A stretch of DNA of 64,000 nucleotides from Pseudacidovorax sp. NFM-22 (GTDB lineage Bacteria; Pseudomonadota; Gammaproteobacteria; Burkholderiales; Burkholderiaceae_C). Positions 1 through 64,000 of the stretch are shown piece after piece; the first letter of the stretch is position 1, and every line of letters starts with the position of its first letter. The notes below the pieces were generated by a model, which saw nothing but the letters and a program-made list of their open reading frames with translations, was not told the DNA's origin and did no database searches. The stretch lies in the NCBI RefSeq assembly GCF_021401245.1, contig NZ_JACBFY010000005.1:186001-250000 (forward strand), written 5' to 3'. Made by a program: the position numbers and the translations under genes.

Positions 1-378
1 GGGCGGCTGCGGCAGCCAGCTGAGGTCGCTGTGCCAGATGTTGATCTCGGGCGGGCGCTTCTCGTCGAACTCGATCACCTCGACGAAGGGATGGCCGTCC
101 TTGCGCGGGAAGAAGGCGCCGGGCGCCAGCTCGCCGAAGACGGCGGCCAGTGCCACATGCTGCTCGGGCGTGAGCGGCTGGGCCGGGAAGAACAGCACCT
201 CGAAGTCCAGCAGCGCCTGCTGCAGCTCGCGCCGCACCTCGGGGCCGATGGGCTGCGTCAGGTCCACGCCCTCGATGCGCGCCGCGAAGTTGGGCTGCTG
301 CGGCTGCGGCCGGATGTGGCGGTAGCGCCCGGCGATGTCGACGGGCTCGATGCGGACGGGAAATTTCTGGACGGACAT
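1..378 (-). CDS. TauD/TfdA-family dioxygenase (partial, C-terminus off window)
   Basis: N-terminal 126 residues of an Fe(II)/2-oxoglutarate-dependent dioxygenase of the TauD family, which oxidise the carbon next to a sulfonate or similar group. The first two iron ligands are visible as HSD in NIWHSDLSW (H116, D118) near the cut end. The distal His and the 2-oxoglutarate-binding Arg lie outside the window. The ATG at 378 has AGGAGAGG just upstream on the coding strand. It is the last visible gene of the leftward set, 25 bp after an ABC ATPase, so it probably acts on the imported substrate. The family is clear; the exact substrate is not. Confidence 0.85.
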   Translation of the reverse strand, partial: MSVQKFPVRIEPVDIAGRYRHIRPQPQQPNFAARIEGVDLTQPIGPEVRRELQQALLDFEVLFFPAQPLTPEQHVALAAVFGELAPGAFFPRKDGHPFVEVIEFDEKRPPEINIWHSDLSWLPQPP

Positions 379-403
379 GGACCTCTCCTGTTGACGAAAC
401 GAA

Positions 404-1204
404 TCAGGCCGCGACGGCGGCCTTGCCCTCCGCCACGGCCTCGGCAGGACCGGCGAACTCGGCCAGCACGGCATCCTTGATCTGCACGAAGGCCAGGTCG
501 GCGCGGCGCCGCGGATGGGGCAGCGGCACCGGCACCACGCGCTGGATGCGCCCGGGCCGCGGCGCCATCACGACCACGCGGTCGCCGAGGAACACGGCCT
601 CTTCCACGTCGTGCGTGACCAGCACGGTGGTGATGCCCTCGGCCTGCCAGATGCGCTGCAGCTCCTGCTGCAGGTGGGCGCGCGTCATGGCGTCGAGCGC
701 GCCGAAAGGCTCGTCCAGCAGCAGCACCTCGGGCCGGCTGACCAGCGCGCGCGCAATGGCCACGCGCTGCGACATGCCGCCCGACAGCTGGTGCGGCCAG
801 GCCCGCTCGAAGCCGCGCAGGCCCACCAGGGCGATGTGGTCGGCCACCTGGCGGGCCTTCTGCGCCTCGGTGAGCGGGGCGTTGATCAGGCCCAGCGCCA
901 CGTTGTCCTGCACGGTGAGCCAGGGGAAGAGCCGGTGTTCCTGGAACACGATGCCGCGTTCCAGCCCGGTGCCGGCGATGGGCTTTCCGTCGAGCAGCAG
1001 CTGGCCGTCGAAGCCCGCCTCCAGCCCCACGATGAGCCGCAGCAGCGTGGACTTGCCGCAGCCGCTGGTGCCGACGATGCTGACGAATTCGCCGGGTGCG
1101 ATGTCCAGCGAGATGTCCTGCAGCACCGGCAGCGGCTGGCCCTCGACCTCGTACTGCTTGGAGAGATGGCGGATGGCCAGCGTGCCGGCTTCGGAACGGC
1201 TCAT
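404..1204 (-). CDS. ABC transporter ATP-binding protein (SsuB/TauB type)
   Basis: A 266-residue cytoplasmic ATPase of the nitrate/sulfonate/taurine ABC family. Walker A is GTSGCGKST (about residues 45-53), the signature is LSGGM, and Walker B leads into LLLDEPFGALD, followed by the switch His in LVTHDVEEA. The length is normal for SsuB/TauB. It lies 40 bp downstream of a permease in the same orientation and would energise the two permeases encoded upstream. The substrate is inferred from the neighbouring TauD-type gene to be a sulfonate or a related organic acid. Confidence 0.9.
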   Translation of the reverse strand: MSRSEAGTLAIRHLSKQYEVEGQPLPVLQDISLDIAPGEFVSIVGTSGCGKSTLLRLIVGLEAGFDGQLLLDGKPIAGTGLERGIVFQEHRLFPWLTVQDNVALGLINAPLTEAQKARQVADHIALVGLRGFERAWPHQLSGGMSQRVAIARALVSRPEVLLLDEPFGALDAMTRAHLQQELQRIWQAEGITTVLVTHDVEEAVFLGDRVVVMAPRPGRIQRVVPVPLPHPRRRADLAFVQIKDAVLAEFAGPAEAVAEGKAAVAA

Positions 1205-1244
1205 GGGGAACCCGGATCGAAGAAGAAGGATGAAATGGGCGCCA

Positions 1245-2066
1245 TCACTGGAAGCGCGCCACGGACTGCCCGCGCCAGGCGAGCAGGCGCCGCTCGATGC
1301 GGGTGGCGATCCAGTTCAGCGCGAAGCCGACCAGCCCGACCACCACCACGCCGAAGAGCACCAGGTCCATCTTGAAATGCTCGCGGCCGTCGATCATGGT
1401 GTTGCCGATGCCCTGGCCCGAGACCAGCAGGTACTCGGCGCCCAGCGTGGCCAGCCACGCATAGATGAGCGCCAGGTGGATGCCCGCGAAGATCGATGGC
1501 GTCGCGCCCGGCAGCACCACGCGCCACAGCAGCTGCCAGCGGGTGAAGCGCAGCACTCGCGCCACCTCCACCAGCTCGCGCGGCACGCTGCGGATGCCTT
1601 CGTAGGTGTTGAGCACCACCGGGAAGAAGGCGGCCAGCGACAGGAAGGCGACCTTGGCCGCATCGCCCAGCCCGAACCACACGGAGATCAGCGGAATCCA
1701 GGCGAACAGCGAGATCTGCTTGAGCGTGTGGAAGCTTGGGCCCAGCGCGCGCTCTGCCGGCCGCGACAGGCCCAGCAGCAGCCCGAAGACAAGCCCGCCA
1801 CCGGCGCCGATGGCAAAGCCGGCCAGGTCGCGCCACAGGCTGGCGCCCAGCGCCACGCGCAGCTCGCCGCTGACGGTGTAGTCCACCGCGCGCTGCCACA
1901 CGGCCTGCGGCGACACCAGCAGGGGCGAATCGATCCAGCGGAACTGCACCGCCGCCCACCAGAGCAGCAGCAGGCCCAGGGGCAGCACCCAGCCGCGCAG
2001 CGCGGCCGGTACGGGATGGCGGTCGGCGCGTGCGCCAACGGGGGCTTTGTCGGTCGATCGAGTCAT
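1245..2066 (-). CDS. ABC transporter permease (SsuC/TauC type), copy 1
   Basis: A 273-residue inner-membrane permease with several hydrophobic segments. It has the EAA-type coupling loop (VPRELVEVARVLRFT, then VLPGATPSIFAG) that contacts the ATPase. It is 3 bp downstream of a second, related permease; the two share a nearly identical coupling loop (VARVLRFTRWQLL), which suggests duplication and perhaps a heterodimeric channel. The usual Ssu/Tau systems encode one permease, so the pair is unusual. The start MTRSTDK is the first in-frame ATG after the upstream stop. Confidence 0.88.
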   Translation of the reverse strand: MTRSTDKAPVGARADRHPVPAALRGWVLPLGLLLLWWAAVQFRWIDSPLLVSPQAVWQRAVDYTVSGELRVALGASLWRDLAGFAIGAGGGLVFGLLLGLSRPAERALGPSFHTLKQISLFAWIPLISVWFGLGDAAKVAFLSLAAFFPVVLNTYEGIRSVPRELVEVARVLRFTRWQLLWRVVLPGATPSIFAGIHLALIYAWLATLGAEYLLVSGQGIGNTMIDGREHFKMDLVLFGVVVVGLVGFALNWIATRIERRLLAWRGQSVARFQ

Positions 2067-2069
2067 GGC

Positions 2070-2903
2070 TCAGAACCCCGGGCGACGCCAGCGTGTGAGC
2101 CGGGATTCGACGGCCGCCAGCAGCCGGTCGAGCGCAAAGCCCACCGCACCGACCACCACCACGGCCGCCAGCACCACGTCGAGCTGGAACAGCTGCCGTC
2201 CATAGACGATCAGGAAGCCGATGCCCTCGCTGGAGGCCAGCAGCTCCACCACCACCAGCGCCAGCCAGGCATGGGTGAAGCCGTAGCGGATGCCGTTCCA
2301 GATGGGCGCGAAGGCCGCCGGGAACACCACCTTGGCGAGCAGTTGCCAGCGCGTGAAGCGCAGCACGCGCGCCACCTCGATGTAGCGGGTGGGCACGCCC
2401 TCGATGCCCTTGAAGGTGTTGAGCGCCACCGGCACCAGCGCCGCCTTGGCGATGAGCAGCACCTTGAGCGTCTCGTCGATGCCCACCAGCAGCATCAAGA
2501 GCGGCAGCCAGCCCAGCACGGGGATCTGGCTGAAGGCCTTGAAGAAGGGATGGACGTAGTCCTTGAAGCGCGGCCACAGACCCATGGCCACGCCCAGCGG
2601 CAGACCGATGGCGGTGCCGGCCGCAAAGCCGGCCAGCACGCGGGCCAGGCTCACGCCCAGGTGCGGCCAGAGCTCGCCGGAGCGCACCAGGTCGAGCAGC
2701 GTGGCCCAGACCGCGGCCGGGGCCGGCAGCACCTGCGGCGCCACCCAGGCCCGCTCGGCCGCCACCCACCAGAGCAGCAGCACCGCGAGCGGAAAGGGCC
2801 AGCCGGCCAGGCGAAGCGCCGCGGCCTTCAGCCGCTGGCGCCATGCCGAAGGCTCGGCCACCGGCCGGGCCGGCAGAGGGAGATGAAGGGCAGGTGTGCT
2901 CAT
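2070..2903 (-). CDS. ABC transporter permease (SsuC/TauC type), copy 2
   Basis: A 277-residue inner-membrane permease of the BPD_transp_1 family, starting MSTPALHLP at 2903. The open frame extends further upstream, but that part overlaps the binding-protein gene and has unlike composition. The EAA loop reads VPTRYIEVARVLRFT followed by VVFPAAFAPIWNG, and hydrophobic segments run through the protein. It is paralogous to the permease immediately downstream and lies 28 bp after the binding-protein gene, in the order SBP, permease, permease, ATPase, dioxygenase. Confidence 0.88.
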   Translation of the reverse strand: MSTPALHLPLPARPVAEPSAWRQRLKAAALRLAGWPFPLAVLLLWWVAAERAWVAPQVLPAPAAVWATLLDLVRSGELWPHLGVSLARVLAGFAAGTAIGLPLGVAMGLWPRFKDYVHPFFKAFSQIPVLGWLPLLMLLVGIDETLKVLLIAKAALVPVALNTFKGIEGVPTRYIEVARVLRFTRWQLLAKVVFPAAFAPIWNGIRYGFTHAWLALVVVELLASSEGIGFLIVYGRQLFQLDVVLAAVVVVGAVGFALDRLLAAVESRLTRWRRPGF

Positions 2904-2931
2904 CGCAGGCGATGCACGAAACCGGCGCCGC

Positions 2932-3900
2932 TCAGGCCAGGCCCGAGGCCGCGGCCTCCAGCACCTTGATCGGCTTCGGAATGAGCTTGAGCGCGTAGAA
3001 CGTGTCGGCGATCTGCTGCTGCTCGGCCAGGATGGCGCGGGTGATGGGCCCGGTGCCGAACTGCACCCGCGCGAAGGTGGTGTCCACCACCGGCTTGGGC
3101 AGGCCCCAGATGGCCGCCAGCTCGCCCGAGAAGGCATCGCGGTTGGCGGCGCCCCAGGCGTCGATGCGGGAGATCTCCTCGATCAGCACCTGGGTGACGT
3201 CGCGGTTCTTCTCGGCATAGGGCAGCGACGAGAAGTAGTAGGCGCGGTTGCCCACCACGCCCGTGGCGTCGGCCAGGATGCGCCCGCCCAGCGTCTTCTC
3301 GGCGGAAGCGAGGAAGGGGTCCCAGATCACCCAGGCGTCGATGGAGCCCTTCTCGAAGGCCGCGCGCGCATCGGCCGGCGGCAGGAAGACCGACTGCACG
3401 TCGCCATAGGCCAGGCCGTTCTTTTCGAGCAGCTTGACCAGGAAGTAGTGGACGTTGCTGCCCTTGTTGTAGGCCACGCGTTTGCCCTTGAGGTCGGCCA
3501 CGCTGCGGATGGGCGAATCCTTGGGCACCAGCACGGCCTCGGACGCGGGCCGCGGCACCGTGGCCGCCACATAGGCCAGCGGTGCGCCGGCGGCCTGGGC
3601 AAAGATGGGAGGGGCCTCGCCCACATCGCCGAAGTCGATGGAGCCCACGTTGAGCGCTTCCAGCTGCACCGGGCCGGCCGTGAACTCGGTCCAGCTCACC
3701 TTGACGCCCAGCGGCGCCAGCCGCTGCTCCAGCGTGCCACGGGCCTTGAGCAGGCTGAGGATGCCCTTCTGGTTGCCGATGCGCAGCGCGCGCGTTGCGG
3801 GCTGGGCGAAGGCGGGTGCGCCCGCGAGGGCCACGCCGCCCGCAGCGGCAGTGCCCACCTGGAGCAGGCGACGGCGGGAAAGTGGAAGCAGGGAAGTCAT
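2932..3900 (-). CDS. ABC transporter substrate-binding protein (SsuA/NMT1-like)
   Basis: A 322-residue periplasmic binding protein of the aliphatic sulfonate/nitrate/taurine family. The N-terminus MTSLLPLSRRRLLQVG plus a hydrophobic stretch ending APAFAQ is a Tat-type signal peptide. Typical family features are RIGNQKGILSLLKARGTLE near the start and the later stretch DAWVIWDPFLA. It is the first gene of the leftward operon and shares the 297-bp intergenic region with the divergent TauD-type gene. The ligand is inferred, not shown. Confidence 0.88.
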   Translation of the reverse strand: MTSLLPLSRRRLLQVGTAAAGGVALAGAPAFAQPATRALRIGNQKGILSLLKARGTLEQRLAPLGVKVSWTEFTAGPVQLEALNVGSIDFGDVGEAPPIFAQAAGAPLAYVAATVPRPASEAVLVPKDSPIRSVADLKGKRVAYNKGSNVHYFLVKLLEKNGLAYGDVQSVFLPPADARAAFEKGSIDAWVIWDPFLASAEKTLGGRILADATGVVGNRAYYFSSLPYAEKNRDVTQVLIEEISRIDAWGAANRDAFSGELAAIWGLPKPVVDTTFARVQFGTGPITRAILAEQQQIADTFYALKLIPKPIKVLEAAASGLA

Positions 3901-4197
3901 GTCGGAACAGGCGCTCGCAGCAGGAAAGGGATGCGGATTCTTGGGCCGCCAGACCTGCTTGGGAAACGCGCAGTTCGCAGGTCCTTATTCGCAAAGCGAG
4001 CAAGGCGGCGTGGCGCCGAAGAGCCGGCTCCACTCATCGACGGCCTTGCTCGCTGGCCGCATAAGCACAGTCGTTTTCCGCCTTAGACGATTCCCTTGTT
4101 AGCAAGCGAGAACTCTGTCGTTCCTGCTTCGAAGGCGCGTCCCTAGAGTCCTGTCCATCGCCACCACGCCGGTGGCACCGACACCGACAGCCCCGCC
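3901..4197. promoter_or_regulatory. Divergent intergenic region of the two sulfonate-type operons
   Basis: This 297-bp region separates the two divergent transport sets, so it must hold promoters for both. It contains a 12-bp perfect inverted repeat, AGCGAGCAAGGC at 3995-4006 and its complement at 4043-4054, separated by 36 bp. To the right is a locally AT-richer stretch (about 4055-4125) that includes CTTGTTAGCAAG. In known sulfonate operons such regions bind the LysR-type regulators CysB/Cbl. No regulator gene lies nearby and no convincing -35/-10 pair was identified. Confidence 0.5.
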
Positions 4198-5091
4198 ATG
4201 ACCGCCCACGCCCTTCTCGACGACGCCCATTCCCTGCTGCAGGACTTCGACATCCGCCCGCTGCCCGGCAGCTTTGCCGCCGAGGTGGTGGGCCTGGACC
4301 TCGGCCGGCCGCTGCTCGCCGACGACTTCGACCGCATCCGCCGCGCGCACCTGGCGCACCCCGTGCTCGTCTTCCGCGACCAGCGCATCACGCCGGCCCA
4401 GCAGGTGGCCTTCAGCCGCCGCTTCGGGCCGCTGCAGATCCATGTGCAGAAGAAGTTCCAGCTCGCCGGCCATCCCGAGGTGCTGATCGTTTCCAACATC
4501 AAGGAGAAGGGCGAGCCCATCGGCCTGGGCGACGCGGGCCACTTCTGGCATTCGGACCTGTCGTACAAGGAAAAGCCCAGCCTGGGTTCACTGCTGCATG
4601 CCCAGGTACTGCCGGCCGAAGGCGGCGACACGCTCTTCGCCGACCAGCATGCCGCGTGGGAGACGCTGCCAGAGGCGCTGAAGGACCGCGTCTCCACGTC
4701 GCAGGCCGAGCACAGCTACCTGGCCAAGTACGAGGAACTGCGCGCCCGCAGCCCCTGGCGCCCGGCCCTCACGGCCGCGCAGCTGGAAGAGGTCAAGCCC
4801 GTGGTGCATCCGGTGGTGCGCACCCATCCCGAGACGGGCCGCAAGGCGCTCTTCGTCAGCGAGCACTTCACGACCCGCATCGTGGGCCTGCCCGAGGACG
4901 AGAGCCAGGCCCTGCTGGCCGAGCTGTTCGCGCACAGCACGCAGCCCGCGCTGCAGTACCGCCATCGATGGCAGCCGCACGACATGGTGTTCTGGGACAA
5001 CCGCTCGGTCACGCACCTGGCGGCCGGCACGCCCGACCACCTGCCGCGCAAGCTGTTCCGCACCACCATCGAGGGCGACCGGCCCTTCTGA
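4198..5091 (+). CDS. TauD/TfdA-family Fe(II)/2-oxoglutarate dioxygenase
   Basis: A complete 297-residue dioxygenase of the taurine dioxygenase family. The facial triad can be placed: H118 and D120 in FWHSDLSY, and distal H273 in SVTHLAAG. R288 in LFRTTIEG fits the 2-oxoglutarate carboxylate anchor. The fold begins with FAAEVVGLDLGRPL, typical of TauD. It heads the rightward operon and is followed by two binding proteins, an ATPase and a permease, so it probably oxidises what that transporter imports. Alternatives within the family include aryloxyalkanoate or alkylsulfate dioxygenases. Confidence 0.9.
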   Translation: MTAHALLDDAHSLLQDFDIRPLPGSFAAEVVGLDLGRPLLADDFDRIRRAHLAHPVLVFRDQRITPAQQVAFSRRFGPLQIHVQKKFQLAGHPEVLIVSNIKEKGEPIGLGDAGHFWHSDLSYKEKPSLGSLLHAQVLPAEGGDTLFADQHAAWETLPEALKDRVSTSQAEHSYLAKYEELRARSPWRPALTAAQLEEVKPVVHPVVRTHPETGRKALFVSEHFTTRIVGLPEDESQALLAELFAHSTQPALQYRHRWQPHDMVFWDNRSVTHLAAGTPDHLPRKLFRTTIEGDRPF

Positions 5092-5100
5092 TCACCCCCC

Positions 5101-5118
5101 GGCGGCCCAGCGGCCGCC
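5101..5118. repeat. GC-rich hairpin GGCGGCC-CAGC-GGCCGCC
   Basis: A perfect 7-bp stem with a 4-nt loop directly after the TauD-type stop codon. There is no T-run after it, so it is not a classical intrinsic terminator. The same arms with loop CCGC recur at 58832-58849, between dhaK and a Bug gene, which suggests a dispersed intergenic element of the REP type. Confidence 0.6.
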
Positions 5119-5203
5119 TCCCTCGGGCGACAGGATGGGAAGACGGCCACAGGTCCGTCATCCGCAGAAGTCCCGCGCCCGCCACATCCCGGAGAGGAAG
5201 CCC

Positions 5204-6214
5204 ATGAAACCCATCACCCGCCGCCTGGCCGCCCTGCTCACCGCCGGCGGCCTGGCCACCGCCTCGCTGGCCGCCCATGCCGAAGGCCAGATCCGCATCG
5301 CCCAGCAGTTCGGCATCGTCTACCTGCTGCTGAACGTGGCGCAGGAGCAGAAGCTCATCGAGAAGCACGCCAAGGCCGCCGGCATCGACGCCAAGGTCGA
5401 GTTCCTGCAGCTGTCGGGCGGCTCGGCCGTCAACGACGCGCTGCTGTCGGGCAGCATCGACATTGCCGACGCCGGCGTCGGCCCGCTCTTCACGCTGTGG
5501 GATCGCACGAAGGGGCGCCAGAACGTCAAGGGCGTGGCCTCGCTGGGCAACTTCCCCTATTACCTGGTCACCAACAATCCGAACGTGAAGTCCATTGCCG
5601 ACTTCACCGACAAGGACCGCATCGCGCTGCCGGCCGTCGGCGTGTCGGTGCAATCACGTGTGCTGCAGCTGGCCTCGGCCAAGCTGTGGGGCGACAAGGA
5701 CTTTGCGCGGCTCGACAGGATCAGCGTCGCGCTGCCGCATCCGGATGCCGCCGCGGCCATCATCAAGGGCGGCACCGAGATCACGGGCCACTTCGGCAAC
5801 CCGCCCTTTCAGGAGCAGGAGCTGGCCGGCAACCCCAATGCCCGCATCGTGCTCAATTCCTATGACGTGCTCGGCGGCCCGTCGTCGGCCACGGTGCTCT
5901 ATGCCACCGAGAAGTTCAGAAGCGAGAACCCCAAGACCTACAAGGCCTTCGTCGCCGCGCTGGACGAGGCGGCCCAGTTCATCCGCCGCCAACCCGAGCA
6001 GGCGGCCGACATCTACCTCAAGGTCAGTGGCGCCAAGACCGACCGCGCGCTGCTGCTGAAGATCATCAGGAACCCCGAGGTGCAGTTCAAGACCGAGCCG
6101 CAGAACACGCTGGCGCTGGGTCAGTTCATGCACCGCGTGGGCGCCATCAAGAACCAGCCGCAGTCGGTGAAGGACTACTTCTTCGACGACGTGCTCAACG
6201 CCCAGTCGAACTGA
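5204..6214 (+). CDS. ABC transporter substrate-binding protein (NitT/TauT family), copy 1
   Basis: A 336-residue periplasmic binding protein. The start MKPITRRLAALL at 5204 is chosen because GGAGAGGA lies just upstream and a Sec-type signal ending AAHAEG follows. The mature part starts IRIAQQFGIVYLLLNV. The signature regions (GSAVNDALLSGSIDIADAG, ALPHPDAAAAIIKGG) are shared with the next gene, from which it is separated by only one base. Tandem paralogous receptors feeding one permease/ATPase pair would broaden the substrate range or act on related compounds. Confidence 0.88.
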   Translation: MKPITRRLAALLTAGGLATASLAAHAEGQIRIAQQFGIVYLLLNVAQEQKLIEKHAKAAGIDAKVEFLQLSGGSAVNDALLSGSIDIADAGVGPLFTLWDRTKGRQNVKGVASLGNFPYYLVTNNPNVKSIADFTDKDRIALPAVGVSVQSRVLQLASAKLWGDKDFARLDRISVALPHPDAAAAIIKGGTEITGHFGNPPFQEQELAGNPNARIVLNSYDVLGGPSSATVLYATEKFRSENPKTYKAFVAALDEAAQFIRRQPEQAADIYLKVSGAKTDRALLLKIIRNPEVQFKTEPQNTLALGQFMHRVGAIKNQPQSVKDYFFDDVLNAQSN

Positions 6215-6215
6215 C

Positions 6216-7232
6216 ATGGCCGTGCTCCAACGACGCGACCTCCTCAAGGCCGGCGCCGCTGCGGCGCTGGGCCTGGGCGGCGTGGCGGCCCGCGCCGAAG
6301 GCCGCATCCGCATCGCGCAGCAGTTCGGCATCGGCTATCTGCTGCTGGACGTGGTGCGCGACCGCAAGCTGATCGAAAAGCACGCCAAGGCACTGGGTGT
6401 GCCGGTGGTCGAGGTGGAGTGGTCGTCGATCTCCGGCGCCACGGCCATGAACGAGGCGCTGCTGGCCGGCTCGCTGGACATCGTCTCGGCCGGCGTGCCG
6501 CCCATGCTCACGATGTGGGACCGCACCCGCGGTCGCCAGAACGTGAAGGCCGTGGCCGCCCTCGGCGCGTTGCCCAACTACCTGCTGAGCAACAACCCGC
6601 AGGTGCGCACGCTGAAGGACCTCGGCCCCAAGGACCGCATCGCGGTGCCGGCGGCGGGCGTGGGCTTCCAGTCGCGCGTGCTGCAGATCGAGGCCGCCCG
6701 CCTCTTTGGCCGCGAGAACTTCAAGCGGCTGGACGACATCTCCGTCAGCCTGCCGCATCCGGATGCGACGGCGGCGCTCATCAAGGGCGGCTCGGAGATC
6801 AACACCCATTTCTCCAGCGCGCCCTTCTACTACCAGGCCCTGGCCGCCAACCCGGCGGTGCACAAGGTGATCAGCAGCTACGACATCCTGGGCGGGCCCG
6901 CCACCTTCAACGTGCTCTACACCACGCAGAAGTACCGCGACGAGAACCGCCTGGTCTACAAGGCCTTCTACAACGCGCTGGTGGAGGCCGAGCAGATCGT
7001 GAAGGCCGACAAGGCCGCCGCGGCCGACATCTTCATCCGCGTGCAGAACTCGCGGCTCGACCCGGCCCTGGTGCGCCGCATCGTGCAGGACCCGGAGAAC
7101 GACTTCACTGTCTCGCCTCAGCGCAGCCAGGTCTATGCCGACGAGCTGTTCAAGCTGGGCGTGCTGCGCAACCAGGCGGCCTCGTGGAAGGACTTCTTCT
7201 TCGAGGAAGCCTGGAGCCGGCCGGGCAGTTGA
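6216..7232 (+). CDS. ABC transporter substrate-binding protein (NitT/TauT family), copy 2
   Basis: A 338-residue paralogue of the preceding binding protein. Shared stretches include RIAQQFGIGYLLLDV, ATAMNEALLAGSLDIVSAG and SLPHPDATAALIKGG. The N-terminus MAVLQRRDLLKAG with a hydrophobic run ending ARAEG looks like a Tat signal, whereas copy 1 looks Sec-type. The start codon is one base after the copy 1 stop, so the two are translated as a unit. The ABC ATPase follows after 67 bp. Confidence 0.88.
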   Translation: MAVLQRRDLLKAGAAAALGLGGVAARAEGRIRIAQQFGIGYLLLDVVRDRKLIEKHAKALGVPVVEVEWSSISGATAMNEALLAGSLDIVSAGVPPMLTMWDRTRGRQNVKAVAALGALPNYLLSNNPQVRTLKDLGPKDRIAVPAAGVGFQSRVLQIEAARLFGRENFKRLDDISVSLPHPDATAALIKGGSEINTHFSSAPFYYQALAANPAVHKVISSYDILGGPATFNVLYTTQKYRDENRLVYKAFYNALVEAEQIVKADKAAAADIFIRVQNSRLDPALVRRIVQDPENDFTVSPQRSQVYADELFKLGVLRNQAASWKDFFFEEAWSRPGS

Positions 7233-7299
7233 TGCCGCCAGCACTGCCCTCCGCCTGCCCGACCGCCCCGTTCCCCCTCCTTCCCTCATCCCCTCTGCC

Positions 7300-8199
7300 A
7301 TGACCGCCGCTGCCACAGCCACCCTGCGTGCCGCGCCTTCGCCGGCCGCTGCCGCCCCACCCGTGCCCCGACGCCGGCCCGAACCACCCGCGGTCCACGC
7401 GGACGTCGCCGCCACCGCCCTGCTCCAGGTGCAGGGCGTGAGCCTGGAGTACCGCACGCCCGAGCATGTGGTGCGCGCCACGCACCGGGTCAGCTTCGAC
7501 GTGCACCAGGCCGAGCGCTTCGTGCTGCTGGGACCCTCGGGCTGCGGCAAGAGCACGCTGCTCAAGGCCATCGCCGGTTTTATCCCGCCCGCCGAGGGCG
7601 AGATCCACCTGGACGGCCGACGCATCCAGGGCCCCGGCCCGGACCGCATCGTCGTGTTCCAGGAATTCGACCAGCTGCCGCCGTGGAAGACGGTCAAGCA
7701 GAACGTGATGTTCCCGCTGCTGGCCTCGCGCACGCTGGGCCGCCGCGAGGCCGAGGAGCGCGCCCTGCACTGGCTGGACCGCGTGGGCCTGGCCCGCTTC
7801 GCCGATGTGCATCCGCACCAGCTGTCGGGCGGCATGAAGCAGCGGGTGGCCATCGCCCGCGCCCTGGCCATGCAGCCGCGCGTGCTGCTGATGGACGAGC
7901 CCTTCGCTGCCCTGGACGCGCTCACGCGCCGCCGCATGCAGGAAGAACTGCTGGCCCTGTGGGAAGAGCTGCGCTTCACCCTGCTCTTCGTCACGCACTC
8001 CATCGAGGAGGCGCTGGTGGTGGGCAGCCGCATCGCGCTGCTGTCGCCGCACCCCGGCCGCATGCGGGCCGAGATCAACAGCCACGGCTTCGACCTGGCC
8101 AGCCAGGGCAGCCCCGAGTTCCAGGCCACGGCGCAGCGCATCCACCACCTGCTGTTCGACGCGCCGCCGCACGGCGCCGACGGAGACCCTCCGCAATGA
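7300..8199 (+). CDS. ABC transporter ATP-binding protein (SsuB/TauB type)
   Basis: A 299-residue ATPase. The ATG at 7300 gives a protein with a roughly 45-residue Ala/Pro-rich N-terminal extension before the conserved domain (LLQVQGVSLEYRTPEHVV). Walker A is GPSGCGKST, the signature LSGGMKQR, Walker B LLMDEPFAALD and the switch His is in FVTHSIEEA. It overlaps the following permease start by ATGA. The extension is unlike the left-hand ATPase and may be partly untranslated if an internal start is used. Confidence 0.88.
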   Translation: MTAAATATLRAAPSPAAAAPPVPRRRPEPPAVHADVAATALLQVQGVSLEYRTPEHVVRATHRVSFDVHQAERFVLLGPSGCGKSTLLKAIAGFIPPAEGEIHLDGRRIQGPGPDRIVVFQEFDQLPPWKTVKQNVMFPLLASRTLGRREAEERALHWLDRVGLARFADVHPHQLSGGMKQRVAIARALAMQPRVLLMDEPFAALDALTRRRMQEELLALWEELRFTLLFVTHSIEEALVVGSRIALLSPHPGRMRAEINSHGFDLASQGSPEFQATAQRIHHLLFDAPPHGADGDPPQ

Positions 8200-9074
8200 G
8201 CGCCATCCTTCCCCCGCTGCCGCCCGTGCGGCCCGAGTACGAACACGCACTCGAACCCTTCACCGCCAGCGCCGTCGAGCGGCCCCTGCCCTGGACCACC
8301 CGGCTGTGGCGTCAGGCCTGGCTGCGCAAGGGCCTGATCCTGCTGGCGCTGGCCCTGCTGTGGGAGCTGCTGGCACGCTGGCAGGACAACGACCTGCTGC
8401 TGCCCACGGCCAGCGCCACGGCACGTGCGCTGGTCGAGGGACTGGCCAGCGGCGAACTGATCGCCAAGACCGCCATCTCGCTGGGCGTGCTGGTGCAGGG
8501 CTACGCGCTGGGCGTGGGCCTGGCCTTCCTGCTCACCTCACTGGCCGTCTCCACCCAGCTGGGCCGCGACCTGCTGGGCACGCTCACCTCGATGTTCAAC
8601 CCGCTGCCGGCCATCGCCCTGCTGCCGCTGGCGCTGCTGTGGTTCGGCCTGGGCCAGGGCAGCCTGATCTTCGTGCTGGTGCATTCGGTGCTGTGGCCGC
8701 TGGCGCTCAACACCTATGCCGGCTTCCAGGCCGTGCCCGAGACGCTGCGCATGGCGGGCCGCAACTACGGCCTGCGGGGCCTGCGCTATGTGCTGCAGAT
8801 CCTGGTGCCGGCGGCGTTGCCGGCGATCCTCTCGGGCCTGAAGATCGGCTGGGCCTTCGCCTGGCGCACGCTGATCGCGGCGGAGCTGGTGTTCGGCGCC
8901 AGCTCGGGCAAGGGCGGGCTTGGCTGGTACATCTTCCAGAACCGCAACGAGCTCTACACCGACCGCGTGTTCGCCGGCCTGGCGCTGGTGGTGATCATCG
9001 GGCTGCTGGTGGAAGGGCTGGGCTTCGCCACCCTGGAGCGTCTGACGGTGCGCAAGTGGGGGCAGCAGCGGTGA
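8196..9074 (+). CDS. ABC transporter permease (SsuC/TauC type)
   Basis: A 292-residue inner-membrane permease. It starts with an ATG overlapping the ATPase stop (ATGA). A charged N-terminal arm of about 45 residues is followed by hydrophobic segments and the EAA loop VPETLRMAGRNYGLRG, then LVPAALPAILSG. It is the last gene of the rightward operon, so this set has one permease, one ATPase and two receptors, unlike the left-hand set with two permeases and one receptor. Confidence 0.88.
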   Translation: MSAILPPLPPVRPEYEHALEPFTASAVERPLPWTTRLWRQAWLRKGLILLALALLWELLARWQDNDLLLPTASATARALVEGLASGELIAKTAISLGVLVQGYALGVGLAFLLTSLAVSTQLGRDLLGTLTSMFNPLPAIALLPLALLWFGLGQGSLIFVLVHSVLWPLALNTYAGFQAVPETLRMAGRNYGLRGLRYVLQILVPAALPAILSGLKIGWAFAWRTLIAAELVFGASSGKGGLGWYIFQNRNELYTDRVFAGLALVVIIGLLVEGLGFATLERLTVRKWGQQR

Positions 9075-9141
9075 AGTGAAGGGCACCCCATGCCGACCTG
9101 CGCGAAGCCGGCCCAGCCCGGCGCGAAAACCGCCTCATGAT

Positions 9142-9157
9142 CAAGGGTAAACCCTTG
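9142..9157. promoter_or_regulatory. Perfect palindrome CAAGGGT-AA-ACCCTTG upstream of marR
   Basis: Two 7-bp arms separated by AA, lying 42 bp before the MarR-family ATG. Its length and symmetry fit a regulator operator. A terminator for the upstream permease gene is possible but there is no T-tract. Its centre is 29 bp from that of the next palindrome (9169-9188), close to three helical turns. Confidence 0.55.
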
Positions 9158-9168
9158 TTCTTCGGCAA

Positions 9169-9188
9169 ATAGATAGCTAGCTAACTAT
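9169..9188. promoter_or_regulatory. Candidate MarR operator (18 of 20 bases symmetric)
   Basis: The 20-bp element has half-sites ATAGaTAGCT and AGCTAaCTAT; only the fifth and sixteenth bases break symmetry. It is AT-rich in otherwise GC-rich DNA and ends 10 bp before the MarR ATG. MarR proteins typically bind 16-20 bp palindromes next to their own genes, so autoregulation of the marR/efflux operon from this site is a reasonable inference. Confidence 0.65.
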
Positions 9189-9198
9189 ATTGGAGGGC

Positions 9199-9690
9199 AT
9201 GTCCGATGCCGCCCTCCCCGCTTCCGCCGCCGATCCCGCCGAGCTGCGCAACCTCACCTTCACGCTCAGCCTGCTGCAGCGCGCCTACCGCGCCGCAGCC
9301 GACCGGGCGGTGGCGCACCTGGGCATCTCGCAGGCGGCCGGCTGGGCGCTGGTGACCATCGGCCGGCAGGGCGACGGCACCCGGCAGGGCGTCGTCGCCG
9401 ACCTGCTGGGCATCGAAGGCCCGACGCTGATCCGCACGCTCGACCAGCTGGTGGGCGCCGGCCTGGTGGAGCGCCGCGAGGACCCGACCGACCGCCGCGC
9501 CCGGACGCTGCACCTGACCGAGGCGGGCGCCGCCATCCAGGCCCGCATCGAGGAAGCGCTCAACGCCCTGCGCACCGAGCTGTTCCAGGACATCCCCGCC
9601 GAGGACGTGCGCGCCTGCCTGCGCGTGTTCGGCACGCTCTGGACCCGCCTGGGCAAGGCCGACCGCGGCGGTGCCGCCTCAGAGTCCTGA
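9199..9690 (+). CDS. MarR-family transcriptional regulator
   Basis: A 163-residue winged-helix regulator: helix-turn-helix around GDGTRQGVVADLLGIEGPTL and wing around RREDPTDRRARTLHLTEAG. The ATG at 9199 is preferred, although GGAGGG sits only one base before it; an in-frame TTG at 9190 would add three residues. It lies one base before the FUSC efflux gene and downstream of two palindromes, so it probably represses the efflux operon and is released by an aromatic ligand, as for other MarR/aromatic-acid efflux pairs. Confidence 0.88.
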   Translation: MSDAALPASAADPAELRNLTFTLSLLQRAYRAAADRAVAHLGISQAAGWALVTIGRQGDGTRQGVVADLLGIEGPTLIRTLDQLVGAGLVERREDPTDRRARTLHLTEAGAAIQARIEEALNALRTELFQDIPAEDVRACLRVFGTLWTRLGKADRGGAASES

Positions 9691-9691
9691 C

Positions 9692-11845
9692 ATGCGCCTG
9701 CCCCGCCAATTGCCGCGCTTCAGCGCGGCCGAGCTGCTTTTTTCCGCGAAATGCTTCGCCGCGGCCATGCTGGCCATGACCGTGGCCAGTTGGGCCGGCC
9801 TGCCCCGGCCCTTCTGGGCGCTGATGACCACCTACATCGTGGCCAATCCGCTGGCCGGCGCGGTGCGCTCCAAGGCGGTGTTCCGCCTGCTCGGCACGCT
9901 GCTGGGCTGCGCAGCCACGCTGCTGCTGGTGCCGGCCCTGGTCGATGCGCCCGAGCTGCTCACGCTGGCGCTGGCCCTGTGGGTGGCGCTGTGTCTGTTC
10001 GTCTCGCTGCTCGACCGCACGCCGCGCTCCTATCTCTTCATGCTGGCTGGCTATTCGGCGGCGCTGATCGGCTTTCCGTCGGTGGGCGCGCCGCTGGGCG
10101 TGTTCGACACGGCCTCGGCCCGGGTGCAGGAGATCGCCATCGGCATCGTCTGCGGCACGCTGGTGCACAGCCTGGTGTGGCCGGTGAGCATGGCGCCCAC
10201 GCTGGTCGGGCTGATGGACCGCACGCTGGCCGATGCGGGCGCCTGGCTGCGCGGCATGGTGCAGGCCGCGCCGAATGCCGCCGCCGGCCGGCAGGCCGCG
10301 CGCCGCAAGCTGGCCGGCGACATCTCGCAACTGCGCGTGATGGCCACGCATGTGCCCTTCGACACCAGCCACCTCAAGTGGACGGCGTCCGCCGTGCGGG
10401 CCCTGCAGCACGAGGTGGCGGCGCTCACGCCCTTCGCCTCGGCCGTGGACGACCGGCTGCAGGCCCTGCGCGACGCCGACGGCCGGCTGCCTGCCGATGT
10501 GGAACGCACCGTGGGCGAGGTGCTCGCCCGCCTGGCCGACAGCGGCCGCACCGCGCCCGGCAGCGCGCCCACGCCCCTGTCCGACACCGCCTTGGCCGAA
10601 CTCCACACCACCGCCCGGAGCCTGGGCGACACCACGCCCCAGGCCGATGCCTGGACGCTGGCCCTGCGCACCGGCCTGGCCGTGCGGCTGGAAGCCCTGA
10701 TCGACGCCTGGGCCGCCTGCGTGCAGTTGCGCCAGCAGATCGACGCCGGCCTGGCCGGCCGCCCGGTGCCGCTGCCTGCGACCACCGGCCGCGCCGCACC
10801 GGCGGCGCGCGACGTGCTGCACCGCGACGTGGGCATGGCCGCCTGGTCCGCGCTGGCGGCGGCGCTGGCCATCTGCCTGTGCTCCGCCTTCTGGATCTTC
10901 ACCGGCTGGCCCGGCGGCTCCGCGATGGCCATGATGGCGGCCGTCTTCTGCTCCTTCTTCGCGGGCATGGACGACCCGGCGCCCTCGATCTACGCCTTCC
11001 TGAAGGTGCTGCTGCTGTCGCTGCCGCTGGCGGCCCTGTACGTGCTGGTGCTGATGCCCCTGGTGGTGGACCTGCCCACGCTGGCCCTGGTGTGCGCCCC
11101 GGCCTTCCTGGTGCTGGGCGTCTACCTGGGCCGGCCGGCCACCTTCATGAAGGCGATGGCGCTGCTGCTGTCGGGCGTGATCGGAACGCTCTCGCTGCAC
11201 GACACCGGCCAGGCCGACTTCGCCAGCTTCGTCAACGCCATGATCGGCCAGGTGCTGGGCGTGGCCGCGGCGGCCGTGGTGACGGCGCTGGTGCGTTCGG
11301 TGAGCGCCGACTGGGGCGCACGCCGCATCCAGCGCATGACCTGGCGCGAACTGGGCCGCCTGCCGCGACAGGCCGACGACGCGCAGGCCCGCCTGCATGC
11401 AGCACGCGTGCTCGACCGCATCGGCCTGCTGGCGCCGCGCATCGCGCAGGCCGGCGGCACGGTGGACGGCGTGAATGCCGACGACGCGCTGGTGGACCTG
11501 CGAATCGGCACCGACCTGCATGCCCTGCGCCGCCATGCCGCGCTGCTGCCGGGCCGGCTGGGGCCGGACATCCTGGCGCAGGTGGCGCGGCTGTTCCGCG
11601 AGCATCCCGCCGGCCTGACCACCGGCCAGGCCGCGCAGGACCGCCCGGCCCTGGCCCGGCGCATCGACGAAGGCCTGCAGGCGCTGCTGCGTTCCGGCAC
11701 GCCGCCCCCCGCTCCAGACCTGGCAGCCGATGCCACCGACGGGCGCCGCGAGCTGCTGGCCGCCCTCGTCGGCCTGCGCCGCAACCTCTATCCCACGCGG
11801 CCCTGGCCGGCCGCGCCTTCAACCCTCCAGGAGGCCCACGCATGA
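9692..11845 (+). CDS. FUSC-family inner-membrane efflux protein (AaeB-like)
   Basis: A 717-residue membrane protein of the fusaric acid resistance (FUSC/AaeB) family. Two hydrophobic blocks (about residues 20-170 and 375-530) flank a soluble middle, the usual FUSC architecture. The start MRLPRQLPR at 9692 follows the MarR stop by one base; a start 21 bp upstream is open but has no visible ribosome site. With the DUF1656, HlyD and outer-membrane genes downstream it would form a tripartite pump for aromatic acids. The substrate is inferred from the family. Confidence 0.88.
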   Translation: MRLPRQLPRFSAAELLFSAKCFAAAMLAMTVASWAGLPRPFWALMTTYIVANPLAGAVRSKAVFRLLGTLLGCAATLLLVPALVDAPELLTLALALWVALCLFVSLLDRTPRSYLFMLAGYSAALIGFPSVGAPLGVFDTASARVQEIAIGIVCGTLVHSLVWPVSMAPTLVGLMDRTLADAGAWLRGMVQAAPNAAAGRQAARRKLAGDISQLRVMATHVPFDTSHLKWTASAVRALQHEVAALTPFASAVDDRLQALRDADGRLPADVERTVGEVLARLADSGRTAPGSAPTPLSDTALAELHTTARSLGDTTPQADAWTLALRTGLAVRLEALIDAWAACVQLRQQIDAGLAGRPVPLPATTGRAAPAARDVLHRDVGMAAWSALAAALAICLCSAFWIFTGWPGGSAMAMMAAVFCSFFAGMDDPAPSIYAFLKVLLLSLPLAALYVLVLMPLVVDLPTLALVCAPAFLVLGVYLGRPATFMKAMALLLSGVIGTLSLHDTGQADFASFVNAMIGQVLGVAAAAVVTALVRSVSADWGARRIQRMTWRELGRLPRQADDAQARLHAARVLDRIGLLAPRIAQAGGTVDGVNADDALVDLRIGTDLHALRRHAALLPGRLGPDILAQVARLFREHPAGLTTGQAAQDRPALARRIDEGLQALLRSGTPPPAPDLAADATDGRRELLAALVGLRRNLYPTRPWPAAPSTLQEAHA

Positions 11846-12057
11846 CCGGCGAAGCCACGTTCTATGGCGTCTACGTCCCCTGGCTGCTGGTGCTGGCCGT
11901 GGTGGCCTGGGGCCTGTGCTGGGGCGCGCGCCGCCTGCTCGGCGCCCTGGGCGTCTACCGCTGGGTCTGGCATGCCGCCCTGTTCGACACCGCGCTCTAT
12001 GTGCTGATCCTCTTCCTGCTGAGCCGACTGACGGCCGCCCAAGGATTCCTCTCATGA
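11842..12057 (+). CDS. DUF1656 small membrane protein (AaeX-like)
   Basis: A 71-residue protein with two hydrophobic helices (VPWLLVLAVVAWGLCWGA and LFDTALYVLILFLLSRL), typical of the DUF1656/AaeX family that always accompanies FUSC and HlyD efflux genes. It starts with ATG overlapping the FUSC stop (ATGA), with CAGGAGG about 12 bases upstream, and ends overlapping the HlyD start (ATGA). It is probably an accessory subunit of the pump; its exact role is unknown in the family. Confidence 0.88.
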   Translation: MTGEATFYGVYVPWLLVLAVVAWGLCWGARRLLGALGVYRWVWHAALFDTALYVLILFLLSRLTAAQGFLS

Positions 12058-13106
12058 CAACGACTGCAACGACAACGACGACACGGAGCCGCGCGCTGGC
12101 GGCCCAGTCCGCCCGGGTGCTGCTGACCCTGGGCATGGTGGCCCTGGCCGTCTGGGCTGGCCTGCGCCTGTGGGACCACTACGAACTCGCGCCCTGGACG
12201 CGCGACGGCCGCGTGCGCGCCAACGTCGTGCAGGTGGCGCCCGACGTGTCGGGCCTGGTGAGTGCCGTGCGCGTGCAGGACAACCAGGCCGTCAAGGCGG
12301 GCGAGGTGCTGTTCGAGATCGACCCGGCGCGCTTTGCCCTCGCCGTGCAGCAGGCGCGCGTGGGCGTGCAGTCGGCGCAGGTGAGCCTGGCGCAGGCCCG
12401 CCGCGAGGACGCCCGCAACGCCAGCCTGTCCGACCTGGTGCCGCGCGAGCTGCGCGAGCAGTCCCGCGCCCGGGTGGACGCTGCGGCCGCCACCCTGGCA
12501 CGCGCCGAGGTCGAGCTGCACACGGCCGAGCTCAACCTGCAGCGCGCCACGGTGCGGGCGCCGGTCGATGGCTGGGTCACCAACCTGGAGCTGCGCACCG
12601 GTGCCTATGCCGCCGCCGGCCGCGGCGCCATGGCCGTGGTGGACCGCGGCTCCTTCTACGTCGAAGGCTATTTCGAGGAGACCAAGCTGGCCCGCATCCA
12701 CCCCGGCGACGCGGTGCGCGTGACGCCCATGGGCAGCCGCGTGCCGCTGGCCGGCCGGGTGCAGAGCATTGCCGCCGGCATCGCCGACCGCGACCGCTCC
12801 ACCGGCGCCAACCTGCTGCCCAGCGTCAACCCCACCTTCAACTGGGTGCGGCTGGCGCAGCGCGTGCCGGTGCGGGTGCAGCTGGACGCGCAGCCGGACG
12901 CCACGGGCCTGGTGGCGGGCCAGACCGTGCTGGTCGAGGTGGTGGCGCAGGGCGATGCCGCGGCGGCGCACGGCACGGCGTCCCCCGCGCGCGAACACGC
13001 CCCTGCGGCCGACGCCGGGGCCGCCCTGGCCGCCCCGCAGGACCAGGGCCATGCCGGGCCGGCCACGACGGGCCACGGCGATCGCGCCCAAGGGGGCCGG
13101 GCATGA
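12054..13106 (+). CDS. HlyD-family periplasmic adaptor (AaeA/EmrA-like)
   Basis: A 350-residue membrane-fusion protein. After a Thr-rich start there is one N-terminal membrane anchor (VLLTLGMVALAVWAGL). Then come the split lipoyl/barrel-sandwich half-motifs (RVRANVVQVAPDVSGLVSAV and APVDGWVTNLELRTGAYA) around a coiled-coil hairpin. It links the FUSC pump to the outer-membrane factor. A His/Ala-rich low-complexity tail follows about residue 300. It overlaps both neighbours by four bases (ATGA). Confidence 0.9.
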   Translation: MTTTATTTTTRSRALAAQSARVLLTLGMVALAVWAGLRLWDHYELAPWTRDGRVRANVVQVAPDVSGLVSAVRVQDNQAVKAGEVLFEIDPARFALAVQQARVGVQSAQVSLAQARREDARNASLSDLVPRELREQSRARVDAAAATLARAEVELHTAELNLQRATVRAPVDGWVTNLELRTGAYAAAGRGAMAVVDRGSFYVEGYFEETKLARIHPGDAVRVTPMGSRVPLAGRVQSIAAGIADRDRSTGANLLPSVNPTFNWVRLAQRVPVRVQLDAQPDATGLVAGQTVLVEVVAQGDAAAAHGTASPAREHAPAADAGAALAAPQDQGHAGPATTGHGDRAQGGRA

Positions 13107-14569
13107 CCCGGCGCCCCGACCGTACGGCCGCCGCCTTCGGCCGACGCGCACCCGCCCTGCTGGGTGCGCTGCTGCTGGCCGGCTGCGGCAGCTTGGCCGT
13201 GGGCCCCGACTACCAGGTGCCGCCACAGGCCGCGGTGCAAAACCCAGCTGCGGCCCAGCCTTTCCGCGAAGCACAGGCCCCGGGCGCCCAGGCCGCCGCC
13301 ACGGCCGAGCCGTTGCCGGCACGCTGGTGGCACCTGTTCCGCGATCCGACGCTCGACACGCTGGTGCAGGAAGCGCTCGCGCACAACACCGACCTGCGCG
13401 TGGCCGCCGCCAACCTGGAACGCCAGCAGGCCACCCTGGCGCAGGTGCGCGCCGAGGAGCAGCCGCAGCTGTCGGTGTCCGGCGGTCCGGCCTTCGGCCA
13501 TGTCTCGGGCCTGTCGGAGCTGGCGCCCGGTGTCAGCCCGCCCGACCAGTTCGCCTACAGCCTGGGCGCGGGCCTGTCGTACCAGGTCGACGTGGTCGGC
13601 GAGCTGCGCCGCGCGGCCGAGGCGGCGCACGCCGACACCGCGGCCGCCGCAGCCGCGGTGGACCTGGCCCGCGTCAATGCCGCGGCCGGTACCGCGCGCG
13701 CCTATGCGACCGCCTGCGCCACCGGCCAGCAGCTGAAGGTGGCCGAGCACTCCGTCGCCCTGCAGAAGGAACAGCTGGCCGTGGTGCAGCGGCTGCACGA
13801 CGCCGGTCGTGCGGGCGCCACCGACCTCGCCCGCTCGCGCGCGCTGCTGGCCCAGCTGCAGGCCGCCCCGCCTGCGCTGCGCGCGCAGCGCCAGGCCGCG
13901 CTCTACCAGCTGGCCGCCTGGCTGGGCCGCACGCCCGGTGCGCTGCCGGCCGAGGTGCAGCAATGCGCCACCGTGCCCCAGGTGGCCGGCGCGCTGCCGG
14001 TGGGCGACGGCGCGGCCTTGCTGCGCCGCCGGCCCGACATCCGGCGCAGCGAACGGCAGCTGGCCGCCGCCACGGCCCGCATCGGCGTGGCCACGGCCCA
14101 GCTCTATCCCAAGGTGTCGCTGGGCCTGTCGGCCAGCTCGTCCGGTCCGGCCAACGACTTCCTGGGCCGGGACACCTTCGCCTGGAACATCGGCCCGCTG
14201 ATCCGCTGGAGCCTGCCCCACACCGGCGCCGCGCGCGCCCGCATCGCCGGGGCCAAGGCCTCGGCCCGGATGGCGCTGGCGAGCTTCGACGGCACCGTGC
14301 TGCAAGCGCTGCGCGAAACCGAGACCGCCCTCTCCACCTACCGGCAGGAGCTGGTCGGCGTAGAGGCGCTCCAGCGGGCGCGCGACGACAGCGCGCAGGT
14401 CGCCAGTCAGGCACAGCGCCTGTACGTGGGCGGGCGCAGCGCCTACCTGGACACGCTGGACGCCCAGCGCTCGCTGGCCAGTGCCGAGGCCAGCCTGGCC
14501 GCCGCGCAGACGCGCGTGGCGCAGGAGCAGGTCGCCGTCTTCATGGCGCTGGGCGGTGGCTGGGAGTGA
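13103..14569 (+). CDS. Outer-membrane efflux lipoprotein (NodT/OprM family)
   Basis: A 488-residue outer-membrane factor with lipobox LLLAGCG after a short N-terminal hydrophobic run. It has the conserved GPDYQVP and WWHLFRDPTLDTLV starts, and two OEP repeats rich in heptads (RRRPDIRRSERQLAAATARIGVA). As a TolC-like trimer it would form the exit duct of the FUSC/HlyD pump. It is the last gene of the operon and overlaps the adaptor by ATGA. Confidence 0.9.
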   Translation: MTRRPDRTAAAFGRRAPALLGALLLAGCGSLAVGPDYQVPPQAAVQNPAAAQPFREAQAPGAQAAATAEPLPARWWHLFRDPTLDTLVQEALAHNTDLRVAAANLERQQATLAQVRAEEQPQLSVSGGPAFGHVSGLSELAPGVSPPDQFAYSLGAGLSYQVDVVGELRRAAEAAHADTAAAAAAVDLARVNAAAGTARAYATACATGQQLKVAEHSVALQKEQLAVVQRLHDAGRAGATDLARSRALLAQLQAAPPALRAQRQAALYQLAAWLGRTPGALPAEVQQCATVPQVAGALPVGDGAALLRRRPDIRRSERQLAAATARIGVATAQLYPKVSLGLSASSSGPANDFLGRDTFAWNIGPLIRWSLPHTGAARARIAGAKASARMALASFDGTVLQALRETETALSTYRQELVGVEALQRARDDSAQVASQAQRLYVGGRSAYLDTLDAQRSLASAEASLAAAQTRVAQEQVAVFMALGGGWE

Positions 14570-14584
14570 GCCGACCGGCGCCGC

Positions 14585-14938
14585 TCAGCGGACCGCCGCC
14601 ATTTCCACGCCCGGACGACGGATGGGGGAAGGACGCAGCGGTGCGCTTGCGCCGGTCTGCACGGAGACACGCATGGACAACGGTGCCTCCTGTGTTGGGC
14701 GCACGGGCCGATCCGACGTTGGCGTCCCCATGGGCGAGGGCCGCGGGTCGGCCGTGAACAACGGGATGCGAACCGCGTCGCCAGCGGCGGCCTGAGGCGA
14801 TTGCACCGTTGGCGCCTGCGCCAAGGCCACCGCGCTCACGCCCAGGGCTAGAACGGCCAGCACACCGTTGCGCCATCGGACCGGCGAGCCCCGCTCGCGC
14901 AGCAATGCGGTGCAATGGGTGGGAATGCCGAAGTGCAT
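14585..14938 (-). CDS. Small secreted protein of unknown function
   Basis: A 117-residue protein read leftward, convergent with the efflux operon. The ATG at 14938 has AGGAGG five bases upstream on the coding strand, a strong ribosome site in good position. An N-terminal hydrophobic stretch (GVLAVLALGVSAVALAQA) is a probable signal peptide cleaved after AQA. The mature part is Pro/Arg/Thr-rich (FTADPRPSPMGTP) with no recognised domain. I do not recognise a function. Confidence 0.6.
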   Translation of the reverse strand: MHFGIPTHCTALLRERGSPVRWRNGVLAVLALGVSAVALAQAPTVQSPQAAAGDAVRIPLFTADPRPSPMGTPTSDRPVRPTQEAPLSMRVSVQTGASAPLRPSPIRRPGVEMAAVR

Positions 14939-15168
14939 GGCGACCTCCTGAGGCATGGCTGCGGAAATCGGGACGGGCCCTTTTGCAGCCATGAAGGCAC
15001 TGTTAAGCGCGTCCAGCCACGCCCATGTCGGCAGCCCCAGTGGCACCCTGTAGGCCGCCGGGAGACACACCCTGTCGCCAAGTGCCAGGGCCGACGCCGG
15101 TCGCCTGGCATTTAGACTCGCCAGCTTCTCCTCACAACAAGGCGCCCCCGAGGCGCCCGTACTCCTCC
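14939..15168. other. Intergenic region before the DUF2384-like gene
   Basis: A 230-bp region between two divergent genes. It holds one clear inverted repeat, TGCCAGG at 15083-15089 and CCTGGCA at 15104-15110, followed by TTTAGACT. DUF2384-containing antitoxin-type proteins often bind palindromes at their own promoters, so this could be an operator. No good -35/-10 pair was identified. Confidence 0.35.
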
Positions 15169-15633
15169 ATGACAGCACGTGCCTCGAGCGTCGAAGCACT
15201 GGAAGCCGAAATCGCGCGCCTCACCCAGGAGCGCCGCGACCTCGAACGCCAGCAGCGGCAATTGCGGGTCGACGAACTCAAGGCCCTGGTCGACCACTTC
15301 GCCCAGCAGTTGGGCGCCGCCGGTTTCGGTCTGCAGGATGGCATCGACGCCCTGCAGGCGCGAACCCGGCCGGCACCCCCGCCCGTCGAACAGCCCGCGC
15401 GGCACTCGGTCATCAAGCCCGCCCCCTTCGTGACGGCACCCAAGTCGCAGCCGCGCCCGCCGATGGACGCTGTGCACCTGCGCGCCCAAAGCGTGCTGGG
15501 CAGCGACGCCATCGACTGGCTCCAGCGGGCGCATCCGCTGCTGGGCGGCATGACACCGACGCAGATGGCCGCCACGCCGCGCGGCGAGGAAAAGGTGCTG
15601 GCCCTGCTGGCCGCCTACGCACGCGGCGCCTGA
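15169..15633 (+). CDS. Coiled-coil (H-NS-like) protein with C-terminal DUF2384-like domain
   Basis: A 154-residue protein. Residues about 5-55 form a charged coiled coil (EAEIARLTQERRDLERQQ) reminiscent of the H-NS oligomerisation region. A Pro-rich linker (65-100) follows. The last 50 residues (VLGSDAIDWLQRAHPLLGG, then MTPTQMAATPRGEEKV) match the pattern of the DUF2384/MbcA-ParS-Xre toxin-binding domain. No Xre helix-turn-helix is seen and no toxin gene lies beside it. The last 49 bases lie in a direct repeat found again at 20772-20888. It may be an orphan antitoxin-like or nucleoid-associated protein. Confidence 0.65.
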   Translation: MTARASSVEALEAEIARLTQERRDLERQQRQLRVDELKALVDHFAQQLGAAGFGLQDGIDALQARTRPAPPPVEQPARHSVIKPAPFVTAPKSQPRPPMDAVHLRAQSVLGSDAIDWLQRAHPLLGGMTPTQMAATPRGEEKVLALLAAYARGA

Positions 15634-15692
15634 GGCGCGTTTCGGCTTCCCGGGCCAGCAGCAGCCTGGCCCAGCTGGCGCAGCAGCTCGGC
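15585..15692. repeat. Direct repeat copy 1 (left border of catabolic block)
   Basis: About 108 bp, nearly identical to 20772-20888. It contains the 3' end of the DUF2384-like gene (AAYARGA stop) followed by what would be, on the minus strand, the last residues of a LysR protein (LLRQLGQAAAGP ... NAPQAPRA). The copies differ by few substitutions and by small insertions totalling 9 bp. The LysR part here is an orphan fragment; its complete copy is at 20802-21767. Confidence 0.85.
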
Positions 15693-15721
15693 TGCGCATG
15701 GCATCCGGCACCGCCGCGGCT

Positions 15722-16540
15722 TCAAGTGGAAAGCTGACCCGACAACCGCCGCGTCAGCTGTCTCGCCACCTCTGCCACCGCGCGCGCCGCGCTGTCTTCC
15801 CAAGCGCTGGACAGGCGGTCCTGGTGATCCGTCACTGTGATCGCGAGCACCGGCTGGCCGTGCATGTCGAACACGGGGGCCGAAAAGGCATTCACCCCGG
15901 GAATGGGGCTGCCCACCGCACGCACCACCCCACGTTGCCGCATCTCTTCGCGGATGCGCGTCAGAGCCGCTTCCCGTCCGTCGAACCCCGTGGCATCCAT
16001 CCTGCCCAACGGGCCCGCAATGGCCTGCCGCAGCGTGTCGTCCGGCATCGCTGAGGCGAATGCACGCCCGGTCGCAGTGTCGAACAGGGACAGCACGCTG
16101 CCCACCCGCAGCGCCACATGCAGGGGCTGCCGGGCCTCGATGAGCCGAACGACAGTCGGGCCGAAATTGCCCCACACCGAAAGCGCAACAGCATGGCCCG
16201 TCTGCGCCGCGAGCTGCAGGACCGCCGGCTCCGCGGCCTTGAGCGGATCCAGCCGCTGAAGGCATGCCAGCCCGATCTTCAGGGCCGCCGGCCCCAGGTC
16301 GTACCGCCCGCTTGCATCCTGCTCGACGAGGCCCAGTCGTCCGTAGCTGACGAGGTACGGATGCGCACGCGATGGCGTGAGTCCGGCCAAGGCGGCCAGG
16401 TCTTTGAGGTTCATGGCGCCTTCGCCCTCGGCAAGCGCCAGCAGCAGCCGCCCGCCAACTTCGACGGACTGAACCGCGCGCTGGAGCTTGGCGTCGGGCT
16501 GTTCTTCAGAGGCGGGAGCCGCCGGCTTCTTCGTTCTCAT
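15722..16540 (-). CDS. IclR-family transcriptional regulator
   Basis: A 272-residue regulator starting MRTKKPAAPAS. The N-terminal winged helix-turn-helix runs through MNLKDLAALAGLTPSRAHPY (about residues 43-62). The C-terminal effector domain contains ALSVWGNFGPTVVRL and IPGVNAFSAPVFD, typical of IclR ligand-binding domains. An upstream in-frame ATG would add 18 residues but overlaps the promoter region. It is divergent from the MBL/monooxygenase/Bug genes and probably controls them in response to an aromatic or organic acid. Confidence 0.9.
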   Translation of the reverse strand: MRTKKPAAPASEEQPDAKLQRAVQSVEVGGRLLLALAEGEGAMNLKDLAALAGLTPSRAHPYLVSYGRLGLVEQDASGRYDLGPAALKIGLACLQRLDPLKAAEPAVLQLAAQTGHAVALSVWGNFGPTVVRLIEARQPLHVALRVGSVLSLFDTATGRAFASAMPDDTLRQAIAGPLGRMDATGFDGREAALTRIREEMRQRGVVRAVGSPIPGVNAFSAPVFDMHGQPVLAITVTDHQDRLSSAWEDSAARAVAEVARQLTRRLSGQLST

Positions 16541-16544
16541 GGAA

Positions 16545-16556
16545 CAAACGAGTTTG
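16545..16556. promoter_or_regulatory. Inverted repeat CAAAC-GA-GTTTG (candidate IclR site)
   Basis: A 12-bp inverted repeat with perfect 5-bp arms, overlapping the -35 box of the promoter facing the MBL gene and only 5 bp before the IclR ATG. That position suits repression of both divergent genes by the IclR protein. A second inverted repeat, CTTTG ... CAAAG, lies at 16606-16621. Confidence 0.45.
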
Positions 16557-16582
16557 ACATACGCACACGACGACCGTACATT
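16554..16582 (+). promoter_or_regulatory. Sigma-70 promoter for the MBL/monooxygenase/Bug genes
   Basis: Consensus -35 TTGACA at 16554-16559 and -10 TACATT at 16577-16582, separated by 17 bp. The start would fall about 50 bp before the MBL-fold ATG at 16641, which has AAGGAGAC upstream. It is one of the clearest promoters in the window and overlaps the CAAAC/GTTTG inverted repeat. Confidence 0.7.
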
Positions 16583-16640
16583 CTTTTCCAACAAATGCGT
16601 TCGCCCTTTGCGAATTCAAAGTCCTTTCAAGGAGACAGCC

Positions 16641-17594
16641 ATGAGCAAGACCTTCGCATCCGCCGCCGACCTCGAAGAAAAGAAGGTCAGCTTCACCCAG
16701 CTCTCGGAGCACGCCTGGGCCTACACCGCCGAGGGCGACCCCAACACCGGCGTGATCATTGGCGACGACGCCGTGCTGGTGGCCGACACCCAGGCCACGC
16801 CCGCGATGGCGCAGGACGTGATCCGCCGCATCCGCGAAGTCACCGACAAGCCCATCCGCTATGTGGTGCTCACGCATTACCACGCCGTGCGCGTCCTTGG
16901 CGCCTCGGCCTACGGCGCGCAGCAGGTGATCGCCAGCCAGGACACGCGCGACCTGATCGTCGAACGCGGCGAGGCCGACAAGGCCAGCGAGATCGGGCGT
17001 TTCCCGCGCCTGTTCCGCGACGTCGAATCGGTGCCCGCGGGCATGACCTGGCCCACGATCACCTTCACCGGCCGCATGAGCCTGTGGCTCGGCAAGCTCG
17101 AGGTGCAGCTGCTGCAGCTGGGCCGCGGCCACACCAAAGGGGACACCGTGGTCTGGCTGCCCGGCGAGAAGACGCTTCTTTCTGGTGACCTGGTGGAGTT
17201 CGACGCCACCCCCTATGCCGGCGACGCCTACTTCCGCGACTGGCCGGCCACGCTGGACAACATCGCCGCCCTTCAACCGCAGGCGCTGGTGCCGGGCCGC
17301 GGCCCGGCCCTGCTCGGAGAGGCGCGGGTCCAGGCCGGCCTCGCGTCCACGCGCGACTTCATCCGCGACCTGTGGGCCAGCGTGCAGGAGGGCGTCGCCG
17401 CCGGCAAGGACCTGCGCGCCACCTACGAGCACAGCTTCTCCACGCTGCAGCCCAAGTACGGGCATTGGGTCATCTTCAACCACTGCATGCCCTTCGACGT
17501 GACACGGGCCTACGACGAAGCCACGCAGCATGCCGATCCGCGCATCTGGACCGCAGAACGTGACCGTCAGATGTGGGAGGCGCTCGAAGGCTGA
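16641..17594 (+). CDS. MBL-fold metallo-hydrolase-like protein with altered metal motif
   Basis: A 317-residue protein with the metallo-beta-lactamase fold: strand pattern VIIGDDAVLVADT, then LTHYHAVR (H79, H81), GRGHTKGD (H164) and LLSGDLVEF (D183). The usual HxHxDH motif reads HYHAVR, so the Asp and last His are replaced by V83 and R84. This removes two expected zinc-site-2 ligands, leaving H79, H81, H164 and D183. It precedes an FAD monooxygenase, a DUF2783 gene and a Bug receptor; ring-opening or lactone hydrolysis is possible but unproven. Confidence 0.85.
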   Translation: MSKTFASAADLEEKKVSFTQLSEHAWAYTAEGDPNTGVIIGDDAVLVADTQATPAMAQDVIRRIREVTDKPIRYVVLTHYHAVRVLGASAYGAQQVIASQDTRDLIVERGEADKASEIGRFPRLFRDVESVPAGMTWPTITFTGRMSLWLGKLEVQLLQLGRGHTKGDTVVWLPGEKTLLSGDLVEFDATPYAGDAYFRDWPATLDNIAALQPQALVPGRGPALLGEARVQAGLASTRDFIRDLWASVQEGVAAGKDLRATYEHSFSTLQPKYGHWVIFNHCMPFDVTRAYDEATQHADPRIWTAERDRQMWEALEG

Positions 17595-17691
17595 ACAGAG
17601 CGCGACGGGCGTGCATTGCGCCCACCCCGGCTGGCGACGTGCACGCCCGATCGCCGCGCCGCGAAGACAAGAACGACAGGAGACATCGGCC

Positions 17692-19341
17692 ATGAAGCCA
17701 TCCGACATCCCGCCCCATCGCTTTCGCGGCACCGGCGAGCAGGTGCAGGCCATCCAGTTCGACTACCGGCGCTCGCCGGACCAGGAGGCGCCCTCGCCCG
17801 TGCGCCACCCGGTCGTCATCGTGGGCGCCGGCCCCGTGGGGCTGACGCTGGCCATCGACCTGGCCCAGCGCGGCCAGCCCGTGCTGGTGGTGGACAACGA
17901 CGACCGGCTGTCCACGGGCTCGCGTGCGCTGTGCTTTGCCAAGCGCACGCTGGAGATCTGGGACCGGCTGGGCGTCGGCGACGCCATGGTGGCCAAGGGC
18001 GTGTCCTGGAACCTGGGCAAGGTGTTCCTGCGCGACCAGCAGCTCTACCAGTTCAACCTGCTGCCGGAGGACGGCCACGAGCGCCCCGCCTTCATCAACC
18101 TGCAGCAGTACTACTGCGAGGCCTACCTGGTGGAGCGCGCGCTGCAGCTGCCCGGGCTGGAGATCCGCTGGAAGAACACGCTCGCTGGCATCGCACCCCG
18201 CCCGGATGGCGCCACCTTGACCCTGGACACGCCCGACGGCCCCTACCGCATCGAGGCAGACTGGGTCGTCGCCTGCGACGGCTCGCGCTCGCCGACGCGG
18301 CAGCTGATGGGCCTGGAGAGCCAGGGCCGCGTGTTCCGCGATCGCTTCCTGATCGCCGATGTGCGCATGACGGCCGACTTTCCGACCGAGCGCTGGTTCT
18401 GGTTCGACCCGCCCTTCCATCCCAACCAGAGCGTGCTGCTGCACCGCGAGCCCGACAACGTCTGGCGCATCGACTTCCAGCTCGGCTGGGATGCCGACCC
18501 GCAGGCGGAGCGCCAGCCCGAGAAGGTCATCGCGCGCGTGCGTGCACTGCTCGGTCCCGACGCCGAGTTCAGCCTCGAATGGGCCAGCGTCTACACCTTC
18601 GCCTGCCAGCGGATGGAGCGCTTCGTGCATGGGCGGGTCGTCTTCGCCGGAGACAGCGCCCACGGCGTCTCGCCCTTCGGTGCGCGGGGCGCCAACAGCG
18701 GCGTGCAGGATGCGGACAACCTCGGCTGGAAGCTCGACCACGTGATGCGCGGCCAGGCGAGCGCCACGCTCATCGACACCTATGGCAGCGAGCGCGAGGC
18801 GGCGGCGGACGAGAACATCCTCCACTCCAGCCGAGCCACCGACTTCATCACGCCCAAGAGCGAGATCAGCCGGCTCTTCCGCGACCAGGTGCTGGCCCTC
18901 GCCCGCTCGCACGAGTTCGCCCGCCGGCTGGTCAACAGCGGAAGGCTGTCCGTGCCCTGCGTGCTGCGGGCGTCGCCGCTGAACACGCCCGACGCCGAGG
19001 CCTTCGACAGTGCGATGGTGCCCGGCGCGCCGCTGTGCGATGCGCCCCTGCAGACACCCCAAGGCGACCCGGCCTGGCTGCTGCGCAGCCTGGGTCCGGA
19101 CTTCACGCTGCTCGTCTTCGGCGAGGCGCCGCATTGGGTTCGCGAACTGCCAGGGGTGGCCGCGCGCTGCCTGGGGCAGGAGCTGATCGACGCGCAGGGC
19201 GTGCTCGCCCGCCGCCTCGATGCGCAGCCGGGCACCGCCTACCTCGTGCGGCCCGACCAGCACGTGTGCGCGCGCTGGCGTCAGCCATCGCTGGAGGCCG
19301 TGCGCGCCGCACTGCGCCTCGCCATTGGCCTGCGCGACTGA
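17692..19341 (+). CDS. FAD-dependent aromatic-ring monooxygenase (PheA/TfdB/MhpA type)
   Basis: A 549-residue flavoprotein hydroxylase. The FAD-binding GxGxxG is in VIVGAGPVGLTLAIDLAQRG. The DG motif is in VACDGSRSPTRQLMG and the GD motif in RVVFAGDSAHGVSPFGARG. A C-terminal thioredoxin-like domain follows about residue 430, as in phenol-type hydroxylases. The start MKPSDIPPHR has CAGGAGAC upstream. It sits between the MBL-fold protein and a DUF2783 gene. The substrate, probably a hydroxylated aromatic acid, cannot be read from the sequence. Confidence 0.9.
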   Translation: MKPSDIPPHRFRGTGEQVQAIQFDYRRSPDQEAPSPVRHPVVIVGAGPVGLTLAIDLAQRGQPVLVVDNDDRLSTGSRALCFAKRTLEIWDRLGVGDAMVAKGVSWNLGKVFLRDQQLYQFNLLPEDGHERPAFINLQQYYCEAYLVERALQLPGLEIRWKNTLAGIAPRPDGATLTLDTPDGPYRIEADWVVACDGSRSPTRQLMGLESQGRVFRDRFLIADVRMTADFPTERWFWFDPPFHPNQSVLLHREPDNVWRIDFQLGWDADPQAERQPEKVIARVRALLGPDAEFSLEWASVYTFACQRMERFVHGRVVFAGDSAHGVSPFGARGANSGVQDADNLGWKLDHVMRGQASATLIDTYGSEREAAADENILHSSRATDFITPKSEISRLFRDQVLALARSHEFARRLVNSGRLSVPCVLRASPLNTPDAEAFDSAMVPGAPLCDAPLQTPQGDPAWLLRSLGPDFTLLVFGEAPHWVRELPGVAARCLGQELIDAQGVLARRLDAQPGTAYLVRPDQHVCARWRQPSLEAVRAALRLAIGLRD

Positions 19342-19356
19342 GGCCGGAGACCCGCC

Positions 19357-19554
19357 ATGCTCAATACGCAACCGAACATCGCCCGCTTCGACGACTTCTA
19401 CGAAGCACTGTTGGCCGCACACCAGGACCTGCCGCTCGACCAGAGCCACGCGCTGAACGCCCGTCTGGTGCTGCTGCTGGCCAACCACATCGGCGATCTC
19501 GACGTGCTGCGCGATGCGCTCGCGCGGGCCCGCGAATCCGCCTCCACGCGCTGA
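19357..19554 (+). CDS. DUF2783 small protein
   Basis: A 65-residue acidic, helical protein (MLNTQPNIARFDDFYEALL ... LVLLLANHIGDLDVLRDAL). It matches the DUF2783 pattern as I recognise it: a short protein next to FAD monooxygenase genes. It begins 15 bp after the monooxygenase stop, with CCGGAGACC just upstream. It may be a small partner of the flavoprotein; no activity is known to me. Confidence 0.75.
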   Translation: MLNTQPNIARFDDFYEALLAAHQDLPLDQSHALNARLVLLLANHIGDLDVLRDALARARESASTR

Positions 19555-19656
19555 CCTCAAGGGCGCCGGACAGGCACATGGGGCCATGGCCGGCCACGGA
19601 CGGGCCATGCCGTGGTGCTGCCCCCTTTTTCACGACAACACAACGGAGACAAAACC

Positions 19657-20619
19657 ATGATCAATCGCAAGCAGTTCCTCGGCCTCGCCGCGGCGGTCCT
19701 TGGTGCACCGGCCTGGGCGCAGAGCACGGGCAAGCCGGTCGAATGGGTGGTGGGCTATGCCGCCGGAGGCGGCTCCGACGTGGTGGCCCGCACCATTGCC
19801 GAAGCCATGGGCCGCACCCTCAACCGCCCCATCGTCATCAACAACAAGCCCGGCGCCGGCACCAACATCGCCGCCGACTACGTGGCCCGGTCGAAGGACT
19901 TCGGCAACCTCCTCTTCACGGCTGACTTCGCCACGCTGGCCGCCAACCCCTTTCTCTTCAGCAAGCTGAGCTACGACGCGCAGAAGGCGTTCCAACCGGT
20001 CGGGCTGCTGGTGCGCTTTCCCATGTTCCTGGTGGTGGGCAGTGAGGTGCCGGCGGACAACCTGCAGCAGTTCACGGCCTGGACCAAGGCGCAGAAGGAT
20101 CCAGTGAGCTGGGGCTCTGCCGGCCCTGGCAGTCCGCACCACTTGGTCGGCGAACTCTTCCGCGAGCAGACCAGCCTGGCGATGCAGCACGTGCCTTACC
20201 GCGGCGCCGCGCCCGCCATGCAGGACGTGCTGGCAGGACAGATCCCCGCCATGTGGATCGACAGCGCCACCGTGCTGCCCTTCCTTGCCGGCAAAAAGGT
20301 GAAGATCATCGGCGTCGCATCGGCCAGGCGCCTGGATCTGTTGCCGGAGGTGCCCACCTTCGCCGAGCAGGGCCTCAAGGATTTCGAGGGCTACGCGTGG
20401 CAGGGTCTGGTCGTGCCGACCGGTACCCCGGCCGAGGCCACGGCCGCCTTCGCCGATGCCTTGCAGAACGCGCTGGGGTCTACGCAGGTTCGCGCCCGCC
20501 TGCAGGCTCTGGGCGTCGAGCCGATGCCTGGCACGCCCGACCAGATGGCACGCTTCTCCGCTGCCGAACGGGACAAGTGGGGCGCGGTCATTCGGCGTGC
20601 CGGCGTCAGGCTGGACTGA
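19657..20619 (+). CDS. Bug-family (TctC) tripartite tricarboxylate receptor
   Basis: A 320-residue periplasmic binding protein of the Bug family. The signal peptide MINRKQFLGLAAAVLG ends at AWAQ. The family regions are VGYAAGGGSDVVARTIAEA, GSAGPGSPHHLVGEL and HVPYRGAAPAMQDVLAGQ. CGGAGAC lies 8 bp before the ATG. No TctA/TctB permease is in the window, so like most Bug proteins it is an orphan receptor. Its place in the operon suggests that it captures the monooxygenase substrate. Confidence 0.9.
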   Translation: MINRKQFLGLAAAVLGAPAWAQSTGKPVEWVVGYAAGGGSDVVARTIAEAMGRTLNRPIVINNKPGAGTNIAADYVARSKDFGNLLFTADFATLAANPFLFSKLSYDAQKAFQPVGLLVRFPMFLVVGSEVPADNLQQFTAWTKAQKDPVSWGSAGPGSPHHLVGELFREQTSLAMQHVPYRGAAPAMQDVLAGQIPAMWIDSATVLPFLAGKKVKIIGVASARRLDLLPEVPTFAEQGLKDFEGYAWQGLVVPTGTPAEATAAFADALQNALGSTQVRARLQALGVEPMPGTPDQMARFSAAERDKWGAVIRRAGVRLD

Positions 20620-20801
20620 GCGACTTTTTGCGTCGGTCGAATGAGTGACGCAGACCCGTAGAGGCCGAGCGCCGGGACATGCCGCCGGAGAGCCGCCACG
20701 GGCAGAGATGCTGCGCACGACCGAGGCCGCTGACGCCCAACTCGCGCGCGGCACCCTGACGGGCCGCTTGACGAGGCAAAGGTGCGGGCCCTGCTGGCCG
20801 C
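20620..20801. pseudogene. Remnant region: truncated DUF2384-like 3' end
   Basis: A 182-bp stretch with no intact gene. Near its right end, in frame, DEAKVRALLAAYARGA and a stop at 20818-20820 mirror the end of the DUF2384-like protein at 15169-15633 (GEEKVLALLAAYARGA). The rest of that gene is missing. It overlaps the LysR stop codon tail-to-tail, exactly as the fragment at the left repeat does. Confidence 0.6.
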
Positions 20802-20888
20802 CTACGCACGCGGCGCCTGAGGCGCGCGTTTCGGCTTCGGGGCGCGCGGGCCGGCAGCAGCCTGGCCCAGCTGGCGCAGCAGCTCGGC
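20772..20888. repeat. Direct repeat copy 2 (right border of catabolic block)
   Basis: About 117 bp matching 15585-15692. It holds the 3' end of a DUF2384-like gene and the true 3' end of the LysR gene. Within the DUF2384-derived 46 bases from GGTGC to GGCGCG only one base differs. The two copies frame the IclR/MBL/monooxygenase/DUF2783/Bug block in direct orientation. Confidence 0.85.
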
Positions 20889-21767
20889 GCGCAACGCTTC
20901 GGCCACTGCAGAAGCCGCCGTCGACAGGCTCCGCTCCTGCCGCATCACCTGGCCGATGGGCCGCTGCACATCCGGCGCCGTCAGCCGCCGCTGCACCACC
21001 GGCCCGCCCAGCGCCACCTGCGCCGCCAGGGCGGGCAGCACCGACACCCCCAGCCCGGCCGCCACCATCGCATTGATGGTGGCCAGGTGCTCCACCTCGA
21101 AACGCGGCGCGAAGCGCTGTCCCAATGAGAGCAGCGCCGCCTCGGCGTACTGCCGCACGCTGGTGGGTGCGGGCATCGAGATGTGCGGCAGGCCCGCCAC
21201 CTCGGCCCAGCGCAGCGGGCCGCGCCGCGCAGCCAGCGCATGGTCCGCGGGCAGCAGCAGCACCAGCGGATCGCTGGCCAGCGTCTCGTAGGCCAGGTCG
21301 GCATAGGCCGGGTTCTCGGCCGTGAGGGCGAAGTCGACCTGGCCCGCGCGCACCAGGTCGAAGGAGGCGCCCGACAGCGAATCGACCACGCCCAGCTGCA
21401 CGCCCGGGTGCGCCGCCATGAAGCGCGCGAACACCGGCGGCACCACCGTCGCCGCCAGCGAGGGCAGCGCCGCGATGCGCACCCGGCCCTCGCGCAGCTC
21501 GACCACGTCGCGCACCGCGCTGGCGGCCGTCTCGGCCTGGGCCCGCAGGATGCGCGCATGCGCCAGCAGCGCCTGCCCGGCATCGGTGAGCTGCACGCTG
21601 CGCGTGTTGCGGGCGAACAGGCGCGCGCCCAGCGTCTCCTCCAGCCGGCCGATCACGCCCGAGACGGCCGACTGCGACAGGTGCACCCGCGCCGCCGCGC
21701 GCCGGAAGTTCAGCGTCTCGGCCAGTTCGATGAAGACCTGCAGTTCGCGCAGCGACAGATTGATCAT
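20802..21767 (-). CDS. LysR-family transcriptional regulator
   Basis: A 321-residue LysR regulator. The N-terminal helix-turn-helix is in LNFRRAAARVHLSQSAVSG, followed by the linker helix (LEETLGARLFARNTRSVQL) and a type 2 periplasmic-binding-like effector domain. It ends with the basic tail PKRAPQAPRA; its TAG lies inside the DUF2384-like fragment on the other strand. It is divergent from the dehydrogenase/BKACE/Bug genes, the usual arrangement for LysR control of an adjacent catabolic operon. Confidence 0.9.
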   Translation of the reverse strand: MINLSLRELQVFIELAETLNFRRAAARVHLSQSAVSGVIGRLEETLGARLFARNTRSVQLTDAGQALLAHARILRAQAETAASAVRDVVELREGRVRIAALPSLAATVVPPVFARFMAAHPGVQLGVVDSLSGASFDLVRAGQVDFALTAENPAYADLAYETLASDPLVLLLPADHALAARRGPLRWAEVAGLPHISMPAPTSVRQYAEAALLSLGQRFAPRFEVEHLATINAMVAAGLGVSVLPALAAQVALGGPVVQRRLTAPDVQRPIGQVMRQERSLSTAASAVAEALRAELLRQLGQAAAGPRAPKPKRAPQAPRA

Positions 21768-21771
21768 GGTT

Positions 21772-21789
21772 GCCGATCAGTCTATCGGC
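21772..21789. promoter_or_regulatory. LysR-type operator GCCGAT-N6-ATCGGC
   Basis: Perfect 6-bp arms with a 6-bp spacer, 5 bp before the LysR ATG in the 68-bp divergent region. The half-site CCGATCAGT (21773-21781) recurs in direct orientation at 21803-21811, 30 bp away or about three helical turns. This fits the recognition-site plus activation-site layout of LysR regulators. Confidence 0.6.
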
Positions 21790-21835
21790 CAATAGCGTTG
21801 GACCGATCAGTGCCATCTTCCTAGACTGCGCCGCC

Positions 21836-22822
21836 ATGACGACCCCTTCCCTCATCCGCCCCGCGGGCACCGCCGTGATCGGCGGCGGCACCATGGGCGC
21901 CGACGTCGCCGTGGTGCTCAGCCGCGGCGGCCTGCCCGTCACCGTGGTGGAACGCGATGCCGCCAAGGCGGCCCGCCTGCCGGCCTACATCGGCGCCCAG
22001 CTCGAAGCCGCGGGCTGCATGGCTCATGCCGGACCGGTCACCGTCGTCCACCAGCTGGAGGACGTGGCCTGGGCCGACGTTGGCCTGGTGGTCGAATGCA
22101 TCGTCGAGCAGCTGGCGCCCAAGCAGCAGCTCTTCGCGCGGCTGGTCGAGCTGGCGCCGCCCTCGGCCCTGCTGACCAGCAACAGCTCGGGCCTGCCCAT
22201 CAGCCGCATCGCCGAGGGCCTGCCCACGCGCGGGCGCATGTTCGGCCTGCACTTCTTCATGCCCGCGCACCTGGTGCCGCTGGTGGAGGTGGTGATGGGC
22301 CCCGACAGCGACACCGGCGCCGCCCAGGCCCTGGTGCAGACCATGCGCCGCTGTGCCAGCGTGCCCGTGCTGGTGCGCAAGGACCGGCCGGGCTTCCTGG
22401 CCAACCGGCTGCAGCATGCGCTGGCGCGCGAGGCCTTCGCGCTGCTGGACGATGGCGTGGCCAGTGCCGAGGACATCGATGCCGCGGTGCGCTTCGGCTT
22501 CGGCTTCCGCTTCCTGGCGGCCGGGCCGATCCTGCAGCGCGACCATGCCGGTCTGGACGTGCACTGCGCCGCCGCCACCACCATCTACCCCAGCCTGTGC
22601 AACGACGCCGAACCCGCCCAGGTGCTGCAGCGGCAGGTGCAGGCCGGCCGGGTGGGCATGAAGGCCGGTGCCGGCTTCAGCGACTGGCCCGAAGCCGAGC
22701 GCGCTGCCGAACGGGCCCGCTACGACCGCCTGCTGCGCGCCGGCCTTCACCTGCTGGCCGACGAACTGCCGCCGCTGCCGGGTGCAGCCCGCGCCCCTTC
22801 CTCCGACCGGAACCCGACGTGA
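21836..22822 (+). CDS. 3-hydroxyacyl-CoA dehydrogenase-family protein (L-carnitine dehydrogenase-like)
   Basis: A 328-residue NAD-dependent dehydrogenase. The Rossmann motif is VIGGGTMGADVAVVLSRGG, then SNSSGLPISRIAEGL, the HFFMPAHLVPLVEVV catalytic region (His in GLHFFMP), and a C-terminal helical domain (RPGFLANRLQHALAREA). Length and layout resemble L-carnitine dehydrogenase and 3-hydroxybutyryl-CoA dehydrogenase. The BKACE gene next to it favours oxidation of a free beta-hydroxy acid to a beta-keto acid. It overlaps the BKACE start (GTGA) and is divergent from LysR. Confidence 0.85.
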   Translation: MTTPSLIRPAGTAVIGGGTMGADVAVVLSRGGLPVTVVERDAAKAARLPAYIGAQLEAAGCMAHAGPVTVVHQLEDVAWADVGLVVECIVEQLAPKQQLFARLVELAPPSALLTSNSSGLPISRIAEGLPTRGRMFGLHFFMPAHLVPLVEVVMGPDSDTGAAQALVQTMRRCASVPVLVRKDRPGFLANRLQHALAREAFALLDDGVASAEDIDAAVRFGFGFRFLAAGPILQRDHAGLDVHCAAATTIYPSLCNDAEPAQVLQRQVQAGRVGMKAGAGFSDWPEAERAAERARYDRLLRAGLHLLADELPPLPGAARAPSSDRNPT

Positions 22823-23643
22823 CCGCCGATCCCCTCATCCTCACCGTGGCGCCCAACGGCGCCTACAAGCAGCACAGCGACCATCCCGCCGTGCCGCTCA
22901 CGCCCCAGGCCCTGGCCGATACCGCCCGCCGCTGCCTGGACGCCGGCGCCGCCATGCTCCACCTGCACATCCGTGATGCCGAGGGCCGCCACAGCCTGGA
23001 CGTCGAGGGCTACCGCGAAGCCCTGCGCGTGGTGCGCCAGGCCGTGGGCGATGCGATGGTGCTGCAGGTGACCAGCGAAGCGGCGCGCGTCTACCAGGCG
23101 CCGCAGCAGATCGCCATGGTGCGCGAACTGCAGCCCGAAGCCGTCTCCATCGGCCTGCGCGAGGTGGACGTGCCCGCCGTAGGCGAGGCGGGCCTGGCCG
23201 CCTTCTTCGCCGAGCTGGCAGCGCGCGGCACCATGGTCCAGGTGATCCTCTACGACGCGGCCGACGTGGCGCGCTGGCAGGCGCTGCGCGCGGCCGGCGC
23301 CATTCCCGACGCGCCGTGGTTCCTGCTCTTCGTGCTGGGCCGCTACAGCGCAGGCCAGACCTCCGACCCGCGCGACCTGCTGCCCTTCCTGGCCGCCCAC
23401 GGCGATGGCCCCGAGCCCTGGGCCGTGTGCGCCTTCGGCCCGACCGAGCAGGCCTGCGTCACCGCCGCGGCGGCCTTCGGCGGCCATGCGCGGGTGGGCT
23501 TCGAGAACAACCTGCGGCTGCGCGACGGCCGCCTGGCGCCCGACAACACCGCCCTGGTGGCGCAGGCCGCCGAGGCCGCCGCCACGCTGGGCCGTCCGCT
23601 GGCCACGGCGGCGCAGATCCGCGAGCGCTTCCGGCCGCGCTGA
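22819..23643 (+). CDS. BKACE (DUF849) beta-keto acid cleavage enzyme
   Basis: A 274-residue TIM-barrel enzyme starting with GTG that overlaps the dehydrogenase stop. Zinc ligands H48 and H50 are in LHLHIRDAEG. Other family regions are APNGAYKQHSDHPAVPLTP near the start and HARVGFENNLRLRDG near the end. BKACE proteins condense a beta-keto acid with acetyl-CoA to give acetoacetate and a new acyl-CoA. With the dehydrogenase it forms a two-step route like carnitine degradation (CdhA/CdhC), but no thioesterase gene is present. Confidence 0.88.
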   Translation: MTADPLILTVAPNGAYKQHSDHPAVPLTPQALADTARRCLDAGAAMLHLHIRDAEGRHSLDVEGYREALRVVRQAVGDAMVLQVTSEAARVYQAPQQIAMVRELQPEAVSIGLREVDVPAVGEAGLAAFFAELAARGTMVQVILYDAADVARWQALRAAGAIPDAPWFLLFVLGRYSAGQTSDPRDLLPFLAAHGDGPEPWAVCAFGPTEQACVTAAAAFGGHARVGFENNLRLRDGRLAPDNTALVAQAAEAAATLGRPLATAAQIRERFRPR

Positions 23644-23682
23644 CGCCACGCCCCCTTCCCCACAACAACCGGAGACAACCCC

Positions 23683-24660
23683 ATGATCGATCGCCGCCAA
23701 TGGCTGGCGGGCGCGGCCGCCGGCCTGCTCGCCCCTTCTCTTGCCTTCGCCCAGGCGGAGGCCCCCAAGGGCCCCGTGCGCATCGTGGTGCCCTACCCGC
23801 CCGGCGGCCCCACCGACCTGATGGCCCGGCTGCTGCAGCCGCAGCTGCAGCGCCGCCTGAACACCACCGTCATCGTCGACAACCGCGGCGGCGCGGGCGG
23901 CAACCTGGGCAGCGCCTACGTGGCGCGGCAGGCCCCGGCCGATGGCCTGACGCTGCTGCTCGCGGCCAGCGGGCCGATGGCCGTCAATGCGGCGCTCTAC
24001 AAGTCCATGCCCTTCAACGCGCAGGACGACCTGCTGCCGGTGGTGCAGCTGTCGGCCTTTCCGCTGGTGCTGGAGGTGCATCCCTCGGTCAAGGCCCGCA
24101 CGCTGAAGGAATTCATCACCTACGCGGGCAGCCAGAAGGCGCCGCTGAACTTCGCCTCGGCTGGCAGCGGCACGCCCCAGCACCTGGCTGGCGAGCTGTT
24201 CGCCCGCGAGGCCAAGGTGCCGCTCACCCATGTGCCCTACCGCGGCGCCGGCCCGGCCCTCAACGACATGCTGGGCGGCCAGGTGCCGCTGATGTTCGAC
24301 ATCCTGGCCAGCTCGCTGCAGCACCTGCAGGCGGGCAAGCTGGTGCCCATCGCCGTCACCTCGGCCACGCGCAGCCCCGCGCTGCCGCAGGTGCCGACCA
24401 TGGCCGAGGCGGGGCTGCCCGGCTTCGAGGTGACGGCCTGGCATGGCATCGCCGTGCGCAGCGGCACGCCCGCCGCCACGGTGCAGCGGCTCAATGCCAC
24501 CTTCCTGGACATCTTTGCCGACCCGGCCTTCCGCAAGTCCTGGGAGGCGCTGGGCACACCGGTAGTGGCCGGCACGCCCGAGGCCTTCGGCCAGCTGATC
24601 CGCAGCGAAACGGCACGGCTGGGCCGCATCGTGCGGGAGACGGGGGCGACGGCGGATTGA
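23683..24660 (+). CDS. Bug-family (TctC) tripartite tricarboxylate receptor
   Basis: A 325-residue periplasmic receptor. The signal MIDRRQWLAGAAAGLL ends at AFAQ. Family regions are VPYPPGGPTDLMARLLQPQ, ASAGSGTPQHLAGELF and HVPYRGAGPALNDMLGGQ. It has ACCGGAGAC before the ATG, 39 bp after BKACE. It probably binds the compound degraded by the dehydrogenase/BKACE pair. No membrane subunits are encoded nearby. Confidence 0.9.
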   Translation: MIDRRQWLAGAAAGLLAPSLAFAQAEAPKGPVRIVVPYPPGGPTDLMARLLQPQLQRRLNTTVIVDNRGGAGGNLGSAYVARQAPADGLTLLLAASGPMAVNAALYKSMPFNAQDDLLPVVQLSAFPLVLEVHPSVKARTLKEFITYAGSQKAPLNFASAGSGTPQHLAGELFAREAKVPLTHVPYRGAGPALNDMLGGQVPLMFDILASSLQHLQAGKLVPIAVTSATRSPALPQVPTMAEAGLPGFEVTAWHGIAVRSGTPAATVQRLNATFLDIFADPAFRKSWEALGTPVVAGTPEAFGQLIRSETARLGRIVRETGATAD

Positions 24661-24750
24661 GGAGCACCGGGTGCCCGGCGATGTCGGCTGATCCACCGCC
24701 AGGAGTGACGGGCCTGACGAGCGGCAAGCTCAGCCGCCGCTGTGGCCCAT

Positions 24751-25305
24751 TCAAGGCCGGTCACCCAGACGGGCGCCGTCGATCGGCCTGCTGAGCCATT
24801 TGGCGATGTCGGTGCCCAAGGCATAGGTCACCTGGCCCACCATGCTGCAGGTGGAACGAGGCAGACCGAAGTAGATGAACATCTCCCGCTGGGCCGTGAA
24901 CTGGGCGACGGGCTTGCCGGGGCGCTCCAGCGTGCCATGGAGTTGCACGATCTTCGGCCCGCCGTACATGCCGCCTGCATTGGCCAGCAGGTCGGTGATC
25001 TCCAGCCGTAGCGTCGGTGCCCCCTCGACTGCTGGCGTCGTCGAAGGCACGGCGAACTCGTAGGGGGCCTCCAGCTGGTCCTCGATGGCTTGATGGAGGG
25101 AGGCGGGCACATCGCACCTGTCGTCGGCCTTGCTGAGTTGCAGCCCCTGCGCCGTCTTGCCGTACCCCACGGGCGGCAGGATGACGGCATTGGAAGCATT
25201 GGCGACAGGCTCAGGCGGCTCAGGGACTGCAGGCCCCCGACTCCCGCAGGCCGACAAGGCCGCACCGAAAAGAACTGCCACTGCAGCCGTTGATCGCATC
25301 GTCAT
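24751..25305 (-). CDS. Lipoprotein downstream of the TPS transporter (possible BcpO-like)
   Basis: A 184-residue protein. The ATG at 25305 (MTMRSTAAVAV) is five bases after GGAG; the ATG at 25299 is an alternative. Lipobox LSAC follows a short hydrophobic stretch, and mature residues begin CGSRGPAVPEPPEP. The mature part (LRLEITDLLANAGGMYGG, VQLHGTLERPGKPV) matches no family I recognise. It lies 23 bp downstream of the tpsB gene, same strand. Burkholderia-type CDI operons encode a small lipoprotein (BcpO) between immunity and transporter genes; here the order differs. Confidence 0.7.
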   Translation of the reverse strand: MTMRSTAAVAVLFGAALSACGSRGPAVPEPPEPVANASNAVILPPVGYGKTAQGLQLSKADDRCDVPASLHQAIEDQLEAPYEFAVPSTTPAVEGAPTLRLEITDLLANAGGMYGGPKIVQLHGTLERPGKPVAQFTAQREMFIYFGLPRSTCSMVGQVTYALGTDIAKWLSRPIDGARLGDRP

Positions 25306-25328
25306 CTTCTCTCCCTGTTTCAATCTCG

Positions 25329-27071
25329 TCAGAAGCTCACGCTGGTGCTGAACCCCACCGTGTAGCGCCCCGTCCTGAAGCCCTCGGGCTTCCACAGCGG
25401 CGCGCCGATGAAGAGGTCGTAGTTCACCTGCTGCCAGGCGCCACGCACCCCCACCGCCCTGCCCGCCAGGTGATTGCCCAGCAGGGACCGCGTGCTCGGA
25501 CCACCCACATGGCCATAGTCCACGCCCAGGTACAGCTCTGCCCCGCTCTGGCCCAGTGCCCAGCCCAGGTCGTTGCGTACCAACCAGCCCCGCTCAGCCA
25601 TCAGGCTCGATTCACCGTCGAAGCCCCGCACGCTGAAGCGCCCACCGATGGAGAAGCGGTCCTGCGGCAGCAGCGGCGTGCGATTCCACTGCGCCCGCAC
25701 CAGGCTCGTGTAGCGCAGCTTCTCATCGCCCAGCTTGAAGGGCACGTTGGCATTGACTTCGGCCGTGTAGAGACGCATGCGCGAGGTGCCTTCGTCGAAC
25801 GCTTCTTCGGGGGCTGGCTTGGCGCCGAAGGCGCCCGTGCCGCGCCGGTAGGCCAAGGTTCCTTCCAGCGTGGCTTCGCCGATGAACTCCTTGTGGTTGA
25901 CAGCGAGCTCCCAGCCACCCGTCACCCGGTGCTGAACGTCCAGCTCGGCGTCGTCCACGAAGTTGCGCGACTCCTTGCGCCAGCCGCGAAGGCTCAGCAG
26001 CGTCTTTCGATGCTGGTCACGCCAGACCATGCGCGAGAGCTTGACCTCGGCACTGTTGGTCTTGCCGGCGTAGATGTAGTCCTGCGAGTAGCCCTGCACC
26101 GTCTGGAAATACTGGCTGTTGGAGGCGGTGAAGCCCAGCATCCACCAGCCGTAGGGCAGCGAGTAATGAACCGTCTGCCCTTCTGTGCCCAGGCCATCGT
26201 CGTTCAGGAAGCGCCGGCCGATGTTGTGGTTGGCGTTGACGTAGAAGAGGTCGTTGAGGCCGAACCGGTTGTCCAGGGACGCCGTCACACCCGCCTGGTA
26301 GCGCCCTGTGGCCTCGGTGCCGCTGTCGTCCAGGCTCAAGCCCACACGCCACTTTTTGGTTTGCACGTACTTCACCACCAGATCGCTCTCGCCTGGGCTG
26401 GCACCGGGCGCCGTGGAAGGCTCGATCTGAATATCGGCTTCGGCCGTGGGCGAGCGCTTGAGGTTCTCCAGGCCCTGCTCGATGGCGCGCAGGTTCAGCA
26501 GGTCGCCTTGGCGAAGTGGGATTGCTGAAGCCAGGAAGGCACGAGTCCCAAGCAACGGCGCAGTGGAGTCCGAAGACAGACGGATCGCGGCGATGCGCCC
26601 GGGCACAAGGGTCAGGGTGAGCACGCCACCGGTGAGATCCTGCGGGCTAGCGAGGACGCGGGTTGTCGTCCAGCCGCGGGCAATAACCTCTGCCTGGGCT
26701 CGCGACAGAACCGCATTGACGCCACCAGTGCCGAGGCAGCGTCCCAGCGGGGAATCGTCCCCAGTTGCCCCGGACAGCACAGAAGGTGAAACGGCCCACT
26801 GGAACGAAGCAGCCTCGTCACCGACCAGCACCACACGATCTATTCGAAAGCATGGGGATTCGGACCCTGGAATGCGCGAGACGACAGCCGAAGCAGGTGC
26901 CTTCAGCCGCTCATCCACACGCCGTTCATTGGCCTCACGAAGCGCCCGTTCTCGCTCCTGCAGACGCTGCTGCTCGTTGAACGACTGAGGACTGGTGGGT
27001 GATTGCTGCGCGAAGGCGAGCGAAGAAATGGCGGCGCAGATGAGCACCGCCGAGCGTGACAGTTCTTTCAA
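25329..27071 (-). CDS. Two-partner secretion outer-membrane transporter (TpsB/CdiB/ShlB family)
   Basis: A 580-residue Omp85-superfamily transporter. After the signal peptide (ending SLAFAQ) comes a Gln/Arg/Glu-rich helix H1 region (QRLQERERALREANERR). POTRA domains include CFRIDRVVLVG and GGVLTLTLVPGRIAAIRL. A beta-barrel with the lid-lock-type motif FSVRGFDGESSLMAERGW and the terminal strand TVGFSTSVSF follows. It would export the TpsA/CdiA protein encoded upstream. The frame is intact, unlike that of its partner. Confidence 0.92.
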   Translation of the reverse strand: MKELSRSAVLICAAISSLAFAQQSPTSPQSFNEQQRLQERERALREANERRVDERLKAPASAVVSRIPGSESPCFRIDRVVLVGDEAASFQWAVSPSVLSGATGDDSPLGRCLGTGGVNAVLSRAQAEVIARGWTTTRVLASPQDLTGGVLTLTLVPGRIAAIRLSSDSTAPLLGTRAFLASAIPLRQGDLLNLRAIEQGLENLKRSPTAEADIQIEPSTAPGASPGESDLVVKYVQTKKWRVGLSLDDSGTEATGRYQAGVTASLDNRFGLNDLFYVNANHNIGRRFLNDDGLGTEGQTVHYSLPYGWWMLGFTASNSQYFQTVQGYSQDYIYAGKTNSAEVKLSRMVWRDQHRKTLLSLRGWRKESRNFVDDAELDVQHRVTGGWELAVNHKEFIGEATLEGTLAYRRGTGAFGAKPAPEEAFDEGTSRMRLYTAEVNANVPFKLGDEKLRYTSLVRAQWNRTPLLPQDRFSIGGRFSVRGFDGESSLMAERGWLVRNDLGWALGQSGAELYLGVDYGHVGGPSTRSLLGNHLAGRAVGVRGAWQQVNYDLFIGAPLWKPEGFRTGRYTVGFSTSVSF

Positions 27072-27270
27072 TTTCCCTCATCCCTGAGTAGCACCTCTAT
27101 TAAACATGAGATTTAAAGGAGTGCCGTTATGAGTGACTCATTCTTTATCACATAGCGAAACGTCAGATTCGCCTGAATTCGTGTAACACGTAAAGCCCTA
27201 ACACTTCCAAAATCTCGGCAACGTCCCAGTCTAGTGGAATCTATAAAATATCTTGAATAATTACCTTTAA
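27072..27270. other. AT-rich intergenic region between immunity gene and tpsB
   Basis: 199 bp clearly richer in A/T than the surrounding genome. It includes AAATTGAAAG before the tpsB start and the palindrome at its left-hand end as read from the immunity gene. No further reading frame was recognised. Confidence 0.5.
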
Positions 27271-27279
27271 TTAAAGGTA
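27262..27279. terminator. Perfect 18-bp palindrome over the distal immunity stop codon
   Basis: TACCTTTAA followed by its exact complement TTAAAGGTA, overlapping the TAA stop of the gene at 27271-27585. As RNA on the minus strand it would form a 9-bp AU-rich hairpin followed by AATTATTC. It could be a weak terminator or a processing signal between the immunity genes and tpsB. It is too A/T-rich to be a strong intrinsic terminator. Confidence 0.4.
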
Positions 27280-27585
27280 TTCGAAATTTTTTATTTTTCG
27301 AATCAGGATTTCTTTTATTAGATTTTCAACATAATCGTCTAATTCCTCCGCACGCTCGCTTGAGATTGGCTCATCCAGGAACAATTCATGGATTTCTTTG
27401 TATCCTACTTCAGGCAGGATCGAACAAAGTCGCTGGTAAAAATCTTGCTCGATTAGTCCCCATTCAGACAGGCCAGCAAGATAGCCGCGCCAAATGAGAG
27501 CAACAGCGTCAGATGAGTTGCGCCATTCGAAGTGGTGAAGAATACGATTGCGCAGTTCGTCTTCTGTCGGATGGCCGTTGATCAT
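27271..27585 (-). CDS. Candidate CDI immunity protein, copy 2
   Basis: A 104-residue acidic cytoplasmic protein, AT-rich in codon use compared with the flanking genes. It is paralogous to the gene immediately upstream: both begin MING(H/Y)P, then share EWR/SWR, IW-GYL, EWGLIE and ELF-DEP elements. Its position directly after the TpsA/CdiA 3' end is the standard place for CdiI/BcpI. No known fold is recognised. The assignment rests on position, size, composition and duplication. Confidence 0.7.
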   Translation of the reverse strand: MINGHPTEDELRNRILHHFEWRNSSDAVALIWRGYLAGLSEWGLIEQDFYQRLCSILPEVGYKEIHELFLDEPISSERAEELDDYVENLIKEILIRKIKNFEYL

Positions 27586-27627
27586 GATTTACATCTGCGA
27601 CTAAAGAAAAAACAAAAATAGCAGCTC

Positions 27628-27915
27628 TCACCGACCTTTTAAACCAATTTTGTTTTTCAAAACATCTTCCTTCTGCTCTTCGGTCACGGGTTCATCAGAA
27701 AATAATTCATAGCCCACGAAATCCAATTCTGCGTCCTCCGATATCACCAACTTCATAAGTTCACTGTATACCTTCAATTCGATCAAGCCCCATTCAAATA
27801 GCGCTCCTAAGTATCCCGTCCAAATAGCACTCACCAGCAAGCTCCCGGGTCGCCAACTTAGTTGGCGTTCCATCCTATTTTTTAATTCTTCTTGGCTTGG
27901 ATAACCATTAATCAT
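27628..27915 (-). CDS. Candidate CDI immunity protein, copy 1
   Basis: A 95-residue acidic protein starting MINGYPSQEELKNRM. Its ATG overlaps the TpsA stop (ATGA), so translation is coupled to the toxin gene as expected for CdiI. It has low G+C for this genome. A paralogue lies 42 bp downstream. Tandem immunity genes in CDI loci usually record past exchanges of toxin/immunity modules. Confidence 0.72.
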   Translation of the reverse strand: MINGYPSQEELKNRMERQLSWRPGSLLVSAIWTGYLGALFEWGLIELKVYSELMKLVISEDAELDFVGYELFSDEPVTEEQKEDVLKNKIGLKGR

Positions 27916-30036
27916 AAATTATTCCTTGATGCGGGGAACATCACCGCATCCAAATACATTCTTGCATTCGCCTTTTGGGCGGGCGTAGCTGCAAACATGT
28001 ATCCGACATTCTGGCCTGCAGCATTGGGATCACCTGGCAACAACTGTTGTCCCGCGGTCCGTAGGAATTGCCTCGCTGCTGAGTCCTCATCACCGGGAGC
28101 GCCGAACTGAACCTGCCTAAACGCTTGGTCAGCCAACCGCTTCTCTGCCTCATCGAGGCTAATTCCCTGCTCGGCAGCAAATTGCTCAGCATGAGCGTCG
28201 ATCCACTTTGTTTCTGAGGGGTGGAGTTGTCGATTATTCAGTTCAACGTTATACGCACTCGTCGCTCCTGTCGTGCCTCCTGCAATACCGCCAATGGCTG
28301 TGGCAGTCACTGCTGCCAACGCCTGCGCAACGGGAAGCGACAGATGCATTTCATCGATTGCATTTGCCAGGCGAGGCATCAATGCAGCGCTAGCACCCGC
28401 GCCAAGCGCACCCGCGACCCCACCGCTCAAAGCTCCTGCAGCCGTATGCAGCGCCACTCGATATTCCCCGCCCTCGGCCCATTTCGCAGCCTCGGCGGGA
28501 TCCGTGTCTTTCAAACTTTGGTACTTCGCCTCGGCGTAGTCTCCTATCGCCTTGGCCGCCGTCTGATTGAACTGCTGCGCAATCGCCGCTTGCGCCTGCA
28601 CATCCTTGAGGATGTTCTGCGTGTTCCAGTCCTTGACCAGCGTGCCCGTGGTGGAGTTGTCGCCTGTGCGTACAGATTGGTCGCCAGCGATTCCGCTGAT
28701 ACCTGCTCTGGTCACGCTTTGGGTGGAACTGCTCGTGCTTCCAACGCCTGCGCTTCCTCCGGGTGGCGCCGCCGACTGACCTTTCTTCGGATCCCAAGTC
28801 GGATTCGGATCGTCCTTGGTCGTGTATCCCAGGCTCAGGCTGCCATTGGCGCTGTAGCTGCTCCCACTGGACTGACTCACGTTCTGCAGATCCCGAATCG
28901 TGAGCGTGCCTCCCGTCTCGAAGCTGTTGCGCCCCTTGTCAATGGCTGCCTGGGTGCTCTCGATCACCCCACCGTTGAGGGTCGTGTCCCCCTTCACGTT
29001 CACGTCGAAGCCGCCGTCTCCCGCCTTCAGCCCCGATTGCGTGTTCGGGCTGATCGTCACCCCATTGGCCTTGGCGCCCGCCACGTTGCCGCTCACGGTA
29101 GCCACCGAACCCACACACCACGGCGGGATGCACAGACTTACGTTCAGTCCACTGTTGGACTGGCTGCTGTTGCCCACGCTCCTGGCTGTTGGCGGCGATC
29201 ACGCTACCGCTGTTGTCCAGGGTGCCGCTCACCGCAATCGTCGTGGCGGCCGTGCCGGTCTGCACGAGCTGGCCGCCTACGGTGTTGCTGATGTTCGCGG
29301 CATTGATCTGCAGTTGCCCCGCATTGAGGGTGCCGCCCGTATTGACCAGCGACTGGGCCGCGTTGGCATCGGCCGTGATCGTGAGAGTGCCGGGGGTGAC
29401 CACCTTGGCAGCGCTCGTGTCCACGTTGCCACTGGTGGCGGCCAGGCTCACATTGCTGGCACTGGTGGTGCTGTGGGAGACGTCGATGCTGCTGCCCTGC
29501 AATGCCAGGTTGGCAATGATGACTTCGGCCCGCTGGCCAGCGACTTCGACGTAGCCGTTGAGGTAGCTCGGGTTGCTGCTGGCGACCTGGTTGACGATGA
29601 CGCGCGCCGGCCCCGTGGCGAGCCAGGGGTTGCCCTGGATATAGCCGCCAAGCTGGCTCTGCACAGGCGTGCGGCTGTTGTTGAGGATGGCGCCCGGCGC
29701 ACCGACATCGAACTGGCTGTAGTGGTTGACGCTGACGCCCCCGGCCGATGGCGTGGTGATGTTGACCAAGGGCACCCCGTTGGGCGCCACCAATGTCTGG
29801 GGACGCTGCGAGGGCAGTGCCAAAGGGTTGGGCACGATCTGGGCATGCACCACAGGCAGCCAGCCGATCAATGCGAGGGCCGCGACCACCCCGCGAAGCA
29901 CCCAGGGCCGTTGCCCTTCACCGGTCCCAGCCGAAGCGCCGTTGCGGCCCTTGCCGGTGCTCGTTGCCGTTTCCTGAACCACCATGCGCTGGCCACGCAT
30001 GGCGTTGAAGATGACTCGGTGGAAATTCTTGTTCAT
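27912..30036 (-). pseudogene. TpsA/CdiA-type exoprotein, internally shortened and frameshifted
   Basis: Start MNKNFHRVIFNAMRGQRMVV is a typical extended signal peptide region (ESPR), followed by a signal ending VVHAQ and the TPS domain (LPSQRPQTLVAPNG, VNHYSQFDVGAPGAILNN). At about 29180-29184 (CAGGAGC on the coding strand) the frame changes; removing one G restores SVGNSSQSNSGLN and the rest of the protein. The 3' part has the GALSGGVAGALGAGA pre-toxin region and NVELNNRQLHPSE, a variant of the Nx(E/Q)LYN border. The corrected product is only about 707 residues, against several thousand for CdiA. The haemagglutinin-repeat region is missing and little toxin remains. Confidence 0.85.
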
Positions 30037-30280
30037 GTGCGCCCGAGCACTGGGCAAGCACATCCCTGCCCAGCGTCGCTCCCTGATTCATTGAGCGAAG
30101 AATTCTGGGCGCCGCCTTCAAAAGCGAGGCGGACTTATTCCACACCGACGACGGTTGATCGCGTCAAGCACGAACACCGACGCGCAACCGCGTCGGATCT
30201 TCAATTTCTTGCGAATTGATCAGTCAAAGCCGAAACACCAGGCACGCTGACGTCGAAGCCACGCCCGATACCGCCCCGGC
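30037..30280. other. Intergenic region upstream of tpsA with a hairpin
   Basis: 244 bp between the amidase stop and the TpsA start, both on the minus strand. It contains a perfect stem at 30177-30196 (CCGACGCG, loop CAAC, CGCGTCGG). This could end the amidase transcript, although no T-run follows. AT-richer DNA between 30200 and 30230 could carry a tpsA promoter; no clear boxes were identified. Confidence 0.4.
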
Positions 30281-31681
30281 TCAAAGCGCCGGATGCCTCC
30301 GGTGCCAATCCGTCACCTGCTGGTAGGCCCAGCCCGCGCGCACCAGCAGCGCCTCGTCGAAATGGCGCGCCACGAACTGGAAGGCGATGGGCGTGCCCGC
30401 GTCGGTGAAGCCGCCGGGCAGCGTGATCGTCGGGCTGCCGGTCATGTCGAAGGGGCAGGTGTAGCGCAGCATGGCCGACATCAGGTCTGCGTCGGTGCCG
30501 AAGGTCAGCATGCGCTCCAGCGTGGGCGAGGCCACGCCCTGGGCGGGCACCAGCAGCAGGTCGATGTCCTGGAACAGGGCGCGGACCTTGCCGCTGAAGT
30601 CGTGCCGGTGCAGCACGATCTTCTGGTAGTCGGTGCCCGTCTGCGCATGGCCCAGGTCGAGCAGGCCCGAGAGCGCGGGACCGTACATGTCCTTGCGCGC
30701 CGGATAGGTGGACTCGTGCACCACGGCGGCCTCGACGGCGCACAGCGGAAACCAGTCGGCGATGGCCTGCGTGGGATCGGGGAAGACCACCTCGCGCAGC
30801 TCGCCGCCCAGGTCGCGCACCGCGGCCAGCACGCCCGCCATGACCTGGCGGGTGGCCTCGTCGACGCCCTCGCTGTTCCAGCGCGCATCGATGCCGATGC
30901 GCAGGCCCTGCAGGCCGCGCTCCATGCCGGCCAGATAGTCCGGCACGGCCGCAAGGCTGGCGGTCGGGTCCTTCGGGTCGGCCCCGGCGATCGCGCCCAG
31001 CATCGCGCCCGCGTCGGCCGCGCTGCGGGTCATCGGCCCGATGTGGTCCAGCGTCGCGGCGAGCTCGAAGGCGCCGTAGCGGCTGACGCGACCCCAGGTG
31101 GGCTTGAGCCCCGTGAGGCCGTTGGCGGCCGAGGGGAAGCGGATCGACCCACCCGTGTCGGTGCCCAGCGAGCCGTAGCACAGGCCCGCCGCCGTGGCCA
31201 CGCCCGAGCCGCTGGACGAGGCGCCCGACCAATGGGCGGCGTTCCAGGGATTGACGGGCGGCACCACCGTCGGATGGTGATCGGCGTATGCACTCTCGGT
31301 GAGCTGCAGCTTGCCCAGGATCACGGCGCCGGCCTCACGCAGCTTGCGCACCGCCGTGCCGTCCTCGCTGGGCACGAAGTCCTGGTACAGCGTCATGCCC
31401 GCGGCCGTGGGCACGCCGGCGGTCCAGCACAGGTCCTTGACGGCGACCGGCACGCCATGCAGCGGCCCGCGGATCTCGCCGCGGCCGATCTCGGCCTCGG
31501 CCTGCCGTGCATCGGCGAGCGCCTGATCGGCCATCACGCGCACATAGCTTTGGAGTGCGCCATCCTGCGCGGCGATCCGCGCGAGCTGGGCCTCGGTGAC
31601 CTCCACCGGCGACAGCGCCTTGCGCTGGATCTGCTGGCCGACTTCGACCAGCCCGAGGTAATGCAGTTCTTGGTTGCTCAT
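30281..31681 (-). CDS. Amidase-signature family hydrolase, copy 1
   Basis: A 466-residue amidase with the Ser-cisSer-Lys triad: K82 in PVAVKDL, the cis-Ser in SGASSSGSG (about S156), and nucleophile S179 in DTGGSIRFPS. Other family signatures are TWGRVSRYGAFELAATLDHIG. It starts MSNQELHYLG with ATG overlapping the LivF stop (ATGA) and is the last gene of the amide operon, so it probably hydrolyses the imported amide in the cytoplasm. The exact substrate is unknown. Confidence 0.9.
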   Translation of the reverse strand: MSNQELHYLGLVEVGQQIQRKALSPVEVTEAQLARIAAQDGALQSYVRVMADQALADARQAEAEIGRGEIRGPLHGVPVAVKDLCWTAGVPTAAGMTLYQDFVPSEDGTAVRKLREAGAVILGKLQLTESAYADHHPTVVPPVNPWNAAHWSGASSSGSGVATAAGLCYGSLGTDTGGSIRFPSAANGLTGLKPTWGRVSRYGAFELAATLDHIGPMTRSAADAGAMLGAIAGADPKDPTASLAAVPDYLAGMERGLQGLRIGIDARWNSEGVDEATRQVMAGVLAAVRDLGGELREVVFPDPTQAIADWFPLCAVEAAVVHESTYPARKDMYGPALSGLLDLGHAQTGTDYQKIVLHRHDFSGKVRALFQDIDLLLVPAQGVASPTLERMLTFGTDADLMSAMLRYTCPFDMTGSPTITLPGGFTDAGTPIAFQFVARHFDEALLVRAGWAYQQVTDWHRRHPAL

Positions 31682-32382
31682 CCATGGACTCCTGTGTACT
31701 GACTCATGATTTCGAAATCGCCCAGGTGCTCGCGCGGCACTTCGCCGCCGATGTGGCCGCGCTTGATCACCAGCACCCGCTGCGACACGGCGGCGATGAA
31801 TTCGAGGTTCTGCTCGACCAGCACGATGGTCAGGCCCGTGCGGTCGCGCAGCGCGGCCAGCGTCTCGGCGATCTCCTCGATGATCGAAGGCTGGATGCCC
31901 TCGGTCGGCTCGTCGAGCAGCAGCAGCGTGGGCTTGCCCGCAAGGGCGCGCGCGAGTGCCAGCAGTTGCTGCTCGCCGCCGGAGAGCGAGCCGCCCGGCC
32001 GGTCGAGCAGCCGCTTGAGGCGCGGGAAGTGCTCCAGCAGCGCCTCGACCGTGTCCAGGCTGCGCTCGCCGGTCTTGACCAGGCCCATGCGCAGGTTGTC
32101 CAGGGCGCTGAGCGTGGGAAAGATCTCCCGCCCCTGCGGCACATAGGCCATGCCCAGCCGCGCGCGGGCAAAGGGCGCCAGGCGCGTGATGTCGGTGCCG
32201 TCGAAGCGCACCGTGCCCGCCGTGGGCCGGATCACGCCCATCAGCGTCTTGAGCAGCGTGGTCTTGCCCATGCCGTTGTGGCCCAGGATGCCCACCGACT
32301 CGCCGGCCGCGATGTGCAGCGCAACGTCGTTGAGCACGGGGATGGCGCCGTACCCCGCATGCAGATTCGAGACTTCGAGCAT
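31678..32382 (-). CDS. livF: Branched-chain amino acid/amide ABC transporter ATPase (LivF/UrtE type)
   Basis: A 234-residue ATPase. Walker A is GHNGMGKTT (Asn-Gly-Met variant common in LivF/UrtE), the signature LSGGEQQ and Walker B LLLLDEPTEGIQ; IIEEIAETL then EQNLEFIAAVSQRV is LivF-like. It overlaps the amidase start and lies 16 bp after the second ATPase. The neighbouring amidases suggest that the transporter carries amides or urea derivatives rather than leucine; the symbol denotes family only. Confidence 0.9.
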   Translation of the reverse strand: MLEVSNLHAGYGAIPVLNDVALHIAAGESVGILGHNGMGKTTLLKTLMGVIRPTAGTVRFDGTDITRLAPFARARLGMAYVPQGREIFPTLSALDNLRMGLVKTGERSLDTVEALLEHFPRLKRLLDRPGGSLSGGEQQLLALARALAGKPTLLLLDEPTEGIQPSIIEEIAETLAALRDRTGLTIVLVEQNLEFIAAVSQRVLVIKRGHIGGEVPREHLGDFEIMSQYTGVHG

Positions 32383-32398
32383 CGGTCCGTCTCCGCAC

Positions 32399-33115
32399 TC
32401 AGTGGGGCTTCTTGCCCAGGTAGATCTGCTGGATCAGCGGGTCGCTCATGATCCGGTCGGGCGTGTCCTCGCGGATCACGGCGCCCTGGTGCAGTACCGT
32501 GACCTTGCGCGCGATCATGCGGATGAAGTTCATGTCGTGTTCCACCACCACCAGCGCATGCTGGCGGTTGATCTCCAGGATCAGTTCGGCCGTGCGGGCC
32601 ACCTCGGCATCGCTCATGCCCGCGGCCGGCTCGTCCAGCAGGATCAGCGGCGGATCAGCCGCGATCACCACGCCGATCTCCACCCACTGGCGCAGGCCGT
32701 GCGCCAGCAGGCCGGCCTGCACGTCACGGTAGGCCGACATGCCCACGCGCTCCAGCGTCTCGCGCGTGATGCGCTCGGCCTGCATGCTGCTGTTGAGCCG
32801 CCGGGCCGACAGCCAGACGTTCTCCCACACCGTCAGCCCGTTGAAGAGGCTGGGTACCTGCGTCTTGATGCCGATGCCCAGGCGCCCCGGCTCGTGCGGC
32901 TGCATGCGCGAGATGTCCTGGCCGCGGAACAGGATCTGGCCCGAGGTGGGCTTGACCTGTCCGGTCAGCAGCTTGAAGAAGGTGCTCTTGCCAGCACCGT
33001 TGGGACCGATCACGCAGCGCAGCTCGTTCTCGGCCAGGGTGAAGTTCACGTCGCGCGTCGCATGCACGCCGCCGAAGCGCACGTTGAGGTCGCGGGTCTC
33101 GATCAACGGCGTCAT
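32399..33115 (-). CDS. livG: Branched-chain amino acid/amide ABC transporter ATPase (LivG/UrtD type)
   Basis: A 238-residue ATPase starting MTPLIETRDLNVRFGG. Walker A is GPNGAGKST. In place of the usual signature it has LAHGLRQWVEIG, the degenerate motif seen in UrtD/LivG-like proteins, and Walker B is LILLDEPAAGMSD. The switch His is in VVEHDMNFI. The ATG overlaps the LivM stop (ATGA). The UrtD-like features support a urea/amide-type transporter. Confidence 0.9.
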   Translation of the reverse strand: MTPLIETRDLNVRFGGVHATRDVNFTLAENELRCVIGPNGAGKSTFFKLLTGQVKPTSGQILFRGQDISRMQPHEPGRLGIGIKTQVPSLFNGLTVWENVWLSARRLNSSMQAERITRETLERVGMSAYRDVQAGLLAHGLRQWVEIGVVIAADPPLILLDEPAAGMSDAEVARTAELILEINRQHALVVVEHDMNFIRMIARKVTVLHQGAVIREDTPDRIMSDPLIQQIYLGKKPH

Positions 33116-34209
33116 CGCGTGGGCTCCATGGGGGCCAGGGGGGAAGCACCGACACCATCGGCGGCAGAGGCCGCCGACGGCCGCGTCGCAGCAGGCACGG
33201 CAGGCCGCGGGCGCCGCAGCCTGCGCCATGCCGCCTCGATCAGTTGCCCGGCCGTGGGCACGATGCCCCTGGGCACCAGCAGCACGAAGACCACCAGGAT
33301 GCCGCCGAGCACGAGGTTGGCATTGAGCGTCTGCTGGGTGCCGATCTGCGTGGTCAGCCACTGGATGGCGACCGCGCCCACCACCGGGCCCACCAGCGTC
33401 CCGAGTCCGCCGACGATGACCCAGATGATGATCTGCGCCGACTGGGCGAGACCGAAGATCGTCGGGCTGGTGAAGGCGCCCCAGTTGGCGAACAGGCAAC
33501 CCGCCAGCCCCGCGATGGCGCCCCCGAGCGTGAAGCTGAAGAGCTTGTAGGCCCGCGCGTCGTAGCCCAGCAGCAGCACGCGCTGCTCGTTCTCCTTGGC
33601 CGCGACGATGACCCGGCCCACCTTCGTGGCAAGCAGGGCACGCAGGCCGACATAGACGACCAGCAGGCAGGCGAAGGCCAGGTAGAACAGGTCCCTGGGC
33701 GTGAGCACCTCGTCCTTCAGCCCGGGCCAGTTGAGCGTGGGAATGGCCGGGATGCCGTTGAAGCCGCCCAGCGGCGCATCGCCAATGCGCCATTCGGGGC
33801 CCGCCGTCGAGTTGACCAGGTTGAACAGGATCAGCGTCACGGTGAGCGTGATCACGCCCATGTACACGTCCGACAGCCGGCCGTAGAAGATCACGTAGCC
33901 CAGCAGCGCCGCAAAGAGCGCTGGTACCACGATGGCGAGCAGGAAGGGCAAGGTGCTGTCGCCCAGGTTCATCACCGCGATGGCATAGGTGTAGGCGCCC
34001 AGGCCGAAGAAGGCCGCCTGCCCGAAGCACAGGATGCCGCCATAGCCCCAGATGAAGGCCAGGCTCACCGAGAGGATGGCCATGACCACGTAGATGGTGA
34101 CTTCGATCAGCGTGTAGTCGTCGATCACGGCGGGCAGCCCCAGCATCAGCAGCAGCCCGAGGGCCAGGCAGACGATGGCGCTCGCCCACGAATTGGCGAA
34201 ACGGTTCAC
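33112..34209 (-). CDS. livM: ABC transporter permease (LivM/UrtC type)
   Basis: A 365-residue membrane permease starting with GTG (VNRFANSWASAIV) that overlaps the LivH stop (GTGA). The LivM signature is SLAFIWGYGGILCFGQAAFFGLGAYTY, split across helices, with later GLAGCLFANWGAFTSPTIF. The C-terminal end is hydrophilic and Pro/Ala/Ser-rich (about 40 residues). It forms the channel with LivH. Confidence 0.9.
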   Translation of the reverse strand: MNRFANSWASAIVCLALGLLLMLGLPAVIDDYTLIEVTIYVVMAILSVSLAFIWGYGGILCFGQAAFFGLGAYTYAIAVMNLGDSTLPFLLAIVVPALFAALLGYVIFYGRLSDVYMGVITLTVTLILFNLVNSTAGPEWRIGDAPLGGFNGIPAIPTLNWPGLKDEVLTPRDLFYLAFACLLVVYVGLRALLATKVGRVIVAAKENEQRVLLLGYDARAYKLFSFTLGGAIAGLAGCLFANWGAFTSPTIFGLAQSAQIIIWVIVGGLGTLVGPVVGAVAIQWLTTQIGTQQTLNANLVLGGILVVFVLLVPRGIVPTAGQLIEAAWRRLRRPRPAVPAATRPSAASAADGVGASPLAPMEPTR

Positions 34210-35072
34210 AGGGACCCCTTGAAGAAACGGCCGGTGATGCCCTGCGGCAGCACACGCAGAAGCACGATTGCGGCCACGAGCAGCGCCACCTCCCCCAGCA
34301 CGGGCGTGGTGGCGAAGGTGGCGAGCTGGTTGATGGCGCCGAACAGCGACGAGGCGCCCAGCAGCCCGGCGAGGATGGCGGGCCCGCCGCCGATCACCGT
34401 GATGAAGGCCTTGGCCACGAAGGCCGCGCCCATGGTCGGCACCACGCCCGTAAGTGGCGCCAGCAGCCCGCCCGCCAGCCCCGACAGTGCGGCGCCGACG
34501 GCGAAGGTGACCGAATACACCCGGCTCGGACTGATGCCGAGCGCATTGGCCATGTCGGGCTTCTGCATGGTGCCGCGCGCGATCAGTCCCCACTGGGTAC
34601 GGGTGAGCACCCAGCGGATGGCCAAGGCCACCACCACCGCCACGGCGATGATGACCAGCGTGTAGCCGCTGACCGAGTAGGCCCCCACCGAGAAGCTGCC
34701 CAGCGGCGCCGACACGCCCGCCGTGGTGTTGCCCGCGATGGAGGTCACGATGCCCACCAGCAGCAGCGACAGCCCCCAGGTGGCCAGCATGGTGTCGACC
34801 ATGCGGCCATAGAGCCGCCGGATGACCAGCCGCTCCAGCACCACGCCGATGGCACCGACCGCCACGGGCGCCACCACCAGCATGGCGACCCAGAGGTTGA
34901 TGCCCAGCTTGAGCGCCAGGATGACCGCATAGGCCCCCAGCATCATGAACTCGCCATGCGCCAGGTTGATCACCTTCATCATGCCGAAGATGACGGCCAG
35001 CCCGGCCGAGACGATCACCAGGCCCGCCACGGCATACAGCACCTGGATGACCACGATCAGCGCAAGATCCAT
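34206..35072 (-). CDS. livH: ABC transporter permease (LivH/UrtB type)
   Basis: A 288-residue permease with the LivH signature GMMKVINLAHGEFMMLGAY and the family loop GLIARGTMQKPDMANALGI. It is read through into LivM by a four-base overlap. It lies 224 bp downstream of the binding-protein gene, with three hairpins between them that may let the binding protein be made in excess. Confidence 0.9.
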   Translation of the reverse strand: MDLALIVVIQVLYAVAGLVIVSAGLAVIFGMMKVINLAHGEFMMLGAYAVILALKLGINLWVAMLVVAPVAVGAIGVVLERLVIRRLYGRMVDTMLATWGLSLLLVGIVTSIAGNTTAGVSAPLGSFSVGAYSVSGYTLVIIAVAVVVALAIRWVLTRTQWGLIARGTMQKPDMANALGISPSRVYSVTFAVGAALSGLAGGLLAPLTGVVPTMGAAFVAKAFITVIGGGPAILAGLLGASSLFGAINQLATFATTPVLGEVALLVAAIVLLRVLPQGITGRFFKGSL

Positions 35073-35296
35073 GTCGATTGACTCCTCGGTACAGCTCGTT
35101 CCAATTCAGTTTTCCAAGGCACTGCACGCCACGCGCAGGGCATGATGAAATCGGCGCCACCTTTCTGATCGAAAGGGCGCGGAGCAGGCCACGCCAGTGC
35201 ACCCGCGGAACGGGCTTTGCCCGGCCGCCGGGTGCGCCCCTTGAGGGGGATTGGACTTCCACACGAAGTGAGGAAGTCCAAACGGGGTGGGCTCAT
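35073..35296. repeat. Stem-loop cluster between binding-protein and permease genes
   Basis: Three hairpins lie in 71 bp: CGGGC-TTT-GCCCG (35211-35223), CCCC-TTGA-GGGG (35237-35248), and TTGGACTTCC/GGAAGTCCAA with an 11-nt loop (35251-35281). The last has a perfect 10-bp stem. Downstream of a binding-protein gene, such structures usually protect the 5' mRNA part or reduce read-through to the permeases. No T-run makes them strong terminators. Confidence 0.65.
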
Positions 35297-36523
35297 TCAT
35301 GCCTTGATGACGTACTGCTGGTTGTCCTTTGGGTTCTTTTGCAGGTTGCACACCGCGCTGGTGTCCACCGGCGGCTGCTGCTGAAAGGTCTCGACGATGT
35401 TGAGCTGCTTGTTGCGCACCTCGGCGATGCTCACGTTCAGCACGCAGTGATGGGTCTGGGCATCGACCGTGACCTTGCCGCTCGGCCCGTCGATGCTGAT
35501 GCCGCTCTCCAGCGCGGCGATCATCTTCTCGCGGTCGATGGAGCCGGCCTTCTTCACCGCCTCGGCCCAGAGCTTGAAGCCCTGGTAGGTGCCCATGGCC
35601 AGCTCGGTGATGTTGGGATAGTCGCTGCCGAAGCGCTTGTAGAAGCGCTCCTTGAAGGCCTTGTTCTGCGGCGTGTCGAGGTTCTGGAAGTAGTTGTACG
35701 AGACCAGGAAGCCGTCGGTCTCCGCAGGCGAGAGCACGATGTGCTCGTTGCCACCGGCGAAGGTGGTCGAGGCCAGCGGGATCTTCTTGGTCAGGCCCGC
35801 CGCCGCCCACTGGCGGTAGAAGGAGATGTGCGCGCCGCCCACCAGGGCCGAGACGATCATGTCGGGCTTGGCAGCCTCGATCTTCGAGATGGTCGGGCCG
35901 AAGTTGGTCACGTCCAGCGGGAAGAAGTCGATGGAGGCGACGGAGCCGCCGTTGTCCTGCACGAACTTCTTGACCCACTGCGAGGTGATCTGGCCGTAGT
36001 TGTAGTCGGCCGCCACCACGTAGACCTTCTTGCCCCACTTCTTCATGGCGTAGGGAATGAGCTTGGCCACCGTCTGGCCGGGTGTGACGCCGGTGCAGAA
36101 GGTGTTGCGGTCGCACACGCCGCCTTCGTACTGCGTGTTGTAGAAGTAGAGCGTCTTGTTGCGGGTGAGCACCGGCCGGATCACCTCGCGCGAGGCGGAG
36201 GTGATGCCGCCCATCACCACCGTGGACTTGTCGCGCAGGGCCGACTGCTGCGCGAACTGCGCATACAGCTGCATGTTGGACTGCGGGTCGTAGGTGACCA
36301 GCTTGATCTTCTTGCCGAGCAGGCCGCCGGCCGCGTTCTGCTCCTCCACCGCCAGCGTCATGCAGTCCGCCATGGGCTTGCCGTAGATGTCGAGGCCGCC
36401 CGACATGTCGATGATGCTGCCGACGACGATCTCGTCGGCCGCCATCGCAGCCATGGGCAGCAGCGGCAGCGCCGTGCCGGCCAGGGCGGTGGCGGAACCT
36501 TGAAGGAAGGATCGACGATCCAT
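35297..36523 (-). CDS. Amide/urea-type ABC transporter substrate-binding protein (UrtA/FmdD-like)
   Basis: A 408-residue periplasmic protein. The start MDRRSFLQGSATALAG is a Tat-type signal ending MAAMAAD. The mature protein begins EIVVGSIIDMSGGLDIYGKP, a Peripla_BP_5 fold. The region YFYNTQYEGGVCDRNTF resembles the short-chain amide/urea receptors rather than LivJ/K. It is followed by LivHMGF and an amidase and preceded by another amidase, which supports an amide substrate. Confidence 0.88.
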   Translation of the reverse strand: MDRRSFLQGSATALAGTALPLLPMAAMAADEIVVGSIIDMSGGLDIYGKPMADCMTLAVEEQNAAGGLLGKKIKLVTYDPQSNMQLYAQFAQQSALRDKSTVVMGGITSASREVIRPVLTRNKTLYFYNTQYEGGVCDRNTFCTGVTPGQTVAKLIPYAMKKWGKKVYVVAADYNYGQITSQWVKKFVQDNGGSVASIDFFPLDVTNFGPTISKIEAAKPDMIVSALVGGAHISFYRQWAAAGLTKKIPLASTTFAGGNEHIVLSPAETDGFLVSYNYFQNLDTPQNKAFKERFYKRFGSDYPNITELAMGTYQGFKLWAEAVKKAGSIDREKMIAALESGISIDGPSGKVTVDAQTHHCVLNVSIAEVRNKQLNIVETFQQQPPVDTSAVCNLQKNPKDNQQYVIKA

Positions 36524-36638
36524 GGGAACACTCCTCGTTGATCTGACGGACGCGGGCCGTCGTTGTGTGTGGAAGGGATGAAGGAACGGGAACGCGGGGG
36601 TCCGGGGCGGGCGCAGCGCGCCGCCTCGCTCGGATGGC

Positions 36639-38156
36639 TCAGAGGCTCTTCCAGTCGCCGGCCTGCTCGAAGGCATAGGCGGCGCGGTAGATGGTCTCTT
36701 CCTCGTAGTTGCGGCCGACGAGCATCATTCCGACAGGCAGGCCGTCGACCAGGCCGCAGGGAATGCTCATGGCGGGGTGCCCCGTGACGTCGAACGGGCA
36801 GGTGTTGGGCAGCACCTCGAAGGCCCGCGTGATCACCTCTTCCAGCGACGCACCCGGCGCCGGGATGGGCGTGGCCGTGATCGGAAGCGTTGGCATCAGC
36901 AGCAGGTCGAAGTCCGCGAGCGCGGCGTCGTAGGCCGCCGTCAGCTTGCGGCTGAGGTTCTGCGCCTTGGCATAGAAATGGCCGCGGTAGTGCTGGATGA
37001 AGTACTCGCCCAGCACCATGGTGATCTTCAGGGTGTCGGACAACTCGTCGGCACGCTGCTTCCAGCCGGCGTGGAAGTCCACCAGGCTGGTCACGTACAG
37101 GCCCTTCCAGTTGAAGCCGTGCCCGTTGTCCTTCATCATCTGCTGCGTCGCACCCTCGGCCGCGATGGGCAGCCAGATGGCCGGGCCCAGTGCGTGCATC
37201 GGCACCGACACCTCGCTCACGGTGGCCCCCAGGCGCGTGAACACCTCGGCGGCGGTGCGCACCTTCTCATTGACCGCCGCGTCCGACTGCGGCCAGCCGA
37301 AGCCTTCGGTCACGATGCCGATGCGCAGGCCCTGCGCACCCTTCTTCATCAGCTCGCTGTAGGGCTTGGGACCCTGGCCGGCATGCTGGCGCGGGTCGAG
37401 GCCGTCCGGCCCCGCCAGCGCTTCGAGCATCAGCGCGTTGTCGGTCACGTTCGCCGTCATCGGGCCGGTGTGGTCGATGGTCAGTTCGATGGGCATGACG
37501 CCGGTGTAGGGCACAAGGCCATGCGTGGCCTTCATGCCGTAGATGCCGCAGTAGGAGGCCGGCATGCGGATGGAGCCGCCCTGATCGCCGCCGATGGCCA
37601 TGTCCACCTCGCCGGCCGCAACCAGCGCCGCGCTGCCCGAGGACGAACCGCCGGCCGAATAGCCCATGCGCCAGGGGTTGTGCACCGGCGAGGGCGAGCT
37701 GGTGTGCGAGCCGCCCGAAAAGCAGAAGTACTCGCACTTGGCCTTGCCCACGATGGTGGCGCCGGCATCCAGCAGCCGCGTCACGACGGTGGCGTCGACG
37801 TTGGGCACATAGCCCTCCAGCGTGGAGGCGCCATTCATCATGGGCACGCCGGCCAGGCAGACGTTGTCCTTCAGCACCACCGTCTTGCCGGCGAGCTTGC
37901 CGCCGGGCTTGCCCTGGATGGTGGTCTTCACGTACCAGGCACCGTACGGGTTCTCCTCAGCCGAGGGAAAGTAGCCGGGCGTGCGGGCATAGCTGACGGC
38001 CGGCTGGTAGTCGGGCATCGCGTCCACGGCGTCGTAGGCGTCGAAGTTGGACTGCAGCAGCGCGTTGTAGCTGGCGGCCTGGGAATCGGACAGATGGATG
38101 CCGAGGCTGAGTGCGACGTCCTGCAGCTGCTCGACGGTGGGGCGCTTGATGGCCAT
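36639..38156 (-). CDS. Amidase-signature family hydrolase, copy 2
   Basis: A 505-residue amidase starting [13 protein letters not shown]; the ATG at 38156 is about 7 bp after GGAG. The triad is K96 in TVVLKDNVC, cis-Ser in SAGGSSSGS (about S172) and S195 in [13 protein letters not shown]. It resembles the long amidases with an N-terminal helical extension and is not closely similar to copy 1. Its position at the head of the transporter genes suggests that it acts on the same or a related amide. Confidence 0.9.
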
Positions 38157-38300
38157 GAAGGGACTCCGTGTCACGAGGGAAGAAGAGGTGCCCGAAGCAA
38201 GCGGACACCCTGCGTTTCACGGATCGATTCTGTGAACTTATATTTTCCTGGTCAAGTATTTTCTTTGCGTTGGAAAATAAAAAGCGATGCCGAAGCCCGG

Positions 38301-39413
38301 TCAGAGTCGTGTCAGCACGCGGAAGGCATTGCCCTCGGCGCGCGCGAGATAGATGGGCACACCGCTCGGTTCGCCGGCCTCGAAGGCGGCGTCGCGGGCG
38401 CTGCGGTAGGCGATGGTGCCGACGCTGGTGGCGCGGCTGCGGCTGGTGCAGTCGCCGCGGTCGAGCAGCGCGGCCAGGAAGTGCATGCCCTCGTAGGTGG
38501 ACTGGCCATGGGTGCTCAGCGTGGGCGCGCGCTCGCCGAAGTGGGCGCGGTAGCGCGCCTTGAACGCCAGGTTGGCGTCGGTGTCCAGCGTGGCGAAGTA
38601 GCCGCAGGCGGCATAGAACTCCTCGGCGTTGTCGGCGCCGAAGCCCAGCAGCTCGTTCTCGCCGGCGCCGCAGGTCAGGCGCAGCATGTGGCGGTGCAGG
38701 CCTGCGCGGCCAAAGGCGCGATTGAACTCGATGGAGTCCTGCCCCACCAGCGACACCAGCACCGCGTCGGCCCGGGCCTTGCGCACGGCATCCAGCACGG
38801 CCGAGAAGTCGGTCGTCTCGAAGGGCACGTAGCTTTCGCCCACCAGTTCGGCGCCGGTCTCGGCGATGCAGGTGCGCGCGATGCGGTGCGACATCCGCGG
38901 CCAGACATAGTCGTTGCCCACCGCGTACCAGCGCCGCGGGCGCTTGCGCTCGCCCAGCCAGCGGATGGCCGGCCGCAGCTGCCGCTCGGCGGTCTCGCCG
39001 ATGGCGAAGACGCCCGGGCTGGCCTCGCCGCCCTCATACAGCGGCGTGTAGACGATGGGGATGCGCCCGCCCACGGCGCGCAGGATGCGGTGGCGCACGG
39101 CACTGGTGTGCATGCCGACGATGGCATCGATGTCGCCGGCCTGGACCAGCTCCGTCAGCGTGGCCTCGATGTCGGCCGCGTCGTCCGCGGCGTTGACCGT
39201 CAGCAGCCGGCAGGCCCGGCCGCCCAGCCCGGCCTCCCGGTTGAGTTCGGAGACGGCCAGCTTGGCGCAGGCCAGCGCCGACGGCGCCCAGATGCCCGCG
39301 AAGCCGCCGAGCGGCACGCACAGCGCGATGTTGAGTTCATGGCTCGCGAGCAGCGGGCGCTGCAGCCGACCGGCGGGCAGGCGCGGCGTGGCGGGTCCTG
39401 AGGATGGGAACAT
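38301..39413 (-). CDS. AmiC-like cytoplasmic amide sensor (type 1 periplasmic-binding fold)
   Basis: A 370-residue protein of the same fold as the operon's binding protein but without a signal peptide: from MFPSSGPATPRL it goes straight to LNIALCVPLGGFAGIWAPS. Ligand-site regions include GRIPIVYTPLYEGG and ADAVLVSLVGQDSIEFNRAFG, as in AmiC. AmiC proteins sense short amides and restrain the antiterminator AmiR. No AmiR gene is in the window. The open frame extends 25 codons upstream, but that part crosses the divergent promoter region. Confidence 0.82.
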   Translation of the reverse strand: MFPSSGPATPRLPAGRLQRPLLASHELNIALCVPLGGFAGIWAPSALACAKLAVSELNREAGLGGRACRLLTVNAADDAADIEATLTELVQAGDIDAIVGMHTSAVRHRILRAVGGRIPIVYTPLYEGGEASPGVFAIGETAERQLRPAIRWLGERKRPRRWYAVGNDYVWPRMSHRIARTCIAETGAELVGESYVPFETTDFSAVLDAVRKARADAVLVSLVGQDSIEFNRAFGRAGLHRHMLRLTCGAGENELLGFGADNAEEFYAACGYFATLDTDANLAFKARYRAHFGERAPTLSTHGQSTYEGMHFLAALLDRGDCTSRSRATSVGTIAYRSARDAAFEAGEPSGVPIYLARAEGNAFRVLTRL

Positions 39414-39543
39414 CGAGAACTCCGGGACAGTGCACCAAGTTGGCAACAGGAGGGACAGCGTCGCAAAAACTGCGCCAATGCTTTCCAAGGCAAGGGTTGC
39501 GCGCTACCATCGGAAACCCTTCCCCCACGCGCCGACGTGAGCC
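39414..39543. promoter_or_regulatory. Divergent promoter region, amide operon/MarR
   Basis: 130 bp between the leftward AmiC-like gene and the rightward MarR gene. It must carry both promoters. It contains TTGGCAAC and TTGGCGCAG-like sequences but no -35/-10 pair I would defend. MarR control of the amide genes from here is plausible. Confidence 0.4.
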
Positions 39544-39978
39544 ATGCCTGAGAAAGACATATCGCAGTACCTGGCCTATCTGCTGGCCTCCGCCAACCGG
39601 CGCATGCGCATCGGCCTGGCGCAATCGATCGCCGCGGAAGAGGTGACCGAGGAGCACTGGCGCATCCTGCAGGTGCTCGCCGACGAGCAGGGCCGCTCGA
39701 TGGGCGACCTGGCCGAGGCGGTGCTGCTCAACCATCCCGCGCTGACCAAGAACATCGACAAGCTGGTTGCCCGCGGCCTCGTCCAGCGCGCGGCCGATCC
39801 GGCCGACAGCCGGCGCGTGCTGGTCTACATCAGCGACCTCGGCCTGGAGACCGTCGCCCGCCTGCGCAAGAGCGTGGATGCCCACCACAGCCAGATCGAA
39901 GAAGCGCTGGGCCCCCGCAAGACGAGCCAGCTCAAGAAGCTGCTCGAATCATTCATCGACGAGACCGAGCCGCACTGA
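39544..39978 (+). CDS. MarR-family transcriptional regulator
   Basis: A 144-residue winged-helix regulator: recognition helix region GRSMGDLAEAVLLNHPALTK and wing around RAADPADSRRVLVYISDLG. It is divergent from the AmiC-like/amidase/transporter genes, which it may control in place of the missing AmiR. An alternative is control of the RND efflux operon 356 bp downstream. Confidence 0.88.
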   Translation: MPEKDISQYLAYLLASANRRMRIGLAQSIAAEEVTEEHWRILQVLADEQGRSMGDLAEAVLLNHPALTKNIDKLVARGLVQRAADPADSRRVLVYISDLGLETVARLRKSVDAHHSQIEEALGPRKTSQLKKLLESFIDETEPH

Positions 39979-40334
39979 GGCGCGCGTCGCGCCACGGCCT
40001 GCACACGCCGCCGACGGTGCGGCTTGCGCTGTCCAGCCGCTATACCAAGGTATAGCGGCACCATCCTTCCCGCATCCCTGACCGACCGAATGCGCGCTGG
40101 CGCCTGCGGCGCGTCACGGCGACCATTGCCGCATCGGCCCGGCCATGGCGGCAGCACGACAGCGGCACGCACCCGCCGCCGTCGACGCACGACCCGCCCT
40201 GCCGACGCGGCGACGCCCTGCCGGGCGCGTCCGGCTGACATCCATCTGACCTGACCCTGGCGACGCCCGCTGCCGCGCAGCGGGCGATGGCCGCGCCACG
40301 TCCGTCGTTCTCTCACACCGCCCGGAAGACGCCC
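39979..40334. other. 356-bp intergenic region before the RND efflux operon
   Basis: No supported gene. It contains one outstanding palindrome (40036-40059) and, to the right, about 270 bp of high-GC sequence with short inverted repeats such as GGCGCCTGCGGCGC. A promoter for the efflux operon should be here, but no consensus boxes stand out. Confidence 0.5.
40036..40059. promoter_or_regulatory. Perfect 24-bp palindrome, candidate operator of the RND operon
   Basis: Arms GCCGCTATACC and GGTATAGCGGC (11 bp each, no mismatch) separated by AA. It is about 280 bp upstream of the periplasmic adaptor ATG. Its size and AT core fit a binding site for a TetR, MerR or MarR dimer. There is no T-run, so a terminator for the MarR gene is less likely. 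Confidence 0.65.
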
Positions 40335-41462
40335 ATGAAGCCGATCCCCGCCCTCGCCCTTCTGCTGTGCCTGGCCACGCTCGCCGGCTGCGATGCCGGC
40401 CGCTCCACACCCAACGCCCAGATGCAGGCCACGCCCTCCGATGGGGCGCACCAGCACCAGGACACCCTCATCCGCGTGCCCGAAGGCTCGCCCCTGCGGC
40501 AGGCCCTGGTCGTGGCGGCGGTGGCGCCGCAGCCCTTCGCCCCCCTGCTCGAAGCGCCCGGCGCCATCGAGGCCGCGCCCGAGCGCCTGGTCAAGATCGT
40601 GCCGCCGCTGGCCGGCCGCATCGTGCGGCTGCACCACCAGCTGGGCGATGCAGTGAAGGCGGGCGATCCGCTGGTCACGCTGGATTCGCCCGACCTGGGC
40701 GCGGCCTACCGGGACGACGCCAAGGCCCAGGCCGCGCTGCTGCAGGCGCAGCAGGACTTCGAGCGCCAGCAGACGCTCAACCAGGCCGACATCGCCGCCG
40801 CCAAGGACCTGCAGGCCGCCCGCCAGACACTCACCGCCGCGGAGAGCGACGCCCGCGCCGCGCGCGAGCGCCTGGCGCAGCTGGGCGCACCGCTGGATGC
40901 CGCTTCCCGCCGCGAGTACGTGCTGCGCGCCCCCATCGCGGGCCGCGTGGTCGACATGAGCGGGGCCCTGGGCGGCTACTGGAACGACACCACGGCCTCG
41001 CTGATGACGGTGGCCGACCTCTCCACCGTCTGGCTGGCAGCCAGCGTGCCCGAGAAGGACATCGCCGCCCTGTCGGTCGGCCAGGCGGTGCACATCGCGC
41101 TCGATGCCTATCCGGGCCGCAGCTTCGAAGGCAAGGCCCGCTACATCGGTGACCTGGTGGACGCCGACACCCGCACCGTGCGCGTGCGCGTGGCCATCGA
41201 CAACCGCGAGCGGCTGTTCAAGCCCGGCATGTATGCGCATGCCACGCTGGAAGGGCCCGCGCGGCCGGCGCTGATGATCCCGGCCACCGCCGTGCTGCAG
41301 AGCGGGCTGGCCACGCGCGTCTTCGTCGAGCAGGCGCCCTTCCAGTACGAATCGCGTCTGGTGGTGCTGGGCCGCTCGGCCGATGACAAGGTCGAGGTCG
41401 TCTCGGGCCTGAAGGCCGGCGAGCGCATCGTGGTGCAGGGCGGAGTGCTGCTCAATGATTGA
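40335..41462 (+). CDS. RND efflux periplasmic adaptor lipoprotein (CzcB-like)
   Basis: A 375-residue membrane-fusion protein. The start MKPIPALALLLCLATLAGC gives a lipobox (LAGC), so it is probably lipid-anchored. Barrel-sandwich halves are PPLAGRIVRLHHQLGD and RAPIAGRVVDMSGALG around a coiled-coil hairpin (about residues 130-190). A short His-containing stretch (GAHQHQD) follows the lipid anchor. It overlaps the RND gene by 8 bases. Confidence 0.9.
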   Translation: MKPIPALALLLCLATLAGCDAGRSTPNAQMQATPSDGAHQHQDTLIRVPEGSPLRQALVVAAVAPQPFAPLLEAPGAIEAAPERLVKIVPPLAGRIVRLHHQLGDAVKAGDPLVTLDSPDLGAAYRDDAKAQAALLQAQQDFERQQTLNQADIAAAKDLQAARQTLTAAESDARAARERLAQLGAPLDAASRREYVLRAPIAGRVVDMSGALGGYWNDTTASLMTVADLSTVWLAASVPEKDIAALSVGQAVHIALDAYPGRSFEGKARYIGDLVDADTRTVRVRVAIDNRERLFKPGMYAHATLEGPARPALMIPATAVLQSGLATRVFVEQAPFQYESRLVVLGRSADDKVEVVSGLKAGERIVVQGGVLLND

Positions 41463-44400
41463 GAAGCTCGTCACCCTCGCCTTCCGGCGGCGCGGCATCG
41501 CCTGGCTGCTGTTCGTCTTCGTGGCGCTGTACGGGTACTGGAGCTGGAAGCAGCTGCCCATCGAGGCCTATCCGGACATCGCCGATGTCAGCTCCCAGAT
41601 CGTCACGCAGGTGCCCGGCCTGGGCGCCGAGGAGGTGGAGCAGCAGATCACCGTGCCGCTGGAGCGCGCGCTGCTCGGCACGCCCGGCATGCATGTGCTG
41701 CGCTCGCGCAGCCTGTTCGCGCTGTCGCTGATCACCGTCGTCTTCGAGGACGGCACCGACGGCTACTTCGCCCGCCAGCGCCTGCAGGAGCGCATCAACG
41801 CGGTCACCCTGCCCTACGGCGCCACGCCGGGGCTGGATGCCTACACCTCGCCCACCGGCGAGATCTACCGCTACACGCTCGAATCGAAGACGCGCAGCCT
41901 GCGCGAGCTGTCGGAGCTGCAGTTCTGGACCGTGATCCCGCGCCTGAAGAAGGCCACCGACGTGGTGGATGTCGCCAACTTCGGCGGGCTGACCACGCAG
42001 TTCATGCTGGAGCTGGACCCCGACCGGCTGCAGCAGTACGACCTGTCGCTGCAGGACGTGAAGGACGCGCTCAACAACAACAACGCCACCGGCGGCGGCA
42101 GCATCGTGGACCGCGGCGAGCAGAGCTACGTGGTGCGGGGCGTGGGCCTGCTGCGCTCGCTGGACGACATGGGCAACGTGGTGGTCAAGACCAAGGCCGG
42201 CGTGCCCGTGCTGGTCAAGGACCTGGGCAAGCTGGCCTATGGCAATGTCGAGCGGCGCGGCGTGCTGGGCAAGGACGCCAACCCCGACACGATCGAAGGC
42301 ATCGTGCTGCTGCTGAAGGACCGCAACCCGTCTACGGCCCTGGCCTCGGTGCACGAGGCGGTGCAGGACCTCAACGAGCACCTCCTGCCCAAGGACGTGA
42401 AGGTGGTGCCCTACCTCGACCGCACCTCGCTGATCGACGCCACGCTGCACACGGTCTCGTCCACGCTGCTGGAGGGCATGGTGCTGGTGGCGGTGGTGCT
42501 GCTGCTCTTTCTGGGCAGTCCGCGCGCGGCGGCCATCGTGGCGCTGACCATTCCGCTGGCGCTGCTGATCGCCTTCATCTTCATGCACCAGTTCCACATC
42601 CCGGCCAACCTGCTGTCGCTGGGCGCCATCGACTTCGGCATCCTGGTGGACGGCGCGGTGGTGCTGGTGGAGAACATCCTGCGCCGGCGCGAGGAGGCCG
42701 AGGACCGGCCACTCACCGCCAGCGACGCCATCGAGGCCACGCTGCAGGTGGCGCGGCCGATCTTCTTCGGCATGGTGGTGATCGTGTGCGCCTACCTGCC
42801 GCTCTTCGCCTTCCAGCGCATCGAATACAAGCTCTTCTCGCCCATGGCCTATGCGGTGGGCGCGGCGCTGGCGGGCGCGCTGCTGGTGGCGCTGACGCTC
42901 ATTCCGGGCCTGGCCTGGCTGGCGCTGCGCAAGCCGCGGCGCATCGTGCACAACCCGGTGCTCGAATGGCTGGCGCTGCGCTACGGGCGCTTCCTCGCAC
43001 GCACGGTGGGCCGCGCGCGCGGCGTGCTCGCAGCCTGCGCCGTGGCGCTGGTGGCGCTGGTGGGCCTATTCGCCACCACCGGCCATGACTTCCTGCCCTA
43101 CCTCGACGAAGGCTCGCTGTGGCTGCAGGTTCAGATGCCACCGGGCATCACCCTCGCCAAGGCCGCGGCCATGGCCGACGAACTGCGCCGCGCCACGCTG
43201 GCCTTTCCGGAGGTGTCGTACGTGGTCACGCAGACCGGCCGCAACGACGACGGCACCGACTACTGGACGCCCTCGCACATCGAAGCCAGCGTGGGCCTGC
43301 ATCCCTACCGGGAGTGGACGTCGGGCCTGAGCAAGCAGGAGCTGATCGACCGCATGGCGCAGCGCTTCGCGCAGATGCCGGGCTACAGCGTGGGCTTCAT
43401 GCAGCCCATGATCGACGGCGTGCAGGACAAGCTCTCTGGCGCCCACGGCGACCTCACGGTCAAGGTCTTCGGCGAGGACCTGGCCCAGATCCGCAACGTG
43501 GCCAACCGCGTGGCCGAGACGCTGCGGCGCGTGCCCGGCGCCGCCGACGTGGCGGTGGACGTGGAGCCGCCGCTGCCCAACCTCAAGATCGAGCTGGACC
43601 GCGCCGCCGCCGCGCGCCACGGCATCAACGCCGCCGCGGTGGCCGACCTGGTCGCCACCGGCGTGGGCGGCACACCCATCGGCCGGCTCTACGTCGGCGA
43701 GAAGAGCTACGACATGACGGTGCGCTTTCCCGAGAAGGCCCGCGCCAGCGTCGACGCCATCGGCAACCTGACGCTGAAGTCGGCCACGGGCGAGCGGGTG
43801 CCGCTGTCTTCCGTGGCCACCCTCAGCACCGTGGCCGGTGAGAGCGTCATCGTGCGCGAGATGGCCGAGCGCAACATCATCGTGCGGCTGAACGTGCGCG
43901 GCCGCGACCTGGCCGGCTTCCTGAAGGACGCGCAGGCCGCCGTCGCGCACGACGTGACGCCTGCCGACAAGCATGTGCAGTTGCGCTGGGGCGGCCAGTT
44001 CGAGAACCTGGAGCGGGCCCAGGCCCGCCTGGCGCTGATCCTGCCGATGACGCTGGGCCTGATGTTCCTGCTGCTCTTCGGCGCCTTCGGCAACCTGCGC
44101 CAGCCGCTGCTGGTGCTGGCCGCGGTGCCGCTGGCCATGCTGGGCGGGCTGGCGGCGCTGCACCTGCGGGGCATGACGCTCAACGTCTCCAGCGCCGTCG
44201 GCTTCATCGCGCTCTTCGGCGTGGCGGTGCTCAACGGCGTGCTGATGCTGTCGCAGATCAACCGGCTGCGCAGCGAGGAAGGCCGGCCGCTGCGCGAGGC
44301 GGTGCTGGAAGGCGCCCGCAGCCGCATGCGGCCGGTGCTCACCACCGCCACCGTGGCCGCCCTGGGCCTCACGCCCGCCATGCTGGCCACCGGCCTGGGC

Positions 44401-44580
44401 AGCGACGTGCAGCGGCCGCTCGCCACCGTGGTGGTGGGCGGGCTGGTCAGCGCGACGGTGCTCACGCTGGCGCTGCTGCCGGCGCTCTACCACCTGATCG
44501 AAGCGCGGCTGGAGCGGCGGCGTGCCTCGCCCGTCGCGCCTGCCTCCCACGACATCCCGACGCAGGAAGCCCAGCCGTGA
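41455..44580 (+). CDS. Heavy-metal-type RND efflux pump (CzcA family)
   Basis: A 1041-residue inner-membrane proton-driven pump with two repeats of transmembrane helices and large periplasmic loops. The motif DFGILVDGAVVLVEN carries D393, D399 and E406. These have the same spacing as D402, D408 and E415 of CzcA, which supports the HME class for Co/Zn/Cd rather than the drug-type HAE class. It is flanked by adaptor and outer-membrane genes in the order B-A-C. Metal specificity is inferred. Confidence 0.9.
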   Translation: MIEKLVTLAFRRRGIAWLLFVFVALYGYWSWKQLPIEAYPDIADVSSQIVTQVPGLGAEEVEQQITVPLERALLGTPGMHVLRSRSLFALSLITVVFEDGTDGYFARQRLQERINAVTLPYGATPGLDAYTSPTGEIYRYTLESKTRSLRELSELQFWTVIPRLKKATDVVDVANFGGLTTQFMLELDPDRLQQYDLSLQDVKDALNNNNATGGGSIVDRGEQSYVVRGVGLLRSLDDMGNVVVKTKAGVPVLVKDLGKLAYGNVERRGVLGKDANPDTIEGIVLLLKDRNPSTALASVHEAVQDLNEHLLPKDVKVVPYLDRTSLIDATLHTVSSTLLEGMVLVAVVLLLFLGSPRAAAIVALTIPLALLIAFIFMHQFHIPANLLSLGAIDFGILVDGAVVLVENILRRREEAEDRPLTASDAIEATLQVARPIFFGMVVIVCAYLPLFAFQRIEYKLFSPMAYAVGAALAGALLVALTLIPGLAWLALRKPRRIVHNPVLEWLALRYGRFLARTVGRARGVLAACAVALVALVGLFATTGHDFLPYLDEGSLWLQVQMPPGITLAKAAAMADELRRATLAFPEVSYVVTQTGRNDDGTDYWTPSHIEASVGLHPYREWTSGLSKQELIDRMAQRFAQMPGYSVGFMQPMIDGVQDKLSGAHGDLTVKVFGEDLAQIRNVANRVAETLRRVPGAADVAVDVEPPLPNLKIELDRAAAARHGINAAAVADLVATGVGGTPIGRLYVGEKSYDMTVRFPEKARASVDAIGNLTLKSATGERVPLSSVATLSTVAGESVIVREMAERNIIVRLNVRGRDLAGFLKDAQAAVAHDVTPADKHVQLRWGGQFENLERAQARLALILPMTLGLMFLLLFGAFGNLRQPLLVLAAVPLAMLGGLAALHLRGMTLNVSSAVGFIALFGVAVLNGVLMLSQINRLRSEEGRPLREAVLEGARSRMRPVLTTATVAALGLTPAMLATGLGSDVQRPLATVVVGGLVSATVLTLALLPALYHLIEARLERRRASPVAPASHDIPTQEAQP

Positions 44581-46061
44581 CGACCCTCCGACTCCGCCCT
44601 CTTCTTCCCGTACCGCTGCTGGCACTGCTGGGCCTGCTGCAGGGCTGCGCCGTCGGCCCGGACTTCCACGCGCCGGCCGCGCCCGCCACGCCCTCCGTGG
44701 CCGCGGCGCCCCTACCCGCGCGCACGGCCGAGGCCGAGGGCCCGGCCGGCGGGCCGCAGCGCTTCGCCCTGGGCCAGGGCGTCGCCTCGCAATGGTGGAA
44801 GGCCTTCGGCTCGCCCGGCCTCGACGCATTGGTCGACGCCGCACTGGCCGCCAGCCCCGACCTGCAGGCCGCCGAGGCCGCGTTGCGCAGTGCGCAGGAG
44901 ACGGCCCTCGCCCAGCGCGGCGCCTTCTGGCCCACGGTGGACGCGAGCTACACGCCCACGCGCCAGAAGACCTCCGGCGCCCTCTCCAGCCCGCTGGCCG
45001 ACGGCGACATCACCCGCTACACGCTGCACACGGCGCAGCTCAGCATCGGCTATGCGCCCGATGTCTTCGGCGGCACGCGCCGCGCCGTGGAGGCGCAGGA
45101 CGCACAGGTGGACGTGCAGCGCTGGCAGCGCGAGGCGGTGGGCACCACGCTGGTCACCAACGTGGTGAGCACCGCGATCCAGGAGGCCGCGCTGCGCGCG
45201 CAGATTGACGCCACGCAGCAGCTGGTCGCGCTGGCCGCGCGCCTGCTCGACGGCGCCCGCCGCCAGCATGCGGCCGGCCAGATCGGCGGCGCCGACATCG
45301 CCGCCCAGGAGAGTGCCCTGGCCCAGGTCCAGGCCACGCTGCCGCCGCTGCAGAAGCAGCTGGCGGCCCAGCGCAGCCGGCTGGCGGTGCTCACCGGCCG
45401 GCTTCCGGGCGATCCGCTGCCGCAGCAGTTCGAGTTGGGCGCGCTGCAACTGCCGGCCGAGCTGCCGGTGAGCCTGCCGTCGCAGCTGGTGCAGCAGCGG
45501 CCCGACATCCGCGCCGCCGAGGCGCAGCTGCATGCGGCCGCCGCCCAGGTGGGCGTGGCCACGGCGGCGCGCCTGCCCAACCTCACGCTCACGGCCACGC
45601 TGGGCAGCTCGGCGCTGGGCGTGTCGCAGCTGCTGCGCAGCGGCGGCGGCTTCTGGTCCGTCGGCGGCACGTTGCTCCAGCCGGTCTTCCACGGCGGGAC
45701 GCTGCTGCACCAGCAGCGCGCCGCACAGGCCGCCTACGCGCAGGCCGAGGCGCAGTACCGCAGCACCGTGCTCACGGCCTTCCAGAACACGGCCGACACG
45801 CTGCAGGCCATCGTCAGCGACGCCGACACGCTGCGCGCCACCGCCGCGGCCGAGGCGGCCGCTCGTCGCAGCCTGGCTGCCGTGCAACGCCAGCGCGAGG
45901 CGGGCGCGGCCGCCCAGGCCGACCTGGTCCTGGCGCAGCAGACGCTCCAGCAGGCGGTGCTGGCCACCGCCCAGGCGCGCGCCGCCCGGCTCGGCGACTG
46001 CGTGTCGCTCTACCAGGCCCTCGGCGGCTGGTGGCAGGTGGCCGACAGCTCGGCACGATAG
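44577..46061 (+). CDS. RND outer-membrane factor lipoprotein (NodT family)
   Basis: A 494-residue outer-membrane efflux protein. The N-terminus has lipobox LLQGC followed by AVGPDFHAP, the usual NodT start. The two OEP repeats include QRPDIRAAEAQLHAAAAQVG. It overlaps the RND stop by ATGA. NodT-type factors are more often paired with drug pumps or MacB/EmrA systems than with CzcA, a small mismatch worth noting. Confidence 0.9.
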   Translation: MTTLRLRPLLPVPLLALLGLLQGCAVGPDFHAPAAPATPSVAAAPLPARTAEAEGPAGGPQRFALGQGVASQWWKAFGSPGLDALVDAALAASPDLQAAEAALRSAQETALAQRGAFWPTVDASYTPTRQKTSGALSSPLADGDITRYTLHTAQLSIGYAPDVFGGTRRAVEAQDAQVDVQRWQREAVGTTLVTNVVSTAIQEAALRAQIDATQQLVALAARLLDGARRQHAAGQIGGADIAAQESALAQVQATLPPLQKQLAAQRSRLAVLTGRLPGDPLPQQFELGALQLPAELPVSLPSQLVQQRPDIRAAEAQLHAAAAQVGVATAARLPNLTLTATLGSSALGVSQLLRSGGGFWSVGGTLLQPVFHGGTLLHQQRAAQAAYAQAEAQYRSTVLTAFQNTADTLQAIVSDADTLRATAAAEAAARRSLAAVQRQREAGAAAQADLVLAQQTLQQAVLATAQARAARLGDCVSLYQALGGWWQVADSSAR

Positions 46062-46145
46062 GCTGGCGCCGCGGTGCAACGCACAGCCTGGAACGCCCTC
46101 CGCAACAGCCCCGGGCGCATGCATCCACGATCCGGAGACAAGACC

Positions 46146-46709
46146 ATGAAGGCTTCACACGCGCACAGCCTCGCCCTGCTCGCCACGCTGTGCGGCCTGG
46201 CGGGTTGCGCCGCCCTGCCCGGCCGCGAGGTGCAGGCCGGCGGCGCCTACTGCTTCCTCAACCCGCTGGCACATGGCCACCACGGGCCCTGCCTCGAAGG
46301 ACCGCTGCCCGACGCCGACACGGCCCAGCAGGCCTGGCATTTCGCACCCGACCCCCAGGCCCTGACCGTCTACGTGGTGCGCCAGAACTGGAGCGACGGC
46401 CCGCATCGCGTGGCCGTGTCCCTGGACGGCCAGCCGCTGGCCGACACCTTGCCCTCGACCACGCTGCGCCTGCGCGTGCCGCCCGGCGTGCATGTATTCA
46501 GGCTGCAGGCGGAGGGCGGCCACGCCCACACCGTGAGCCTCGACGGCCAAGCCGGCGACCTGCGATTCCTGCACATCGCCACCGTGGCCGGCCTCTGGCA
46601 CACCGGCTACGACTGGGAGGTCGAAGCCGACGCCGTGCTTCAGGCCCGCGCACGTCGCACGCGCCTGGTCGCGGACCTGCGTCTGAATTCAGCCGCACCG
46701 ACGAAATGA
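46146..46709 (+). CDS. DUF2846-like lipoprotein
   Basis: A 187-residue lipoprotein starting MKASHAHSLALLATLCGLAGC (lipobox LAGC), with CCGGAGAC upstream. The mature protein has the beta-rich pattern VYVVRQNWSDGPHRVAVSLDG, then LRVPPGVHVFRL, similar to DUF2846 proteins. It overlaps the downstream porin gene (ATGA), so the two are translated together. Function unknown. Confidence 0.72.
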   Translation: MKASHAHSLALLATLCGLAGCAALPGREVQAGGAYCFLNPLAHGHHGPCLEGPLPDADTAQQAWHFAPDPQALTVYVVRQNWSDGPHRVAVSLDGQPLADTLPSTTLRLRVPPGVHVFRLQAEGGHAHTVSLDGQAGDLRFLHIATVAGLWHTGYDWEVEADAVLQARARRTRLVADLRLNSAAPTK

Positions 46710-48091
46710 CACCCTTGCTCATCGAGACCCACGCCACCCGCCGTTTCAGATCCGGCAGGCAGCCGGCTCGGCACACCGCACTTGCCGTCGCCCTTCTGCT
46801 GGCCGGCGCCGCCAAGGCCGAGCCAGTCGAGATGCCCGCCGCGACACCCGAGCAGGAATGGGCAGCCGCCTTCCAGTCCACCTACGTCTGGCAGGACAAG
46901 GCCGCTTTCCCCGCCGCCTATTCCGGCAACAACAGCCTGGGCACCGAGCGGGCGCTGAGCTATTCATTCACCGTCACCGCCATGGTCGGCATGCGGCCCT
47001 GGCGGGGCGGCGAGCTGTATTTCAATGCCGAGGGCGCCCAGGGCGTGCCGCTGTCGGGCCTCACGGGCCTGGGCGCCTTCACCAATGGCGAGATGGCCCG
47101 CTCGGCCACGCCCAACCTGGGTCTGTACCGCGCCCGGCTCTTCCTGCGCCAGACCTGGGGCGAGGGTGGCGGCGAGGAGGTGCAGGCAGCCGGACTCACG
47201 CAGCTGGCCGGCACCGCCGACCGGCGCCGCTGGGTGCTGACCGCCGGCAACCTGTCGGTGCTGGACGTGTTCGACAACAACGCCTATGCCCACGACCCGC
47301 GCACCCAGTTCCTCAACTGGTCCTTCATGACCTACGGCGCCTACGACTATGCGGCGGACGGGCGCGGCTACTCGTGGGGCGCGGTGCTGGAGCGCTACCA
47401 CGACGACTGGGCCCTGCGCGCCGGCCGCTTCATCCAGCCCTACGAGCCCAACGGCCAGCCGCTGGATCCGCGCTTCCTGCGCCACTACGGTGATCAGGTC
47501 GAGCTGGAGCATGCCCACCAACTGGACGGCCAGCCCGGCAAGCTGCGGCTGCTGGTGTTCCGCAACCGGGCGCGCATGGCCAGCTTCCAGGACGCGATGG
47601 CGCTGGCGCAGGCCACGGGCGACACGCCCAGCCTCGACGCCGTGCGCGGCGGCGACCGCAGCAAGCGCGGCATCGGCCTGGGCCTGGAGCAGGCCGTGGG
47701 CGACGACCTGGGCCTCTTCGCCAGCTGGAGCCGGGCCGACGGCGGCACCGAGACCTATGCCTTCACCGAGATCGACCGCTCGCTCTCCGCGGGCGCCCTG
47801 CTGCGCGGCAGCGCCTGGGGCCGGGGTCAGGACACGGTGGGCGTGGCCGCCGCGGCGAACGGCCTCTCGCACGCACGCCGCGACTACCTGGCGGCCGGCG
47901 GCATGGGCACCTTCCTGGGCGACGGCGCATTGCGCTACGGCACCGAAACGGTGGTGGAGGTCTTCTACGCCATTCAGGTGACCCGGGCGTTCTGGGTGAC
48001 GCTCGACTGGCAGCACATCCGCCATCCTGGTTACAACGCCGACCGCGGGCCGGTGCATATCGGCTCGGTGCGGCTTCACACGGAGTTCTGA
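46706..48091 (+). CDS. OprB-like carbohydrate-selective porin
   Basis: A 461-residue outer-membrane beta-barrel. The signal peptide (ALAVALLLAGAAKA) is followed by EWAAAFQSTYVWQDKAAF, a typical start of OprB-family porins. Regions AQGVPLSGLTGLGAFTNGE and YAHDPRTQFLNWSFMTYGAY follow. It ends with aromatic-rich strands and C-terminal Phe (VRLHTEF), needed for BAM insertion. The start overlaps the lipoprotein stop. Substrate unknown; it may belong to the efflux operon transcript. Confidence 0.85.
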   Translation: MTPLLIETHATRRFRSGRQPARHTALAVALLLAGAAKAEPVEMPAATPEQEWAAAFQSTYVWQDKAAFPAAYSGNNSLGTERALSYSFTVTAMVGMRPWRGGELYFNAEGAQGVPLSGLTGLGAFTNGEMARSATPNLGLYRARLFLRQTWGEGGGEEVQAAGLTQLAGTADRRRWVLTAGNLSVLDVFDNNAYAHDPRTQFLNWSFMTYGAYDYAADGRGYSWGAVLERYHDDWALRAGRFIQPYEPNGQPLDPRFLRHYGDQVELEHAHQLDGQPGKLRLLVFRNRARMASFQDAMALAQATGDTPSLDAVRGGDRSKRGIGLGLEQAVGDDLGLFASWSRADGGTETYAFTEIDRSLSAGALLRGSAWGRGQDTVGVAAAANGLSHARRDYLAAGGMGTFLGDGALRYGTETVVEVFYAIQVTRAFWVTLDWQHIRHPGYNADRGPVHIGSVRLHTEF

Positions 48092-48342
48092 CGGGACTGA
48101 GGGGCCGCACTGCCTCCCGACGCCCCACCTCCACGCCTTCAGGACGAGCCAGCCCCTGCCACCCCGGTGCGTCCTGTCCTACACCGAATGGGGAGATTTT
48201 GTGGCGAACGGTGTCATAAAATTTCAACAATGTTCACGCCATTAAAGAATTGCAATCTGCCAAAAGGTGAGGTTGCGGTCTTTGGACCAGCTGTCGCAGC
48301 GATCGACGGGTGGCGCGTTCATGGCCAATTCGGGGAGTTTCG
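48092..48342. other. Intergenic region upstream of the glycosyltransferase genes
   Basis: 251 bp. The left half is ordinary GC-rich DNA. Between about 48190 and 48270 there is a distinctly AT-rich patch (TTTTGTGG, CATAAAATTTC, CCATTAAAGAATTG) likely to hold the promoter of the glycosyltransferase genes. No consensus pair was assigned. Confidence 0.45.
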
Positions 48343-50154
48343 TTGTCCGTTGTTTCGTCTCTCGACCCCGCCCGGTGCGCGCACTGGTCGGCGGCCTGTG
48401 CGTTTTCACCTTTCGCGACCTCCGATTACCGGGCCTGGATCGCGCGCGAATCATCAGCTGCCGATGCCGAACGGGAAGCGCTGCGCGCTGCCCTGACGGC
48501 GCTCCCTCCCTCCTCGGGCATCACCTTCGTCGTCGCCGACGACACGCATGATCGCGCGGTGCGGGCGACGCTGTCGTCGCTCGCCGCACAGGTGTGTTCG
48601 CACTTCGACGTGCTGCTCAGTTGCAGCCCCGCACGCCGGGCGGCCATGTCGGGTGTCCTGGCCCTGGTGCCGCAGTCGCTGAAGGTGCGTGTCATCGTCG
48701 CCAGCGAGGACGATGTCACCGTGCCGGCGCTGCAGCAGCTGGCACTGGCCCACGCCAGCGGGGAGCATGTCGGCCTGCTCAGCGCGGGCGACCAGCTTGC
48801 GCCCACGGCCGTGGCCGCCCTTCGGATGACGCTCGCGCGCTGGCCCGAGACCGACATCGTCTACGCCGACGAGGACTGGATCGCCGCCGACGGCACGCGC
48901 TGCAGGCCGCGCTTCAAGCCGGGCTGGGATCCGGAGGCTCAGTTGGGCTTCGATCTGCTGGAAGGGCTGTGCCTGTTCCGCCGCGCCGAAGTGCTGCGCA
49001 GTGGCGGGCTGCGCCCCGAGTTCGGGCCGGCCTCGCGCTATGAACTCGGCTGTCGGATCGGCCTGCCGCTGCCGGCCTGGCGGGTGCGGCACATTCCTGC
49101 CGTCCTGTGCCATCGGCGCATCCCGCTCGCGCCGGACAGTGCCGCGACGGCCCGCGCGATCGACGCCTATGCCGCGGCGGCACGTCGGGCCGCCCAGCAG
49201 GTGGCGTCGATGCAGAGCGGCACCCCCGTCGAGGTGGCCCCCTCGGTCCTGGCCCCGGTCGTCAACTGGGTGCGCCGCCCGTTGCCGCAGCCCGCGCCGC
49301 GCGTCAGCATCCTGGTGCCCACGCGGGACCGCGCAGATCTGCTCGCCAACTGCCTGAACAGCCTGCTTCGGCACACCGACTACCCCGATCTGGAAGTCAT
49401 GGTGCTCGACAACGACAGCACCGAGCCCCAGACCCATGCCCTGTTCGCACAGCTGCGCCAGGACCCCCGCGTGCGCATCCTGAAGACGCCGGGCGCCTTC
49501 AACTTCTCGCGCATCAACAACCTCGGCGCCCGTGCGGCGACCGGCGCGGTTCTGCTGTTCCTGAACAACGACACAGAGATCCTGGACGCGGACTGGCTCA
49601 AGGAGATGGTGGCGCAGGCCGTGCGACCGGACATCGGCTGCGTCGGCGCCAAGCTACTGTACGCCGATGGCACCGTGCAGCATGCCGGGGTGATCCTCCA
49701 ACCCGACCGGCTGGCCATGCACGTATCCCGCACGGACGATGCGATGGCGCCCGGCGCGGACGGCCGACTGGCCGGCGCCCGCGGTTACCTCGCAGTCACC
49801 GGCGCCTGCCTGGCCATCCGGCGCGAGGTCTTCCAGCTGCTCGGTGGCTTCGACGAGAAGCACCTGGCCATCGCGTTCAACGACGTCGACCTCTGCCTCA
49901 AGGCCACCGACGCCGGCTACCGCAACGTGTGCACGCCCTTCGCGACCCTGCTGCATCTCGAAAGCGTGTCGCGCGGGCACGACCACGCCAACGAAGAAAA
50001 GCAGCAGCGCGCCGCGCGCGAGCTCGGACACATCACCGCCAAGTGGCCGGACCGCTTCGCGGAAGACCGGTTCCACAACCCCAACGTGCGGCTGGACTGG
50101 TACACGGGCACGCAGCTGGCCGCCTATGAGGCGCGGTGGCAGCTCGCCCGCTAG
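48343..50154 (+). CDS. Glycosyltransferase with two GT2-type domains
   Basis: A 603-residue protein if it starts at TTG 48343, which has GGGGAG five bases upstream; a GTG at 48310 in the same frame is the alternative. The N-terminal half is GT2-like but weak (ITFVVADDTHD, then YADEDW). The C-terminal half is a clear GT2 domain: RVSILVPTRDRADLLANCL, LDNDSTEP, FLNNDTEIL and AFNDVDLCLKATDAG. Such proteins add sugars to O-antigen or surface polysaccharide. Next genes are 51 bp downstream. Confidence 0.85.
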   Translation: MSVVSSLDPARCAHWSAACAFSPFATSDYRAWIARESSAADAEREALRAALTALPPSSGITFVVADDTHDRAVRATLSSLAAQVCSHFDVLLSCSPARRAAMSGVLALVPQSLKVRVIVASEDDVTVPALQQLALAHASGEHVGLLSAGDQLAPTAVAALRMTLARWPETDIVYADEDWIAADGTRCRPRFKPGWDPEAQLGFDLLEGLCLFRRAEVLRSGGLRPEFGPASRYELGCRIGLPLPAWRVRHIPAVLCHRRIPLAPDSAATARAIDAYAAAARRAAQQVASMQSGTPVEVAPSVLAPVVNWVRRPLPQPAPRVSILVPTRDRADLLANCLNSLLRHTDYPDLEVMVLDNDSTEPQTHALFAQLRQDPRVRILKTPGAFNFSRINNLGARAATGAVLLFLNNDTEILDADWLKEMVAQAVRPDIGCVGAKLLYADGTVQHAGVILQPDRLAMHVSRTDDAMAPGADGRLAGARGYLAVTGACLAIRREVFQLLGGFDEKHLAIAFNDVDLCLKATDAGYRNVCTPFATLLHLESVSRGHDHANEEKQQRAARELGHITAKWPDRFAEDRFHNPNVRLDWYTGTQLAAYEARWQLAR

Positions 50155-50205
50155 TGAACGCCATCGATCTGAAGAGAGGCCTCGGCGCACGCCGAGCGGC
50201 AATAC

Positions 50206-51222
50206 ATGCAAGACACCCCCGTTCATCTTCCTGCGGTCGAGTGCACGAGCCTTGACCGCTCGCTCGACGTCCTGACGGACCCGGCGCTGGCGCCGCTGTT
50301 CTGGACACCCCATCTGCTGGGCAAGCCCAGCGCGTGGTGGACCCACACCCCCTTCGCCTTCTGGCTGGTCTCGGCCTGCAGGCCCCGCACGCTGGTGGAA
50401 CTGGGAACGCACAACGGCGTGTCGTACGCCGCCTTCTGCGAGGCCGTGGCCCGACTGGAGACAGGCACACGCTGCTACGCGGTGGACACCTGGGCGGGCG
50501 ACGAGCACGCGGGGCACTTCGACCCCCAGGTCTACTACGCGCTGCGCGATTTCCATGACAAGCACTTCAGCGCCTTCTCCGAGCTGCTGCAGTCCACCTT
50601 CGACGACGCCCTGCCCTATTTCGCCGACGGCTCGGTCGACGTGCTCCACATCGATGGCTTCCACACCTACGAAGCGGTGCGCCACGACTTCGAGACCTGG
50701 CTGCCCAAGCTGTCCGACCGGGCCGTGGTCCTGTTCCACGACACCAACGTCCGCAGCCGCGACTTCGGGGTGTTCCGCTACTTCGCCGAGCTGATCGGCC
50801 AGTACCCGTCGTTCGAGTTCCTGCACGGGCACGGCCTGGGCGTCCTGGCGGTCGGCCGCAACGCGCCGGCCGCGATCAAGGCCCTGTGCAAGCTCGAGGC
50901 CGACAAGGCGGACGCCGTGCGCACCCGCTTCTCGCACCTGGGCACGCGGTGGTTCGTGACCACCCGCGAGCAACTGGGCAGTGCCGAGCTGAATCAGCGC
51001 CTGCAAGCGGTGCAGACGCAGCAGGTGCAGGCCGAGGCCGAGCTGGCGCAACTGCGCGCCGAGCGGTCCGCCGCGACCGAAAGCAGCACCATCGAGGCCG
51101 ACTCGCAGCGCAGTGCCGAGATCGAGACCCTGGCGCAGCAGGCCCAGGCGGCCGAGCACGCGCCGCGCAGTCCGAGGCTCGGGCCGAGCGCGCCGAGGCC
51201 ACCACGCACGCCACGCAGCTAG
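50206..51222 (+). CDS. Class I methyltransferase domain with coiled-coil tail (5' part of a split gene)
   Basis: A 338-residue reading frame. Residues about 60-220 form a SAM-dependent methyltransferase of the Methyltransf_24 type ([41 protein letters not shown]). A coiled coil starts near residue 265 ([12 protein letters not shown]). After about 51157 the frame turns into an unlikely Pro/Arg-rich tail, while another frame continues the coiled coil into the next gene. I read this as one gene with a single-base deletion in GCCGAGCACG. Confidence 0.8.
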
Positions 51223-53783
51223 TGCAGCAGCAAGCGGGACGCCGGGTGGCGGAACTGCGCCGCATGGTGGCCCAGCTGACCACGGAACTGGCCCAGGCGC
51301 AGGAGCGCGCGGTAAGCGCGGACCGCCAAGCAGGCCTGCAGCAGCAGATCGCCGTCGCCTGGAAGGAGCGCGCCCAGGCACAAGGCGAACACGCCCGTGC
51401 GCTGCTGCAACGCTTTCGCGACGTCCAGACCGATCCCGCCGCGCAGCCCAAGGCTGCGGAGCCCGGACGGCTTCGCCGCATTGCGAAGCGCCTGCGCAAC
51501 CGGAAGATCGCCATCGGCGAGACCTGGGAGACCGAGACCATCCGTCGCTCCCCCTACTTCGACCGCGCCTGGTACCTGCTCACCTATCCCGATGTCGCGG
51601 AAGCGGGGCTGGACCCCGCGGACCACTACCTGAGATACGGTGCGCTCGAGGGCCGCGACCCGGGCCCCATGTTCTCGTCCGCCACCTACTTGGCCCACTA
51701 CACCGATGTGGCAGCGGCGGGCCTCAATCCGCTGCTGCACTACATGGAGCACGGCATCGAGGAAGGGCGCCACGCCGCCGTGCACGGCCTCTCGCACGGC
51801 GAGCCCGCCCTTCCCGCCCTGCCGACCCAGCGCTTCTCCATCTTCTACGTGTCCGGCGAACCCGACACCCCCGGGCACATCTACCGCGTGGCCCGGTACA
51901 TGGAGGCGGCGCGGATGAATGGCGTGCCCTCGGAGTGGGTGCGCCTGGACCAGCTGCAGGACAAGCTGTCGCTGACCGCCCAGCACGATGTGATGATGCT
52001 GTGGCGCACGCCCTGGACACCCGCATTGCAGGAGGCGGTCGCCCGCATGCGCGCGCAGGGCAAGATGGTCGTGTTCGACATCGACGACCTCATGGTCGAG
52101 CCGGACCTCGCCCAGATCAAGTTCATCGATGGCATCCGCTCGGACGGCCATGTGCCCGAGCATGTCCGGGCGCATTTCGCCAACATCCGCCGGGCGATGC
52201 TTGCCGCCGACATCTGCCTGGCCAGCACCCAGGAGCTGGCCTACCACATGCGCTGGGCCGGCAAGAGCACCCACGTCGTGCCCAATGGCTTCGACCACGG
52301 CACGCTGGAGCTTTCGCTTCGCAGCGCGCAGGCGTGGCGCAGCACGCGCAGCGACGACCTGATCCGCATCGGCTACGCCGGTGGCTCACGCACCCACCAG
52401 CGCGACCTCGGCCTGGCCATCGAGGCGATTGCGCGCGTGCTGCGCGAGAACGCGCGTTGCCGGCTGGTCCTGTTCCAGACGCTGGCGGGCGTGCGCCTGG
52501 TCGAAGTGGAGGAATTCCCGGCGCTGGAAGGACTGGAGGACCGCATCGAGTGGCGGCCCTTCCAGACGCTGGAGACCCTGCCGCAGGAGATGGCGCGCTT
52601 CGACATCAACATCGCACCGCTGGAGTACGGCAACCCCTTCTGCGAAGCCAAGAGCGAACTCAAGTTCTTCGAGGCGGCATTGCTGCATGTGCCCACGATC
52701 GCCTCGCCCACCGGCCCCTTCCGCCGCGCCATCTCGCACGAGGCCACCGGCCTGCTGGCCTCCGACGGCGACGACTGGTACCGCTGCCTGTCCCGGCTGG
52801 TCGACGAGCCGGCGCTGCGCGACGGGCTCGCCGCCGCCGCGCATCTCAGCGCCCTGGCGCAGTTCGGTCCCCTGCAGCGCGCGGCGCGCTTCGGTTGCGT
52901 GCTCGATCAACTGCGTGGCGACGTCCAGGCCGCGCGGGGCTTCGCGCTGGACGCGCGCATCCGCGCGACGCCGTGGCGCAGCCCCACGCTCGTGCCGTCC
53001 ACCGTGCTCTTCGAGCATTGGGCCGCGGAGCCAGAGGTGGCCGAGATCTCGGTGATCATCCCGCTGTACAACTACACGCAATTCATCGTCGAGGCGCTGG
53101 AGTCGGTGCAGGCCCAGAGCCTGGCGGTGCTGGACCTGATCGTGGTGGACGACTGCTCGACGGACGCCTCCCTGGACACGGCCCTGGCCTGGGTCCGCGA
53201 GAACGCCCACCGCTTCAACCGTGCAGTGGTGGCGAGGAACGCGGTCAACAGCGGCTTGGCCATGACCCGCAACGTGGGCTTCGGACTTGCACGGACACCC
53301 TACGTGCTGCCGCTGGACGCCGACAACCGGCTGCTGCCGACCTGCTGTGAAACGCTGCTCGGGGTCATGCGGACGAACGCCGTGGCCTTTGTCTATCCCA
53401 CCATCCAGCACTTCGGCGCCTCGCGCCGCACCATCAGCGACGCGCGCTACGAACCGCAACGCTTCGTGGCGGGCAACTACGTGGACGCCATGGCCCTGGT
53501 GGCCAAGGAAGCCTGGGCTATCGTCGGCGGCTACGACCATGTGCGTCACGGCTGGGAGGACTACGACTTCTGGTGCCGGCTCGCCGAGCAGGGCCAGCGC
53601 GGCCTCTGGGAGCCCCAGACACTCGCCGAGTACCGCGTGCACGCCGCCTCGATGATCAAGACGGAGACCACGGCGCCCGAGAACTACCGGCGCCTCATGG
53701 ACGACTTCAAGACGCGGCATCCCTGGGTGTCGTTGATCGACGAGCAGCTCGCGCTGCAGGCAGCGCGCGCTAACCGCAGCTGA
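51222..53783 (+). CDS. Glycosyltransferase GT4-like plus GT2 (3' part of a split gene)
   Basis: 853 residues if GTG 51222 (overlapping the upstream TAG) is used. Order: coiled coil (residues 1-70); two copies of a short repeat (FDRAWYLLTYPDVAEAG and ATYLAHYTDVAAAGLNP); a GT4-like domain (HIYRVARYMEAARMNG, GYAGGSRTHQRDLGL, CEAKSELKFFEAALLHVP); and a C-terminal GT2 domain (ISVIIPLYNYTQFIVEAL, VVDDCSTD, LPLDADNRL, GWEDYDFWCRLAEQG). The same frame is coding-like upstream of 51222 ([15 protein letters not shown]), which argues for fusion with the methyltransferase part. Confidence 0.82.
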   Translation: MQQQAGRRVAELRRMVAQLTTELAQAQERAVSADRQAGLQQQIAVAWKERAQAQGEHARALLQRFRDVQTDPAAQPKAAEPGRLRRIAKRLRNRKIAIGETWETETIRRSPYFDRAWYLLTYPDVAEAGLDPADHYLRYGALEGRDPGPMFSSATYLAHYTDVAAAGLNPLLHYMEHGIEEGRHAAVHGLSHGEPALPALPTQRFSIFYVSGEPDTPGHIYRVARYMEAARMNGVPSEWVRLDQLQDKLSLTAQHDVMMLWRTPWTPALQEAVARMRAQGKMVVFDIDDLMVEPDLAQIKFIDGIRSDGHVPEHVRAHFANIRRAMLAADICLASTQELAYHMRWAGKSTHVVPNGFDHGTLELSLRSAQAWRSTRSDDLIRIGYAGGSRTHQRDLGLAIEAIARVLRENARCRLVLFQTLAGVRLVEVEEFPALEGLEDRIEWRPFQTLETLPQEMARFDINIAPLEYGNPFCEAKSELKFFEAALLHVPTIASPTGPFRRAISHEATGLLASDGDDWYRCLSRLVDEPALRDGLAAAAHLSALAQFGPLQRAARFGCVLDQLRGDVQAARGFALDARIRATPWRSPTLVPSTVLFEHWAAEPEVAEISVIIPLYNYTQFIVEALESVQAQSLAVLDLIVVDDCSTDASLDTALAWVRENAHRFNRAVVARNAVNSGLAMTRNVGFGLARTPYVLPLDADNRLLPTCCETLLGVMRTNAVAFVYPTIQHFGASRRTISDARYEPQRFVAGNYVDAMALVAKEAWAIVGGYDHVRHGWEDYDFWCRLAEQGQRGLWEPQTLAEYRVHAASMIKTETTAPENYRRLMDDFKTRHPWVSLIDEQLALQAARANRS

Positions 53784-53950
53784 CCGACGGCGGTCGCACG
53801 GCCTCAGCGGCGGGCCCCTGCGCCGCGGAGGCCGCCGTGTGCAGCATGGCACCGTCGCAACGGAGCGCGCCCGTGCGGGTGCGCGACGGCCGCCACCCTG
53901 GCCACGTCGCGCACAATCCCGCCTGGCCGCGTGCCGCTCTCCCGGCGTGC

Positions 53951-55036
53951 ATGGCGGTCCCCGCTGCGCGCCGCACCATGCTCCTCCTGGCCCGAACCCG
54001 CTCCGTCCTCCGCGTCGCCCTCGTGGCCGTGGCGATGGCAGCCATCTTCGTGGCGGACACGCTCACCAACTACGAGGTGGCGGCGGCGGTGCTCTATGCG
54101 GTGGTGGTGCTGTCGGCCGAGCGGGCGCTCCAGCCGCGGGCGCTGCGCGCCCTGGGCACGGCATGCATCGCGATGACGGTGCTGAGCTTCATGCTCACGC
54201 CGCGCGGCCACTACCACGCCGGCCTGATCAACATGGGCCTGAGCGTGTCGGCCATCGCCATGGTGACCTGGCTGGTGCTGCGCATGCAACGCGCCCGGGC
54301 CGCGGCGCAGGCCGCGCAGGCCCGGCTGGAACGCATCGCCCGGGCGCAGAACCTGTCGGGCCTGACCACCTCCATTGCGCACGAGTTGAACCAGCCGCTG
54401 GCGGCCATCGTGACCAGCGGCAATGCCGCCCAGCGCTGGCTGGCGCAGGCACCGCCGCAACTCGACAAGGCGCGCCAGGCCCTGCAGCGCATGCAGGCCG
54501 ATGCCGAGCGGGCCAGCAGCGTCATCGCCCGGGTGCGCAGCCTCACGCGGGGCGAACCGCCCCAGGCCAGCCGCTTCGACCTCAACGCCAGCGTGCGCGA
54601 GATCGTGGCGCTGTCGCACGACCGGCTGCAGGAAGAGGGCATCGACCTGCACCAGGCATTGGCCACCGGCCTGCCGCCGGCCTGGGCCGATCCGGTGCAG
54701 GTGCAGCAGGTCATCGGCAACCTGCTGCTCAATGCGCTCGACGCCATGCCCGCCGCGCCCGGCGCGCGGCGCGAGGTGCACATCGACACCGCCCGCGAGG
54801 GCGACACCGTGGTCTTCACCATCCGCGACTCGGGCATCGGTCTGGCGCCGGAGGTGCAGGCCCACCTGTTCGACGCCTTCTGGACCACCAAGCCCCAGGG
54901 CATCGGCATCGGCCTGAGCATCAGCCGCACCATCGTCGAAGCCAACGGCGGCCGCATCTGGGCCGAGCCCGCCGCCGGCCTGGGGGCGGTGTTCCGGTTC
55001 AGCCTGCCCGCCGCCCCGCAGGAGAAGCTGCCTTGA
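53951..55036 (+). CDS. Sensor histidine kinase (FixL/DctB-like HATPase)
   Basis: A 361-residue kinase from ATG 53951 (a second ATG is at 53978). The N-terminus has about four hydrophobic segments without a large periplasmic loop. The dimerisation motif is SIAHELNQPLAAIVTSGN with H144. HATPase boxes are NLLLNALDAM (N), IRDSGIG (G1) and PQGIGIGLSIS (G2). It is joined to the response regulator by a TTGA overlap. The stimulus is unknown. Confidence 0.88.
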   Translation: MAVPAARRTMLLLARTRSVLRVALVAVAMAAIFVADTLTNYEVAAAVLYAVVVLSAERALQPRALRALGTACIAMTVLSFMLTPRGHYHAGLINMGLSVSAIAMVTWLVLRMQRARAAAQAAQARLERIARAQNLSGLTTSIAHELNQPLAAIVTSGNAAQRWLAQAPPQLDKARQALQRMQADAERASSVIARVRSLTRGEPPQASRFDLNASVREIVALSHDRLQEEGIDLHQALATGLPPAWADPVQVQQVIGNLLLNALDAMPAAPGARREVHIDTAREGDTVVFTIRDSGIGLAPEVQAHLFDAFWTTKPQGIGIGLSISRTIVEANGGRIWAEPAAGLGAVFRFSLPAAPQEKLP

Positions 55037-55668
55037 CCCCGCCGACCTCGCCCGCCGACGCGGAACCCATCGTGTATGTGGTCGACGACGACCATTCGGT
55101 GCGCGCCGCGCTGGAAGACCTGCTCGCCTCGGTCGGGCTGCGCGCCATCGGCTTCGGCGCGACGCGCGACTTCCTGGCGCATCCCCGCGAACCGGCCCCG
55201 GCGTGCCTGGTGCTCGACGTCCGCATGCCGGGCCAGAGCGGCCTGGACTTCCAGCGGCAGATGCGGGCCACCGGCCTCGGCCTGCCCGTGGTCTTCATCA
55301 CCGGCCACGGCGACATGGCCATGGCGGTGGAGGCCATGAAGGGCGGCGCCATCGAGTTCCTGCCCAAGCCCTTCCGCGAGCAGGACCTGCTGGACGCCAT
55401 CCACCAGGGCATCGCCCGCGACCGCGAACGCCTGGCGCAGGAGGCCGCGGGCGCCGACCTGCGCGAGCGCTGGGCCCTGCTGACGCCGGGCGAGCAGGCC
55501 GTGGTGCGCCTCGTGGTGCAGGGGCAGCTCAACAAGCAGATCGCCTGGCAGCTGCAGCTGAGCGAGGTGACGGTGAAGGTGCGGCGCGGCCAGGCCATGC
55601 GCAAGATGCAGGCGGCCTCGCTGGCCGAACTGGTGCGGATGGTGGACCGGCTGGGCGACGCGGGCTGA
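55033..55668 (+). CDS. FixJ-family response regulator
   Basis: A 211-residue regulator starting with TTG (LTPPTSPADAEP), about 8 bp after GGAG and overlapping the kinase stop. The receiver domain has YVVDDDHSVR, phospho-acceptor D62 in LVLDVRMPGQSG and K112 in FLPKPFRE. The C-terminal LuxR-type helix-turn-helix is LTPGEQAVVRLVVQGQLNKQ, then VTVKVRRGQAMRKM. It is the cognate partner of the preceding kinase. Targets unknown; the convergent GntP gene is 34 bp away. Confidence 0.88.
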   Translation: MTPPTSPADAEPIVYVVDDDHSVRAALEDLLASVGLRAIGFGATRDFLAHPREPAPACLVLDVRMPGQSGLDFQRQMRATGLGLPVVFITGHGDMAMAVEAMKGGAIEFLPKPFREQDLLDAIHQGIARDRERLAQEAAGADLRERWALLTPGEQAVVRLVVQGQLNKQIAWQLQLSEVTVKVRRGQAMRKMQAASLAELVRMVDRLGDAG

Positions 55669-55702
55669 AGCAGCGGCCCGCTGTCGACCCGGGCGGAGCC
55701 GA

Positions 55703-57091
55703 TCAGCCCAGCGGCGGCAGCAGGTTGAGCAGCAGCACCATCACGAGGCCCACCACGGCCACGATGGACTGCACCACCGAGATGGTCTTGGTCGCCTCGC
55801 CCATGCTCATGCCGAAGGATTCCTTCACCAGCCAGAAGCCTGCATGGTTGGCATAGTTGAAGAACAGCGAGCCGCACCCGATCGACAGGGCCAGCAGCGG
55901 CAGGTTCAGCGTCGGGTCGGCTGCGCCGAGCGGCGCCAGCAGCCCGGCCGCACCCACGATGCCGACCGTGGCCGAGCCCGTGGACACCGACAGCAGCATC
56001 GAGATCAGCCAGCCCAGCAGCAGCGGCGACAGGGCCAGCTGCTGGCTCATGTGCACGATGGCGTCGCCCACGCGCGCATCGGTCAGCACCTGCTGGAAGG
56101 CGCCGCCGCCGGCGATGATGAGCAGCACACTGGCGATCGGCTTGAGGCTGCTGCCCAGGGCTTCACGCATCTGCTCCGGTGCCCCTGGACGCAGGGCCAC
56201 CATGGCCAACACCACGCCCAGCAGCATCGCCGTGACGGGATGGCCGAGGAAGGCCAGCGCGTGCAGCAGCGCCGAACCCTTGGGCAGCAGGATCTCGCCC
56301 ACCGCATGGCCAAGCATGAGCAGCGCCGGCGCCAGGGCCGTGAGCACGCCCAGTCCCAGGCTGGGCAGATGGCGCCTGGACGCATCCTGCGTCGCGTCGG
56401 CGGCCGGCGCGTACTGCGCCACCAGCGATTCGTCGGGCCGCACCGTCATGCGCGGCGCGATGAAGGCGCCATACACCGGGCCTGCCAGCACGATGGCCGG
56501 CAGCGCGGCGATGAAGCCGTAGATCATGGTCGCGCCCACGTTGGTCTTGAGCGTGGCGATGGCCGTCAGCGGCCCCGGATGCGGCGGCACCATGCCGTGC
56601 ATGGCCGCCAGCGCCGCGATCACGGGCACGCCCACGTAGACGTAGGCGGAGCCGCTGCCCTCGCGCTGCGCCTCCAGCTTGCGCGCGACGCCAAAGATCA
56701 GCGGCAGCAGCACCACCAGACCCACCTCGAAGAACATCGGGATCCCGATGACGAAGGCCACGCCGGCCATCGCCCAGGGCAGCATGCGGCGCGAGGCCCG
56801 GTCGAGGATGGCGTTGGCCAGCGTCTCGGTCACGCCCGCGTCCGCCAGCAGCTTGCCCAGCATCGCGCCCAGCGCCACGACCAGACCGACCGCGCCGAGC
56901 GTCTTGCCGGCACCGCCGACGATGGCCTGCATCAGCTTGTCCAGCGGCATGCCGGTGGCCAGGCCGGCGCCGATGGAGACCACGAGCAGCGCCAGCAGCG
57001 GATGCAGCCGCGGCCGGGTCACGATCAGCAGGACGAGCGCGATGACGCTGACGAGGGCGGTGGCAAGGAGCTGGATGTCGGTGGAGGTCAT
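55703..57091 (-). CDS. GntP-family gluconate/sugar-acid permease
   Basis: A 462-residue membrane protein of the GntP family: LHPLLALLVVSIGAGLATGMP, then GGAGKTLGAVGLVVALGAMLG near the N-terminus, and MVPPHPGPLTAIATL, the family hallmark, in the middle. The C-terminus is hydrophobic (VVGLVMVLLLNLLPPLG). It imports gluconate, glycerate or other sugar acids by proton symport. It lies 105 bp downstream of dhaL in the same orientation and probably supplies the pathway encoded by dhaL, dhaK and the aldolase. Confidence 0.9.
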   Translation of the reverse strand: MTSTDIQLLATALVSVIALVLLIVTRPRLHPLLALLVVSIGAGLATGMPLDKLMQAIVGGAGKTLGAVGLVVALGAMLGKLLADAGVTETLANAILDRASRRMLPWAMAGVAFVIGIPMFFEVGLVVLLPLIFGVARKLEAQREGSGSAYVYVGVPVIAALAAMHGMVPPHPGPLTAIATLKTNVGATMIYGFIAALPAIVLAGPVYGAFIAPRMTVRPDESLVAQYAPAADATQDASRRHLPSLGLGVLTALAPALLMLGHAVGEILLPKGSALLHALAFLGHPVTAMLLGVVLAMVALRPGAPEQMREALGSSLKPIASVLLIIAGGGAFQQVLTDARVGDAIVHMSQQLALSPLLLGWLISMLLSVSTGSATVGIVGAAGLLAPLGAADPTLNLPLLALSIGCGSLFFNYANHAGFWLVKESFGMSMGEATKTISVVQSIVAVVGLVMVLLLNLLPPLG

Positions 57092-57196
57092 GCGCGGATT
57101 GCGGCCCGAAATCGGCCGGGGTGGAGGGGCCGCATCCTAGGTGAAATCTCACGCACGCGTGCAGCCAGGGCCTCGGCGCCCGACCTGCAGTCGGCG

Positions 57197-57796
57197 CTAC
57201 AGCGCCTCGGCCATGCGCAACAGTGCGACCATGCCGGGGTCGTCCATGCCGATGGTCTTGTCGGCGAACATGCGTGCGCGGCCGATCCGGTTGGGTCGGT
57301 CGCGGAAGCTGTCGAGCGCGGCCCGGGCTGCAGCGCACGCCACGGGGCGCAGGGGCGTCCCCTCGGGCGCTTCGGCCAATGCCTGGCGAACGGCGTGCAG
57401 GCTGTCGAGCACGGTCTTGTCGCCCAGGTTCGCACCGCCGCGGGCGGCCAGGGTCTCGCCGATCTCGCCCAGGAGGGCGGCCAGCGCAGGCCGGTCGAGG
57501 GCGGCGACGCCCGCGCATCGTTTGGCGGCGGTCATCAGTGCCACGGTGAGCAGCGTGCCGAAGCTCGAGCCCGATGCCTTGGCGCAGGCCTGCGCGCAGC
57601 GCCGCAGCATGGCGTCCAGCGGCGCGCCGGCCATGTCGGGCAGCGCCTGCTCGACCAGCGTGGCGCACTTGTCCAGCGTGGCGCCCAGGTCTGCATCGCC
57701 CAGGCGGCCGTCGAGTTCGTTCAGCTCGGGCGCCGCGCGGTGCACGCCGGCGCACCACGCCGGCAGCGCGGCAGCCAGGGTGTCGGCGTCGAGCAT
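57197..57796 (-). CDS. dhaL: Dihydroxyacetone kinase subunit DhaL
   Basis: A 199-residue protein. The nucleotide/Mg-binding loop is LDGRLGDADLGATL (Asp residues kept, with Leu where many DhaL proteins have His). The ASGSSFGTLLTVALM region and the C-terminal RPNRIGRARMFADKT are also typical. Its start overlaps the dhaK stop by one base (TGATG). No DhaM phosphotransferase gene is present, so it may use ATP directly, as some DhaK/L-type keto-sugar kinases do. Confidence 0.88.
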   Translation of the reverse strand: MLDADTLAAALPAWCAGVHRAAPELNELDGRLGDADLGATLDKCATLVEQALPDMAGAPLDAMLRRCAQACAKASGSSFGTLLTVALMTAAKRCAGVAALDRPALAALLGEIGETLAARGGANLGDKTVLDSLHAVRQALAEAPEGTPLRPVACAAARAALDSFRDRPNRIGRARMFADKTIGMDDPGMVALLRMAEAL

Positions 57797-58794
57797 CAGC
57801 GCACGCTCCAGAAGGGGCAGTCGGCCGGTGCGGCCAGCAGCCCGGCCAGTTCGTCGTCCAGCTTCATCACGCTGAGCGAGGCACCGGCCATTTCCATGGA
57901 GGTGGCATAGCGGCCCACCAGCGGATGGGTGATGACGATGCCGTGCTCGTCCAGCACCCGCCGTGCGCGGCGGTAGAGGATGTAGAGCTCTTCCAGCGGC
58001 GTCGCGCCCAGGCTGTTGACCAGCAGCGCGACGCGGTCGCCACGCGCCAGTTGCAGTTCGGGCAGCACGTGGTCCAGCATCTCGTCCACCAGTGCGTCGG
58101 CGCTCTTGAGCGGTCCGCGCCAGATGCCCGGCTCGCCATGGATGCCCATGCCGAACTCGACCTCCGAGTCGGCGATCTCGAAGGAGGCCTTGCCCGACTC
58201 GGGCACCACGCAGGGCGTCAGGGCCACGCCGACGGAGCGCACGGCATCCGCTGCCTTGCGTGCCAGCGCGGCGACCTCGGCCAGCGATGCGCCGGCCGCT
58301 GCCTTGGCACCGGCCGCCTTGTAGACGAACACCAGGCCCGCCACGCCGCGCCGCTTGTCGCGCTGTTCGGCCGGCGCGCTGGCCACGTCGTCGGCCACGC
58401 GCACCGAGGCGACCGGCATGCCTTCGAGTTCGAGCATCTCGGCCGCCATGTCGAAGTTCATGCGGTCGCCACCGTAGTTGCCATAGAGCTGCAGCACGCC
58501 GGCACCCCCATCGGCCGCGCGCATGGCGGCCATGCAGTCGTCCATGCGGGGGCCGGCGAACACGTTGCCCACCGCGCAGGCGTCGAGCAGGCCCTCGCCC
58601 ACGTAGCCGAGGAACACCGGCAGATGGCCCGAGCCGCCGCCGGTGACGATGCCCACCTTGCCCGGCACTGCGCCGCGGCTGCGCACGATCACGCGACCGT
58701 CGTCGCCCTGGCGCTGCAGCTGGGGATGGGCCAGGCACAGGCCGTCGAGCATCTCGTCGACGTAGTGCTGGGGGTTGTTGAGGATCTTCTTCAC
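57796..58794 (-). CDS. dhaK: Dihydroxyacetone kinase subunit DhaK
   Basis: A 332-residue substrate-binding subunit. It starts MKKILNNPQHYVDEMLDG, contains IVTGGGSGHLPVFLGYVG, and the substrate-linking His is H219 in EFGMGIHGEPG. It forms a kinase with DhaL for dihydroxyacetone or a related keto-sugar. Together with the DapA-family aldolase and the GntP permease it suggests a sugar-acid pathway in which a ketose or keto-acid fragment is phosphorylated. Confidence 0.92.
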   Translation of the reverse strand: MKKILNNPQHYVDEMLDGLCLAHPQLQRQGDDGRVIVRSRGAVPGKVGIVTGGGSGHLPVFLGYVGEGLLDACAVGNVFAGPRMDDCMAAMRAADGGAGVLQLYGNYGGDRMNFDMAAEMLELEGMPVASVRVADDVASAPAEQRDKRRGVAGLVFVYKAAGAKAAAGASLAEVAALARKAADAVRSVGVALTPCVVPESGKASFEIADSEVEFGMGIHGEPGIWRGPLKSADALVDEMLDHVLPELQLARGDRVALLVNSLGATPLEELYILYRRARRVLDEHGIVITHPLVGRYATSMEMAGASLSVMKLDDELAGLLAAPADCPFWSVR

Positions 58795-58831
58795 GGCAGA
58801 TGACAGGAGGAGAGGCAGTCGAAAGAGACGA

Positions 58832-58849
58832 GGCGGCCCCGCGGCCGCC
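58832..58849. repeat. GC-rich hairpin GGCGGCC-CCGC-GGCCGCC
   Basis: A perfect 7-bp stem with a 4-nt loop in the 75 bp between the Bug receptor and dhaK. The arms are identical to those at 5101-5118. No T-run follows. It is probably a dispersed intergenic hairpin that limits read-through or protects mRNA. Confidence 0.6.
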
Positions 58850-58869
58850 CCGAGAGACGCGCAGTAAGG

Positions 58870-59856
58870 TCAGTCGACCTTGAGGCGACCGTCTTTGGCG
58901 GCGGCGCTGGCCAGCGTGTACTCGGCATCCAGGATGCGGCCGAACTCCTGCGGCGTGCTGGAGATGGCCACGCTGCCCAGCTCGCGCGCGCTGCGCACGG
59001 TCTGGGGGTCCTGCACAGCCTGCGCGAGTGCCTTCGCGAGCTGTTCCTGCAAGGCCGGCGGCATGCCGCTCGGGCCCAGCACGCCGACATAGGTGGTGCC
59101 GTCGATCTGGCCGAAGCCCAGCTCGGCCACGGTCTTGACGCCGGGCAGTGCCGGGTCTTCCGTGGGGCCGAGCACGGCCAGCGGCTCAAGCGTGCCGGCG
59201 CGGATGTGCTGCAGCGAGCTGGTGACCTGGTCGAAGTGCACGTCCACCTGGCCACCGATCAGGTCGACCAGCGCAGGGCCGGAACCCTTGTAGCTCACCG
59301 GAGTGAACTTGGCCTTCAGCAGTGCCTCCAGCTGCAGCTGCGCGAGGTGGTTGGGCGTGCCCGGGCCGGAATGCGCGGCATTGACCTTGCCCTCGCCCGA
59401 GCGGGCATAGGCGACGAATTCCTGGAAGGTCTTGAAGCGCGGGTCGTTCTTGCGCGCCAGCAGCACCATCGAGCTCTTGTTGACCAGCCCGATGGGCGCG
59501 AAGTCCTTGCGGCTGTAGGCCGTCTTGACCATCTCGGGCACGGTCACGACCACGCCGGCACCGCACAGCAGCAACGTGTAGCCGTCCCGCTGTGCGCGGG
59601 CCACCACGTTGGCCCCGATGGAGCCGCCCCCGCCGCCGCGGTTGTCGACCACCACCGACTGGCCCAGCACCTTGCCAAGGGCGACGGCCACGGTGCGGGC
59701 CACGATGTCGGTGTTGCCGCCGGCCGGAAAGGGCACGACGATGGTCACCGGCTTGTTGGGAAAGGCGCCACCCTGCGCCCAGGCCGGCACGAGCAGCGGG
59801 CCGCCCAGTGCGGCGAGGGTTCCGGCCTTGAGCAGGCCACGGCGTTGGATCTTCAT
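58870..59856 (-). CDS. Bug-family (TctC) tripartite tricarboxylate receptor
   Basis: A 328-residue periplasmic receptor. The ATG at 59856 (MKIQRRGLLKAG) follows GGAGAC; the Tat-like signal ends PAWAQ. Family regions are VPFPAGGNTDIVARTVAVAL, HSGPGTPNHLAQLQLEALL and YKGSGPALVDLIGGQ. It lies between dhaK and the aldolase gene on the same strand, so it probably binds a sugar acid used by the pathway. No TctAB membrane genes are near. Confidence 0.9.
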   Translation of the reverse strand: MKIQRRGLLKAGTLAALGGPLLVPAWAQGGAFPNKPVTIVVPFPAGGNTDIVARTVAVALGKVLGQSVVVDNRGGGGGSIGANVVARAQRDGYTLLLCGAGVVVTVPEMVKTAYSRKDFAPIGLVNKSSMVLLARKNDPRFKTFQEFVAYARSGEGKVNAAHSGPGTPNHLAQLQLEALLKAKFTPVSYKGSGPALVDLIGGQVDVHFDQVTSSLQHIRAGTLEPLAVLGPTEDPALPGVKTVAELGFGQIDGTTYVGVLGPSGMPPALQEQLAKALAQAVQDPQTVRSARELGSVAISSTPQEFGRILDAEYTLASAAAKDGRLKVD

Positions 59857-59895
59857 GCGCGTTGTCTCCATTGTTCGAGGAAGGATGGCCGCGTC

Positions 59896-60786
59896 TCAGG
59901 CGTCGAAGCGCAGCACGTCGTCCAGGGCCTTGCGGATGCGGGCCTCCTGCTCCGGCGTGGTGGGCGGCATGGGCGCACGCGGCAGGCCGGTCGGGCAGCC
60001 CTGCAGCGCGATGGCGGTCTTGAGGTTGGCCGGCAGGTTGTCGGCCACCACGGCATTCCAGAAGGCGAGCATGGACCGGTGCATTTCCAGTGCCTTGACG
60101 TGGTCGCCGGCCTGCACGGTGTTCCAGAGATTCACGCACACGCCCGGCAACGCGGCCGGCGTGGCGGCGATGGTGCCGTGCGCGCCCAGCGCGAAGGACG
60201 AGTACAGCAGCGCGTCGACGGCCGAGAAGACCTTGCAGCCTTCGGGCACGCCCAGCACGAGGTCGGCCATGAGCTTGAGGTCGCCCTGGCTCTGCTTGAT
60301 GCCCTGCACGCCCGGCAGCTCCTTCATCAGGCGGATCATCTGCGCCGGGCTCAGGTAGTTCCACGGCACGACGTTGTAGATGACGACCGGGATGTCGACG
60401 GCCTCGGTCAGGGCCTTGAAGTGGCGGAAGGTGGCCTCTTCGTCGGGCTTGAAGAGGTAGTGCACCGGCGTGACCTGCAGCGCGGCGATGGGCAGGTGCG
60501 CGATGGACTTGGCGCGGCGGATCGCCTCGCGGGTGCTGTTGGCGATGATGCCGGCCACGATGGGCACGGCGCCGTTCACCTCTTCCACCGTGATCTCCAG
60601 CAGGCGCTGGAACTCCTCGGCGGTGAGCGTGTGGCCCTCGCCGCTGCTGCCGCCCGGGCAGACGCCGTGCACGCCCTTGGACAGGTTGAAGCGGATGACC
60701 TGCCGGTAGGCGGCCTCGTCGATGTCGCCGTCGGCGGTGAAGGGGGTGACGAGGGGCGGGATGACGCCCTGGAGCTGGAGAGCCAT
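59896..60786 (-). CDS. DapA-family aldolase (dihydrodipicolinate synthase/keto-sugar-acid aldolase)
   Basis: A 296-residue TIM-barrel lyase from MALQLQGVIPPLV. The Schiff-base Lys is K164 in GVQGIKQSQGDL, the assisting Tyr is Y137 in VVIYNVVPW, and the carboxylate-binding loop is GGSSGEGHTL. The setting beside dhaKL, GntP and a Bug receptor argues for a catabolic pyruvate-type aldolase or dehydratase rather than lysine synthesis. It is the first gene of the leftward operon, divergent from the GntR regulator. Confidence 0.9.
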   Translation of the reverse strand: MALQLQGVIPPLVTPFTADGDIDEAAYRQVIRFNLSKGVHGVCPGGSSGEGHTLTAEEFQRLLEITVEEVNGAVPIVAGIIANSTREAIRRAKSIAHLPIAALQVTPVHYLFKPDEEATFRHFKALTEAVDIPVVIYNVVPWNYLSPAQMIRLMKELPGVQGIKQSQGDLKLMADLVLGVPEGCKVFSAVDALLYSSFALGAHGTIAATPAALPGVCVNLWNTVQAGDHVKALEMHRSMLAFWNAVVADNLPANLKTAIALQGCPTGLPRAPMPPTTPEQEARIRKALDDVLRFDA

Positions 60787-60885
60787 GGTGGTTCCGTGAA
60801 AGGGAAAGAGGTTCGAGGTCGATGCCGGCGATGGGCCGGCCGCGCTGCGCCGCCTGTCTGCCGCGCTGTGATGCAACTATAAGCG

Positions 60886-60912
60886 CACTGACATGTTAGA
60901 TGAACGTCAGTG
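60886..60912. promoter_or_regulatory. Candidate GntR/FCD operator CACTGAC-N13-GTCAGTG
   Basis: Perfect 7-bp inverted arms with a 13-bp spacer, placed midway in the 184-bp region between the divergent aldolase and GntR genes. It sits in a locally AT-richer stretch (CAACTATAAG just before it). This is the likely binding site through which the regulator controls both directions. Confidence 0.6.
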
Positions 60913-60970
60913 ATAACCCGAACTGCGATCACCCAGGCGCAGACCGTGCCAGTCCACGTACCATGCCCCC

Positions 60971-61714
60971 ATGCGCAGCACCGCTCCGGCCCGTCCCTCT
61001 TCCCGCCCCGCCCGCTCCGCGGCCACGCCCCCGCTCTCTTCACCGGCCGGAGAGCCGGTGGCACAGCGCACCCTGGCCTACCACGGCTTCCGTCAGCAGA
61101 TCATCGATGCGCGCATCCGGCCGGGGCAGTTCGTCTCGCAGCGCGAGCTGATGGAGTTGCTGAAGATGCCGCTGGCGGCCGTGCGGGAACTGGTGCCGCG
61201 GCTGGAGGCGGCCGGGCTCATCAAGACGGTGCCCAAGCGCGGGTTGCAGATCGCGCCGGTGGACCTCAAGCTCATCCGCAACGCCTGGCAGGTGCGTGCC
61301 ATGGTCGAGCGCGAGGCGGTGCAGCACTTCGCGGCCACGGCCAGCCCGGCCACGGTGACACGGCTGATCGAGCAGCACGAGGCGATCCTGCAACGGGCCC
61401 TGCAGCCCGAGCCCGATGCCACGCTGGAGAAGGATGCGCAGGCCGTCGACTGGGGCCTGCACGACACGATGGTCGACGCCATCGGCAACGAGATCCTGTC
61501 GGAGATCTACCGCGTCAACAGCCTGCACGTGCGGCTGATCCGCTACGACGCCGACTCGCTGCGGCCCATGCAGGTGGTGCCCGCCATGCGCGAACACCTG
61601 GACTTCCTGCATGCGCTGGCAGCGGGTGACCGCGCCGGCGCCCTGGTGCGGATGATGGCCCACATCGAGCAGTCCAAGCACCGCGTGCTGGCGGGCATGC
61701 TGCAGGCGCAGTAG
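60971..61714 (+). CDS. GntR-family regulator with FCD domain
   Basis: A 247-residue regulator. A Ser/Pro/Ala/Arg-rich N-terminal tail of about 30 residues precedes the winged helix (GFRQQIIDARIRPGQFVSQR, ELMELLKMPLAAVRELV). The FCD effector domain has the metal-ligand pattern VDWGLHDTMVDAIGN and a later EHLDFLHALAAGD. FCD regulators bind sugar acids or organic acids, which suits the adjacent GntP/dhaKL/aldolase genes. Confidence 0.9.
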   Translation: MRSTAPARPSSRPARSAATPPLSSPAGEPVAQRTLAYHGFRQQIIDARIRPGQFVSQRELMELLKMPLAAVRELVPRLEAAGLIKTVPKRGLQIAPVDLKLIRNAWQVRAMVEREAVQHFAATASPATVTRLIEQHEAILQRALQPEPDATLEKDAQAVDWGLHDTMVDAIGNEILSEIYRVNSLHVRLIRYDADSLRPMQVVPAMREHLDFLHALAAGDRAGALVRMMAHIEQSKHRVLAGMLQAQ

Positions 61715-61761
61715 GCGTCTGCAGCCACCTGGGCCATGCCCTCGGCCCCAGGCGAAGGCCG

Positions 61762-62499
61762 TCAGGCCGCGGGCGCGACCGAGGCCCCCTCGATCCCGTG
61801 CCGCCCCAGCGCCTCGGCCACGAAGCCGCTGGCCTTGGCCTCTTCCACGAAGGCGGCCAGTGCGGCGGCCGCGGCTTCGCCGCGGCTGGCGGGGGTGCCC
61901 ATGGCCTGCTGGATCACCATGAAGCGGCCCGGCAGCAGGCGCAGGCCGCCGATGCGCGCGGCATCGGCCTGCAGCTGCTGCTTGACGCCGGCCGCGACGT
62001 CGGCGCCTTCGGCGATGAAGCTGTCGACCACGGCCGGCGAGGTGGGCGCGCGTTCGATGGTGGCGGCCTTGAGTTCGCGCGTCAGGTGCAGGTCGTAGGC
62101 GCTGCCCTTGCCCACCATCACGCGGGTGCCGGCGCGGTCCACCTCGTCGTTGGACTGCAGGGGCGACGCATCGCGCACCAGGTACGCGCCCTCGATCAGC
62201 ACATAGGGCGCGGTGAAATGGATGCCCTCGCCGCGCAGCGGATCGATGGCGAAGAAGCCGATGTCGGCCTCTTCGGCCTTGACGGCGGCCACCGACTTGC
62301 CGGCGGCGTCGAACACCACCAGTTCGATGCCCACGCCCAGCTTCTGCGCAAAGGCCCGCGCCAGATCCACCGAAACGCCGCCCACTTCGCCCGTGTCCGG
62401 GTGGCGGTTGGCGAGGATGGGGTTGCCCAGGTTGATGGAAGCGCGCAGGACACCGCGCGGCGCGAAGGCGGCCACGATGGCCGGGTCGTTGAGGGACAT
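61762..62499 (-). CDS. Family-3 solute-binding protein without signal peptide
   Basis: A 245-residue protein of the SBP_bac_3 fold (GVLRASINLGNPILANRHPD, ADIGFFAIDPLRGEGIHFT, VMVGKGSAYDLHL). AGGAG lies 6 bases before the ATG at 62499, which fixes the start at MSLNDPAIVAAFA. That gives no signal sequence, so the protein should be cytoplasmic. Cyclohexadienyl dehydratase and some ligand sensors share this fold. No ABC permease or ATPase is adjacent. It is divergent from a Bug receptor gene. Confidence 0.78.
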   Translation of the reverse strand: MSLNDPAIVAAFAPRGVLRASINLGNPILANRHPDTGEVGGVSVDLARAFAQKLGVGIELVVFDAAGKSVAAVKAEEADIGFFAIDPLRGEGIHFTAPYVLIEGAYLVRDASPLQSNDEVDRAGTRVMVGKGSAYDLHLTRELKAATIERAPTSPAVVDSFIAEGADVAAGVKQQLQADAARIGGLRLLPGRFMVIQQAMGTPASRGEAAAAALAAFVEEAKASGFVAEALGRHGIEGASVAPAA

Positions 62500-62770
62500 G
62501 CAAGACTCCTTCGAAACACAGAAATGCGTGCGGCGGCCGGCGGCGACACGCCGGCAACGGCATCGATCATCGTCGACCCGGGAGACGGCCGCCGGCACCC
62601 CGGCTGTCGACATCCAGGACGCAGCGCCCGCACCCGACTGAAAGCCTTTTGACAGCTTGTCTTGCGCACCATCGCGCCCCAGGCGTTCACACTGCCCCGG
62701 CCCCCGTCGCTGCGCCCGTCGGTGGGCCCAGGGGCGCCGAGCCCGCCTTTCCCCATCGGAGACACACGCC
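62500..62770. other. Divergent intergenic region, SBP_3/Bug receptor
   Basis: 271 bp with promoters expected in both directions. On the Bug side CATCGGAGAC precedes the ATG. A mildly AT-richer segment, TGAAAGCCTTTTGACAGCTTG (about 62638-62658), includes TTGACA at 62650-62655; no good -10 at 17 bp was seen. No gene was identified. Confidence 0.4.
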
Positions 62771-63781
62771 ATGACCCACGATCCGCTCGCCCATCCCGCC
62801 CTGCCCACCCGCCGCCGCCTGCTGCAGGGCGCGGCCGCCTCCGTCGCCGCCGGCGCCCTGCCCCACCTGGCCTTTGCGCAGGACAACTGGCCCACGCGCC
62901 AGGTGCGCTTCGTGGTGCCCTTCGCGCCGGGAGGCTCGTCCGAGATCGTGGCACGATCCACCGCGGCCGAACTGGGCAAGACGCTGGGCCAGAGCGTCTA
63001 CGTCGACAACAAGCCGGGCGCCGCCGGCAACATCGCCATGCAGGACGTGGCCCGCGCCGACGACCAGCACACCATCATCCTGGGCCACATCGGCACGCTG
63101 GCGGTCAACCCGTACATCTTCGCCAAGCTGCCCTACGACCCCAACAAGGACTTCAAGCCCGTCAGCCTGCTGGCCAAGGTGCCCAGCCTGTACGTGATCC
63201 ACCCGGACGTGCCGGCCAAGAACCTCAAGGAGTTCGTCGCCTATGCCAAGACCCGCCCGGGCCGCCTGAGCTATGGGTCGGCCGGCAATGGCAGCGCCGG
63301 CCACCTGGCCATGGAATACCTGAAGATGAGCGCCGATATCTTCATGCTGCACGTGCCCTACAAGGGCACCGGCCCCATGCTCACCGACCTGATGGCCGGC
63401 CGGCTGGAGGCCTCGGCCATCGGCGCGGCGGCCGTGATTCCCTTCATCAAGTCGGGCAAGCTGCGCTGCATCGCCACCGGCTCCACGCGGCGCTTGCCGC
63501 AACTGCCCGACGTGCCCACGGTGGCCGAGCAGGGCTTCCCGGGCTTCGAGATGACGCAGTGGTACGGCATGATGGCCCCGGCCTCGATGACGCCGGCCCA
63601 CCTGGCCAAACTCTCCGCCGAGACCATGAAGGCGGCCAAGTCGCCCCCCGCACTGGAGCGCATGAGCGCCGATGCGGCCGAGGTGGTCGGTGGCACGCCG
63701 GAGCAGTTCGCGCAGTTCATCGCGGCCGAGCAGGCCCGCTGGCAGAAGGTCATCGCGCGGGCCAACATCAAGCCCGACTGA
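62771..63781 (+). CDS. Bug-family (TctC) tripartite tricarboxylate receptor
   Basis: A 336-residue periplasmic receptor starting MTHDPLAHPALPTRRRLLQG, with a Tat-type signal ending LAFAQ. Family regions are VPFAPGGSSEIVARSTAAEL, GSAGNGSAGHLAMEYL and HVPYKGTGPMLTDLMAGR. An OmpR-type regulator begins 53 bp downstream; Bug genes are often next to TctDE two-component systems. It is the fourth Bug gene in the window. Confidence 0.9.
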   Translation: MTHDPLAHPALPTRRRLLQGAAASVAAGALPHLAFAQDNWPTRQVRFVVPFAPGGSSEIVARSTAAELGKTLGQSVYVDNKPGAAGNIAMQDVARADDQHTIILGHIGTLAVNPYIFAKLPYDPNKDFKPVSLLAKVPSLYVIHPDVPAKNLKEFVAYAKTRPGRLSYGSAGNGSAGHLAMEYLKMSADIFMLHVPYKGTGPMLTDLMAGRLEASAIGAAAVIPFIKSGKLRCIATGSTRRLPQLPDVPTVAEQGFPGFEMTQWYGMMAPASMTPAHLAKLSAETMKAAKSPPALERMSADAAEVVGGTPEQFAQFIAAEQARWQKVIARANIKPD

Positions 63782-63834
63782 CCGGCGCCGCCGGCTGCCG
63801 ACGCGGCCACGGGCCGCAGCTAGCATCGGCCCCC

Positions 63835-64000
63835 ATGCGCATCCTCCTGGCGGAAGACGAACACAACCTCGGCACCTGGCTGTGCCGGGCGCTGGAGCAT
63901 TCGGGCATCCAGGTCGAATGGGTGGACGACGGTCGCCTGGCCGACCGCGCCCTGCAGCAGCGCGACCACGACGCACTGGTGCTCGACCTGGGCCTGCCCG
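63835..64000 (+). CDS. OmpR-family response regulator (TctD-like), partial
   Basis: The first 55 residues, cut by the right edge. MRILLAEDEHNLGTWLCRAL starts the receiver domain (acidic pair E8-D9 is slightly shifted relative to DD), and the phospho-acceptor Asp is in DALVLDLGLP, D51 or D53 by pattern. The adjacent Bug receptor suggests a TctD-type regulator with a sensor kinase to the right, which is not visible. Confidence 0.8.
   Translation, partial: MRILLAEDEHNLGTWLCRALEHSGIQVEWVDDGRLADRALQQRDHDALVLDLGLP

What the first reader, a model, noticed from the sequence alone, without database searches (positions are those of the whole stretch)
15585..20888. Catabolic block of about 5.2 kb bracketed by 108-117 bp direct repeats inside a convergent gene pair
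The left copy (15585-15692) holds the intact end of the DUF2384-like gene plus an orphan LysR 3' fragment. The right copy (20772-20888) holds an orphan DUF2384-like 3' fragment plus the intact LysR end. Removing the block and one repeat recreates a tail-to-tail pair overlapping at AAYARGA/RAPQAPRA. This looks like integration of a circular molecule carrying a homologous junction, or a duplication with insertion. No integrase or transposase lies inside. The block is a complete regulatory and catabolic unit (IclR, MBL, monooxygenase, DUF2783, Bug).
Basis: partly seen in the sequence, partly recalled or inferred. Interest (0 to 1): 0.8.

Follow-up and report, generated by a model that had tools for sequence, protein, structure and literature searches.

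The report
Catabolic operon inserted with duplicated junction
A common five-gene operon, probably catabolic, has landed between two tail-to-tail overlapping genes in Pseudacidovorax and left a roughly 140-base copy of the junction on each side, so both neighbours stayed whole; the same junction is empty in two relatives and holds a different gene cluster in a third.

Summary
Copies 15576-15714 and 20763-20909 match at 126 of 148 columns, the only such direct repeat in the window. The genus is Pseudacidovorax. Of 15 genus genomes, 6 hold the LysR orthologue: 3 carry the block here, 2 (RU35E, NS331) have the predicted empty junction with one copy, and 1 (a MAG) holds a different 10.9-kb catabolic insert in the same junction, again with an orphan DUF2384 3' end beside LysR. 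NS331 carries the same operon elsewhere, without long terminal repeats. The operon is widespread and ordinary. The two copies resemble each other (84-97%) more than either resembles the relatives' junctions (68-81%), so the duplicated stretch is the carriers' own junction. The LysR stop codon lies inside the DUF2384 3' end in the window and in both empty sites, so only an insertion that copies the junction can separate the genes unharmed. [quoted passage not shown] How the ends joined, and whether the block excises, is not shown. New member of a known kind.

The parts
15169..15633 (+). DUF2384-like gene (C-terminal Xre/MbcA/ParS toxin-binding domain), intact, left neighbour of the junction
   Evidence: Pfam PF09722 28.6 bits on the longer ORF from 15025; orthologues at 78-99% in 5 other genus genomes
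15576..15714 (+). left copy of the direct repeat (duplicated junction)
   Evidence: 126 of 148 columns identical to 20763-20909; single copy in G008 and G005
15634..15720 (-). orphan 3' piece of the LysR gene, ending next to the IclR stop codon; the last bases are uncertain
   Evidence: alignment with the right copy and with empty sites
15722..16594 (-). IclR-family regulator (ORF with TTG start; an in-frame ATG lies near 16540)
   Evidence: Pfam PF01614, PF09339
16554..16582 (+). sigma-70-like promoter between IclR and the metallo-beta-lactamase-fold gene (consensus match only)
   Evidence: 10 of 12 matches; 1 found against a mean of 0.2 in 50 shuffles
16641..17594 (+). metallo-beta-lactamase-fold hydrolase
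   Evidence: Pfam PF00753 on the longer ORF from 16488; 96.5% in the G005 copy
17692..19341 (+). FAD-dependent monooxygenase (PRK08132 type)
   Evidence: NCBIfam NF006002, 851.8 bits against cut-off 416
19357..19554 (+). DUF2783 protein
   Evidence: Pfam PF10932
19657..20619 (+). Bug/TctC-type solute-binding protein
   Evidence: Pfam PF03401 on the ORF from 19612
20620..20762 (.). linker between operon end and right repeat; no similarity above shuffles to the rest of the DUF2384 gene or to the corresponding stretch in G006
   Evidence: 140 and 47 of 300 shuffles score as high
20763..20909 (+). right copy of the direct repeat (duplicated junction)
   Evidence: 99% in G011, 95% in G010
20763..20820 (+). 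orphan 3' piece of the DUF2384-like gene (certain from about 20774); contains the LysR stop codon 20802-20804
20802..21767 (-). LysR-family regulator, intact, right neighbour; its last codons lie in the DUF2384 3' end
   Evidence: Pfam PF03466, PF00126; 6 of 15 genus genomes at 95-100%

Best explanation
One insertion event, now shared by G000, G010 and G011 by descent or by later exchange of the whole locus, placed a ready-made operon (IclR / MBL fold / FAD monooxygenase / DUF2783 / Bug) in the middle of a convergent, 19-bp-overlapping gene pair. [quoted passage not shown] Shown: empty sites, one-copy versus two-copy junctions, the operon elsewhere in a relative, a second unrelated insert in the same junction. 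Inferred: the first joining was illegitimate or replication-associated (incoming ends joined at two staggered points of the junction, the stretch between being copied), and it survived because the duplication left both DUF2384 and LysR complete. Later the locus was shuffled among strains by ordinary homologous recombination. The repeats could in principle recombine to excise the block and restore the empty site, but no excision was observed.
For: Repeat real and unique in the window. Empty joined pairs in G008 and G005, outgroups to the carriers in a core-DNA tree. In the 116-column core L and R are 83.6-97.4% alike, while L or R against G005, G006 or G008 give 68-81%. G005 holds the operon at 81.8%, aligned over 15774-20640, at another place and with no direct repeat above 34 bases around it. 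Block GC is 68.9% against 73.5-74.4% in the flanks. G006 has a 10.9-kb insert between the same two genes with a 54-bp 83% repeat at its ends; most of its right part lies elsewhere in G000 and G005 and ends within a few bases of the last gene's stop. LysR stop inside the DUF2384 3' end in the window and both empty sites.
Against: The staggered joining leaves no diagnostic trace that I could find; ends are blurred by divergence. The orphan DUF2384 piece begins at nearly the same base in G000 (44-55 bases before its stop) and G006 (36-52), which fits one shared older event or a preferred break point better than two random ones. The G006 left side lacks most of the LysR piece. In G011 the efflux genes and block are closer to G000 (97-98%) than its core DNA is (93.9%), so the locus was probably exchanged and its presence in three genomes does not date the insertion. 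Only 6 junctions are known, two of them from MAGs.
Confidence: 0.6

Rival explanations
1. A circular molecule that already carried the operon and a copy of the DUF2384/LysR junction integrated by a single homologous crossover.
For: Predicts exactly two flanking copies of the junction and intact outer genes. Homologous exchange acts on this locus.
Against: Needs a donor in which operon and junction were already together. The junctions of G005, G006 and G008 are only 65-81% like each other and the carriers. The G005 copy of the operon is not next to DUF2384 or this LysR.
Confidence: 0.2
2. One older insertion in a common ancestor of G006 and the carriers made the right-hand junction; the contents were later swapped (operon A in the carriers, insert B in G006).
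For: G006 is sister to the carriers (87% support); the orphan DUF2384 piece has a similar start in both.
Against: The DNA just inside the right junction is not detectably related in the two (47 of 300 shuffles score as high); G006 lacks most of the LysR piece on its left side.
Confidence: 0.25
3. Site-specific integration by a recombinase acting in trans, the DUF2384 3' end being an att-like site.
For: Two unrelated inserts in one junction, each leaving a DUF2384 3' end at the far side, as islands that use a gene's 3' end do.
Against: No recombinase among the five block genes or eight ORFs of insert B searched with Pfam (one of the eight had no match; two more ORFs were read by eye; smaller ORFs not searched). 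No tRNA in the window, no Rfam match over 15400-21100 and no fold beyond shuffles at the junction. Repeat lengths differ (about 140 and 54).
Confidence: 0.08
4. The block is ancestral and the empty sites are precise excisions by recombination between the repeats.
For: Such recombination would give exactly the one-copy junction. In G010 the right copy has the left-type base at 6 of the 7 core sites where it departs from G000 and G011, which hints at exchange between copies.
Against: Needs two separate losses in successive outgroups plus a replacement in G006, against two gains (tree). G005 has a diverged operon elsewhere. The excess of such sites over the flanks is weak (7 of 116 against 5 of 240, Fisher p 0.064).
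Confidence: 0.1

Closest known systems
Insertion with long target duplication (Nobusato, Uchiyama, Ohashi, Kobayashi 2000, Gene 259:99; restriction-modification units of Helicobacter pylori)
   Same: Strain-specific gene unit flanked by a long direct repeat of the target, seen by comparing two related genomes (passages read in PMC1643837, and PMC3031569; the 2000 paper itself was not read).
   Different: Cargo here is a presumed catabolic operon, not a restriction-modification unit; target is a tail-to-tail gene overlap; the same junction is used twice.
Microcin H47 genomic island of Escherichia coli (PMC3191183, PMC5426353)
   Same: Integrase-less 13-kb island flanked by imperfect direct repeats of 146/148 bp at 77% identity, with empty sites in other strains (abstracts, Results part 1 of the first, Discussion of the second).
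   Different: There excision and integration were detected by PCR, also without RecA, though the authors could not recover an excised clone; here there are no excision data. Cargo is a microcin system.
Islands integrated at the 3' end of a protein gene by a site-specific recombinase (such as SGI1 at trmE; abstract start of PMC8409611 in the listing)
   Same: Insertion at a gene's 3' end with a direct repeat at the far side (general scheme recalled).
   Different: No integrase found in the block; long, imperfect repeats; two neighbours affected, not one.

Membership tests
Insertion with long target duplication | direct repeat of target sequence, tens to hundreds of bases, at both ends of the insert | tested here: met
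   126 of 148 columns; 54 bp in G006
Insertion with long target duplication | empty site with a single copy in a related genome | tested here: met
   G008 and G005
Insertion with long target duplication | insert absent from, or placed elsewhere in, the empty-site genome | tested here: met
   G005 operon at C243; G008 has no monooxygenase match at E 1e-100
Insertion with long target duplication | no recombinase or transposase in the insert (as I understand the kind; wording partly recalled) | tested here: met
   Pfam on the five block genes
Integrase-less genomic island of the H47 type | imperfect direct repeats near 150 bp and strains with empty sites | tested here: met
   H47 values
Integrase-less genomic island of the H47 type | excision producing hybrid single-copy junctions | not testable with these tools
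   needs PCR or reads
Genomic island with its own site-specific recombinase | integrase gene in the element | tested here: not met
   five block genes; eight ORFs of the G006 insert
Genomic island with its own site-specific recombinase | tRNA or tmRNA target (usual, not obligatory) | tested here: not met
   no tRNA or tmRNA in the window

The most novel reading that the evidence does not exclude
The DUF2384/LysR overlap of Pseudacidovorax is a true recombinase-free landing pad: unrelated catabolic clusters are repeatedly joined there at a preferred break point in the DUF2384 3' end, with the junction copied so that both overlapping genes survive, and the repeats then allow clusters to be lost and swapped. 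Overlapping convergent gene ends would in general act as a filter that lets through only insertions with target duplication.
Probability: 0.15. Interest if true: 0.6.

Novelty: new member of a known kind. Interest (0 to 1): 0.4.

Why it matters
It gives a clean natural case, with empty, filled and differently filled sites, of how a bacterium can gain an operon with no mobile-element enzyme in sight. The overlap argument (only duplicating insertions can separate tail-to-tail overlapping genes without damage) is testable across genomes and could explain where long target duplications are found.

Tried and rejected
Chance or low-complexity similarity: rejected. Assembly artefact: unlikely, three assemblies agree. 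Longer DUF2384 remnant upstream of the right copy: none above shuffles (G000 140 of 300, G006 157 of 300). Common DNA just left of the right copy in G000 and G006: none above shuffles (47 of 300). RNA family, fold or terminator at the junction: none. A 16-base palindromic stretch at the DUF2384 stop matches exactly in 9 of the 182 loci then held, all from carriers and at the repeats, so it is no general signal among them. Terminal repeats at other inserts of the region: none above 10 bases at 24662-30277, none of at least 30 bases at the extra DNA upstream of DUF2384 in G008, none above 34 bases around the operon in G005. Operon on plasmids: 39 of 72,556 records match the monooxygenase at E 1e-100, best listed 63.7%, so no near plasmid source in that collection. 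Solved structure for the monooxygenase: none at E 1e-40. Exchange between copies in G010: suggestive only. The first tree of the LysR-side DNA had a wrong G006 stretch, caught by a paralogous Bug gene, and was redone; support inside that cluster is low (41-87) and its order differs from the core tree.

Literature: searches. For Pseudacidovorax 50 papers hold the name, 15 listings seen, none on this locus by title or start of abstract; DUF2783 gave one paper, not opened. I make no claim that nothing is in print.
Full report
OBSERVATION. The two copies align over 148 columns with 126 matches, 12 mismatches and 10 gap columns: 15576-15714 and 20763-20909. The best of 2,969 random 400-base pairs from the window scored 136 against 184. 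A self-comparison of the 64 kb at E 1e-6 finds no other direct repeat of at least 40 bases at 78% or more. The left copy is the end of the DUF2384-like gene followed by an orphan piece of the LysR 3' end that runs up to the IclR stop codon at 15722. The right copy is an orphan piece of the DUF2384 3' end, certain from about 20774, followed by the intact LysR end.

CONTENT. Pfam and NCBIfam name the block genes IclR regulator, metallo-beta-lactamase fold, FAD monooxygenase (PRK08132 type), DUF2783 and Bug/TctC binding protein; none is a recombinase. In 299 family genomes the monooxygenase has a match at E 1e-180 in 144. I read loci from 15 of those 144, plus the NS331 locus. In the 15: MBL near the monooxygenase in 14, DUF2783 in 14, IclR in 12, a Bug protein of at least 60% identity in 9 (several contigs end there). 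The DUF2384 gene or this LysR appeared in 0 of 16 at 38% identity or more. So the operon is a widespread unit with no tie to this junction. Its substrate is not known; that it is catabolic is inferred from the families.

RELATIVES. The genus is Pseudacidovorax. Of 15 genus genomes, 6 hold the LysR orthologue at 95-100%; the other 9 say nothing about this junction. G010 (MAG Gw_Bodden_bin_280) and G011 (P. intermedius DSM 21352) carry the block colinearly at 96%. G008 (RU35E) and G005 (P. intermedius NS331) have one copy: the counterparts of window 15024-15720 and 20763-24660 overlap in one stretch, the DUF2384 protein ends YARGA and LysR ends QAPRA there. NS331 has the same operon at 81.8% at another place, aligned over window 15774-20640, beside a gene that reads as exonuclease III (by eye), with no direct repeat above 34 bases around it. 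Of the 1,191 bases on its left 381 match G000 at C15:721 kb, while its right flank matches G000 at C15:601 kb, so that arrangement is not in G000.

A SECOND INSERT. G006 (MAG SP217_1) has DUF2384 at C19:21816-22277 and LysR at C19:33169-34131. Between them lie about 10.9 kb of other DNA: LysR, Bug, FAD oxidoreductase, LysR, CoA-transferase III, an ORF without match, Bug and acyl-CoA dehydrogenase by Pfam, then ORFs that read as a second acyl-CoA dehydrogenase and an enoyl-CoA hydratase (by eye). Its right end again carries an orphan DUF2384 3' end in front of LysR; the repeat is 54 bp at 83% (22242-22295 and 33146-33199). The part 26302-33098 is found elsewhere in G000 (95-97%) and G005 (90-91%), in two pieces with about 2 kb of other DNA between them there, and stops within a few bases of the hydratase stop codon at 33092. 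The left part of the insert was not found in those two stretches. So two unrelated clusters, each also known elsewhere in whole or part, sit in one junction.

POLARITY AND HISTORY. A 6.9-kb core tree gives ((((((G000,G010),G011),G006),G008),G005),G004,G003) with 100, 100, 87, 100 and 100% support. Empty is then the ancestral state by parsimony. In the 116-column core of the junction the L and R copies of the carriers are 83.6-97.4% alike, while either against G005, G006 or G008 gives 68-81%; the lower L-R values involve the left copy of G000, which has lost some bases. The duplicated stretch is therefore the carriers' own junction. Block GC is 68.9% against 73.5-74.4% in the flanks. Among carriers, block (97-98%), efflux genes (97%) and LysR side (94-98%) differ to a like degree. 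But G011 is 93.9% like G000 in the core and 97-98% in efflux genes and block: the locus was probably exchanged between these lineages, so three carriers do not date the insertion.

WHY A DUPLICATION. In the window and in both empty sites the LysR stop codon lies inside the DUF2384 3' end, 19 bases overlapping. An insertion between the two coding ends that copies nothing must cut at least one of them. Both inserts seen copied more than the overlap. This is inference: it explains which insertions survive, not how they are made.

MECHANISM. My commitment is an illegitimate or replication-associated joining of incoming ends at two staggered points of the junction (insertion with long target duplication), followed by homologous exchange of the whole locus. 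That exchange is supported: the LysR-to-Bug2 cluster is 93-95% alike between species whose core is 86-89% alike, and identity falls left of about 20960. A homologous circle remains possible. Exchange between the two copies is hinted at in G010, whose right copy has the left-type base at 6 of 7 core sites where it departs from G000 and G011, but against the flanks this excess gives only p 0.064, and the genealogy of the region is mixed.

AGAINST MY READING. The orphan DUF2384 piece starts at nearly the same point in G000 (44-55 bases before its stop) and G006 (36-52), which a shared older insertion with later swap, or a preferred break point, would explain more simply; the DNA just inside is not detectably related. 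G006 lacks most of the LysR piece on its left. Only 6 junctions are known, two from MAGs.

COMPARISON. Insertion with long target duplication was described for restriction-modification units (passages in PMC1643837; PMC3031569; PMC4978471; the founding paper not read). The microcin H47 island has 146/148-bp repeats at 77%, no integrase, and empty sites (PMC3191183 abstract and Results part 1; PMC5426353 abstract and Discussion). The features that sequence can test are met; excision cannot be tested here.

VERDICT. Real, largely explained, a new member of a known kind; the two-fold use of one overlapping gene junction is the part worth following.

Noticed in passing
window 24662-30277: A further insert, absent from G010, G011 and G005, which join 24662 almost directly to 30277. 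GC 60.1% against 69.7% for the window. Its ORFs read like a two-partner secretion transporter and a filamentous-haemagglutinin-like protein in two frames (by eye). No terminal repeats above 10 bases.
   Followed up: partly
window 20960-24660: The LysR/3-hydroxyacyl-CoA dehydrogenase/BKACE/Bug cluster is 93-95% alike between species whose core DNA is 86-89% alike: probably exchanged between species.
   Followed up: partly
L034 (G008) about 9563-14275: About 4.7 kb of extra DNA between the efflux gene and DUF2384 in RU35E, without direct repeats of 30 bases or more; the left side of DUF2384 is variable too.
   Followed up: partly
L165 and L166 (G003, G002): DUF2384 homologues (51-52%) of the deeper branch lie between what read as glutathione peroxidase and RlmN genes (by eye), so the DUF2384 gene seems to have changed place within the genus.
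   Followed up: no
L181 (G000:C15:691234-695341): Two direct repeat pairs (169 bp at 90%, 201 bp at 80%) near the G000 copy of part of insert B.
   Followed up: no
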